Assembly: GCA_947626785.1 (NCBI GenBank)
Contig: CANQTO010000029.1
Location: forward strand, 1-34,274
DNA from: an uncultured Oscillospiraceae bacterium
Lineage (GTDB): Bacteria > Bacillota > Clostridia > Oscillospirales > Oscillospiraceae
Length of the DNA stretch: 34,274 nucleotides
Direction of reading: 5' to 3'
The position numbers and the translations under genes were made by a program. The notes under the pieces are model-generated. The model did no database searches, was not told the origin of the DNA, and saw only the letters and a list, made by a program, of their open reading frames with translations. Below, in pieces: positions 1 through 34,274 of this stretch. Every line of letters begins with the position of its first letter. The first letter of the stretch is position 1.

Positions 1-27
1 TCTGGCTTTCAATTCTTCGATTTTCAT
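1..27 (-). CDS. Start of a possible HTH-type small protein (partial, runs off the left edge)
   Basis: Only the first nine codons lie in the window, reading MKIEELKAR from the ATG at 25-27. Short XRE-type regulators of clostridial mobile and accessory regions often begin with a very similar peptide, so this may be such a gene, but nine residues prove nothing. There is no clear Shine-Dalgarno. A TAAAAT box lies 7 nt upstream of the ATG, which would fit a leaderless or very short-leader transcript. It is divergent from the putative small RNA to its right. Confidence 0.3.
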
Positions 28-86
28 ACTCTCATTTTACCATATCCCGTCAAATTTTTAAATGCTGTCGCCCTGACAATCATTCC

Positions 87-115
87 TTGACTCATTCCGC
101 CGATTGAGGTACAAT
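87..115 (+). promoter_or_regulatory. Sigma-A promoter of a putative small RNA
   Basis: TTGACT (87-92), a 17-bp spacer and TACAAT (110-115) form a near-consensus housekeeping promoter with an expected start near 122. No RBS plus start codon follows it, but a strong intrinsic terminator does (179-243). Confidence 0.7.
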
Positions 116-121
116 GGCAAT

Positions 122-243
122 GTGGAGTTTTCTAAGCTCCCATCGCGTAGAAAAGGATCAGGAGGATCCCAACCTCAAGGTCTATCAGTGCGCTAACCAA
201 AATGCTCGGCCAGGAGATTTCGGAGCACTGATGGACCTTTTTT
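122..243 (+). ncRNA. Putative ~122-nt small RNA with its own promoter and terminator
   Basis: The transcript is bounded by a near-consensus sigma-A promoter (87-115) and an intrinsic terminator. The terminator has a 13-bp stem (179-191 with 225-237, one G-U pair) followed by six T residues (238-243). The 33-nt loop could hold internal structure. A small 5' hairpin pairs GGAG (about 125-128) with CTCC (about 137-140). An ORF crosses the unit (114-296), but its first ATG overlaps the -10 box, it has no RBS and it runs through the terminator, so coding is unlikely. I do not recognise the RNA: it lacks the SRP RNA core, and it is shorter than 6S RNA and has none of its visible features. It may be a regulatory RNA of the core genome or belong to the accessory left edge. 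Confidence 0.5.
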
Positions 244-366
244 CATGCTTTCCGCGAGCCGTCTTTATCTTTATGAAAGTCTCTCTCCAACGCTGAGCTG
301 GATGAACTGCTTCCGCGGCATCAATGAATACAAGCGTCTCTCTTACAGAATGACAACATGATTTGA

Positions 367-413
367 TCAATGGAGCTGTAGCAAAACTTGCCGTTTCGCT
401 ACAGCTCCATTGA
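367..413. terminator. Large perfect hairpin between the sRNA region and the HNH gene
   Basis: A 16-bp perfect inverted repeat (367-382 with 398-413) encloses a 15-nt loop whose AAAC and GTTT can extend the stem. It starts 5 bp after the stop of the minus-strand HNH gene. Neither side has a good T-run, so it may be a transcript-end stabilising hairpin, a weak bidirectional terminator, or a small repeat element. The 244-366 stretch before it holds no gene or clear signal. Confidence 0.55.
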
Positions 414-417
414 ACTA

Positions 418-1530
418 TTATTCTTTGTTTTCTGCTTGGTGCTGAATCAGATGCTTTAGCTGCTCGGGTGGTATTACTGCGTTTTTCTTGCGGTGTACCA
501 TGCTATGGCAATTTGAGCACAGGCAAACAAGGTCAGTTTCAGGGGTCACAACGACTTCTTCTCCATAAGAGCTGAGAGGCACCAAATGATGCACTTTTAT
601 GAAGTCTTTTCCGATTTCTCCATAAGCATCCAGGAAATCGAAGCCGCAAACGCAGCAAGTAAGTCTGCCTTCGCATTGCTCTTTTCGCAGAGCAATAGCC
701 TCTTCTCTGAGCAAAGGGTTTCGCTCATATCTGGTGGTATAGTAGACCACTTTCGCCCCTTCAATGCCGCTGCCAATCACTCTCGTCTCAAGGCGGTCAA
801 GCGGAGGATCGTTTTCCGGTTTTTCTTGAAGCCAAGAAGGCTTTTTGGGCTCCTGCTTATTCTCTATTTTGTAAAGCATAAACATAAAGCTCTGTGCATC
901 AATGAGCGATATTTCTTCATTGACATACAGCTTAAGCAGCTCTTGTATTTCTCGAAGAACGGAGAGATACTTCTGATATTCTTCCCACTTGAGTTGAGAC
1001 GATAGTTGAATTCTGCATTCAAGCAAACCAAGGAGTTTCGGATATGATTCCTGCCGCACAGAGAAAAATCTATCGCTGTCCTTTAAGAAAAAGAGGTATG
1101 AAACAACATATCCGCTGCCCAAAAAAGCAGATGCTCTCTTAAACATTTCCTGCTCGTCGCTCTCTGATGCAGAGAAAAAATCATAAAGAATAGCTTCGGC
1201 TTTACTTCGATTACGCCTCATATTTTCAATCGCTTTATATACATGCGAATCGAGTAGAAGCGCTCCTTTGCTTGGGCCAGGGATTGCTTTGTATAATAGC
1301 CGTTCCACGATATCAACGATTTCTTCTTTGTTTATCAAAGCCCCATCCGGTTTGTAGAGAAGACTTTTTGCTTCTTCCGAGATGCGATATTTGTATCCCT
1401 CTTCTTCTAAAACAATGCCGCTGTGAAAAGAAACGGGGCCATCATAGCCGTGAGAACACTGGCTGACAGCAAGTTCTCTCCATAGTGAAGTGAAGCACCT
1501 GTCGAAAGCTTTAGGATCAATAAACCGCAT
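418..1530 (-). CDS. HNH endonuclease-domain protein
   Basis: A 370-aa protein with a C-terminal HNH nuclease module. It has Zn-type CCVC (C292-C295), a catalytic HH pair (H314-H315) in VHHLVPLS, and CLCSNCHSMVH (C338, C341, H342, H346). This is the layout of McrA/5-methylcytosine-type HNH proteins that cut DNA using a metal ion in a beta-beta-alpha fold. The N-terminal ~270 residues, mostly predicted helical, are unrecognised and would normally supply target recognition. The start at 1530 is chosen because GGAGGG lies 7 nt upstream; an in-frame extension to 1611 lacks an RBS. A 13-bp palindrome (1546-1558) just upstream of the RBS could be an operator. There is no methylase or restriction partner nearby, so it could be an orphan methyl-directed nuclease, a phage-defence gene or a mobile-element remnant. 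Base composition is visibly more AT-rich than queA next door, which suggests transfer. Confidence 0.8.
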   Translation of the reverse strand: MRFIDPKAFDRCFTSLWRELAVSQCSHGYDGPVSFHSGIVLEEEGYKYRISEEAKSLLYKPDGALINKEEIVDIVERLLYKAIPGPSKGALLLDSHVYKAIENMRRNRSKAEAILYDFFSASESDEQEMFKRASAFLGSGYVVSYLFFLKDSDRFFSVRQESYPKLLGLLECRIQLSSQLKWEEYQKYLSVLREIQELLKLYVNEEISLIDAQSFMFMLYKIENKQEPKKPSWLQEKPENDPPLDRLETRVIGSGIEGAKVVYYTTRYERNPLLREEAIALRKEQCEGRLTCCVCGFDFLDAYGEIGKDFIKVHHLVPLSSYGEEVVVTPETDLVCLCSNCHSMVHRKKNAVIPPEQLKHLIQHQAENKE

Positions 1531-1545
1531 GTTTCTGCCCTCCGT

Positions 1546-1558
1546 ATGTAAGTTACAT
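1546..1558. promoter_or_regulatory. 13-bp palindrome upstream of the HNH gene
   Basis: ATGTAA-G-TTACAT is a perfect odd dyad directly 5' of the RBS of the HNH gene. Its position would suit a repressor or an RNA hairpin limiting translation. No cognate regulator is apparent. Confidence 0.3.
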
Positions 1559-1618
1559 TCAAAAGCCATGCCTGCTATAGCCACCTTAGAATGAGTGGCC
1601 GCTGGGCGCACAGCGACG

Positions 1619-1653
1619 AAAGCCCGGAAACCGCATGATTTTCGGGCTTTTTT
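1619..1653. terminator. Intrinsic terminator after queA
   Basis: An 8-bp stem AAAGCCCG (1619-1626) pairs with CGGGCTTT (1643-1650). It has six T's on the plus side and A-runs giving a short T-run on the minus side. It abuts the queA stop codon and separates queA from the HNH gene, though termination in the minus direction may be leaky. Confidence 0.65.
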
Positions 1654-2703
1654 CTATTCTTTGTTGGCGTCTGTCTGTACGCTTCCAATAAACATCGCAT
1701 CGCCAAACGAGAAAAATCTGTACCGCTGTTCCACCGCGCAGCGGTAGGCACGGAGGATATTTTCCCGGCCAGCCAGGGCGGAGACCAGCATGATGAGCGT
1801 GCTCTCCGGCAGGTGAAAATTGGTGACCAGCGCGTCGATGCACTTGAAGCGGTAGCCCGGATAGATAAAGATATCCGTCCAGCCGGAAGCAGCCGGCAAG
1901 CTCCCGTCCTCTTTGGCGAAGCTCTCCAGGGTCCGGCAGGAGGTGGTGCCCACGGCGACGACCCGCCCGCCCCGCCTCTTCGTCTCGGTGACGATCCGGG
2001 CCGTCCGCTCCGGGATCACGCAGAATTCAGCGTGCATGGGGTGGTCCTCGATCTCCTCCTCCTTCACCGGGCGGAAGGTCCCCAGACCCACATGGAGCGT
2101 CACGTAGCACAGCTGCACGCCCTTCTCTTCGATCTTCTTCAGAAGCTCTGGAGTGAAGTGCAGCCCGGCGGTGGGGGCGGCGGCGCTGCCCAGCTCCCGG
2201 GAATACACGGTCTGATAGCGCTCCGGGTCTGTCAGCTCCTCCTTTATGTAGGGCGGCAGGGGCATTTTCCCCAGCCGGGCCAGGGCCTCCAGAAAGACGC
2301 CCTCATAGTCAAATCGGACGATCCGGTTTCCGCCTTCCACCACAGACTCCACCGTGGCTTTCAGTTCGCCGTCGCCAAAGAGGAGCTCTGTGCCGGGCCG
2401 GGTCTTCTTGCCGGGGCGGCTCAGGCACTCCCAGCGGCCCTCCCCCAGGTCCCGCAGAAGCACCAGCTCCACCGCGCCCCCGGTGGGCCGGGCGCCGATG
2501 AGCCGGGCCGGCAGCACCCGGGAGTCGTTCATCACCAGGCAGTCCCCCGGCCGCAGGAAGGACGGCAGCTCATAAAAATGCCGGTGTTCTATAGCGCCGG
2601 TATCTTTATCCAGGCACATCAGGCGGGACGCGTCCCGTTTCTCCAGCGGCGTCTGGGCAATCAGCTCCTCCGGAAGGTCAAAGTAAAAGTCCGATCTCTT
2701 CAC
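1654..2703 (-). CDS. queA: tRNA preQ1(34) S-adenosylmethionine ribosyltransferase-isomerase
   Basis: A 349-aa cytosolic enzyme of queuosine biosynthesis. It transfers and isomerises the ribosyl moiety of S-adenosylmethionine onto 7-aminomethyl-7-deazaguanine at the wobble base of GUN-anticodon tRNAs, giving epoxyqueuosine. The family signature is clear from the start ([12 protein letters not shown], then [11 protein letters not shown]) through the [10 protein letters not shown] block and VGLGTFRPV to a C-terminal NFHLPESTL. Length matches the family (about 340-350 aa). The start is a GTG at 2701-2703 with AAAGGAG 8 nt upstream. It begins 13 nt after the stop of the SpoIID-domain gene on the same strand, so the two are probably co-transcribed from the sigma-A promoter at 4239-4267. 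Confidence 0.97.
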
Positions 2704-2716
2704 AAAACAGTCTCCT

Positions 2717-4207
2717 TTAGGCCATATAGGCCCCGGTAAAGTAAAAACGCAGGATATCCTCGCAGTCGTAACCGTAGATCTTTGCCATGGCGTAGGCTCC
2801 CCATTGGCTCATGCCGCAGCTATGGCCCAAGCCGCTGCCCGTAAAGGTAAAGCTGCCGTCCGCCTTTTGCTCTATGGTAAAGCGTGGGCTGTTCAGGCCC
2901 AGGATGGTGTAGCAGCGCCGTCCCTGGATGAGGGCTTCCCCGCCATCTGCGTCGAGAAAATGGATGGCGATCACGTTTCCCGTGTCGGAGAGCTCCGGCT
3001 CCAAAGCGGAAACTGTCCCCAGCTCATAGCCGTCTCCCGCCAGCCGGGCGGCAATATTCTCGGCGCTTCTTGTGACGGTCCAGCTCTTGGCGGCATAGTC
3101 GACGGCCTCCTCAAAGGGGTCCGGCTTTCCGGTCAGATAGGGCCGGTCGGCGTCAAAGACGTTGCTCCCGTCCTCGGTAGCGCCGCCGTCCGCCGCGGAA
3201 TAGTAGGTCTCGCAGATCTCACCCCGGTAGCGCAGCAGCAGCCCGGCGGTGGACTCCGCCGCCGCGTCGGTGTTCTCGTTGGCCTCCAGGGTGCCCCGGT
3301 AGACCTGGCTGTAGGTGTCGTCCGTGATATCAAAGCCCTGTTCGCCGTACTGGTCCTGGTTATAGACCACATAGGTCCGGGCGCAGACGGCCTGGGCCCG
3401 CAGGGCCTCAAAGGGCCAGTTGTTGCCCATCTCATAGGGCAGCACGCCCTTCACATAGTCCTCCAGCCCCACGTAGTTGATCACGGTCAGCCGCCCGTCA
3501 GTCCCTGGGAGGCAGGCAAAGCCGCCCCGGTAACGCTCCCCAGCGTATTGGGTCAGCCCCTCACCCAAAGGGAAAAGCGCGACCTGACTGTCTTCTGGCT
3601 CATAGACCGTCTCCCCGGCAGCGTCCGTCACCAGCAGCTTCAGCTTCTCCGGCGTATAGGCCGCGCCCGGCAGCCGGAACCGGTCCCGGGCCGCCTCGGC
3701 CTCCTCCCGGCTGTCGTAACTGCCGTAGAGGACCCGGTACTCCCCTGCTATCTTCCGGGAAAAGCCCCCATAAGAGGCAGCCGCCTCCGCCGCCTCCCGG
3801 CGGCTCAGGTAGCTCTGCTCCAAAAGAATGTGCCAGGTGTGACCCTCGCTGAGACAGAGAATGTGGATCTCGCTGGCCTCTGTCCGGGCCAGCTCCGTAA
3901 ACTGCCGGTCCTCTCCATAACTGCCCAGGAGGAAGCCCGCGCCGGAGGGATCGACAAACACGGCCTCCTCCGCTGCGCCTTCCCCGTAGTCCAGACCGAT
4001 ACGCACGGTCTCCACCTCGACCGGCGGATCGTCATAGGCGGAGGCGTCCACATAGGCGCTCCGGTCCAGCTCTGTGCTCCCCACGCTCAGCGTGCCCTTG
4101 GGGGCAAGCCCAGGGTCCAGTTTTGCCGCCCCGGCCGCCGGGGCCGTCCGGCAGAGCAGGAGGGCCGCCACGGCCGCGCACAGGCTCCTTTTGTTCCGAG
4201 TTTGCAT
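2717..4207 (-). CDS. spoIID: SpoIID/LytB-domain protein (peptidoglycan lytic transglycosylase type)
   Basis: A 496-aa exported protein. The start at 4207 has GGAGGG 5 nt upstream and begins a signal peptide (basic MQTRNKR, then a hydrophobic Ala/Leu stretch to about residue 25). The middle (about 100-190) has SPOR-like repeats ([21 protein letters not shown], then [17 protein letters not shown]). The C-terminal half is the SpoIID domain: [24 protein letters not shown], a [12 protein letters not shown] block, and [13 protein letters not shown] near the end. Known SpoIID cleaves glycan strands of septal or forespore peptidoglycan during engulfment. The N-terminal SPOR-like part and a consensus sigma-A promoter (not a sigma-E site) suggest this may instead be a vegetative SpoIID/LytB paralogue acting on the cell wall. 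It is operonic with queA, and divergent from dapA. Confidence 0.88.
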
Positions 4208-4238
4208 GTCATCCCTCCGCCGGTGGACCGGCTGCTTC

Positions 4239-4267
4239 ATTATAACAGATGTTCCGCCGCATTTCAA
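4239..4267 (-). promoter_or_regulatory. Sigma-A promoter of the spoIID-queA operon
   Basis: On the minus strand TTGAAA (4262-4267), a 17-bp spacer and TATAAT (4239-4244) give a near-perfect sigma-A promoter about 25 nt before the RBS. No match to the sigma-E type -35/-10 expected for a mother-cell spoIID gene is visible. Confidence 0.75.
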
Positions 4268-4351
4268 CGCCGCCAATCATAAAAGCTTGGCAGGCAGAAT
4301 ATAGTATTTCCGCACAAGCAGCATTTTAAATCGGGAGGTTGTGTAGTACCT

Positions 4352-5242
4352 ATGGTCAAAACACCTGTTTTTAAAGGCGCCTGCACGGCGGTCGTCACGC
4401 CCTTCGGCGAGCACGGCGTGGACTATGAGCGGCTCCGGCAGAGCATCGATTATCAGTACGAAAACGGCAGCGCCGCCATCGCCGTGTGCAGCACCACCGG
4501 GGAGAGCGTGACCCTCAGCGCGGAGGAACAGGAGGAGATCGTCCGCTTCTCCGTGCGGGAGAACCGGGGCCGGATGAAGATTTTGGTGGGCATCGGCAGC
4601 AACAACACCCAGACGGCCCTGCGCCGGGCAGAGACCGCCCGCTTCGCCGGGGCGGACGCGGTCCTGATGGTGACGCCCTATTATAACAAGTCCACCCAGA
4701 AGGGCATCATCGAGCACTTCAGCTATGTGGCCGACCGGGTGGACCTGCCCCTGATCCTCTATAACGTGCCCACCCGCACAGGCATCGGCATCACCGCCGA
4801 CAGCTACGAGGTCCTGTCCAAGCACCCCAATATCAACGGCGTCAAGGAGGCCTCCGGGGACATTTCCCTGGTGGGGCAGATCCGTAGCCGCTGCGGGGAC
4901 GATCTGTACGTCTGGAGCGGGAACGACAGCGACATCGTGCCCATCATGGCCCTGGGCGGCCTGGGCGTCATCTCCGTTGCCGGGAACATCGTCCCCGGCG
5001 TGGTCTCCAAGCTCTGCGCGCTGTGCCTAGAGGGGGACTATGCCGCGGCGGCGGAGCTGAACCGGAAGTACGCGCCTCTCTTCTCCGCCCTCTTTGTGGA
5101 GACCAACCCCATCCCCGTAAAGGCCGCCATGCGGCTGCTGGAGCGGGATTCCGGCAAGCTTCGCCTGCCCCTGACCGACATCTCCGACGAGCATCTGGCC
5201 GTCCTCCGTGGCGCTCTGCGGAATGTGGGACTGACGGTATAA
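4352..5242 (+). CDS. dapA: 4-hydroxy-tetrahydrodipicolinate synthase
   Basis: A 296-aa cytosolic aldolase condensing pyruvate and aspartate semialdehyde. It is the first committed step toward lysine and meso-diaminopimelate, and also feeds the spore dipicolinate route. Visible landmarks are the N-terminal GACTAVVTPF, CSTTGES (substrate-binding Thr pair), PYYNKSTQ, the YNVPTRTG block with the catalytic-triad Tyr (Y137), and the Schiff-base lysine in GVKEASGD (K165). Length is typical. GGGAGG lies about 13 nt before the ATG, slightly far. It is transcribed alone, divergently from spoIID-queA, and ends at a terminator shared with sigF. I see no lysine riboswitch in the 144-bp upstream gap and no convincing promoter there for this strand. 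Confidence 0.97.
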   Translation: MVKTPVFKGACTAVVTPFGEHGVDYERLRQSIDYQYENGSAAIAVCSTTGESVTLSAEEQEEIVRFSVRENRGRMKILVGIGSNNTQTALRRAETARFAGADAVLMVTPYYNKSTQKGIIEHFSYVADRVDLPLILYNVPTRTGIGITADSYEVLSKHPNINGVKEASGDISLVGQIRSRCGDDLYVWSGNDSDIVPIMALGGLGVISVAGNIVPGVVSKLCALCLEGDYAAAAELNRKYAPLFSALFVETNPIPVKAAMRLLERDSGKLRLPLTDISDEHLAVLRGALRNVGLTV

Positions 5243-5249
5243 GCATGAA

Positions 5250-5276
5250 AAAGCACCGCCTGAGCGGTGCTCTTTC
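5250..5276. terminator. Bidirectional terminator between dapA and sigF
   Basis: An 8-bp stem AGCACCGC (5252-5259) pairs with GCGGTGCT (5264-5271) with a 4-nt loop. It is flanked by AAAA and TCTTTC, so it can end both convergent transcripts. Confidence 0.8.
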
Positions 5277-5283
5277 ATTACCT

Positions 5284-5997
5284 TCACTTTTCTTCCAGCA
5301 GCAGGCGCAGGGCGTCCACGGCCCGGCGCTCCAGACGGGAGATCTGGACCTGAGACACCCGCATCACCTTGGCACAGTTCTGCTGGGTCATGCCGTGGTA
5401 GTAGCGCAGGGCCACCACCTGGCGCTCCCGCTCCGGCAGCTGCTCGATGGCCGCCCGGAGGGCCACATGTTCCAGCAGCTTCTCCTCGGCGCTAAAGTCC
5501 CCCAGCACCAGCTCCAGCGTGAAGCCGTCCTCTCCGGTCTCCCGCTGTAGGCTCTCGGCAGGGCCGGTGGCCGTCTCGGCAAAGGCGATGTCCTCCGGTG
5601 TCAGCCCCGTCTCCCGGGCCAGCTCAGAGAGGGTGGGCTCCCGGCCGATGCGCTGCTCCAGCGCCATGCGGGCGGCGCGGATCTGGGCCGCCTGCTCCTT
5701 CACGCCCCGGCTGACCTTCACGGCCCCGTCGTCCCGGAGAAAGCGCCGGATCTCCCCGGAGATTTTCGGCACGGCGTAGGTGGAGAACTTGGTGCCGAAG
5801 CTCACGTCAAAGCCCTCGATTGCCTTCAGAAAGCCCACACAGCCCAGCTGATACAGATCGTCCGGGTCCGCGCCCCGGCCGAAATAACGCCGGGCTATGC
5901 TCCAGATGAGGCCGGAGTTCTCTTCGATCAGCCGTCCGGCGGCCTCCCTGTCCCCCCGCTGGGCGGCCTGGATGGAGGCCAGCATGTCCTCGCTCAT
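5284..5997 (-). CDS. sigF: Forespore-specific RNA polymerase sigma factor F
   Basis: A 237-aa sigma-70 family factor, the first compartment-specific sigma of sporulation. It has region 2 (ENSGLIWSIARRYFGRGADPDDLYQLGCVGFLKAIEGFD, then FSTYAVPKISGEIRRFLRDDG), region 3 (about 100-160) and region 4 with the helix-turn-helix (LPERERQVVALRYYHGMTQQNCAKVMRVSQVQISRLE). It directs early forespore genes once released from SpoIIAB. Identity is fixed by gene order: it is the last gene of spoIIAA-spoIIAB-sigF and its ATG overlaps the spoIIAB stop by 4 nt (ATGA), implying translational coupling. Confidence 0.96.
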   Translation of the reverse strand: MSEDMLASIQAAQRGDREAAGRLIEENSGLIWSIARRYFGRGADPDDLYQLGCVGFLKAIEGFDVSFGTKFSTYAVPKISGEIRRFLRDDGAVKVSRGVKEQAAQIRAARMALEQRIGREPTLSELARETGLTPEDIAFAETATGPAESLQRETGEDGFTLELVLGDFSAEEKLLEHVALRAAIEQLPERERQVVALRYYHGMTQQNCAKVMRVSQVQISRLERRAVDALRLLLEEK

Positions 5998-6431
5998 AGG
6001 CGTCTGCGCTGGCGCAGGCCCCGCTGCATGAGGACTGTGGTCCCCTTCCCCGGCGTGGAGCGCACCCGGAGCTTGTCCATGAAGCTGCCCATGATGGTAA
6101 AGCCCATGCCGCTGCGCTCCTCCCCGCCGGTGGTGAAAAGGGGCTTCATGGCCTGCTCCACGTTTTCAATGCCCCTGCCCCAATCCCGAACGCTGATCTC
6201 CAGGATGCCGCCCTCTAAGATCCGGAGACGCATGGCGATCCGGCCCAGCTCCTCCGGATAGGCGTGGACGATGCAGTTGGTCACCGCTTCCGAGACCGCC
6301 GTCTTGATATCCCCCAGCTCCTCCAGCGTGGGGTCCAGCTGGGCCGCGAAGGCCGCGGCGGCGGAGCGGGCAAAGGCCTCGTTGCTGCTCTTGCTGAGAA
6401 ATTCCAGCTTTATGTAGTTTTCACTGTGCAT
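5994..6431 (-). CDS. spoIIAB: Anti-sigma F factor / SpoIIAA serine kinase
   Basis: A 145-aa GHKL-type kinase that holds sigma-F inactive and phosphorylates the anti-anti-sigma factor SpoIIAA. The ATP-binding boxes are visible: N box in EAVTNCIVHAY, G1 box DWGRGI and G2 box RSGMGFTIM, followed by GTTV. The N-terminus (KLEFLSKSSNEAFARSAAAAFAAQLDPT) matches the family. Start is an ATG with GGAGGG about 7 nt upstream. It follows spoIIAA by 28 nt and overlaps sigF by 4 nt. Confidence 0.96.
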   Translation of the reverse strand: MHSENYIKLEFLSKSSNEAFARSAAAAFAAQLDPTLEELGDIKTAVSEAVTNCIVHAYPEELGRIAMRLRILEGGILEISVRDWGRGIENVEQAMKPLFTTGGEERSGMGFTIMGSFMDKLRVRSTPGKGTTVLMQRGLRQRRRL

Positions 6432-6459
6432 GTTCCGTCCCTCCTGTTTGTCTGTGTAG

Positions 6460-6774
6460 TTATTTTCGGACAGCTACCGGCACCAGCCGGTCGATCCCCG
6501 AGGCGTCGATGACCCGCTGGGGCTGCCGGGCCGGGTTCTCGATCCAGGCCCGGCCCCCCAGCTCCTTCATCCGGCGGCTGACGCGGATGATGAGGGCCAC
6601 GCCGGAGGAGTCCATAAAGCTCAGGCCAGACATGTCCAGGGCGCAGTCCCGGGGCAGATACTCGTCGATGAGCTCGTCGATATCCCCCAGAGCCCCCCGG
6701 GCCTCGTGGTGGTCCAGCTCCCCCGCCAGATACAGAGTGAGCCTGCCGGCGGAAAATGCGCTGTTGATGGTCAT
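6460..6774 (-). CDS. spoIIAA: Anti-anti-sigma F factor (STAS domain)
   Basis: A 104-aa STAS-domain protein. In its unphosphorylated form it binds SpoIIAB and frees sigma-F. The phosphorylatable serine is in the MDSSGVALI motif, and LAGELDHHEAR is the typical early strand-helix. The start at 6774 (MTINSAFSAGR) has AGGAGAG 6 nt upstream; a longer in-frame ORF to 6819 runs into the valS terminator and is rejected. It is the first gene of the spoIIA operon. No SpoIIE-phosphatase gene is in the window. The valS terminator lies immediately upstream, leaving almost no room for a separate promoter. Confidence 0.95.
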   Translation of the reverse strand: MTINSAFSAGRLTLYLAGELDHHEARGALGDIDELIDEYLPRDCALDMSGLSFMDSSGVALIIRVSRRMKELGGRAWIENPARQPQRVIDASGIDRLVPVAVRK

Positions 6775-6794
6775 GATCTTCTCTCCTGTCTGGT

Positions 6795-6838
6795 AACAAA
6801 AAATGGCCGTGCGCACCATCTGTACGCACGGCCATTTT
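6795..6838 (-). terminator. Intrinsic terminator after valS
   Basis: A perfect 14-bp stem (6800-6813 with 6825-6838) and an 11-nt loop are followed on the minus strand by TTTTTTGTT. It ends valS transcription about 25 nt before the spoIIAA start codon. Confidence 0.92.
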
Positions 6839-6886
6839 ACCTTGTTTTCCGCGCAAATTCCGTCGAAAGAGGGGGCTTGCAGCTTC

Positions 6887-9511
6887 TTATTTGCCTAAAT
6901 TCTCCAGGCTCAGCTTCAGGTTGGCAATGAGGGCTTCCAGCTTGGCCTTCTTCTCCCGCTCCAGATCGACCACGTGCGCGGGAGCCCGGGTGACGAAGTT
7001 CTGATTGGCCAGCTTTCCGTTCTGGGCTGCCAGCTGCTTCTCGGCGTTGGCCAGCTCCTTCTCGATGCGGGCCTTCTCCTTCTCCAGATCCACCAGCTCC
7101 GCCATGGGCATGAACATCCGGGCGTTATCCGTCACCACGGAGACCATTCCCTCGCTGCCGGCGGGGGGCGCGGCCAGCACGCTCACCTCGCTGGCGTAGG
7201 CCAGCTTGCAGATATAGCCGCTGCCGGCCCGGAAGGCGTCCTGCTTGTCGGTGGCGATGATGAGGTGGGCTTTCCGGGAGGGGGGCACGTTCATCTCCGA
7301 ACGGCGGGCACGGACCGCCTTGATGGCCGCCATGACCATCTCGAAGTTCTGCTCGTCCTCCGGGAAATTCAGCGCCTCGCTGTACTGGGGATAGCGCTGG
7401 ATCATCAGGGCCTCCCCCTCGTGGGGCAGGGCCTGCCAGATCTCCTCGGTGATGAAGGGCATGAAGGGGTGCACCAGCTTCAGGATCTCCGTCAGCACAT
7501 AGAGCAGCACCTTCTGGGCGGAGAGCTTCAGCTCCTCGTCCTCCCCGTTGAGGCGGGGCTTGGTCAGCTCGATGTACCAGTCGCAGAAGCTGTCCCAAAT
7601 GAAGTCGTAGATCTTGCCGGCGGCCACACCCAGCTCAAAGCTGTCCATGTTCTCGCAGACCTCGCGGATCACATGGTTGAGCTTGGAGAGGATCCACTTG
7701 TCCTCGATCTCCAGCTTCCCGGGCAGCTCGTTCTTGTCCACGGTCAGGTTCATCATCACAAAGCGGGAGGCGTTCCAGAGCTTGTTGCAGAAGTTCCGCA
7801 TGGCCTCGCACTTCTCCACGTAGAAGCGCATATCGTTTCCGGGGGAGTTGCCGGTGATGAGGTTGAAGCGCAGGGCGTCCGCCCCGTAGTTGTCCACCAT
7901 CTCCAGGGGGTCGATGCCGTTGCCGAGAGACTTGGACATCTTCCGGCCCAGGCTGTCCCGCACCAGGCCGTGGATAAAGACCGTCTTGAAGGGCTCCTTC
8001 TTCATCTGCTCCATGCCGGAGAAGATCATCCGGGCCACCCAGAAGAAGATGATATCATAACCCGTGACCATGACGGTGGTGGGGTACCAGTAATCCAGCT
8101 CCGGGGTCTTCTCCGGCCAGCCCATGGTGGAGAAGGGCCAGAGGGCGGAGCTGAACCAGGTGTCCAGCACGTCCTCATCCCTGGTGATGTTCTCGCTGCC
8201 GCACTTCTCACAGCAGCAGGGGTCCTGCCGGGAGACGGTGATATGCCCGCAGTCGGCGCAGGTCCAGGCGGGGATCTGGTGGCCCCACCAGAGCTGGCGG
8301 GAGATGCACCAGTCGTGCACGTTCTCCATCCAGTTCAGATAGGTCTTGGTGAAACGCTCGGGCACGAACTTGATGCGCCCGTCCTTGACTACCTCAATGG
8401 CGTCCTTGGCCAGGGGGGCCATCTTCACGAACCACTGGGGGCTGGTCAGCGGCTCCACCACGGTGCCGCAGCGGTAGCAGCAGCCCACATTGTGGCTGTA
8501 GGGCTCCACCTTCACCAGGTAGCCCTGCTCCTCCAGATCCTTCACGATGGCTTCCCGGGCCTCCATCCGGTCCATGCCGTCGTACTTGCCGCCGTTGATG
8601 ATCTTGGCATCCTCGTCAATGACCTGGATGAACTCCAGATCGTGCCGCAGGCCCACCTCATAGTCGTTGGGGTCGTGGCAGGGGGTCATCTTCACGGCGC
8701 CGGTGCCGAAGTCCATCTCCACGTAGCTGTCCGCCACGATGGGCATACGGCGGCCCACCAGGGGCAGGATGGCGTACTTGCCCACCAGGTGGGTGTAGCG
8801 CTCGTCCTTGGGGTTGACGGCCACGCCCGTATCGCCCAGCATGGTCTCGGGCCGGGTGGTGGCGATGATGAACTCCTCGTCAGAGTCCTCCACCGGGTAG
8901 CGGATATGCCAGAAGTGGCCGGGCATGTCCTTATATTCCACCTCCGCGTCGGACAGGGCCGTGCGGCACTTGGGGCACCAGTTGATGATCCGGCGGCCCT
9001 TGTAGATCAGGCCCTTGTCGTACAGCTCGCAGAAGGTCTCCCGGACGGCCTTGGCGCAGGTCTCGTCCATGGTGAAGCGGTTCCGGTCCCAGTCGCAGGA
9101 GACGCCCAGGCTCTTCTGCTGCTCTACGATCCGGTCGCCGTACTGGTTCTTCCAGTCCCAGACCCGCTCCAGGAACTTCTCCCGGCCCAGGTCATAGCGG
9201 GTCTTGCCCTCCTCCTTGCGCAGGACCTCCTCCACCTTGATCTGGGTGGCGATGCCCGCGTGGTCGACGCCCGGCAGCCACAGGGCGGCATAGCCCTGCA
9301 TCCGCTTGTAACGGGTCAGGATGTCCTGCAAGGTCGCGTCCATGGCGTGGCCCATGTGGAGCTGGCCGGTGACGTTGGGGGGCGGCATGACGATAGAAAA
9401 CGGCTTCTTCTCTGGGTCGATAACGCCCTTGAAGTACCCGCCCTTCATCCACATGTCGTAGATCTTTTTCTCCACCGCTTTCGGCTCATACACCTTGGGG
9501 AGCTCTTTCAT
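6887..9511 (-). CDS. valS: Valyl-tRNA synthetase
   Basis: An 874-aa class I aminoacyl-tRNA synthetase that charges tRNA-Val and edits misactivated threonine. The HIGH motif appears as HMGH (52-55) in [14 protein letters not shown], and KMSKS is at 524-528. [13 protein letters not shown] and a CADCGH...CCCEKCG pair of zinc-ribbon-like motifs flank the editing (CP1) domain, with WWGHQIPAW and [13 protein letters not shown] blocks. The C-terminal ~65 residues form the ValRS-specific coiled coil ([19 protein letters not shown]). Start at 9511 is set by GGAGG about 9 nt upstream; the longer in-frame ORF to 9736 is the translated T-box leader. Expression is controlled by that leader and ended by a strong terminator before spoIIAA. 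Confidence 0.98.
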
Positions 9512-9529
9512 TCTCGGTTCCTCCTTTAT

Positions 9530-9784
9530 CAAATGAGAAAGCCCTGAAGCACAAGGCTTCAGGGCGATAAATGACCGCGGTACCACCTGAATTCCGCCCT
9601 TACCGGGCGGCGCTCGGTGCTCTTTAACGCAGAGCCGGACGCCGGGACTACACAGCAAGCCTTCACCCCGGGCGCTCAGAGCCGACCTTCCCCGGAGCTT
9701 CACAGGGGCTTGCACCAAACGCCCCCTCTCTGACATCCGCCTGCCGGGTACTCCTGCTCTTCACAGCGCAAAACTGTATTTCGA
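9530..9784 (-). promoter_or_regulatory. T-box riboswitch leader (valine) of valS
   Basis: The minus-strand leader between the promoter and valS contains the canonical T-box TGGTACCGCG (9576-9585). It is followed by a terminator hairpin with a 10-bp stem (9541-9550 with 9556-9565) and a T-rich tail. Upstream lies a long Stem I region with CAGAGAG paired to CTCTGAG. Next to that helix sits GTC at 9684-9686, a good candidate specifier codon for valine (GUC). Uncharged tRNA-Val would pair with the specifier and the T-box bulge and stabilise the antiterminator. Family and mechanism are established; the exact specifier is my reading of the fold. Confidence 0.93.
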
Positions 9785-9789
9785 ATGAG

Positions 9790-9818
9790 ATTATATATGA
9801 GGAATGCACTTTTGTCAA
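9790..9818 (-). promoter_or_regulatory. Consensus sigma-A promoter of the valS T-box operon
   Basis: On the minus strand TTGACA (9813-9818), a 17-bp spacer and TATAAT (9790-9795) match consensus in all twelve positions. The expected start is near 9783, at the beginning of the T-box leader. Confidence 0.92.
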
Positions 9819-9838
9819 CACATACAAAAACTTTATTT

Positions 9839-10672
9839 TTAATTTGTGGGCTTTGCCGAACTTAAACTGTCCACATACTCGCAGGCGGACAGGGCTGCCA
9901 CATTTCCCTCCCCCACGGCCTTTGCCAGCTGATAGGGCTTGCCGGTACAGTCCCCGGCGGCGAAGACGCCGGGCACGGCGGTGGCCATGTGCCGGTCGGT
10001 GACGATGCCGCCGCTCTCATACTCCAGGCCCGGCACCAGCCGGGTGACGGACACGGTGTCCTTTAAGATGAACACCCCGTCCACCGGGTACTCCTGCCCG
10101 CCGAACAGCAGCGCGGAGACCTTCCCCTCGCCCTTAACGGCGTAGGCCCCGTTCTTCTCAAAGCGCAGCACCCGGCAGCCGATGCTCTCCAGAAAATCCG
10201 CGTCCCGTTTCGCCTCCTCGCTGCCGCCCACCACGGCCACAGTCTTGCCCCGGTAGAGCATCCCGTCGCAGGTGGCGCAGTAGCTGACGCCCCGGCCCAG
10301 AAACTCCGCCTCGCCGGGATAGAGCTTTTCCCTGGTAATGCCGGCGGCCAAAATCACCGCCCGGCCGGTGAGGAACCGGTCCTCCACCGCCACGCCAAAG
10401 CTGTCCCCCATGGGCAGCACGGACAGGGCCCGGCCCTTTTTGAGCTCCGCGCCGCTCTCCTCCAGCTGCCGGCGAAACAGATCGGACAGCTCCTTGCCGC
10501 TCATGGCGGGCAGGCCCGGATAGTTGCTCACCTGTTCCGCCTTGTATAAGCTCTCCGTCTCCTGGGGATTCAACACCACCGCCACGGTCTTCCCCCGGTT
10601 CAGGCAGGTCAGCGCCGCCGAGAGTCCCGCCGCGCCGCCGCCGATGATCACGATATCAAAGCTGTCAGACAT
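9839..10672 (-). CDS. Thioredoxin reductase-like FAD oxidoreductase with atypical pyridine-nucleotide domain
   Basis: A 277-aa flavoprotein of the low-molecular-weight thioredoxin reductase family. An N-terminal FAD Rossmann motif (IIGGGAAGLSAA), the redox CATC pair (C132, C135) followed by DG, and a C-terminal GVFAAGDCTGKPYQLAKAVGEG are all present. The second nucleotide domain is reduced. The usual GGGDSAxEEA becomes GGSEEAKRDADFL (from 149), and the HRRxxFRA NADPH-phosphate motif is missing (RFEKNGAYAV in its place). The protein is about 30-40 residues shorter than typical TrxB. Established work on clostridial ferredoxin-dependent flavin thioredoxin reductases describes the same loss of NADPH motifs, so the electron donor here may be ferredoxin. 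That is inference; plain TrxB is the alternative. RBS is AGGAG about 7 nt before the ATG. It lies upstream of valS on the same strand but is separately promoted. Confidence 0.85.
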   Translation of the reverse strand: MSDSFDIVIIGGGAAGLSAALTCLNRGKTVAVVLNPQETESLYKAEQVSNYPGLPAMSGKELSDLFRRQLEESGAELKKGRALSVLPMGDSFGVAVEDRFLTGRAVILAAGITREKLYPGEAEFLGRGVSYCATCDGMLYRGKTVAVVGGSEEAKRDADFLESIGCRVLRFEKNGAYAVKGEGKVSALLFGGQEYPVDGVFILKDTVSVTRLVPGLEYESGGIVTDRHMATAVPGVFAAGDCTGKPYQLAKAVGEGNVAALSACEYVDSLSSAKPTN

Positions 10673-10713
10673 AGCCCGTCTCCTTTGTTTTTTCTTAGTC
10701 TATCACTTTTTTG

Positions 10714-10742
10714 TTGTAATTACCAGCGCAATCGTTTATAAT
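10714..10742 (+). promoter_or_regulatory. Sigma-A promoter of glnS
   Basis: TTGTAA (10714-10719), 17 bp, TATAAT (10737-10742). The predicted leader is about 45 nt with no T-box, so glnS is not under the same control as valS. Confidence 0.65.
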
Positions 10743-10794
10743 TATTTCCGTTGCCAAATGGCAAGTTTTCAGTTAAAGAGAGGTTTGAGCTGTT

Positions 10795-12480
10795 ATGGAA
10801 GAGGCCGCGAGAAACTTTATAGAGGCTTTCGTGCAGGAGGATATCGCCGAGGGAGGGCGTTTTGCCGGCAAGCAGGTGCACACCCGTTTTCCGCCGGAGC
10901 CCAACGGCTACCTGCACATCGGGCACTGCAAGGCGCTGACCATCGATTTTGCCACGGCGGAGCGCTTTGGCGGCATCTGCAACCTGCGCATGGACGATAC
11001 CAACCCCGCCAAGGAGGACTCCGAGTATGTGGACGCCATCATGGAGGACATCCATTGGCTGGGCTTTGACTGGGGCGACCGCTTCTTCTACGGCTCGGAC
11101 TATTTCGAGCAGACCTATGAGTACGCCCTGGAGCTGATCCGCAAGGGTCTGGCCTATGTCTGTGAGCTGACGCCGGAGCAGTTCAAGGAGTACCGGGGCG
11201 ACACCACCCACCCCGCCGTCAGCCCCTGGCGGGACCGGCCCATGGAGGAGAGCCTGGATCTGTTCCAGCGGATGAAGAACGGCGAGTTCCCCGAGGGCAA
11301 GTACACCCTCCGGGCCAAGATCGACCTGGCCAGCGGCAACTTCAATATGCGCGACCCGGTGCTCTACCGCATCCGCTATATCGAGCACCACCGGCAGGGC
11401 ACCAAGTGGTGTATCTTCCCCATGTACGACTTTGCCCACCCCATCCAGGACGCTCTGGAGGGCATCACCCACTCCCTGTGTTCCCTGGAATATGAGGCCC
11501 ACCGGCCTTTGTACGACTGGGTGGTCTCCAACGTGTCCATCCCCGGGGACAGGCCCCGGCAGATCGAGTTTGCCCGCCTGGGCATCAACTACACCGTCAT
11601 GTCCAAGCGCAAGCTCCGCCAGCTGGTGGAGGAGGGCCGGGTCTCCGGCTGGGACGACCCCCGCATGCCCACCCTCTGCGGCCTGCGCCGCCGGGGCTAT
11701 ACCTCCGGCGCTGTGCGGGACTTCTGCGAGCGCATCGGCGTTGCCAAGGTGGACTCCACGGTGGACATGGCCCTGCTGGAGAGCTGCCTGCGGGACGATC
11801 TGAACCAGAACGCCCGGCGGGTCATGGCGGTGCTGCACCCGGTAAAGCTCACCGTCACCAACTACCCCGAGGGGCAGAGCGAGCTGCTCACGGTGGAGAA
11901 CAACCCCCTGCGGCCCGAGGACGGCACCCGGCAGATCAGCTTCTCCCGGGATCTGTACATCGAGGCGGAGGACTTCATGGAGGTCCCCGTGCCCAAGTAC
12001 AAGCGCATGCACCCGGGCTTTGAGGTCCGGCTGAAGGGCGCGTACCTGGTCACCTGCACCGGCTGCGTCAAGGACGAGGCCGGGAACGTGACGGAGATCC
12101 TCTGCGAGTACGACCCCCAGAGCCGGGGCGGCGACCCGGCCGACGGCCGCAAGGTCAAGGGCGCCACGCTCCACTGGGTGGACGCCAACAACTGCGCCGA
12201 GGCGGAGGTGCGGCTCTACGGCAGCCTCTTTGCCGACCCGGACCCGGACGGCCCGGACAAGAACTTCCTGGACTGCCTGAACCCCAACAGTCTGGAGGTC
12301 CTCACCGGCTGCAAAGTGGAGGCGGGGCTGGCTCAGATCCCCATGCCGGAGAAGGGTAAAAACTCCACAGGCTACCAGTTCATGCGCCAGGGCTATTTCT
12401 GCCTGGACAACAAAGACGCCGCCCCCGGCCATCTGGTCTTCAACCGGGCCGTGGCCCTCAAGGACAGCTTTGGAAAATAA
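10795..12480 (+). CDS. glnS: Glutaminyl-tRNA synthetase
   Basis: A 561-aa class I synthetase charging tRNA-Gln directly. HIGH motif HIGH at 41-44 within RFPPEPNGYLHIGH, then the MDDTNPAKE block typical of GlnRS/GluRS, WCIFPMYDFAHPIQDALEGITHSLC, and the KMSKS-loop equivalent VMSKR (268-272). GlnRS rather than GluRS is supported by the NGYLHIGHCKA form, the length, and the C-terminal double beta-barrel anticodon domain (about 345-550) with AEVRLYGSLF and the ending GYFCLDNKD near 540. Many Firmicutes lack GlnRS and use GatCAB, but it is common in Oscillospiraceae-type Clostridia. The RBS (AGAGAGG) is weak. It is monocistronic with a strong terminator. Confidence 0.97.
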   Translation: MEEAARNFIEAFVQEDIAEGGRFAGKQVHTRFPPEPNGYLHIGHCKALTIDFATAERFGGICNLRMDDTNPAKEDSEYVDAIMEDIHWLGFDWGDRFFYGSDYFEQTYEYALELIRKGLAYVCELTPEQFKEYRGDTTHPAVSPWRDRPMEESLDLFQRMKNGEFPEGKYTLRAKIDLASGNFNMRDPVLYRIRYIEHHRQGTKWCIFPMYDFAHPIQDALEGITHSLCSLEYEAHRPLYDWVVSNVSIPGDRPRQIEFARLGINYTVMSKRKLRQLVEEGRVSGWDDPRMPTLCGLRRRGYTSGAVRDFCERIGVAKVDSTVDMALLESCLRDDLNQNARRVMAVLHPVKLTVTNYPEGQSELLTVENNPLRPEDGTRQISFSRDLYIEAEDFMEVPVPKYKRMHPGFEVRLKGAYLVTCTGCVKDEAGNVTEILCEYDPQSRGGDPADGRKVKGATLHWVDANNCAEAEVRLYGSLFADPDPDGPDKNFLDCLNPNSLEVLTGCKVEAGLAQIPMPEKGKNSTGYQFMRQGYFCLDNKDAAPGHLVFNRAVALKDSFGK

Positions 12481-12497
12481 TATAGTTCTTCTCCCAT

Positions 12498-12529
12498 CCC
12501 GGAGCGTTTCGCTCCGGGAATTTTATTTT
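12498..12529 (+). terminator. Intrinsic terminator after glnS
   Basis: CCCGGAGCG (12498-12506) pairs perfectly with CGCTCCGGG (12510-12518) around a TTT loop, followed by AATTTTATTTT. Confidence 0.93.
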
Positions 12530-12534
12530 GCCGC

Positions 12535-12563
12535 TTGACAAACATATTGCTCTATGGTACTCT
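12535..12563 (+). promoter_or_regulatory. Promoter of the XRE-DUF3169 operon
   Basis: TTGACA (12535-12540), a 17-bp spacer and TACTCT (12558-12563). The predicted start falls in the first of two operator-like dyads, so a bound repressor would block initiation. Confidence 0.65.
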
Positions 12564-12568
12564 ATAAA

Positions 12569-12607
12569 TGACAAATAGAGTTGTCATTCTGACAAGGCAA
12601 TTTGTCA
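12569..12607. promoter_or_regulatory. Twin operator dyads upstream of the XRE regulator
   Basis: Two copies of TGACAA-N6-TTGTCA lie at 12569-12586 and 12590-12607. Both have identical half-sites and the same 6-bp spacer, with starts 21 bp apart (two helical turns, same DNA face). A third nested dyad, ACTCTA (12559-12564) with TAGAGT (12576-12581), spans the -10 box and the first site. The layout fits cooperative autoregulation by the HTH protein encoded immediately downstream. Confidence 0.7.
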
Positions 12608-12622
12608 CTAAGGAGGCGTGTT

Positions 12623-12835
12623 ATGGGTCTGCGCAACCGGCTGAAGGAGCGCCGGGCCGCCTTGGGCGTGAACCAGCAAGAGCTGGGAAGAATGGCGGGC
12701 GTCTCCCGGCAGACCATCAGCCTGATCGAGCGGGGGGACTACTCCCCTTCCGTGACTCTGGCCCTCACCCTGGCGAAGATATGCGGGGTGACTGTGGAGG
12801 ACATCTTTATTTTAGAGGAGGATGAGACAAAATGA
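12623..12835 (+). CDS. XRE-family transcriptional regulator
   Basis: A 70-aa single-domain lambda-repressor-like HTH protein. RNRLKERRAALGVNQQELGRMAGVSRQTISLIERGDYSPSV carries helices 1-4, with recognition helix around SRQTISLIERG, and ends VTVEDIFILEEDE. This subtype commonly sits beside a small integral membrane protein. The start at 12623 has AAGGAGG 6-7 nt upstream; the in-frame ATG at 12602 lies inside the second operator and lacks an RBS. Its stop overlaps the next ATG by 4 nt (ATGA), so the two are translationally coupled. It probably represses its own operon through the twin dyads upstream. Confidence 0.93.
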   Translation: MGLRNRLKERRAALGVNQQELGRMAGVSRQTISLIERGDYSPSVTLALTLAKICGVTVEDIFILEEDETK

Positions 12836-13620
12836 GAGAACAGGAAGAGATCCGGCGGGCTGACCGGAAAGCGCTGCCCCGGTTGCTGCTGTTTGTGCTG
12901 GCCGGGACTCTGGCCGGTTTTGAGGTTGGCTTTGGCTGTGTTTTTTTGCTGGGCGAGCAGGGCATGGACCGGCTCATCGGCGGCATGGCGGAGGCGTCTG
13001 AACTGCTGTCGCTGGCCGCGCCCTGGCTGCTGCTTCTCTGCGTAGCGGCGCAGCTCAGCATGGGGCTGATCCTCTGCGGCCGGGCCAAAAAGCTGATCGC
13101 AGGCTGGGACGGCGAGGCGGAGGGCGTGTCCGACCGGGCGGAGCGTCTGCTGGAGTGGGAGCTGAGCCTCAGCGCTCTGCTGAACATTCTGTCCTTCTTG
13201 TTGTTGACCGCTCTCTATGCGGATCAGCAATTTACAGGCTGGAAGCTGCTCGGTTTGGGTGCTTTTGTCGCCCACCTGGCGATCGTGGTGCTGTTTCAGA
13301 CGCGGGCCGTCAACCTGACCAAGCGGCTCTACCCGGAGAAGAAGGCCTCCGCTCTGGACCCCCGTTTCCGGAAGAAATGGCTGGCCGACTGCGACGAGGC
13401 GGAAAAGGCCATGATCGGGGACTGCGCTTACCGGGCCTTCTCGGCGATCAGCAGCCTATGCATGGCCCTGTGGTGTATCCTCACGATCACCGCCCTGCTT
13501 TTGGGCACGGGGATCCTGCCTGTCTTCACAGTATGCCTGATCTGGGCCGTGGGCCAGGTGGTATATACCCGCCAGTCCATGAAGCTGTCCAAAAGTGTCA
13601 CAAGCATCATGCCGTCATAA
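12832..13620 (+). CDS. DUF3169-like integral membrane protein
   Basis: A 262-aa membrane protein with about six hydrophobic segments: roughly residues 17-40, 60-83, 115-133, 137-157, 203-225 and 228-245. The charged loop between the fourth and fifth segments (TKRLYPEKKASALDPRFRKKWLADCDEAEK) resembles the DUF3169 family, found next to XRE regulators in Firmicutes. Molecular function is unknown. Coupled to the regulator by a 4-nt overlap and ended by a strong terminator, so the pair is a self-contained two-gene unit. By analogy with other HTH/membrane pairs it may respond to envelope stress, but nothing in the sequence shows this. Confidence 0.8.
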   Translation: MREQEEIRRADRKALPRLLLFVLAGTLAGFEVGFGCVFLLGEQGMDRLIGGMAEASELLSLAAPWLLLLCVAAQLSMGLILCGRAKKLIAGWDGEAEGVSDRAERLLEWELSLSALLNILSFLLLTALYADQQFTGWKLLGLGAFVAHLAIVVLFQTRAVNLTKRLYPEKKASALDPRFRKKWLADCDEAEKAMIGDCAYRAFSAISSLCMALWCILTITALLLGTGILPVFTVCLIWAVGQVVYTRQSMKLSKSVTSIMPS

Positions 13621-13631
13621 AAGGTCTCTGC

Positions 13632-13670
13632 CGGCGGCCGCGATTTTTTCGCGGCCGCCGCTATCTTTTT
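13632..13670 (+). terminator. Intrinsic terminator after the DUF3169 gene
   Basis: A 12-bp GC-rich stem (13632-13643 with 13649-13660) and a five-T loop are followed by CTATCTTTTT. Confidence 0.9.
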
Positions 13671-13704
13671 CCCTTCCCTCTGCGTTAAACTCTTTGAAAG
13701 GGCG

Positions 13705-14226
13705 GTGAGGACGCTGGACGGGGACTTTTTGCTGATACAGAAAATGCGCAACGGGGACGAGGAGGCTCTGGAGCTCTTCGTGCGCAGCTACTACGAGCCC
13801 ATTTTCCGGTACTGCGCCGCTCACATCCGGGACCGCTTTCTGGCCGAGGACCTGGCCCAGGAGACCTTTGAGCGCTTCTTCCGCAGCTTCGAGGACTATA
13901 AGCACTGGGGCAAGGCGGCCAATTACCTCTACTCTATCGCCGCCAACGCCTGCCGGGATGCGTTCCGCCGAAAGCGGGAGCTGCCTCTGGAGGATGTCCC
14001 AGAGCCGGCCGGCGCTCCGCTGGAGCAACTGGACGCAGCCCTCTCCGTGCGCGCGGAGCTGGACAGGCTGCCGGAGGAATTGCGGGAGACAGCGATCCTC
14101 TACTTTTTGCAGGAATTGAAGCAGAAGGACATCGCCCGCATTTTGGGGATCGGTTTGCCGCTGGTGAAATATCGGATCAAACGGGCCCGGGAGCTGTTGA
14201 CTGCCCGGCTCAGAGAGGAGGAATAA
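13705..14226 (+). CDS. ECF-type RNA polymerase sigma factor
   Basis: A 173-aa sigma factor of the extracytoplasmic-function class. It has region 2 (about 18-85: YYEPIFRYCAAHIRDRFLAEDLAQETFERFF) and region 4 (about 115-170: LDRLPEELRETAILYFLQELKQKDIARILGIGLPLVKYRIKRARELL), and lacks regions 1 and 3. The start is a GTG with AAAGGG very close upstream, so the exact start is uncertain. First gene of a four-gene operon with a membrane protein and an ABC exporter. It starts only 45 nt after a strong terminator, so its promoter must lie in 13661-13704; it may read its own promoter, but no motif can be assigned. The membrane protein encoded next is the obvious candidate for controlling it. Confidence 0.92.
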   Translation: MRTLDGDFLLIQKMRNGDEEALELFVRSYYEPIFRYCAAHIRDRFLAEDLAQETFERFFRSFEDYKHWGKAANYLYSIAANACRDAFRRKRELPLEDVPEPAGAPLEQLDAALSVRAELDRLPEELRETAILYFLQELKQKDIARILGIGLPLVKYRIKRARELLTARLREEE

Positions 14227-14228
14227 GC

Positions 14229-14981
14229 GTGAAAAAATCGGATCAGGAGCTGGCCGCCCGTCTGCGCCCGTCACTGAGGCCGGAAGAGGCCGCCGTCGAG
14301 CGGGCAGTTCAAAGCGCCAAAGCCGCCTTTCGGGACCATGAGGCCTCCGGAGCACTGAGCTGGTCAGAGTTTTTGTACCGCCAGAGCCGCTTTATCGACC
14401 GGCGCTGGTGGCTGCTCCAGGCCCTGCTGCTCCTGGGCCTGTGGCTGCTGCTGAGCTCCGCCCGGACGGAGCCCGCCGTGCGCCGCTGCATCGGCGCGGG
14501 GGCTCCGTTGTTCGCCGTGCTGGCCGCGCCGGAGCTGCTGAAAAACCGGCTGAGCCGGTCCATGGAGATCGAGTGCGCCGTCCGGTATTCCTTGCGGCAG
14601 GTCTACGCCGCCCGGCTCATCTGCTTTGCCCTCATGGACCTGCTTCTGCTGAGCGTCTTTTTCGCGGCTGCTTCCATGTCGGCAAGACTGCGGACCCTGG
14701 AGCTGCTGACCCAGTTCCTGGTCCCCTTCAACGTGGCCTGCTGCCTCCAGTTTACCACCCTCTGCTCCAAGAGGGCCGGAACGGAGCTCCAGGGCATTTT
14801 AGGCTGCCTGGTGTACAGCCTGATCTGGGGTCTGGCCGTCAGCAATGAGCGGCTGTACGCCCTCCTGACTGCCCCCGCCTGGTTTGTCATGCTGGGCCTG
14901 TCCCTGGCCTGGCTGGCCTTCTGCATAGGGCAGACCGGGAAAAAATGTGAAAGAGATCTGGAGGCCTCGCTATGGAACTGA
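14229..14981 (+). CDS. Membrane protein of the ECF sigma-ABC operon (unrecognised; possible anti-sigma or permease partner)
   Basis: A 250-aa protein starting at GTG, 2 nt after the sigma stop. The N-terminal ~60 residues are cytosolic, charged and helical (KSDQELAARLRPSLRPEEAAVERAVQ). They are followed by about six hydrophobic segments (about 62-78, 88-100, 125-145, 158-175, 190-206, 212-232). A soluble N-terminus before membrane spans, directly after an ECF sigma gene, is the architecture of a membrane anti-sigma factor, but no zinc-binding HxxxCxxC motif is visible. It overlaps the ABC ATPase gene by 10 nt, so it could equally be a second transporter subunit. Confidence 0.75.
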   Translation: MKKSDQELAARLRPSLRPEEAAVERAVQSAKAAFRDHEASGALSWSEFLYRQSRFIDRRWWLLQALLLLGLWLLLSSARTEPAVRRCIGAGAPLFAVLAAPELLKNRLSRSMEIECAVRYSLRQVYAARLICFALMDLLLLSVFFAAASMSARLRTLELLTQFLVPFNVACCLQFTTLCSKRAGTELQGILGCLVYSLIWGLAVSNERLYALLTAPAWFVMLGLSLAWLAFCIGQTGKKCERDLEASLWN

Positions 14982-15859
14982 AACTGACCGATGTGACCAA
15001 GAATTTTAAAGAGCTGACCGCCGTGGATCACGTCAGCTATAGCTTTGGGCCGGGGGCCTACGGCCTGCTGGGCGTCAACGGGGCCGGAAAAACCACCCTG
15101 ATGCGGATGCTCTGCACCCTTCTGCGCCCCAGCGCCGGGTCTATCGAGTTGAACGGGCAGGACATCTTCGCCCTGGACGGAGAATACCGGGCAAAGCTTG
15201 GCTACCTGCCCCAGGACTTCGGCTTCTATCCGGACCTCACGGTCCGGGACTATCTGCTCTATATCGCCTCCATCAAGGGCCTGCGCCCGGTCACCGCCCG
15301 GCAGCGGAGCCGGGAGCTCGTGGAGCTGACCGGGCTCTCCAAGGCCCTGGACCGAAAGATGAAGCGGCTCTCCGGCGGCATGAAGCGCCGGGTGGGCATC
15401 GCCCAGGCCCTGCTCAATGACCCGGAGATCCTGGTCCTGGACGAGCCCACGGCGGGCCTGGACCCGGGAGAACGGATCCGCTTCCGCAATCTATTGAGCG
15501 AGATCGCCCGGGACCGGCTGGTGCTGCTGTCCACCCACATCGTCTCCGATGTGGAGTACATCGCCGGGCAGATCCTGCTGATGAAGGACGGGCAGATCGC
15601 CGCCTCCGGCACGGTGGAGGAGCTGACCAGGCAGATGGACCTGGGCGTCTGGCGCTGTGTGGTCCCCTACCGGCAGGCGGAGGAGCTGCTGCGGCGCTAT
15701 AAGGTGGCCAATATCCGGTCCGCCCCGGAGGGCACGGAACTGCGTATCCTGGCGGAGCGTGCGCCTGTGGCCGGCGCGGTGCCGGAGCCGCCCACCCTGG
15801 AGGATCTGTTTTTATATACCTTTGGCGAGGAGGGAAACAAAGACCATGACAAGGTATGA
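14972..15859 (+). CDS. ABC transporter ATP-binding protein
   Basis: A 295-aa ATPase of an ABC-2 exporter, of the bacitracin/lantibiotic/Na+ efflux type. Walker A is GVNGAGKTT (34-42), with a Q-loop in LPQDFGFYPDLTV, signature LSGGMKRRVGIAQAL, Walker B ILVLDEPTAGLDP, and H-loop LLSTHIVSDV. The C-terminal ~75 residues after the nucleotide-binding domain (VWRCVVPYRQAEELLRRY onward) are a divergent accessory region. It overlaps the preceding membrane-protein gene by 10 nt and the permease by 14 nt, indicating a coupled operon. The substrate is unknown; ECF control suggests an envelope-active compound or lipid. Confidence 0.94.
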   Translation: MELKLTDVTKNFKELTAVDHVSYSFGPGAYGLLGVNGAGKTTLMRMLCTLLRPSAGSIELNGQDIFALDGEYRAKLGYLPQDFGFYPDLTVRDYLLYIASIKGLRPVTARQRSRELVELTGLSKALDRKMKRLSGGMKRRVGIAQALLNDPEILVLDEPTAGLDPGERIRFRNLLSEIARDRLVLLSTHIVSDVEYIAGQILLMKDGQIAASGTVEELTRQMDLGVWRCVVPYRQAEELLRRYKVANIRSAPEGTELRILAERAPVAGAVPEPPTLEDLFLYTFGEEGNKDHDKV

Positions 15860-17057
15860 GATCAAGAAGCTCTTCTCCACCGCCGGGAGCAAGCTCGCTC
15901 TGCTGCTCCTGCTGGCGATCCTCCTGTATACCGCCTTCTCCATGATAAGCAGCCTGTCCTGCCCCGGCCCGGAGGGCGATATGCTCCGGGGTCTGGAAGC
16001 GGTCGCCGCTATGCGCCTGAGCCAGAAGGACTACACCGGCCCTATGGACGAGGCCATGCTGCGGCGGGCAGTGGAGGAAAACGCCCGTCTGAACGCCCTC
16101 TACGGGGACAGCGCCGTGTGGTATAAGACCGCCTTTGCCCCAGTGCGGGATCTGATAAGCTGGACCTTCGTCCCCGCTTACCGGGATTTTGACTACTACG
16201 CCATCGACCGCCTCAGCCCCGGGGAGGCCGCGGGGCTGTACGAGCGCCGGGCGGCGCTGGTCCGGGACTATCTGCGTTCTGAGGAGGGCGCGAGACTATA
16301 CAGCCAAGAGGAAGCGGCTTATATCCTCCGGCGGATGGAAGCGCTGGAGACGCCCGCCGCCGTGGGCTACACAAAGGGCTGGGACACCCTGATCCAGGGC
16401 TCCGGGCTCATGCTGATCTTAGCCTCGCCGGTACTGGCATACCTGGTCTCTGGCCTCTTTTCCCAGGAGCGCGCTCTGCGGGCTGACGCCATTTTCTTCT
16501 CCAGCCGCCACGGCCGGAAAAAGGCAGTCGCCGCCAAGGTCAAGGCGGGGCTGTTGACTGTTTCCGGCCTGTATCTGCTCCTGGAGCTGATCTGGGCGGT
16601 CCTGATCCTCTCCCTGCTGGGGGCCGAGGGCGGCGGCTGCTCGGTGCAGGCCAATATCTTCTCCTGGCGGGGCGGCCTATATGACCTGAGCTTTTTTGAG
16701 GCCTGGATCCTCCATCTGGCCTGCGGAGCCATCGGGGCGCTGTTCCTAGCCTGTTTGACCATGCTGGTCTCCGCCGCTTTCAACTCCACGCCCCTGGCTG
16801 CCGCGGCCGCCTTTTTGCCGACGCTCCTCACGGTCTTTATCAGCGCCTCGTCTCTGAGCGGCCTGGCCCGGCTGCTGTACTGGATGCCGGAGGGCCTGTT
16901 CCTCCTCCGGGATGAGCTGAGCTTTGAAGCGGGCTTTCTCCAGCTGGGACCGGCCGTCTGGCCTATGCTGCCCGTGCTCATGGTTTTCTATGGCCTTATC
17001 TGCCTAGCGCTCCCCCCTTGTCTGTATCAAATCTACCGCAAGAAGCAGCCCTGTTGA
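15846..17057 (+). CDS. ABC-2 type permease subunit
   Basis: A 403-aa membrane protein. The ATG at 15846 (MTRYEIKKLFS) has GGAGGG 11 nt upstream; the longer ORF in this frame overlaps the ATPase gene and is rejected. Topology fits ABC-2 permeases: TM1 at about 16-37, a large extracytoplasmic domain (about 40-175, helical and charged), then five or so TM segments (about 185-205, 235-260, 290-315, 318-340, 375-397). It partners the ATPase in one exporter. The terminator hairpin begins inside the last codons, so the stop TGA lies in the loop. Confidence 0.9.
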   Translation: MTRYEIKKLFSTAGSKLALLLLLAILLYTAFSMISSLSCPGPEGDMLRGLEAVAAMRLSQKDYTGPMDEAMLRRAVEENARLNALYGDSAVWYKTAFAPVRDLISWTFVPAYRDFDYYAIDRLSPGEAAGLYERRAALVRDYLRSEEGARLYSQEEAAYILRRMEALETPAAVGYTKGWDTLIQGSGLMLILASPVLAYLVSGLFSQERALRADAIFFSSRHGRKKAVAAKVKAGLLTVSGLYLLLELIWAVLILSLLGAEGGGCSVQANIFSWRGGLYDLSFFEAWILHLACGAIGALFLACLTMLVSAAFNSTPLAAAAAFLPTLLTVFISASSLSGLARLLYWMPEGLFLLRDELSFEAGFLQLGPAVWPMLPVLMVFYGLICLALPPCLYQIYRKKQPC

Positions 17058-17075
17058 CGCAGGGCTGCTTCTTTA
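17040..17075 (+). terminator. Terminator overlapping the end of the permease gene
   Basis: AAGAAGCAGCCCTG (17040-17053) pairs perfectly with CAGGGCTGCTTCTT (17060-17073). The 6-nt loop contains the stop codon, followed by TATAC. The T-run is short but the stem is strong. Confidence 0.75.
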
Positions 17076-17096
17076 TACACTTCCATGGAAAGTGTA
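17076..17096. promoter_or_regulatory. Near-palindrome upstream of the 909-aa oxidoreductase gene
   Basis: TACACTT (17076-17082) and AAGTGTA (17090-17096) flank CCATGGA, giving a 21-bp dyad about 30 bp upstream of the predicted -35. A regulator site is possible; no cognate is assigned. Confidence 0.35.
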
Positions 17097-17124
17097 CGAT
17101 TTTTTGCTTTTTTCACAATTTTTC

Positions 17125-17153
17125 GTGACATTTTCCAAGTTCTGTGATATCCT
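17125..17153 (+). promoter_or_regulatory. Promoter of the 909-aa oxidoreductase gene
   Basis: GTGACA (17125-17130), 17 bp, TATCCT (17148-17153), with AT-rich sequence upstream that could act as an UP element. The gene's strongly biased codons suggest high expression. Confidence 0.5.
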
Positions 17154-17204
17154 TAACATAAAGCATCTCTCCTACAAAAAACGAAACTTGGAGGAAAGAC
17201 ATAC

Positions 17205-19934
17205 ATGGTAACAAACAAGGAAAATCTGCTGAAACTCGGCAAGAAGATCACCGACCGCATCCCCCAGAAGCTGGGTCTGGAACCTCTGACGGAGAATGAC
17301 CCGGAATTTTGGGGCATGGTCAATGTCCTGGACGATGAGATGGTGGAGATCGCCCTGAAGATGAAGCAGCGGACCCCCACCTCCCTGGCGGAGATGGTCA
17401 AGCTCACCGGCAAGGACGAGGCCTATCTGGAGGCAAAGCTCCAGGAGATGGCCACCGTGGGCTTGCTGGAGTACAACTGGGGCGACAAGGGCCTGCCCCA
17501 CACCCGTGAGAACAAGCGCTATATCCTGCCCCTGTTCGTGCCCGGCATCGCTGAGCTGTTCAACATGAACAACAAGGTGATCGCCGAGCACCCGGAGGTG
17601 ACGGACTTCTTCGAGCGCATGTCCTTCCTGCCCCTGGAGATGGTGACCCCCATGGTGCCCCCCGGAGGCGCCGGCATCGGCATGCACGTCATCCCCGTGG
17701 AGAAGGCCATCCCGGCCGAGTCTAAGTCCGTCAGCATCGAGCATATTTCCCACTGGCTCAAGAAGTATGAGGGCCACCTGGCCATTGCCCCCTGCTCCTG
17801 CCGCCGGTCCCAGAGCGTCCGGGGCGAGGGTTCTGGCGACGTGCAGTGCGACTGGTGCATGGGCGTCGGCGAATTTGCCGACTATACCACCGAGGTGGGC
17901 ACCAGCCGTCCCATTACATACGACGAGGCCATGGCGATCCTCCAGCGGGCAGAGGATCTGGGCTATGTGCATCAGATCACCAATATCGACGGAGAGGATA
18001 AGATCTTCGCCATCTGCAACTGTGCACCCGGCGTCTGCTACGCCCTGCGCACCTCCCAGTACTTCAACACCCCCAACCTGTCCCGCAGCGCCTACCGGGC
18101 CCATGTGGACAAGGAGAAGTGCGTTGCCTGCGGCAAGTGCGTGGAGGTCTGCCCCGCCGGAGCTGCCAAGCTGGGCCAGAAGCTCTGCACCACCCACGGC
18201 CCCGTGACCTATCCCAAGCGGGAGCTGCCCGACGCGGCCAGCTGGGGCAAGGAGAAGTGGAGCCCCAATTATAAGAACGACAACCAGATCAACTGCTACG
18301 ATTCGGGCACTTCCCCCTGCAAGACCAACTGTCCCGCCCATATCGCCGTCCAGGGCTACATCAAGATGGCCGCCCAGGGCCGCTATCTGGACGCCCTGAA
18401 GCTCATCAAGCAGGATAACCCCTTCCCGGCCGTCTGCGGCAGCATCTGCAACCGCCGCTGCGAGGACGCCTGCACCCGGGGTAAGATCGACCGGGCCGTG
18501 GCCATCGACGAGATCAAGAAGTTCATCGCCGAGCAGGAGTTGAAGGAAGAGAACCGCTACATCCCGCCGCTGAAGAACTTCAAGTCCGACCTCTCCCCCT
18601 TCCCTGAGAAGATGGCCGTTATCGGCGCGGGCCCCGCGGGCATGAGCTGTGCCTACTACCTGGCCAACATGGGCTACCCCGTCACCGTGTTTGACAAGAA
18701 CGCCGTCCCCGGCGGCATGCTGACCCTGGGCATCCCCAGCTTCCGGCTGGAGAAGGACGTGGTCAACGCCGAGATCGACGTACTGCGCCAGATGGGCGTG
18801 GAATTCAAGTGCGGCGTGGAGGTCGGCAAGGACGTGACCATCCAGCAGCTGCGGGAGCAGGGCTACAAGAGCTTCTGCCTGGCCATTGGCGCCCAGAAGT
18901 CCTCGCCTCTGGGCATCCCCGGCGAGGAGCTGGAGGGCGTCCTGGGCGGCGTGGAGTTTCTGCGCCAGGTGAATCTGGGCCAGGCCCCCGATATCGGCAA
19001 GCGCTGCGCCGTCATCGGCGGCGGCAACGTAGCTATGGACGTATGCCGCACGGCCCTGCGCGTGGGCGCGGAGAACACCTATGTGGTCTACCGCCGCAGC
19101 CAGGAAGAGATGCCCGCCGATAAGGACGAGATCGCCGAGGCCATGGAAGAGGGCGTGCAGTTTAAGTTCCTCTGCGGCCCCGCCGAGGTCCTGGGGACCG
19201 ACGGAAAGGTCACCGGCCTGAAGGTGGAGCTCATGGAGCTGGGCGAGCCCGACGCCAAGGGCCGCCGCAAGCCCGTGGGCACTGGCAAATTTGAAGTCAT
19301 CGAGGTGGACTCCGTCCTCTCCGCCATCGGCCAGCAGGTCGAGTGGGGCGGCCTGGACGTGGGCGAGCTGAAGAAGGACGCCAAGGGCCTGGCCCAGGCG
19401 GACCCGGTCACCTATCAGACCGCCCAGAGCGACATCTTCTCCTGCGGCGACGTGTACACCGGCCCCAAGTTCGCCATCGACGCCATCGCCGCCGGCCGGG
19501 AGGCTGCTGTCTCCATGCACCGCTTTGTGCAGCCCGGCCAGAGCCTGACCCTGGCCCGGAACCTGCGGCACTTCGTCGAGCTGAACAAGGACGATCTGGC
19601 TATTTCCGTGGACAGCTTCGACAATTCCCAGCGCCAGGTCCCCGGCCACGATCCCGCCAAGGCCAAGACCTTCTCCAACGACCGGCTCACCTTTACCGAG
19701 GAGCAGGTCAAGAAGGAGGCCGCCCGCTGCCTGGGCTGCGGCGCCACCGAGGTGGACGAGAACCAGTGCATCGGCTGCGGCCTGTGCACCACCAAGTGCG
19801 AGTTCGACGCCATCCACCTGCGGCGCGATCTGCCCGAGGCCAGCACCATGTTTAAGGCTGAGGATAAGCTGAAGGCCATCCTCCCCTACGCCGCCAAGCG
19901 GGGCATCAAGATCGTCCGCGCCGGCAAGAAGTAA
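17205..19934 (+). CDS. Multidomain Fe-S/FAD NAD(P)H oxidoreductase (GltD/NfnB-like core)
   Basis: A 909-aa cytosolic iron-sulfur flavoenzyme. Domains in order: a winged-helix-like N-terminus (about 45-90); a Cys-rich module with CSC (C197, C199), CDWC (C215, C218) and CNCAPGVC (about 271-278); one [4Fe-4S] ferredoxin motif CVACGKCVEVC (306-316); and a GltD/NfnB-type Fe-S domain (CKTNC at about 372, CGSICNRRCEDAC). Then come the FAD Rossmann GAGPAG (474-479) and NAD(P) Rossmann GGGNVA (605-610). A C-terminal CLGC (842-845) and ferredoxin motif CIGCGLCTTKC (855-865) follow. The core matches glutamate synthase small subunit/NfnB flavoproteins that move electrons between NAD(P)H and Fe-S clusters. 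No large subunit (GltB or NfnA) lies alongside. The partner may be the extra N-terminal module, so electron transfer between NAD(P)H and ferredoxin is the best inference. It is monocistronic and GGAGG lies 10 nt upstream. Confidence 0.88.
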   Translation: MVTNKENLLKLGKKITDRIPQKLGLEPLTENDPEFWGMVNVLDDEMVEIALKMKQRTPTSLAEMVKLTGKDEAYLEAKLQEMATVGLLEYNWGDKGLPHTRENKRYILPLFVPGIAELFNMNNKVIAEHPEVTDFFERMSFLPLEMVTPMVPPGGAGIGMHVIPVEKAIPAESKSVSIEHISHWLKKYEGHLAIAPCSCRRSQSVRGEGSGDVQCDWCMGVGEFADYTTEVGTSRPITYDEAMAILQRAEDLGYVHQITNIDGEDKIFAICNCAPGVCYALRTSQYFNTPNLSRSAYRAHVDKEKCVACGKCVEVCPAGAAKLGQKLCTTHGPVTYPKRELPDAASWGKEKWSPNYKNDNQINCYDSGTSPCKTNCPAHIAVQGYIKMAAQGRYLDALKLIKQDNPFPAVCGSICNRRCEDACTRGKIDRAVAIDEIKKFIAEQELKEENRYIPPLKNFKSDLSPFPEKMAVIGAGPAGMSCAYYLANMGYPVTVFDKNAVPGGMLTLGIPSFRLEKDVVNAEIDVLRQMGVEFKCGVEVGKDVTIQQLREQGYKSFCLAIGAQKSSPLGIPGEELEGVLGGVEFLRQVNLGQAPDIGKRCAVIGGGNVAMDVCRTALRVGAENTYVVYRRSQEEMPADKDEIAEAMEEGVQFKFLCGPAEVLGTDGKVTGLKVELMELGEPDAKGRRKPVGTGKFEVIEVDSVLSAIGQQVEWGGLDVGELKKDAKGLAQADPVTYQTAQSDIFSCGDVYTGPKFAIDAIAAGREAAVSMHRFVQPGQSLTLARNLRHFVELNKDDLAISVDSFDNSQRQVPGHDPAKAKTFSNDRLTFTEEQVKKEAARCLGCGATEVDENQCIGCGLCTTKCEFDAIHLRRDLPEASTMFKAEDKLKAILPYAAKRGIKIVRAGKK

Positions 19935-19948
19935 GCATCATGACCTTA

Positions 19949-19987
19949 AAAAATATGTCCGGCCGAGTTGCGGCCGGACATATTTTT
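19949..19987. terminator. Bidirectional intrinsic terminator
   Basis: A perfect 17-bp stem (19949-19965 with 19971-19987) has a 5-nt loop and A/T tails on both sides. It separates the oxidoreductase gene from the convergent DUF4153/4173 gene. Confidence 0.93.
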
Positions 19988-19998
19988 ATAGCTTCATT

Positions 19999-21276
19999 TT
20001 AAACCAAAGCGAGGGCCGACAGGGTCACGGCGGAGAAGATCATCCACTTGCGGAAGGTCTTCTTCCCCGTCAGCTGGGCGGCCATCCAGCACAGGCAGCC
20101 GGCAAACAGCACGCACACCAGCCAGCTGCTCTGGAAGCGCTTGGGCGTAAAGCCGAAACAGGAGATGTACAGCGCCAGCTTGGAAAAGGCGATCACCGCG
20201 AAGACCATGCTCTCCGCCAGCAGGGCGGCGCAGAGGACGTTGAAGATCTTCTTCCCGCGGGCGCTGTCGTCCGCCATCCGGGTCATCAGCCACAGTACGG
20301 CAAAATTGACAGCCATGACCCGGCACAGCTCGAAAAAGCCCTGCCGCGCGTATTGGGAGACGATAAAGCCCTCCGGCAGGGTCCTTGTAAACGCGCCGAA
20401 GAGGTAGGAGCCCTGCACGAAAAAGAACACCCCGTACAGCAGCGTGAAGGCCCCGGCCACCGCGCACCAAAAAGCGCAGGGCACCCTGCGGATCCTTTGG
20501 AGAAAGCCATAAATCCCCTCCCGCTGCCGCTCTGCAGCGGCCCCATCCAAACGGCAGGACCCGCCTATGAGACCGTACAGCCAGCAGCCTACCGGGATGC
20601 TGAGCACGACATACAGGATATTGATCGCGACGTTTTCGCTCATCTCCCAGGAGAACCAGGACAGCACGTTCTCAAGGAGCGAGCCGAAATCGCTGTCGGC
20701 GGCGGAGAGAAGCTTGGCCGCCTGGATAAACAGCATCGCGCACAGAAGGGCTGCCAGCAGGACCCAGACAAGCCGTTTTCCCTGTCCCCCGCCGCCTTTT
20801 TTCCTGGCCTTTGCGGCAAAGCGCAGAGTGCGCAGGCGGAGGAAGAAGCTGCCGAAGGGAATGCGGACAAGGCCGTTGAAGCCGTCGATAGGCAGCAGAT
20901 GCCCGCTCTCCCCCTCCAGCAGCGCCCCACTGCGGGACAGCACCCACCACACGCAGAAGCCGTGCACAAAGAGGCTGAGCTGGAATTCATCCCACACGCG
21001 GCTCAGGCCGAAGGACAGGCTGCAAACGCACACGGCAAAGCAGCCGAACCAGACCACGCTCTCCGCCGGGGCCTTTTTCCCTCGATTGAGCAGTTCCACG
21101 CAAATCAGAAGCAGCCCCGCCACCGGCAGACACAGCCATTCGCTGTTGGCGGTGAGTGCCGAGCGGATATAGAGGTAGGCGGTCACGTACATGAGCAGCG
21201 CGCAGAAAATTTCACTTTTGCCTGCCCGGAAGGGCTCTTCCGGCACAGGCACTATAGATTTATTCTGTTCATCCAT
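19999..21276 (-). CDS. DUF4153/DUF4173-like polytopic membrane protein
   Basis: A 425-aa protein with about ten to twelve hydrophobic segments and a short cytosolic N-terminus (MDEQNKSIVPVPEEPFRAGKS). The late block QYARQGFFELCRVMAVNFAVL resembles the conserved motif of DUF4173/DUF4153 membrane proteins of Firmicutes. Function is unknown. The start at 21276 is preferred because GGAGG lies 6 nt upstream within the end of the HTH gene, which it overlaps by 8 nt. It is third in a DUF2975-HTH-DUF4153/4173 operon. Confidence 0.8.
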   Translation of the reverse strand: MDEQNKSIVPVPEEPFRAGKSEIFCALLMYVTAYLYIRSALTANSEWLCLPVAGLLLICVELLNRGKKAPAESVVWFGCFAVCVCSLSFGLSRVWDEFQLSLFVHGFCVWWVLSRSGALLEGESGHLLPIDGFNGLVRIPFGSFFLRLRTLRFAAKARKKGGGGQGKRLVWVLLAALLCAMLFIQAAKLLSAADSDFGSLLENVLSWFSWEMSENVAINILYVVLSIPVGCWLYGLIGGSCRLDGAAAERQREGIYGFLQRIRRVPCAFWCAVAGAFTLLYGVFFFVQGSYLFGAFTRTLPEGFIVSQYARQGFFELCRVMAVNFAVLWLMTRMADDSARGKKIFNVLCAALLAESMVFAVIAFSKLALYISCFGFTPKRFQSSWLVCVLFAGCLCWMAAQLTGKKTFRKWMIFSAVTLSALALV

Positions 21277-21496
21277 CTTCATCCTCCTCCGGGTCGTCCC
21301 GGAACTCCAGCAGGTCCCCCGGCTGACAGCGCAGCTCATGGCAGAGGGCCATCAGCGTGGAAAAGCGGATGGCCTTCGCCTTGCCGTTTTTCAGAACGGA
21401 CAGGTTCGCTGGGGTGATCCCGATCCGCTCGGCCAGCGCTCCCGCCGAGATCTTCCGCTTGGCCATCATGACGTCGATGTTGACGATAATTTTCAT
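21269..21496 (-). CDS. Small HTH regulator (XRE/Cro type)
   Basis: A 75-aa single-domain regulator. MAKRKISAGALAERIGITPANLSVLKNGKAKAIRFSTLMALCHELRCQPGDLLEF is the compact HTH form that usually accompanies DUF2975 membrane proteins. The acidic tail EFRDDPEEDEDG overlaps the next gene's start by 8 nt. It lies between two membrane-protein genes and is probably autoregulatory; the long palindrome at 22020-22068 over the operon promoter is the best operator candidate. Confidence 0.92.
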   Translation of the reverse strand: MKIIVNIDVMMAKRKISAGALAERIGITPANLSVLKNGKAKAIRFSTLMALCHELRCQPGDLLEFRDDPEEDEDG

Positions 21497-21509
21497 AGGG
21501 CCCTCCGCG

Positions 21510-21959
21510 TCATATGGTCAGATCCAGCTCGGATTTCATCTCGATTGCCTGCTGAAACACGTTTTTCACCACCCGCACGATCAGCATCATGAAGGCGGCC
21601 GCCACGGCGACGAGGAAAAACGGCGGATAGCAGAAACCGCCGGCCAGGAAGACCAGCGCCGCGAAGGCGCAGCACCAGGAAATGATGCGCAGCAGCCGGA
21701 CATTCCCTTCGTCAAAAACCAGCTCCGCCTTCATATTTTTCAGCAGCCTCCACAGGGCCCACAGGCAGATCCAGCCGAATACGCTGGCCGCGTAGAGCGT
21801 GACGGTGATCCTCAGAACGCTCTCCGGCCTCATCCCCCGCCAGGACACATACCAGCCTATCCACCGAAAGGCGAACAGGTCCGCCGCCAGGAGGATGAGC
21901 GAGAAAGCATAGATGCAGGCGAGAGTCAGCCGGATGCTCAGTTCCTTTGTCACTTTCAT
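21510..21959 (-). CDS. DUF2975-like membrane protein
   Basis: A 149-aa protein with four hydrophobic segments (about 10-30, 45-68, 90-108, 110-130). It ends VKNVFQQAIEMKSELDLTI, a form typical of the DUF2975 family. The ATG at 21959 (MKVTKELSIRLTL) is preferred because the family starts with a short basic stretch before TM1; a GGAAAGGG about 12 nt upstream could serve as RBS. First gene of the operon, driven by the promoter at 22000-22028. Function unknown. Confidence 0.8.
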   Translation of the reverse strand: MKVTKELSIRLTLACIYAFSLILLAADLFAFRWIGWYVSWRGMRPESVLRITVTLYAASVFGWICLWALWRLLKNMKAELVFDEGNVRLLRIISWCCAFAALVFLAGGFCYPPFFLVAVAAAFMMLIVRVVKNVFQQAIEMKSELDLTI

Positions 21960-21999
21960 GATGAGCCATCGCCCTTTCCAATTGTCATGTAATGACTGT

Positions 22000-22028
22000 A
22001 TCATATCATCAAAAAAACTGAAAGTCAA
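22000..22028 (-). promoter_or_regulatory. Sigma-A promoter of the DUF2975-HTH-DUF4153/4173 operon
   Basis: On the minus strand TTGACT (22023-22028), a 17-bp spacer and TATGAT (22000-22005). The -35 box lies inside one arm of the 49-bp palindrome. Confidence 0.75.
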
Positions 22029-22068
22029 CAACTATTTATCGAATTTCGATAAATAGTTGTTGACTTTC
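22020..22068. repeat. 49-bp perfect palindrome over the -35 region
   Basis: Arms of 24 bp (22020-22043 and 22045-22068) are exact reverse complements around a single T. Each arm carries TTGACT facing outward, and one of them is the -35 of the DUF2975 operon. Possible roles: an operator for the operon's HTH protein, a cruciform or RNA hairpin, or the end of a mobile element. There is no T-run adequate for termination. Confidence 0.85.
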
Positions 22069-22123
22069 GACGAGAACGCTTGTCTACCAAACACCCATCG
22101 TCAATATATCCATATTCAGTGAA

Positions 22124-22168
22124 AGACTCATACACGCCGGATACTTCACATCCGGCGTGTATGAGTCT
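22124..22168. repeat. 19-bp-stem hairpin in the junction region
   Basis: 22124-22142 and 22150-22168 are perfect reverse complements around a 7-nt loop. There is no T-run after it on either strand. It lies between the palindrome at 22020-22068 and the group II intron-like tail, and no gene covers 22069-22314. Confidence 0.8.
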
Positions 22169-22183
22169 CTGCATTATGCGGTC

Positions 22184-22254
22184 GAACCACTGCGTACGGA
22201 ACCATACGCACAGGGTTGTGAGATGCCGGAGCTTACTTCGCCCCTCCTACTCGA
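22184..22254 (+). mobile_element. Orphan 3' end of a group II intron (domains V-VI), degenerate
   Basis: The stretch GTACGGAACCATACGCAC followed by GGTTGTGAGATGCCGGAG and ending CTCCTACTCGATT closely resembles the domain V-VI tail of bacterial group II introns. In domain V, AACC-CTG-CGTA (about 22185-22196) pairs with TACG-CAG-GTT (about 22205-22216), leaving a 2-nt CA bulge. In domain VI, GGAG pairs with CTCC, with a bulged A near the end (CTACTC). No reverse transcriptase gene or 5' intron end (GTGCG-type) is visible nearby, so this would be a truncated remnant. Based on remembered motif similarity, not a search. Confidence 0.5.
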
Positions 22255-22314
22255 TTTGTTTCCCTTTATTGCTCTGGCAGGAGGCTTTCCCGCCGCCCTC
22301 CCGCAGTGCGAGAC

Positions 22315-23043
22315 TCATTTGTCGCCCGCGCTGTTTATGTACTTTACATAGAGCGCCCGGGTGGAATACAGATGATCGTACACGATGCTGTTGGCGGCGA
22401 TCGGGTTATGATCCTTGAGCGCGTCAAGGATACGGGTGTGGCTTATATGGCGTATCGTATCCGGCTTACCGTCCGTGGCCAGCATAATGGCATGGATAAA
22501 GCTGTACACGATATTGCTTATCGCATTTGCGAGGATGGAGAGCATACTGTTGTGCGAAGCCTCACAGAGGAGGATATGAAAGCGGTTATCCAGGTTGACC
22601 CGCTCGGGGACAGGGAGAGTCGCGTTCCCTACGCTGAGTTCCCGGCAGATCCGCTCCATCTCCGTTAGCTCCTCTGGCGTCGCATGGATCGCCGCAAGAG
22701 CTGCCGCGTTCGTCTCGAGAATGATGCGCATTTCGATCACATCCAGCATGTCGATATTGTGGGTGCTCATGAGACGGTTGATGATGACCGAGAGATCCGC
22801 TGCTTCCGGACGTGTAATATAAGCGCCGCTGCCGACTACAGAGGAAATAAGTTTACGCTCGCTAAGGATCTTCATAGCCTCTCGAACGACTGTCCTGCTG
22901 GCAGAGTATCTGTCGCACAGGATCTGTTCAGACGGCAATTTCATGTCAGGATAACAGTTGTTGATAATATCGCTTTCAAGCGCATTGGCTACTTGCTCAT
23001 AGCGAAACTCTTTTTTCTTCTGGCCATCCTCTGTCTGGTACAT
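22315..23043 (-). CDS. GntR-family regulator, FadR/FCD subfamily
   Basis: A 242-aa regulator. It has an N-terminal winged HTH (about 14-80: LPSEQILCDRYSASRTVVREAMKILSERKLISSVVGSGAYI) and a C-terminal all-helical FCD ligand domain (about 95-225). The FCD domain has likely metal-binding residues in DNRFHILLCEASHN and HISHTRILDALKDHN. FCD regulators typically sense small organic acids such as lactate, 2-oxo acids or acyl intermediates and repress adjacent catabolic genes. RBS AAGGGGG is 10 nt before the ATG. It is separately promoted, 154 bp downstream of the aminotransferase gene on the same strand, and is the natural regulator of the divergent fermentation operon. Confidence 0.92.
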   Translation of the reverse strand: MYQTEDGQKKKEFRYEQVANALESDIINNCYPDMKLPSEQILCDRYSASRTVVREAMKILSERKLISSVVGSGAYITRPEAADLSVIINRLMSTHNIDMLDVIEMRIILETNAAALAAIHATPEELTEMERICRELSVGNATLPVPERVNLDNRFHILLCEASHNSMLSILANAISNIVYSFIHAIMLATDGKPDTIRHISHTRILDALKDHNPIAANSIVYDHLYSTRALYVKYINSAGDK

Positions 23044-23112
23044 AAACAGTCTGCCCCCTTGCGTTTGGAAGGGAGGACAGCTTTTACGCCCTTCCCTCTA
23101 TTACCATAATGT

Positions 23113-23154
23113 ATTAAACTATATTAATTTTACAACAAAAAGGCGATTTGTCAA
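23113..23154 (-). promoter_or_regulatory. Promoter and operator-like dyad of the GntR gene
   Basis: On the minus strand TTGACA (23149-23154), a 16-bp spacer and TAAAAT (23127-23132). A dyad ATTAA-N6-TTAAT (23113-23128) overlaps the -10 edge and the start site, consistent with autoregulation. Confidence 0.6.
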
Positions 23155-23197
23155 TAATTAATGCCACATAAGCTGCCCTGATATTGCTTTTTGAACT

Positions 23198-24400
23198 CTA
23201 ACGGGCGGCTGCTCCCGCCTCTTGGTAAATCGCGCGGAGCAGCGGCAGCGCTCTCTCGACCGTGCTCCGGGAGACGCAGTAAGAAAGCCTCAGCCAGCCG
23301 GGGCAGCCGAAGCCGTCCGCAGGCACAACGAGCACGTTGTATTTCTTCGCCAGCTCGGAGAATTCCATCCCGGTCATTCCAAAGGGAGCCTGGAAGAAGA
23401 GATAGAAAGCGCCTCTGGGTTCAGCGAATCTGTAGCCGATGTCCTTAAATTCCTTCAACAGCAGATCCCGGTTATAGGCGTAATCAGCGATGTTAGGCTT
23501 TACGTCCACGCAGCGCTCAATGACCTTTTGAAACAGCGTCGGCATACACACATTGGCGACTATGCCCGCGCCTCCCTTAAGCGCTGTCCACACATCTTTA
23601 AAATCGTCTATATCGTTGTCTGTCATGATATAGCCTACCCGCTCTCCGGCCAGGGAAAGGGACTTGCTGTAGGAATAGCAGACGATGGTGTTGCGATAAT
23701 AGGCCGGAATATAGGGCACAGTCTCCTCCGTATAGACCAGTTCGCGGTATGGTTCGTCGCAGATGATATAGACGGCGTGTCCAAATTCCCGGCTTTTCCG
23801 TTCCAGCAGTTCTGCCAAGCGCTTTATGGTCGCCTCATTATAGATCGTCCCGGACGGGTTGTTCGGAGAATTGATGATGACGGCCTGTGTGTTTGCGTTG
23901 ATAGCCCTCTCCAGCGCCTCAAACTCGATTTGGAAATGCTCGGTATCGGGAGGCACCACGACCATTTTGTTCCCGCCGCACTGAATAGCCGCCCTATAAC
24001 CGGGAAAGTAGGGCGCGATCACGATTATTTCGCTGTCAGGCGACAGATTGAGCGCCACGCTGATGATATGCAGGCCAGTACTCGCCCCCGTGACCAACAT
24101 GAAATTATCTTTTGTGAGCGATCTGTTGAAACGCCTGTTGCAGGATTCGGCAATGGCCTGGCGGCAGCTGTCCATCCCGATATTGCTCGAATAGCCGTGT
24201 ACACTCACAGGGTCCTCTGTTTGGATGATGTCCAAAATGGCACGGTCGACCTCCGGAGGAGGGGGTGTGCTGGGATTGCCCAGGCTGAAATCAAACACGT
24301 TTTCACGGCCGATTTTGGCCGCCTGCACAGCTGCGTATTCAGAGAGCTCCCGGATCGGAGACCGCTTGCCTCCTGAAGCCAGCAGAGTCGGTGATACCAT
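23198..24400 (-). CDS. PLP-dependent aminotransferase, class I/II
   Basis: A 400-aa fold-type I aminotransferase that moves an amino group between an amino acid and a 2-oxoacid. Landmarks are FDFSLGNPSTPPPPEV at the N-terminus, TGASTGLHIISVAL, the NSPNNPSGTIY block, CDEPYRELVY (PLP-ring Asp), SYSKSLSLAGERVGY with the Schiff-base lysine (K246), and a C-terminal substrate Arg in WLRLSYCVS. Fold and reaction are secure; the amino acid is not. GGAGG lies 11 nt upstream of the ATG. Its place between an FCD regulator and a 2-oxoacid oxidation operon suggests it makes the 2-oxoacid for that pathway. Confidence 0.93.
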   Translation of the reverse strand: MVSPTLLASGGKRSPIRELSEYAAVQAAKIGRENVFDFSLGNPSTPPPPEVDRAILDIIQTEDPVSVHGYSSNIGMDSCRQAIAESCNRRFNRSLTKDNFMLVTGASTGLHIISVALNLSPDSEIIVIAPYFPGYRAAIQCGGNKMVVVPPDTEHFQIEFEALERAINANTQAVIINSPNNPSGTIYNEATIKRLAELLERKSREFGHAVYIICDEPYRELVYTEETVPYIPAYYRNTIVCYSYSKSLSLAGERVGYIMTDNDIDDFKDVWTALKGGAGIVANVCMPTLFQKVIERCVDVKPNIADYAYNRDLLLKEFKDIGYRFAEPRGAFYLFFQAPFGMTGMEFSELAKKYNVLVVPADGFGCPGWLRLSYCVSRSTVERALPLLRAIYQEAGAAAR

Positions 24401-24644
24401 ACGTTCTCAAGCCTCCTGTTCAAAATAATATATCTATGTATCAGCCGGCCGGGAAGAACGCGGCCAGACCTGTACCCTACAGAGCCTCATTCGTCTTCGC
24501 GCATACGAGGATGCCTGGGCGCGAAGCTTCTTGATTTTGTGTGTAAAGAACCAAATCAATGCCCGGAGCAGCCTCGGCGGTACTTCGCCGAAGCAAGACA
24601 ATATGAAGCTTTTTCATCGGCTTTGCTTGTCTCTTCGTTCACAG

Positions 24645-24660
24645 TGGCAGATTTTTTGCG
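24645..24660 (+). promoter_or_regulatory. Sigma-54-like -24/-12 element
   Basis: TGGCAG (24645-24650) and TTGCG (24656-24660) keep the diagnostic 10-bp distance between GG and GC. Branched-chain acid catabolic operons with a butyrate-kinase gene are sigma-54-dependent in Bacillus. Here there is no enhancer-binding-protein gene in the window and the leader would be about 360 nt, so chance remains likely. Confidence 0.3.
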
Positions 24661-24693
24661 TGTTTGGATCTTAAAGACCACAACAGGTATGCA

Positions 24694-24713
24694 AAATTTG
24701 TATGCGAAATTAT
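24694..24713. promoter_or_regulatory. Operator-like dyad, copy 1
   Basis: AAATTTGTATG-N2-AAATTAT contains the dyad AATTT-N7-AAATT. It overlaps a minus-strand TATAAT (24709-24714). It recurs 264 bp downstream and resembles the AT-rich, GTAT-centred sites of FCD-type GntR regulators. Confidence 0.45.
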
Positions 24714-24957
24714 AGCTATATCAAGCAAATAATCACATAAAGCACACAACTTTATGCTATCTTTGTAATACATTTAAGCATATTCCTGGAAAATAGTCAA
24801 TAGGTCAAAGCGTCTATTCTTCCCGAGAAAAATTGTGCAAATCAGACATATTTTGCCGGACAAGCGGCCGTTTTAGACATAATACTGAAATTTTACTTCA
24901 AAATTTGTGCGTTCTGCTGAAACGGAGGGATTCCCGCAGAAAAGGCTTGAAATGGGT

Positions 24958-24977
24958 AAATTTGTATGATAAATTAT
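24958..24977. promoter_or_regulatory. Operator-like dyad, copy 2
   Basis: Identical to copy 1 at 18 of 20 positions, again AATTT-N7-AAATT, 57 bp before the transporter ATG. A half-similar AAATTTGTGCG lies at 24901-24911. Two matching sites at both ends of the divergent region fit looping or coordinate repression by the FCD regulator. Confidence 0.45.
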
Positions 24978-25033
24978 GCTTAAGCTGTAATATAAATTTT
25001 TTCAAAAGTAAATACAAAAAAGGAGGTATCTCA

Positions 25034-26485
25034 ATGGATCAGCAAGCAAAACGTTCCCGGACACCGTGGTTGACAGCTTTCTGTGTGGGCAATGTCGGTT
25101 ACGACATGATGTATGAGTTCTACAAAAACTTTGAGAACTTTTTCCTCACAGAGATCTGCCGCTTCAGCACCGGGGCAACGGCGGCTATCGCGACAACGAT
25201 AAACGCCATCAAAGTCTTCCTTACCCCCGCGGTCGGCGTGATCGTCGATAAGGATCCCTTCAAAGCGCGAGACAAGTATACTCCCTGGATCGTCGGTATG
25301 CCTGTGTTCCTGGGCCTGGCCTTTATCCTGATGGCCCTGGGCGCATGGGTAGCCGGCGGCGGCACCGTGTTCGTGATCGCTATGTATGTTGTGTTCCAGC
25401 TTTTTGCTCCGTTCCTGCAAAACGGCTATCGCAGCGCGATCTCGTCCATTGCCATGAACTCAAACGAGGCGAGCTTTTTAGCGGGCGGCGTCAACACCGG
25501 GCAGTCCGCCGGCCGTCTGCTCACCGGTGTTATAGCCCCCGTGGTCATGGTCAAGCTCTCCGTTGACGGTGTAAACGAGGATGCTCGGGGCTTCTTCTGG
25601 GCAACAGTCGTCAGCGTCGTCATCGCTGTTTTGTGCTACTGGCTGGCGGCGCTCGCCCTGCGAAAGACCATCCGCCCGGACCGCGTGCGCAGCGCCAAAT
25701 CCGTTGCCGGTGAGATCAAGGACTCTGCCAAGGCCAGCGCCATGTCGGTCGGCGATATTCTGAAGCAGACCTTCACCGACAAGAACATCCTTATCCCCTT
25801 CGCGATCGGGGTCCTGGTGATTTTCCGTACCTTCATCGTCGCGCCGACGGCTCCCTACTATTACAGCTACGTTGTCGGCAACATGATGGAGTACGCCGTA
25901 TTCTCCAGTGCAACCAACATTGCCGGTATTATTGGTGTTATCGCTGGACCTTTGGTACTGGTAAAGATCGCAAAGAACAACCTGAGAGGCACGCTCATGT
26001 CCTTTGTTGGCCTGATGATCGTCTGCCATCTGAGCCTTCTGGTGGTCGGAGCGAACAAAAACGGCTTCCTGATCTCCATGACCATTTGCAACTTCTTCTA
26101 TCAGTGCGCTACGGTGCTGCTGTTCACTGCTTTTGTCAACGGCGTCGACGCCGCCGAGCTGCGCCGCAGGAAGGCCGGTAAGCACGACGTGGCTTCCGGC
26201 ACCGCCATGAGCCTTCACTGGACCGCCGTTATGGTCGCCCAGGTGCTGGGTGTTTTCATCCGCAATATCGGCCTGAGCGCCGCTGGTTATGTGGGCGCCG
26301 ACACTGTGGCATCCGCCGCCCTCACCAACGGTCTGATCAAAATGTACTGCTGGGTCCCCATTATCTTCCTCGCCCTCGCGTTTGTGTCGATCCTGTTCTA
26401 CGATCTCACTCCCGCCAAGATGGCGGCGATCCATGCCGAGCTGGATCCCATGCGTGCGGCCGACGCGGCTAACGCTGAGAAGTGA
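25034..26485 (+). CDS. GPH/MFS-type cation:solute symporter
   Basis: A 483-aa inner-membrane transporter with about twelve hydrophobic segments. It is of the MFS_2 / glycoside-pentoside-hexuronide:cation symporter type: N-terminal VGNVGYDMMYEFYKNFENFFLTE, then the VGVIVDKDPFKARDKYTPWI loop after TM2. The GPH family also carries organic acids and other solutes, so the substrate may be an acid or amino acid rather than a sugar. The start at 25034 has a perfect AAGGAGG; a longer in-frame ORF from 24833 is rejected for lack of an RBS and odd composition. First gene of the fermentation operon. Confidence 0.85.
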   Translation: MDQQAKRSRTPWLTAFCVGNVGYDMMYEFYKNFENFFLTEICRFSTGATAAIATTINAIKVFLTPAVGVIVDKDPFKARDKYTPWIVGMPVFLGLAFILMALGAWVAGGGTVFVIAMYVVFQLFAPFLQNGYRSAISSIAMNSNEASFLAGGVNTGQSAGRLLTGVIAPVVMVKLSVDGVNEDARGFFWATVVSVVIAVLCYWLAALALRKTIRPDRVRSAKSVAGEIKDSAKASAMSVGDILKQTFTDKNILIPFAIGVLVIFRTFIVAPTAPYYYSYVVGNMMEYAVFSSATNIAGIIGVIAGPLVLVKIAKNNLRGTLMSFVGLMIVCHLSLLVVGANKNGFLISMTICNFFYQCATVLLFTAFVNGVDAAELRRRKAGKHDVASGTAMSLHWTAVMVAQVLGVFIRNIGLSAAGYVGADTVASAALTNGLIKMYCWVPIIFLALAFVSILFYDLTPAKMAAIHAELDPMRAADAANAEK

Positions 26486-26530
26486 TGGTCATCCCGTAGA
26501 AATCAATTAAAACGATAGGAGCTGAGATAA

Positions 26531-27481
26531 ATGAAAATCGGTATTATCGGCGCCGGCAGAATGGGAAGCCTCGTAGCCGGAAACGCGACAGCCGGAGGGG
26601 CTGAGTGCTTCTTGATCGATCCCTGGAAAGAGCACGTCGACGTCATAAACAGCAAGGGCCTCACGATCTACAACAACGAGGAGGAGCCGTATGTGACCCA
26701 TTGCAAGGCTTTCACCTCTGCCGGTCAGATCGGGCAGATCATGGATCTGTTGGTCGTTCTGGTCATGGGGCAGCACACGCGGACCGCTCTTCAGGCCGCC
26801 ATGTGTCTAGCCGACGAGCATACGTACTGCCTGACACTTCAAAACGGTATGGGAAACGTGGAGGTGATCGAGGAGTTTTTCCCGAAGGAGCGGGTGCTCT
26901 ACGGCATCATGCCTTACGGCGGGACGGTTCTGGCCCCAGGCGTCGTCAAGACGCTGACCACTCCGGGCGACAAGTCCCACTTTGGCTGCGCGGGAGTGGA
27001 GGAGCCGAACGAATTCATGGAGGAGTTCGCCGCCGCTATGCGCAGCAGGGGCCTTGAGTTCTTTGCAGAAAACCGGTCAGATGTAGACAGCGCCGTCTGG
27101 TATAAGATGGCTATAAACTGTTCCGGAAACCCCGTGTGCGCCGTTACGCGCCTTGCTCTCGGCCCATACACGCACAGCTCTGCTACCGCGCCGATCGAAG
27201 TCGCGCTGTTTATGGAGGTCGCGACAGTGGCAAAGGTCAAGGGCGTGAATATCGACAACTGGTCCTGGCATACTGGCCGGAAGCTGCCTAAGGAGTCGAA
27301 GATGTTCTGGCATTTGCCCTCCACCGCGCAGGATGTGAAGGCCAAGAGAAAAACCGAGATCGAATTTCTCAACGGCGCTATCGCGAGAATGGGCGATGAG
27401 CTGGGCATCCCCACGCCATACAATCACATGATCACCGCCCTTGTGAAAATTGTGGAAGAGAACTACGACAATCAGTTTTAA
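26531..27481 (+). CDS. Ketopantoate reductase-family (ApbA/PanE) 2-oxoacid reductase
   Basis: A 316-aa NAD(P)H-dependent reductase. It has the N-terminal Rossmann motif GIIGAGRMGSLVAG and a mid block TLQNGMGN. The catalytic lysine lies in WYKMAINCSGNPVCAVTRL, and the C-terminal helical domain has KRKTEIEFLNGAIARMGDELGIPTPYN. PanE itself makes pantoate from ketopantoate, but the family includes D-2-hydroxyisocaproate/isovalerate dehydrogenases that reduce branched 2-oxoacids. No panB or panC lies nearby, while the next genes oxidise 2-oxoacids. The likeliest role here is therefore a 2-oxoacid/2-hydroxyacid reductase acting as electron sink (or as entry for 2-hydroxyacids). RBS AGGAG, 9 nt upstream. 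Confidence 0.88.
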   Translation: MKIGIIGAGRMGSLVAGNATAGGAECFLIDPWKEHVDVINSKGLTIYNNEEEPYVTHCKAFTSAGQIGQIMDLLVVLVMGQHTRTALQAAMCLADEHTYCLTLQNGMGNVEVIEEFFPKERVLYGIMPYGGTVLAPGVVKTLTTPGDKSHFGCAGVEEPNEFMEEFAAAMRSRGLEFFAENRSDVDSAVWYKMAINCSGNPVCAVTRLALGPYTHSSATAPIEVALFMEVATVAKVKGVNIDNWSWHTGRKLPKESKMFWHLPSTAQDVKAKRKTEIEFLNGAIARMGDELGIPTPYNHMITALVKIVEENYDNQF

Positions 27482-27498
27482 GCAATCCGGAGGAGTAT

Positions 27499-27705
27499 AT
27501 GAGCAAGAAAATTATCATTAACACAGCGGTCTGCAAGGGCTGCGGGTACTGTGTAGCAGCCTGCCCAAAGAAGGCTTTGTCCATGAGCGCCGACTTCAAT
27601 CCCGCCGGCTACCACTTTACGGTCGTGGATGAAAAGGCCTGTATCGGATGCGGCACGTGCTACACAGTCTGCCCAGATTACGTCTATTCGGTCGTGGAGG
27701 AATAA
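27499..27705 (+). CDS. 2-oxoacid:ferredoxin oxidoreductase, delta (ferredoxin) subunit
   Basis: A 68-aa 2[4Fe-4S] ferredoxin with CKGCGYCVAACP (about 12-23) and CIGCGTCYTVCP (about 48-59). It relays electrons from the TPP-bound intermediate in the alpha/beta subunits to free ferredoxin. Small size and position directly before the alpha gene match the delta subunit of four-subunit VOR/KOR enzymes. GGAGGAG lies upstream. Its last codons contain the RBS of the next gene. Confidence 0.94.
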   Translation: MSKKIIINTAVCKGCGYCVAACPKKALSMSADFNPAGYHFTVVDEKACIGCGTCYTVCPDYVYSVVEE

Positions 27706-27709
27706 AAGC

Positions 27710-28783
27710 ATGGCAAAAGAATTGTTAAAGGGAAATGTGGCGGCGGCCGAGGCCGCTCTGCGCGGCGGCTGCGACTTTTTCGCCGGATATCCGATCACGC
27801 CGTCCACCGAGACGCTGGAGTACCTCTCTCACAGAATGCCGGAGTTGGGTATGAAGGAGCGGTTCATCCAGTCGGAAAACGAGATCGCGGCGATCAACAT
27901 GGTCATGGGCGCGGCTTCGGCAGGCGCCCGGGCGATGACCGCTTCTTCCGGCCCGGGCATAAGCCTTAAAGCGGAAGGAATGTCCTACGCGGCCCACTAC
28001 AGCATCCCCTTCGTCCTGCTCAACGTACAGCGCTGGGGCACCGGCCTTGGCAGCCTCAAATCCGGCCAGGCGGACTATTTCCGCGAGTGCAAGGGCGGCG
28101 GACACGGCGATTATCACAACATCGTATATGCCCCCTTCAACATTCAGGAGATGGTGGACGATATGTATGAGGCCTGGGATGTGGCCGAGAAGTACAGAGT
28201 AGGGGTTACGATGTTCTCCGAAGCGGTCCTGGGGCAGATGATGGAGGCCGTGGAAATGCCACCCTTCAAGAAGCGTGAGAAGGAGCTGGACTGGGGTGTG
28301 GACGGCACCGGCACGAAGGGCATGAAGTACCCCACCGGAGACGGCTGGGATTACGTGGAGTTTGAGCTGGAGAAGTATAACCGCATCATTGACGAAATGC
28401 AGCGTTGGGAATTCTACAATGTCGAGGACGCGGACTACATCTTCACCGCTGTCGGACTGCCGGCCCGGGCTTGTCTGGATGTTATCGCCAAGCTCAGAGC
28501 CCGCGGTGAGAAGGTCGGCATGCTACGCCCCAAGATCATCTGGCCGTTCCCCTTCCTGGGTTTTGAGGAATTGCACCGGGTCAATCCTCATGTCAAAGGC
28601 TTTATATCGGTAGAGATGAACGACATGGGACAGATGGTCGACGACGTCGCGCTGGCCGCCAAGAAAGCTGGATTTAACGTGCCTGTATATTGCTACCCCT
28701 GCGGCGGCGGCGTTCCTCAGGTGAAGGCGATCATCGCGAAATACCAGGATATTCTGGACGGTGTTTTAAAGGAGAAGTACTAA
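27710..28783 (+). CDS. vorB: 2-oxoacid:ferredoxin oxidoreductase, alpha subunit (VorB-like)
   Basis: A 357-aa subunit carrying the pyrimidine-binding (PFOR N-terminal) domain and transketolase C-terminal domain. FAGYPITPSTE near the start and SSGPGISLKAEGMSYA are family landmarks. The block LKSGQADYFRECKGGGHGDYH resembles VorB of 2-oxoisovalerate oxidoreductases more than KorA of 2-oxoglutarate enzymes. The usual RGGPGLG is altered to RWGTGLG, a change next to the substrate/TPP region that may reflect substrate choice. Start at 27710 follows GGAGG; the longer ORF in this frame overlaps the ferredoxin gene. Together with beta, gamma and delta it oxidatively decarboxylates a 2-oxoacid to acyl-CoA, CO2 and reduced ferredoxin. 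Confidence 0.92.
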   Translation: MAKELLKGNVAAAEAALRGGCDFFAGYPITPSTETLEYLSHRMPELGMKERFIQSENEIAAINMVMGAASAGARAMTASSGPGISLKAEGMSYAAHYSIPFVLLNVQRWGTGLGSLKSGQADYFRECKGGGHGDYHNIVYAPFNIQEMVDDMYEAWDVAEKYRVGVTMFSEAVLGQMMEAVEMPPFKKREKELDWGVDGTGTKGMKYPTGDGWDYVEFELEKYNRIIDEMQRWEFYNVEDADYIFTAVGLPARACLDVIAKLRARGEKVGMLRPKIIWPFPFLGFEELHRVNPHVKGFISVEMNDMGQMVDDVALAAKKAGFNVPVYCYPCGGGVPQVKAIIAKYQDILDGVLKEKY

Positions 28784-29520
28784 TGACGATCATAAAAAAG
28801 ATCCCTGATAAACTTGGGCAGCACGCTCTCTGCGCGGGCTGCGGTCACGGTATAGTCATCCGGCTGATCCAGGAGGTCCTGCAGGAGCTCGGTCAGGCAG
28901 ATAACCAGATTGCCGTTGTCGGCGTCGGCTGTATATGCACCGCCACCTCAGCTTTAAAGGTCGACCGTTTCCAGGCGGCCCACGGCAGGGCCTGCGCTAC
29001 TGCGGAGGGAATCAAGCGCGTAAGGCCCAATGTTGTTGTCTATACTTATCAGGGCGACGGCGACGCCTACACCATCGGCATCGCCGAGAGCCTTAATGCG
29101 GCTTACCGGAACGAAAATATTACCATGATTTCGATCAATAATACGAACTTCGGCATGACCGGCGGCCAGATGAGCTGGACAACGCTTCCCGGCCAAAAGA
29201 CCGAGACAAGTGTAAACGGCCGTGACTGCGAGCTTACCGGACTCCCCTTCCATTTTCCGGAGATGGTGGCAAATTCTCAGGGCTTCCATGTGGCTTACGC
29301 GGCACGCGGCACGGTGAACGACGTCAAGAGTATCAACCAGACAAAGAGGATGATCCGCAACGCTTTTGAAGCGCAACTGAACGGAGAAGGCTTCTCTGTG
29401 GTCGAGGTGCTGACGGCCTGCCCCACCAACTGGCATATGACGCCACAGCAGTGCCAGGAGCGCATCTCCACATCTGTTGAGTCTGAGTATCCGGTCGGCG
29501 AGTTTAAAAAGAGAGGCTGA
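28783..29520 (+). CDS. 2-oxoacid:ferredoxin oxidoreductase, beta (TPP-binding) subunit
   Basis: A 245-aa subunit with the TPP motif GDGDAYTIGIAE followed by NNTNFGMTGGQMSWTT, and Cys ligands for a [4Fe-4S] cluster (CAGC at about 17-20, GVGCICTA, and TACPTNW near residue 210). It binds thiamine diphosphate and carries out decarboxylation with the alpha subunit. Its ATG overlaps the alpha stop by one base (TAATG) with AAAGGAG upstream, so synthesis is coupled. Confidence 0.94.
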   Translation: MTIIKKIPDKLGQHALCAGCGHGIVIRLIQEVLQELGQADNQIAVVGVGCICTATSALKVDRFQAAHGRACATAEGIKRVRPNVVVYTYQGDGDAYTIGIAESLNAAYRNENITMISINNTNFGMTGGQMSWTTLPGQKTETSVNGRDCELTGLPFHFPEMVANSQGFHVAYAARGTVNDVKSINQTKRMIRNAFEAQLNGEGFSVVEVLTACPTNWHMTPQQCQERISTSVESEYPVGEFKKRG

Positions 29521-29532
29521 GGAGGAGAAGCG

Positions 29533-30078
29533 ATGAAAGAGATCATATTTGCCGGCTTCGGCGGACAGGGCGTTTTGACAGGCGGGCTGATCATTGCCTA
29601 CACAGCCTCCAATCTGGGTCTTGAAACGGTGTGGCTTCCCTCTTACGGCCCCACGATGCGCGGTGGGAAAGCCAATTGCACCGTGAAGTTCGGGGAAAAG
29701 CCGGGCGAGGCTATCGGCAGCCCTTCCATGGAGGAAGCGGATATTCTGATCGCCATGAACGAGCCGTCCCTTGACTACTTGGAGTTCTGCAAGAAAGACT
29801 GCGCCGTGTTCGTAAACGCCAACGCGGTGCCCGAGAGCCACGTATATCCCGAAGGCGTGGACGTCACCCGGATCGATGTTGTGGAGCTGGCCAACGAGGT
29901 CGGCAACGTCAAAGGGCAAAACCTCGTGATGCTCGGCGCCGTAATTAAGAAAATGGGACTTTTCAGCGAGAAGGAAGCTGAAGAGGCCATGTGCAAGATG
30001 TTCGAGGAAAAAGGAAAGGGAGCCTTCAATTCCGCAAATGTTGCCGCCATGAGAAAGGGTTTTGAGGCCGTCTCTTAA
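29533..30078 (+). CDS. 2-oxoacid:ferredoxin oxidoreductase, gamma subunit
   Basis: A 181-aa protein of the pyruvate/ketoisovalerate oxidoreductase gamma family. It has the N-terminal IIFAGFGGQGVLTGG, the YGPTMRGGKANCTVKF block and C-terminal ANEVGNVKGQNLVMLGA. It provides the CoA-side domain of the heterotetramer. GAGGAGG precedes the ATG. It completes the set in the order delta-alpha-beta-gamma, and is followed by a structured 165-bp gap. Confidence 0.95.
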   Translation: MKEIIFAGFGGQGVLTGGLIIAYTASNLGLETVWLPSYGPTMRGGKANCTVKFGEKPGEAIGSPSMEEADILIAMNEPSLDYLEFCKKDCAVFVNANAVPESHVYPEGVDVTRIDVVELANEVGNVKGQNLVMLGAVIKKMGLFSEKEAEEAMCKMFEEKGKGAFNSANVAAMRKGFEAVS

Positions 30079-30092
30079 AGAGTTTGAAAGAT

Positions 30093-30184
30093 GCCTATGA
30101 CTGCCTGTGAACGCGGACAGTCATAGGCGTAAGGTGACGGGAGCCGGACCCGCGTCACTTCACAGGGGTCAGACTCCCGCCGTC
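30093..30184 (+). other. Structured intergenic segment with competing hairpins
   Basis: The gap between the gamma subunit and the symporter has an 11-bp perfect stem (30093-30103 with 30118-30128). Two mutually exclusive hairpins follow: GTGACG/CGTCAC (30134-30139 with 30153-30158) and CGGGAG..GACCC with GGGTC..CTCCCG (30138-30151 with 30166-30179). No T-run follows. It may be an mRNA processing or stabilising element setting different levels of enzyme and transporter, a regulatory leader, or a REP-like repeat. Confidence 0.5.
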
Positions 30185-30243
30185 TGAATAATGGCACTTG
30201 GTTGATGAATTTCTGGAACGGACATCTGCGGCAAGGTGAAAGT

Positions 30244-31638
30244 ATGAAAATTGCTTTTTTCTGTATCATTATCCCGTTGATTCTTCTCTCGTTTCTGATG
30301 TCAAAGAAGAACCGGGCGGCAGGTCGAGATTTCTTTGTTCCGAAATCCGGACTGCCCTATGTCGTAGTAGCCCTTACGATGGCCGCCTCGCAGTTTGGAA
30401 GCAGTATGCTCATCGGCGGCGTCCAGCAGGCGCATCAGCAGTCGATCGGGCAGGGCTTTTGGCCGGCAATATACACGCTGCTGGCCGCCTCTGCCTCGTG
30501 CTTTTTGAACATTCTCATAGCTCCCCGTTTCAAGCAGTTCGGGGATTCGGTCACTCCGCCAGATTTTATTGAGATCCGCTACGGCAGGAGCCGTTTTATG
30601 CGCTCTTACCACAGCATCGTCTACATCTGCTCCGTATCGGCAGTTCTTGTCTCGCAATTTGTCGGCTTTGCCGCCATGGGCGTCGTAGCCGGTTTTTCCT
30701 ACAAGTTTTCCATCATACTCTGTGCCTTTGTCGTCCTGCTGCTGTCTCTCGGTTCTGGGATGAGGGGCGTGGCCTGGACGGACGCTATCCAGTATATATT
30801 TATCGCGCTCCTGCTGCTTTTCAGTATTCCCTTTTCTGTGAAAGCTCTCGGTATGGGCGGGTTCCGCGTAGCGGACTTGCTACATGAGGAGTTCTTCCCC
30901 ACTCCGGAGCTAAAGGACAAGTTTCTCTACACCTTCATGCCGGTGCTGATCGGGAACATGTTCAATTATGAGTACTTCATGCGGTTTATGTCCTGCAAGG
31001 ATATGAGGGAGGCAAAATGGGCTTCCGGAACGGCGGGTGTCGTGCTTCTTGTCACGGCGCTTCCCATCGCGCTTTTGGGTTCAGTCGCCAACTATTTCTT
31101 CCAGGGGGCGGACAGCGCGGAAGTGTTCAGCCTGATCCTGAACGCTTATATGCCAAAGCCGATGGTCGTGCTGATGATGCTCGCGGTGCTTATGGCTGTC
31201 CTCACTTCGGCGGATACCATGCTCATATCTCTCTCCAGCATGGTCTCCAAGGATCTGTACGCCGGGGTCCTGTGCCGGAACAGGCCGGTCACAGAGCTGA
31301 AGTATTTCAACCGCATAGCCAAGCTGTCGATCGTCTTCTTTGCCCTGGTAGCCACGATATTCGCCCTCTATTTTGATGAGATACTCAAAATATCGTTTTT
31401 CTTCTCCCCCTTGACGAGCGGTGTGATGTTCGCCCCGATGATCGTCGGCCTGCTGTGGAAGGGCGCTTCAAGAACAGGCGCCGTCTGTGCGATCTGCGTC
31501 AGCGCCGTCCTCGCCGTTTTCTATCTCACCGGCGTCGTCACTGTGCTTGACCGGGTCACTGGCCCGGCCTTGGCGGGCACTATCAGCATCGTTGTTTTCA
31601 GCTGGCTTTTTCCAAACAAGGAACTGAAGAAGGAGTGA
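30244..31638 (+). CDS. Sodium:solute symporter (SSS family)
   Basis: A 464-aa inner-membrane protein with about twelve to thirteen hydrophobic segments. The family's Na+-site helix is seen in LTSADTMLISLSSMVSKDLY (about 333-352), along with FVPKSGLPYVVVALTMAASQFGSSMLIGG in the TM2 region and an early DFIEIRYG loop. SSS carriers import organic acids, amino acids, sugars or vitamins with Na+. In this operon, uptake of a carboxylate or amino-acid substrate is most likely. ATG at 30244 has AAGGTG upstream; the longer ORF from 30202 lacks an RBS. Its end carries the RBS of the next gene. Confidence 0.9.
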   Translation: MKIAFFCIIIPLILLSFLMSKKNRAAGRDFFVPKSGLPYVVVALTMAASQFGSSMLIGGVQQAHQQSIGQGFWPAIYTLLAASASCFLNILIAPRFKQFGDSVTPPDFIEIRYGRSRFMRSYHSIVYICSVSAVLVSQFVGFAAMGVVAGFSYKFSIILCAFVVLLLSLGSGMRGVAWTDAIQYIFIALLLLFSIPFSVKALGMGGFRVADLLHEEFFPTPELKDKFLYTFMPVLIGNMFNYEYFMRFMSCKDMREAKWASGTAGVVLLVTALPIALLGSVANYFFQGADSAEVFSLILNAYMPKPMVVLMMLAVLMAVLTSADTMLISLSSMVSKDLYAGVLCRNRPVTELKYFNRIAKLSIVFFALVATIFALYFDEILKISFFFSPLTSGVMFAPMIVGLLWKGASRTGAVCAICVSAVLAVFYLTGVVTVLDRVTGPALAGTISIVVFSWLFPNKELKKE

Positions 31639-31642
31639 TCTG

Positions 31643-31966
31643 ATGAAATACGCCTATTATGCCATCGTTGTCGCCGCCTTCGTCGCTCTGACATATTTTT
31701 CCTATATCCGTCCTCACAACCAGGCCACTCTCAAAAAGTTTCGCAACAACGAGCGACTGAAGACCGGAGACAGGATCATCACCATCGGGGGCTTCTACGC
31801 GACGATCTGTGAAAAGAACGAAGTGGACTATATTATCGCCCTGGAGCCGGATGGTGTGCGAATGCGTATCAGCCCCGAAGCTATAGCGGTGTACCCGGAG
31901 GATATACAGCGCTCCATCGACGCCCAAAAGGAACAGGCGAAAAAACTTGAAAAATACGGACAGTGA
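31643..31966 (+). CDS. YajC-like small membrane protein in the fermentation operon
   Basis: A 107-aa protein with one N-terminal TM helix (about 3-20), a YIRPHNQ turn and then a cytosolic beta-rich domain (LKTGDRIITIGGFYATICEKNEVDYIIALEPDGVRMRISPEAI). This is the pattern of the preprotein-translocase accessory protein YajC. The usual YajC gene sits by secD/secF or tgt; here it begins 4 nt after the symporter stop and is followed by a kinase gene. It is probably a paralogue recruited as a transporter accessory subunit, or simply misplaced. Similarity is clear in layout but I cannot score it. Confidence 0.75.
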   Translation: MKYAYYAIVVAAFVALTYFSYIRPHNQATLKKFRNNERLKTGDRIITIGGFYATICEKNEVDYIIALEPDGVRMRISPEAIAVYPEDIQRSIDAQKEQAKKLEKYGQ

Positions 31967-31992
31967 TGCCCATGAAATATATGAGGTAGCAA

Positions 31993-33075
31993 ATGAAAGA
32001 TAAGTATGTTATTTTATGTATCAACCCCGGTTCGACGAGCACCAAGCTGGCGCTTTTTGAGAACGAAGAAAAGCGCAGTGAGCAAAATCTGGAACATCCG
32101 AGCGAGGAAATCGCGAAATACCCCGATATCATCAGCCAGCTCCCCATGCGTAAGACAGCCATCGACCGCTATATCGAGCAGCAGGGCATTCGGCCTGACC
32201 AGATCGACGCCATCGCTGTCCGTGGCTGTCCGGCCGGGAAGCGTTATCACGCCGGCGCTTACGCGGTAGACGGAGACATGGTGAACGAGTGTCTCAAGCC
32301 GGTGAACGCCGTGCATCCGATGTGCCTGGCACCCATCATCGCCTACGAATGGGTCAAAGAATATGGGATCCCAGCCTACTGCTACGATGTGGTCATGACG
32401 GATGAGATGGATGACGTGGCCAAGATGACGAGCCTGCCCTGGATCAAGAGAAATCCGTCCATGCATATGCTCAATACCCGCGCGGTCGCGACCGAGGTGG
32501 CGGAGAGCATGGGCAAGAGCTATGATGAGGTGAACTTTATTATGTGTCATCTGGGCGGCGGATGCAGCGTCAGTATGCATAAGCACGGCCGGGTGATCGA
32601 TATGGTCCCCTCTGGCGAAGGGACATTTACCCCCTCTCGGGCAGGCTCCTTCTCTAACTATGAGATGATCCGGCTCTGCTTTTCCGGCAAATACACGGCG
32701 CAGTCCCTGCGGGAGCTTTTCCAGGATCACAGCGGGATCGTGGCATATCTGAACACCAGTGACTGCCGTGAGGTGGAAAAAATGATTGCCGCCGGCAACG
32801 AGACGGCCAAGCTGGTCTACGAGGCCTTTGCCTACAATCTGGCAAAGGACATCGGCACCATGGCCGTCACTACCAGCGGACAGGTGGATCGGATCGTACT
32901 GACCGGCGGCATCGCCTACTCCGAAATGCTTACCGGCATGGTCGCAGAGCGGGTCCGCTTCATAGCGCCCGTTGTCGTGCGGCCAGGCGCGATCGAGATG
33001 GAAGCCCTTGACAGAGGGATCCTTCGGGTGCTGCGCGGTGAAGAATCCGCACGGAAATTCTCCGACGAATACTAA
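31993..33075 (+). CDS. buk: Butyrate kinase / branched-chain fatty acid kinase
   Basis: A 360-aa ASKHA-fold kinase of the acetate/butyrate kinase family. It has N-terminal INPGSTSTKLALF (phosphate-binding loop 1), MCHLGGGCSV, SGEGTFTPSRAGSF and the adenosine-site VLTGGIAYSEM. The SGEG and PxRAG-type block is characteristic of butyrate and isobutyrate kinases rather than acetate kinase. It converts an acyl phosphate and ADP to the free acid and ATP, the energy-yielding last step of the operon's oxidative branch. GAGGT lies upstream. No ptb gene is present; PduL fills that position. Confidence 0.93.
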   Translation: MKDKYVILCINPGSTSTKLALFENEEKRSEQNLEHPSEEIAKYPDIISQLPMRKTAIDRYIEQQGIRPDQIDAIAVRGCPAGKRYHAGAYAVDGDMVNECLKPVNAVHPMCLAPIIAYEWVKEYGIPAYCYDVVMTDEMDDVAKMTSLPWIKRNPSMHMLNTRAVATEVAESMGKSYDEVNFIMCHLGGGCSVSMHKHGRVIDMVPSGEGTFTPSRAGSFSNYEMIRLCFSGKYTAQSLRELFQDHSGIVAYLNTSDCREVEKMIAAGNETAKLVYEAFAYNLAKDIGTMAVTTSGQVDRIVLTGGIAYSEMLTGMVAERVRFIAPVVVRPGAIEMEALDRGILRVLRGEESARKFSDEY

Positions 33076-33092
33076 ACAGGGGGGACAGAATA

Positions 33093-33653
33093 ATGAAAAC
33101 GATGGTAATGCTCTCAAATCACCATGTTCATCTCACAAAAGAAGCCTGTGACATCCTGTTCGGCGAGGAAGGCATCACCTTCCACCACTATCTCGCCGAA
33201 GAGAACGGTCCCTGGGCATCCAATGAATTTGTCGATGTGGGCGGCCCGAAGGGGACGATCAGTCATCTGCGGGTCCTTGGTCCCCTGCGCGGCTATACCC
33301 AGTGTGAGCTTCTTAGAACCGACTGCTTCAAGCTGGGCGTTGATCCGCCGGTCAGAAATTCCGGGAAGCTGGAGGGCGCTGCTGAGCTGACGCTGTACGG
33401 GCCGAAGGGCGAGCTTACTGTCCCCTGCGGCATTCTGGCCTGGAGGCACATTCATATCGACAGAGAGACTCTGGCTGAAATCGGCAAAAGCTTTGGCGAT
33501 TTTGTTCAGGTGAGAACCGAAGGTGACCGCGCGCTTGTCTTTGAAAAGGTCGCCCTTGTCCCCGGCGGGAAGGGTCTGCTGATGCACGTGGACACGGAAG
33601 AAGGCAATGCCGCAGGATGTGCTAACGGCGATATGCTTGAAGTGATCATTTAA
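33093..33653 (+). CDS. pduL: PduL-type phosphate acyltransferase
   Basis: A 186-aa zinc-dependent phosphotransacylase of the PduL family, exchanging CoA and phosphate on an acyl group. The zinc-site histidines are visible in SNHHVHLT near the N-terminus and WRHIHIDRE in the middle. PVRNSGKLEGAAELTLYGPKG and MHVDTEEGNAAG are the other family blocks. There is no N-terminal encapsulation extension (the protein starts at the first beta strand) and no microcompartment shell gene in the window, so it is a cytosolic form. The sequence deviates from typical PduL (HHVH for RHVH). It replaces phosphotransbutyrylase as partner of the butyrate-type kinase. GGGGGG precedes the ATG. Last gene of the operon. 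Confidence 0.9.
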   Translation: MKTMVMLSNHHVHLTKEACDILFGEEGITFHHYLAEENGPWASNEFVDVGGPKGTISHLRVLGPLRGYTQCELLRTDCFKLGVDPPVRNSGKLEGAAELTLYGPKGELTVPCGILAWRHIHIDRETLAEIGKSFGDFVQVRTEGDRALVFEKVALVPGGKGLLMHVDTEEGNAAGCANGDMLEVII

Positions 33654-33713
33654 GGAAGCCCTCCGTGTTGGATAGTAATCCAGCCTGCCGGACCGAAAAC
33701 CCAGATACAAAAA

Positions 33714-33796
33714 AGAGGCTCTCCTGGCGAGGGCCTCTCAGACTTTAGAAAAAGCACCCATGGGTAGAGCAAGAAGCACTACTCATGGGTGTTTCG
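33714..33796. terminator. Tandem bidirectional terminators between pduL and the VanZ-like gene
   Basis: Hairpin 1 is AGAGGC (33714-33719) with GCCTCT (33733-33738), with an inner CTC/GAG and TTTTTT on the minus side. Hairpin 2 is CACCCATG-G-GTAG with CTAC-T-CATGGGTG (33755-33791), with TTTTT on the minus side and TTTCGTT on the plus side. They serve the convergent genes. Confidence 0.75.
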
Positions 33797-33816
33797 TTAT
33801 GGTATAGTGCGGAGGA

Positions 33817-33837
33817 CTACACCGTGGAGAGGTGTAG
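33817..33837. repeat. Small hairpin in the 33.80-33.89 kb spacer
   Basis: CTACACC (33817-33823) and GGTGTAG (33831-33837) are perfect complements. The rest of 33838-33896 shows no gene or signal I recognise. Confidence 0.5.
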
Positions 33838-33896
33838 GATCGTTTGACGGGACACATTCGTGGACATAGGCTGTAGCTCGATGAAGCATATGACGC

Positions 33897-34274
33897 TTAG
33901 TCCTTCCTGAACCAACTTACCACCCACGCAACTATGGAGCCGCACGCAGCGCCTATGACATCCAACAGCGTCTCGTCCCACTGCAAATGCCGCCCCGGTA
34001 TCCAGAGCTTCCCCGCCTCGGCGACCACCGCCAGCAGAGAGACAGCGAGCGCCGCGACAGCGCAGGCCAGGGCGGCCCTGCGTGGGCCACGGGGCAGGCT
34101 TCTCGCTGTCGAGCAGAACAGCAGCACGCCCGCCACGAAGAACACCGCCGGGTGCGCCAGCTTCCTGAGCACGGTATGGATGATAGTTATGTCAACCTCA
34201 AAGCCAAACAGCCGGATCATCCGGTGCACTGCCTGGGCGATCTCCCCGCTCAAGGCGGCCGTCTCCTCCCCCGG
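33897..34274 (-). CDS. VanZ-like membrane protein (5' end outside the window)
   Basis: At least 126 codons are open to the right edge, so the N-terminus lies beyond it; a TTG at 34253 is a less likely start. The visible part has three hydrophobic segments (about residues 42-57, 68-88, 105-120 of the partial frame). The VanZ-like features are LRKLAHPAVFFVAGVLLF before them and IPGRHLQWDETLLDVIGAACGSIVAW near the C-terminus. VanZ of glycopeptide-resistance clusters gives low-level teicoplanin resistance, but chromosomal VanZ-like proteins are common in Firmicutes and mostly of unknown role. No van genes are nearby. Confidence 0.85.
   Translation of the reverse strand, partial: PGEETAALSGEIAQAVHRMIRLFGFEVDITIIHTVLRKLAHPAVFFVAGVLLFCSTARSLPRGPRRAALACAVAALAVSLLAVVAEAGKLWIPGRHLQWDETLLDVIGAACGSIVAWVVSWFRKD

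Follow-up and report, generated by a model that had tools for sequence, protein, structure and literature searches.

A probable 2-oxoacid fermentation island of an Oscillospiraceae bacterium with PduL beside a butyrate kinase family enzyme

We describe a gene cluster that is probably a horizontally acquired catabolic island, which gains ATP by fermenting a few related 2-oxoacids through a VOR-PduL-Buk route. It lies on contig CANQTO010000029.1 of an uncultured Oscillospiraceae bacterium; the whole stretch that was analysed, 34,274 nucleotides in length, is called the window below. The gene content and order, the recurrence of that order in other genomes, the intact catalytic residues of PduL, the deviant base composition, and the failure to find shell genes in the genome or Ptb in the window are direct observations. 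When anaerobes oxidize amino acids with ATP formation, the enzyme sought for the middle step is Ptb. If our reading is right, an unrelated metal enzyme would explain acid production in genomes without Ptb, the range of PduL would grow beyond acetyl-, propionyl-, and (as proposed) lactyl-CoA, and marker residues would become available for prediction.

The enzymology of each family suggests the following reactions and directions. 2-Oxoacids would arise inside the cell from an imported amino acid, transaminated by the island aminotransferase, and/or from a 2-hydroxyacid, with which the PanE-family enzyme would interconvert them using NAD(P). The four-subunit oxidoreductase would convert the 2-oxoacid to acyl-CoA and CO2 while reducing ferredoxin, PduL would swap the CoA for phosphate, and the Buk-family kinase would yield ATP and a free acid that is one carbon shorter. 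PanE might also keep redox in balance, with a second 2-oxoacid reduced to its hydroxyacid, or else feed a hydroxyacid into the route.

Gene content and layout

The initial annotation had read this region as a complete fermentation locus, and profile searches agree with all of the gene families that it named, at the positions in Table 1. Together they amount to a full gene set for uptake and transamination, for dehydrogenating a hydroxyacid, for oxidative decarboxylation linked to ferredoxin, and for phosphotransacylation followed by ATP formation; VorD was visible only in a short-ORF listing. Intergenic gaps run from -1 to 45 nt across GPH-PanE-VorDBAC, where the ATG of VorA overlaps the stop codon of VorB, and from 4 to 26 nt across SSS-YajC-Buk-PduL. 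Between GPH and PduL, the only gap above 45 nt is that of 165 nt between VorC and SSS. This spacing points to one or two transcription units, and the operon may be split ahead of SSS.

Table 1. Features of the island, with window positions
Feature	Position	Strand	Basis
GntR/FCD transcriptional regulator, 242 aa	22315..23043	-	PF07729 81.5 bits, PF00392 51 bits
PLP-dependent aminotransferase, PRK06836 family, 400 aa	23198..24400	-	Aminotran_1_2; NF005305 457.7 bits vs cut-off 376
Candidate operator box 1	24694..24713	+	20-nt direct repeat, divergent intergenic region, 90% identical to box 2
Candidate operator box 2	24958..24977	+	overlaps -10 of promoter-like site 24947-24975
GPH/MFS_2 family transporter	25034..26485	+	PF13347 139.7 bits; Shine-Dalgarno GGAGG at start
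PanE/ApbA-family dehydrogenase, 316 aa, probably 2-hydroxyacid dehydrogenase	26531..27481	+	TIGR00745 174 bits vs cut-off 141
VorD, delta, 2x[4Fe-4S] ferredoxin subunit, 68 aa	27499..27705	+	profile search
VorB, alpha subunit, 2-oxoacid:ferredoxin oxidoreductase	27710..28783	+	PF01855 (POR_N) 152 bits, PF17147 61 bits
VorA, beta (TPP) subunit	28783..29520	+	PF02775 65 bits; TIGR02177 111 bits, below cut-off 262
VorC, gamma subunit	29533..30078	+	PF01558 (POR) 115 bits
SSS-family sodium/solute symporter (SSF)	30244..31638	+	PF00474 75.5 bits
YajC-like small membrane protein, 107 aa	31643..31966	+	PF02699 49 bits, above 28; TIGR00739 37, below 44
Acyl kinase, butyrate kinase family	31993..33075	+	TIGR02707 386.9 bits, above 289.1; PF00871 83 bits
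PduL-type phosphotransacylase, without N-terminal encapsulation extension	33093..33653	+	PTAC/PF06130 163 bits, above 25

The FCD regulator probably governs the divergent promoters. For the single regulated locus of the initial annotation, the search turned up only a candidate repeated operator: two 20-nt direct repeats between the divergent aminotransferase and GPH genes are candidate boxes, and the box had 0 matches among 163 comparison loci. TNGTNNNACNA, which we take to be the operator consensus for the regulator class of the island's GntR/FCD protein, did not occur in the window (0 matches; chance expectation, 3).

Recurrence and genomic setting

A search for the gene order elsewhere found it largely kept in Bacilliculturomica and Lactonifactor, which belong to other families, and diverged in a genome of the same family (G025). 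Bacilliculturomica has VorDBAC-Buk-PduL-aminotransferase, 69-81% identical to the island, with the aminotransferase (69%) directly downstream of PduL; the 20 kb compared contained no homologue of PanE. The Lactonifactor cluster opens with an FCD regulator (25% identical), followed by GPH-PanE-VorDBAC-SSS-Buk-PduL (44-71%; SSS, at the same place, 44%); no aminotransferase homologue was found in the 20 kb compared. YajC homologues were not detected in either cluster. G025 carries VorDBAC-membrane protein-Buk-D-2-hydroxyacid dehydrogenase-PduL-MFS, a different hydroxyacid dehydrogenase family taking PanE's place, between Buk and PduL. Close relatives are few: a peptide-pattern scan of genome contigs, which detects close relatives only, gave four loci, of which L068 lies outside such a cluster and L066 begins inside Buk. 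Because much of the gene order is met again in other genomes, the arrangement is more than chance.

The island has a GC content of 54% versus 63% in the other contigs sampled. Low GC is not unique to it, because window positions 1-2000 are also low (47%), as is 1 of 60 two-kb pieces elsewhere (at or below 56%). PduL occurs in 1 of 101 genus genomes, its own, and was not found in the 100 others searched; the island is accessory. On GC and this absence, it is probably foreign and horizontally acquired, and we suggest that the pathway is passed from one family to another in island form. In a search of genus members for an empty site, two genomes without the island matched the left flank, up to window position 22043 in G605 and up to 21979 in G653, where the contig stretch starts 340 bases away. 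None of the six genus contig stretches compared yielded the right-flank gene, so that no insertion site could be defined.

Candidate substrates and direction

The island encodes a D+E+F+G oxidoreductase of the PF01855 family. The best NCBIfam model for its alpha subunit is VorB (PRK07119/NF005507), at 361.5 bits and under the cut-off of 399. Full-length identity of this subunit to its counterpart in a Ptb-Buk-VOR/IOR cluster (L145) is 52%, and identity over parts of the sequence to other such loci is 50-63%. A second VOR-like operon (L152), cut by a contig end, lies on another contig of the same genome, so the island may be one route among others.

A branched-chain substrate, as the initial annotation proposed, did not hold up as an assignment: the alpha subunit falls below the VorB cut-off, two assayed VOR-like gut enzymes, of Blautia hydrogenotrophica, preferred aromatic 2-oxoacids (PMC13290082), and the PRK06836 aminotransferase family is also present in a Ptb-IOR-type-Buk cluster of another genome (L143). 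We treat the branched-chain substrate as a guess. Aromatic or hydroxyacid substrates fit about equally, and branched alkyl or aryl are the leading candidates for the acyl group. Oxidation of aromatic 2-oxoacids (phenylpyruvate, hydroxyphenylpyruvate, or the lactates) to arylacetates, in place of branched-chain ones, is a possibility that we hold somewhat less likely than not. Besides the Blautia pair and the L143 aminotransferase, it draws on the position of HpdE within the VOR cluster of a sequence network and on two C. difficile enzymes that acted on phenylacetate/HPA, a kinase next to Cd3b and a ligase next to Cd3c, both of these being oxidoreductases of the VOR cluster (PMC13285125). However, VorB is still the best model, the island subunits are unfused, unlike those of IOR, and the C. 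difficile kinase beside Cd3a preferred propionate, isobutyrate, and isovalerate (PMC13285125).

The PanE-family protein does not classify as a biosynthetic ketopantoate reductase: it passes no equivalog model, only the subfamily model TIGR00745, and the score is 37 bits against 1ks9, presumably E. coli PanE, versus 118 bits against 8wl3. The other top-scoring solved relatives are 2ew2 (116 bits) and 3wfi (100 bits), the latter of which we take to be a D-mandelate dehydrogenase. A title cited by PMC4580590 places D-mandelate dehydrogenases and ketopantoate reductases in one family, and this kinship also favors aromatic substrates. Pantothenate catabolism by PanE and SSS was ruled out, as the PutP and PanF models score far below cut-off and the island has no fitting enzyme gene. 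The earlier description of PanE as a hydroxyacid-making reductase was right about the dehydrogenase family but over-read the reducing direction; oxidation fits equally, given that the Lactonifactor cluster has PanE without an aminotransferase homologue within 20 kb. The main substrate could even be an imported 2-hydroxyacid, oxidized by PanE, with the aminotransferase as an auxiliary. We consider this, too, somewhat less likely than not: the Lactonifactor order and the G025 dehydrogenase between Buk and PduL speak for it, whereas Bacilliculturomica keeps the aminotransferase and has no PanE homologue within 20 kb.

Operation in reverse is improbable. The kinase and PduL would then activate branched or aryl acids, the oxidoreductase would carboxylate them reductively, and transamination would give amino acids. 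Anaerobes do carboxylate branched acids, in line with such a scheme. Every step was also thermodynamically reversible in a reconstituted trio of this kind (PMC13285125). Against it, the two transporters, the local FCD regulator, and the hydroxyacid dehydrogenase look catabolic, and the island is accessory.

PduL as the proposed partner of Buk

In the oxidative route that we prefer, the phosphotransacylase would be PduL. The PduL family is best known from bacterial microcompartments and is unrelated to the PF01515 enzymes. Against solved structures, the window PduL scores 124 bits with 5cuo, and the window kinase scores 300 bits with 'Probable butyrate kinase 2' (1x9j/1saz). The sole PduL and the sole Buk-type kinase found in the genome both lie in this cluster; the one strong PTA_PTB match (Pta) lies outside it, and an AckA-like kinase is likewise separate. 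A custom profile, built from 40 PTA/PTB matches and the genome's own Pta, detected no Ptb homologue in the window, in agreement with the initial annotation that the partner of Buk is PduL and not Ptb.

The R. palustris PduL has a two-zinc site (H48, H50, E109 / H157, H159, H204) and a phosphate-binding Arg103 (PMC4784909), and the window PduL keeps 7 of these 7 residues, with the numbering offset set by us from a motif. It shares the fold family and all metal and phosphate residues with microcompartment-associated PduL (5cuo; PMC4784909) but comes without genomic shell genes and without the N-terminal extension. Only seven residues stand ahead of its SNHH motif, with no encapsulation peptide, and the genome (99% complete) gave 0 matches to BMC shell proteins (PF00936). 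On these grounds we reject a stray microcompartment gene, and with no shell protein found, this genome supports a PduL that would act outside a microcompartment. Shell genes are present in the Bacilliculturomica and Lactonifactor genomes, away from the cluster.

How unusual is the pairing? In 58 Buk loci of relatives, examined with short flanks, a Ptb homologue was found in 38, PduL in 2, and neither in 18. PduL and Buk are both present in 39 family genomes. Neighboring same-strand pairs, counted by hand, occur in 9 of 200 family genomes, our own included, against a rough chance expectation of 0.1. That the two genes are adjacent by chance, each serving another pathway, is very hard to credit given this excess and the order largely conserved in other families, even though 30 of the 39 genomes keep them apart. 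A further candidate pair (G221/L135) was discarded because its PduL and Buk are separated by a homologue of Ptb. The pairing is therefore uncommon, as first proposed, but not unique. Moorella has PduL outside microcompartment loci, with AckA, and for one isolate with four PduL copies and one Buk, joint action of PduL and Buk had already been proposed for butyrate (PMC11328732). In some acetogens, pduL or ptb/buk has been suggested in place of pta (PMC5039349). These PduLs, like that of the island, would serve fermentation, but in an acetyl or proposed butyryl role, and the available portions of both papers describe no OFOR-Buk-PduL operon.

The closest functional parallel is the HpdDEFG-HpdJ-HpdK trio of C. 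scatologenes and relatives, an OFOR, a phosphotransacylase, and a Buk-like kinase that were reconstituted in vitro for tyrosine (PMC13285125). Both systems have a four-subunit D+E+F+G oxidoreductase, transaminase entry, a butyrate-kinase-family kinase, and, as predicted for the island, conversion of acyl-CoA via acyl phosphate to acid and ATP. The island has the PF00871 acyl kinase but a dimetal PduL (PF06130) where Hpd has a PTA_PTB enzyme (PF01515), and it adds PanE, GPH, and SSS genes. With PF06130 in place of PF01515, it would work like the Hpd trio as a variant and not as a strict member. Clusters with a similar trio are described as widespread in anaerobic Firmicutes, in a survey that defined the phosphate acyltransferase by PF01515 in the neighborhood (PMC13285125). 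The Ptb-Buk-VOR/IOR clusters of Clostridia (L145, L143, and C. sporogenes CLOSPO_00146-00149; PMC13290082) have a related VOR alpha subunit, a Buk 42-47% identical to the island's among the matches listed, and in L143 and L145 an adjoining aminotransferase; the island has PduL for Ptb. Within an open-licence library, we found no description of a PduL-for-Ptb version of the trio and no paper linking phosphate propanoyltransferase with isobutyrate; a Lachnospiraceae study there mentions 'pduL' once and 'butyrate kinase' five times (PMC11170972).

In the Buk tree, the kinases of the window, Bacilliculturomica, and Lactonifactor form a set of their own and that of G025 falls outside it, so the PduL-Buk-VOR assemblies of the window and G025 are not shown to be one inherited unit. 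Support in the PduL tree is 100/99 for the clade of the four closest VOR-linked PduLs and 99/97 when G025 is included; the branching of L127 with the clade of the window was flagged as long branches meeting.

We give even chances to the proposal that the PduLs of VOR clusters form a new functional class, that is, dimetal enzymes specialized for branched or aryl acyl-CoA that stand in for Ptb on the oxidative side of amino-acid fermentation, outside a microcompartment, uncounted by PF01515-based surveys, and marked by residue 77 together with 47 and 70. Relative to microcompartment-associated PduL, the island enzyme has Lys70 changed to Tyr, Arg47 to His, and Gln/Glu77 to Pro. Positions 70 (K to Y), one of the CoA-binding residues (PMC4784909), and 47 (R/K to H) are altered in the four closest VOR-linked PduLs. 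Position 70 is also altered in the seven PduLs that are linked to Buk but not to VOR, and 11 of 61 other alignment rows share the Leu at 111 of the window clade, so neither change is specific. At position 77, where Gln/Glu was proposed to tune acyl preference (PMC4784909), the four closest VOR-linked PduLs all have Pro and G025 has Ile; Gln/Glu77 is absent from 5 of the 5 VOR-linked PduLs examined.

Gene layout and proposed pathway

All genes named in the initial annotation are present, and an ORF listing and profile searches bore out their order and coordinates. The intergenic gaps are 45, 17, 4, -1, and 12 nt from GPH through VorC and 4, 26, and 17 nt from SSS through PduL. The VorC-SSS gap is 165 nt, and a terminator-like scan listed no such site within it. 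The aminotransferase and the FCD regulator are on the opposite strand, and the divergent region (633 nt) holds two near-identical boxes that form a candidate operator. A zero chance expectation for the box pattern is circular because the pattern was derived from the same two copies. The YajC-domain protein encoded after the symporter could be a small transporter subunit rather than a translocase protein.

Coordinates of features in the window and in compared loci (L127, G025 cluster; L152, second VOR-type operon of the island's genome; L067, Lactonifactor)
Feature	Position	Strand	Description
GPH start	25034	+	start codon fitting Shine-Dalgarno
VorB start	27710	+	start codon fitting Shine-Dalgarno
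VorA start	28783	+	start codon fitting Shine-Dalgarno
SSS start	30244	+	start codon fitting Shine-Dalgarno
Box 1	24694-24713		20 nt, divergent region
Box 2	24958-24977		20 nt; overlaps -10 of promoter-like site 24947-24975
Two inverted repeats	30093-30179		11/11 and 12/14 pairs; within VorC-SSS gap
YajC-domain small membrane protein	31643-31966		starts 4 nt past SSS symporter
Hairpin	22021-22067	-	20-bp stem, from terminator-like scan; overlaps promoter-like site 22028-22000
909-aa protein	17205-19934		upstream of island; Fer4_20, Pyr_redox_2, 4Fe-4S domains
T-box leader	9557-9773	-	Rfam RF00230, 114 bits; overlaps listed 5' end of 949-aa minus-strand ORF
Membrane protein (by eye)	L127 3904-5220		438-aa ORF
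ORFs of 225-245 aa	L127 7885-8562; L152 2584-3321		P-loop-like motif by eye
Fused hydrolase-kinase	L067 8206-9954		one frame; N-terminal metallo-beta-lactamase-fold hydrolase (PF00753, 109 bits)
Second Ptb-Buk pair	L067 14065-17440		~3.5-7 kb downstream of PduL

PMC13285125 describes the 2026 reconstitution of C. scatologenes tyrosine oxidation with HpdDEFG, HpdJ, and HpdK, in which a VOR-cluster oxidoreductase, a Ptb homolog, and a Buk homolog reversibly convert a 2-oxoacid to an acid and ATP. The island has the same trio, but with PF06130 (PduL) as its middle enzyme; with PduL in place of PF01515, it is a variant of the described oxidoreductase/phosphotransacylase/kinase trio. In the accompanying neighborhood survey of Peptostreptococcales, either PF01515 together with PF00871 or an acyl-CoA ligase was scored, a definition that would miss the island.

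The outline of the fermentation first proposed for the island stands, but its branched-chain assignment was over-specific; the acyl group may be branched alkyl or aryl. According to PMC13285125, the C. difficile kinase encoded next to Cd3a works best with propionate, isobutyrate, and isovalerate, and the one next to Cd3b is active on phenylacetates; PMC13290082 reports a preference for aromatics in two VOR-like Blautia enzymes. Across the stretches examined, the 2-oxoacid supply genes are an aminotransferase in Bacilliculturomica, PanE in Lactonifactor, both in the window, and another hydroxyacid dehydrogenase in the family genome G025. These differing genes fit a hub that receives 2-oxoacids derived from either amino acids or hydroxyacids, at which the dehydrogenase could double as a redox valve, with reaction directions that we infer.

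Buk-PduL pairs in other genomes

Ptb adjoining Buk is the ordinary arrangement. Among 58 Buk loci (best matches only, 29 from the class sample and 29 from the family, our own excluded), a Ptb homolog lies in the flanks (≤1.5 kb) of 38, PduL in 2, and neither in 18. Six of these 18 were inspected more widely: four have Ptb further off, in the order Ptb-IorA-IorB-Buk(-aminotransferase) (L143, L146, L148, and L149), and Ptb was not found on this wider view in L150 or in L151, a 3.8-kb contig.

Within the island's own family (200 genomes), PduL occurs in 87 genomes, Buk (E ≤ 1e-40) in 63, and both in 39. When the two coordinate lists were compared by hand, same-strand neighboring Buk and PduL genes, with match coordinates separated by 20 to 1041 nt, occur in nine genomes (the island's own, G000, with G025, G038, G040, G088, G129, G159, G166, and G190), against a rough chance expectation of 0.1. 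Seven of these pairs are of another kind (L128-L134, from G129, G190, G040, G166, G038, G088, and G159), with a VOR homolog absent from the stretch examined. An FAD oxidoreductase homolog (PF12831) comes next in five (L128-L132; partial, at a contig end, in L129) and does not follow the pair in L133, where oligopeptide-type ABC transporter genes come after it, or in L134. The G025 cluster is a diverged VOR kind with the order VorDBAC-membrane protein-Buk-D-2-hydroxyacid dehydrogenase (PF02826, 188 bits)-PduL-MFS protein. Its membrane protein has no Pfam or NCBIfam match. In the class sample (391 genomes), G221 held the only other neighboring pair among the matches listed and was rejected, with Ptb lying between PduL and Buk.

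A PduL peptide-pattern scan of named species genomes, which reaches close relatives only, returned four loci. Bacilliculturomica massiliensis (Anaerovoracaceae in the tree labels) has VorDBAC-Buk-PduL-aminotransferase, at 69-81% identity to the island. Lactonifactor longoviformis (labeled Clostridiaceae) has FCD regulator-GPH-PanE-VorDBAC-SSS-Buk-PduL, at 25% identity for the regulator and 44-71% for the others. A Clostridiaceae MAG contig begins within Buk and continues with PduL, and the fourth match (L068, 45%) lies outside any such cluster. The two isolates carry the whole logic of the proposed pathway. Of the initially annotated order, the VorDBAC/Buk/PduL core recurs in both isolates and, diverged, in G025. 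No YajC-domain homolog was found in the two isolates' clusters.

BMC shell proteins gave no match in G000, and the E. coli and Synechococcus positive controls matched. Both isolates' genomes hold shell genes away from the cluster (contig C21 at 1.50-1.51 Mb; contig C30 at 30-37 kb), so this absence holds for G000 and not for the whole clade. The clusters themselves map to 1.84-1.86 Mb and 0.32-0.34 Mb, on contigs that may differ from C21 and C30. The Lactonifactor cluster kinase is a fusion that immediately precedes PduL. Further downstream in Lactonifactor, an aldehyde dehydrogenase family gene (PF00171, 110 bits) is followed by a second, ordinary Ptb-Buk pair, and this genome therefore keeps both phosphotransacylase types.

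Phylogeny and residues of PduL

In the Buk tree, the island, Bacilliculturomica, and Lactonifactor kinases stand apart from other Buks (paths of 0.33-0.49 within the group and 1.69 to the next Buk), and PduL-paired kinases require three label changes, one of them forced. The PduL tree unites the four closest VOR-linked PduLs at 100/99. G025 PduL joins them at 99/97, a join flagged as long branches meeting, and the seven other Buk-linked PduLs form a separate clade (100/100); L128-L134 fall in separate clades in both trees. The separate PduL clades suggest that PduL and Buk came together on two or more occasions, which the Buk tree does not force.

All seven metal/phosphate residues known from the R. 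palustris enzyme are retained in the island PduL. In a comparison with 61 other PduL rows (two being second copies of one place), the four clade PduLs have six changes in common where conservation exceeds 70%: R/K47 to H, L66 to T, K70 to Y, L72 to A, Q/E77 to P, and S111 to L. Here the window clade aligns ungapped and G025 is one residue short. Position 77 is Q in 55 of the other rows, E in 5, and Y in 1; all seven non-VOR Buk-linked PduLs have Q and G025 has I. Positions 77 and 47 are more telling, because the same seven also differ at position 70 and L111 occurs in 11/61 rows. PMC4784909 lists Lys70 as a CoA-binding residue and proposes that position 77 affects acyl preference: most pvm-locus enzymes presumed to use lactyl-CoA have Tyr/Phe there, and acetyl/propionyl types have Gln/Glu. 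The changed residues, a correlation, are the best sequence hint that the clade PduLs may use another acyl group.

Genomic setting of the island

The island looks foreign. Its GC content of 54.2% compares with an average of 63.2% over 60 two-kb pieces sampled from six other contigs. One of the 60 pieces is at ≤56%, and no 11.3-kb stretch of these samples falls below 60.3%. The window's first 2 kb are at 47% GC, so the island is not the sole low-GC stretch. Within the genus, PduL was detected in 1 of 101 genomes (34 of them ≥90% complete and ≤5% contaminated), namely G000. Left-flank genes (19999-22031) have ~81% DNA identity in G653 and G605, the similarity ending at 21979 and 22043, respectively. 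The hairpin sits where composition shifts and the G605 similarity ends.

G000 (2.75 Mb, 98 contigs, 99% complete) has a single PduL copy and two PTA_PTB matches, of which one is strong (C55, 363 bits) and the other weak (23.7 bits; 25.8 with in-frame neighbors). Besides the island's kinase, there is one full-length AckA-like kinase (519 bits). POR_N proteins number five, counting the island's, and one of the others (contig C11, L152) belongs to a second VOR-type operon that is broken off by the contig end. The 225-245 aa ORFs, neither with a Pfam match, precede this operon and the one in G025. The 909-aa protein is presumably a glutamate-synthase-small-subunit-like flavoprotein. Elsewhere in the window, the 949-aa ORF overlapped by the T-box leader probably starts further downstream than listed.
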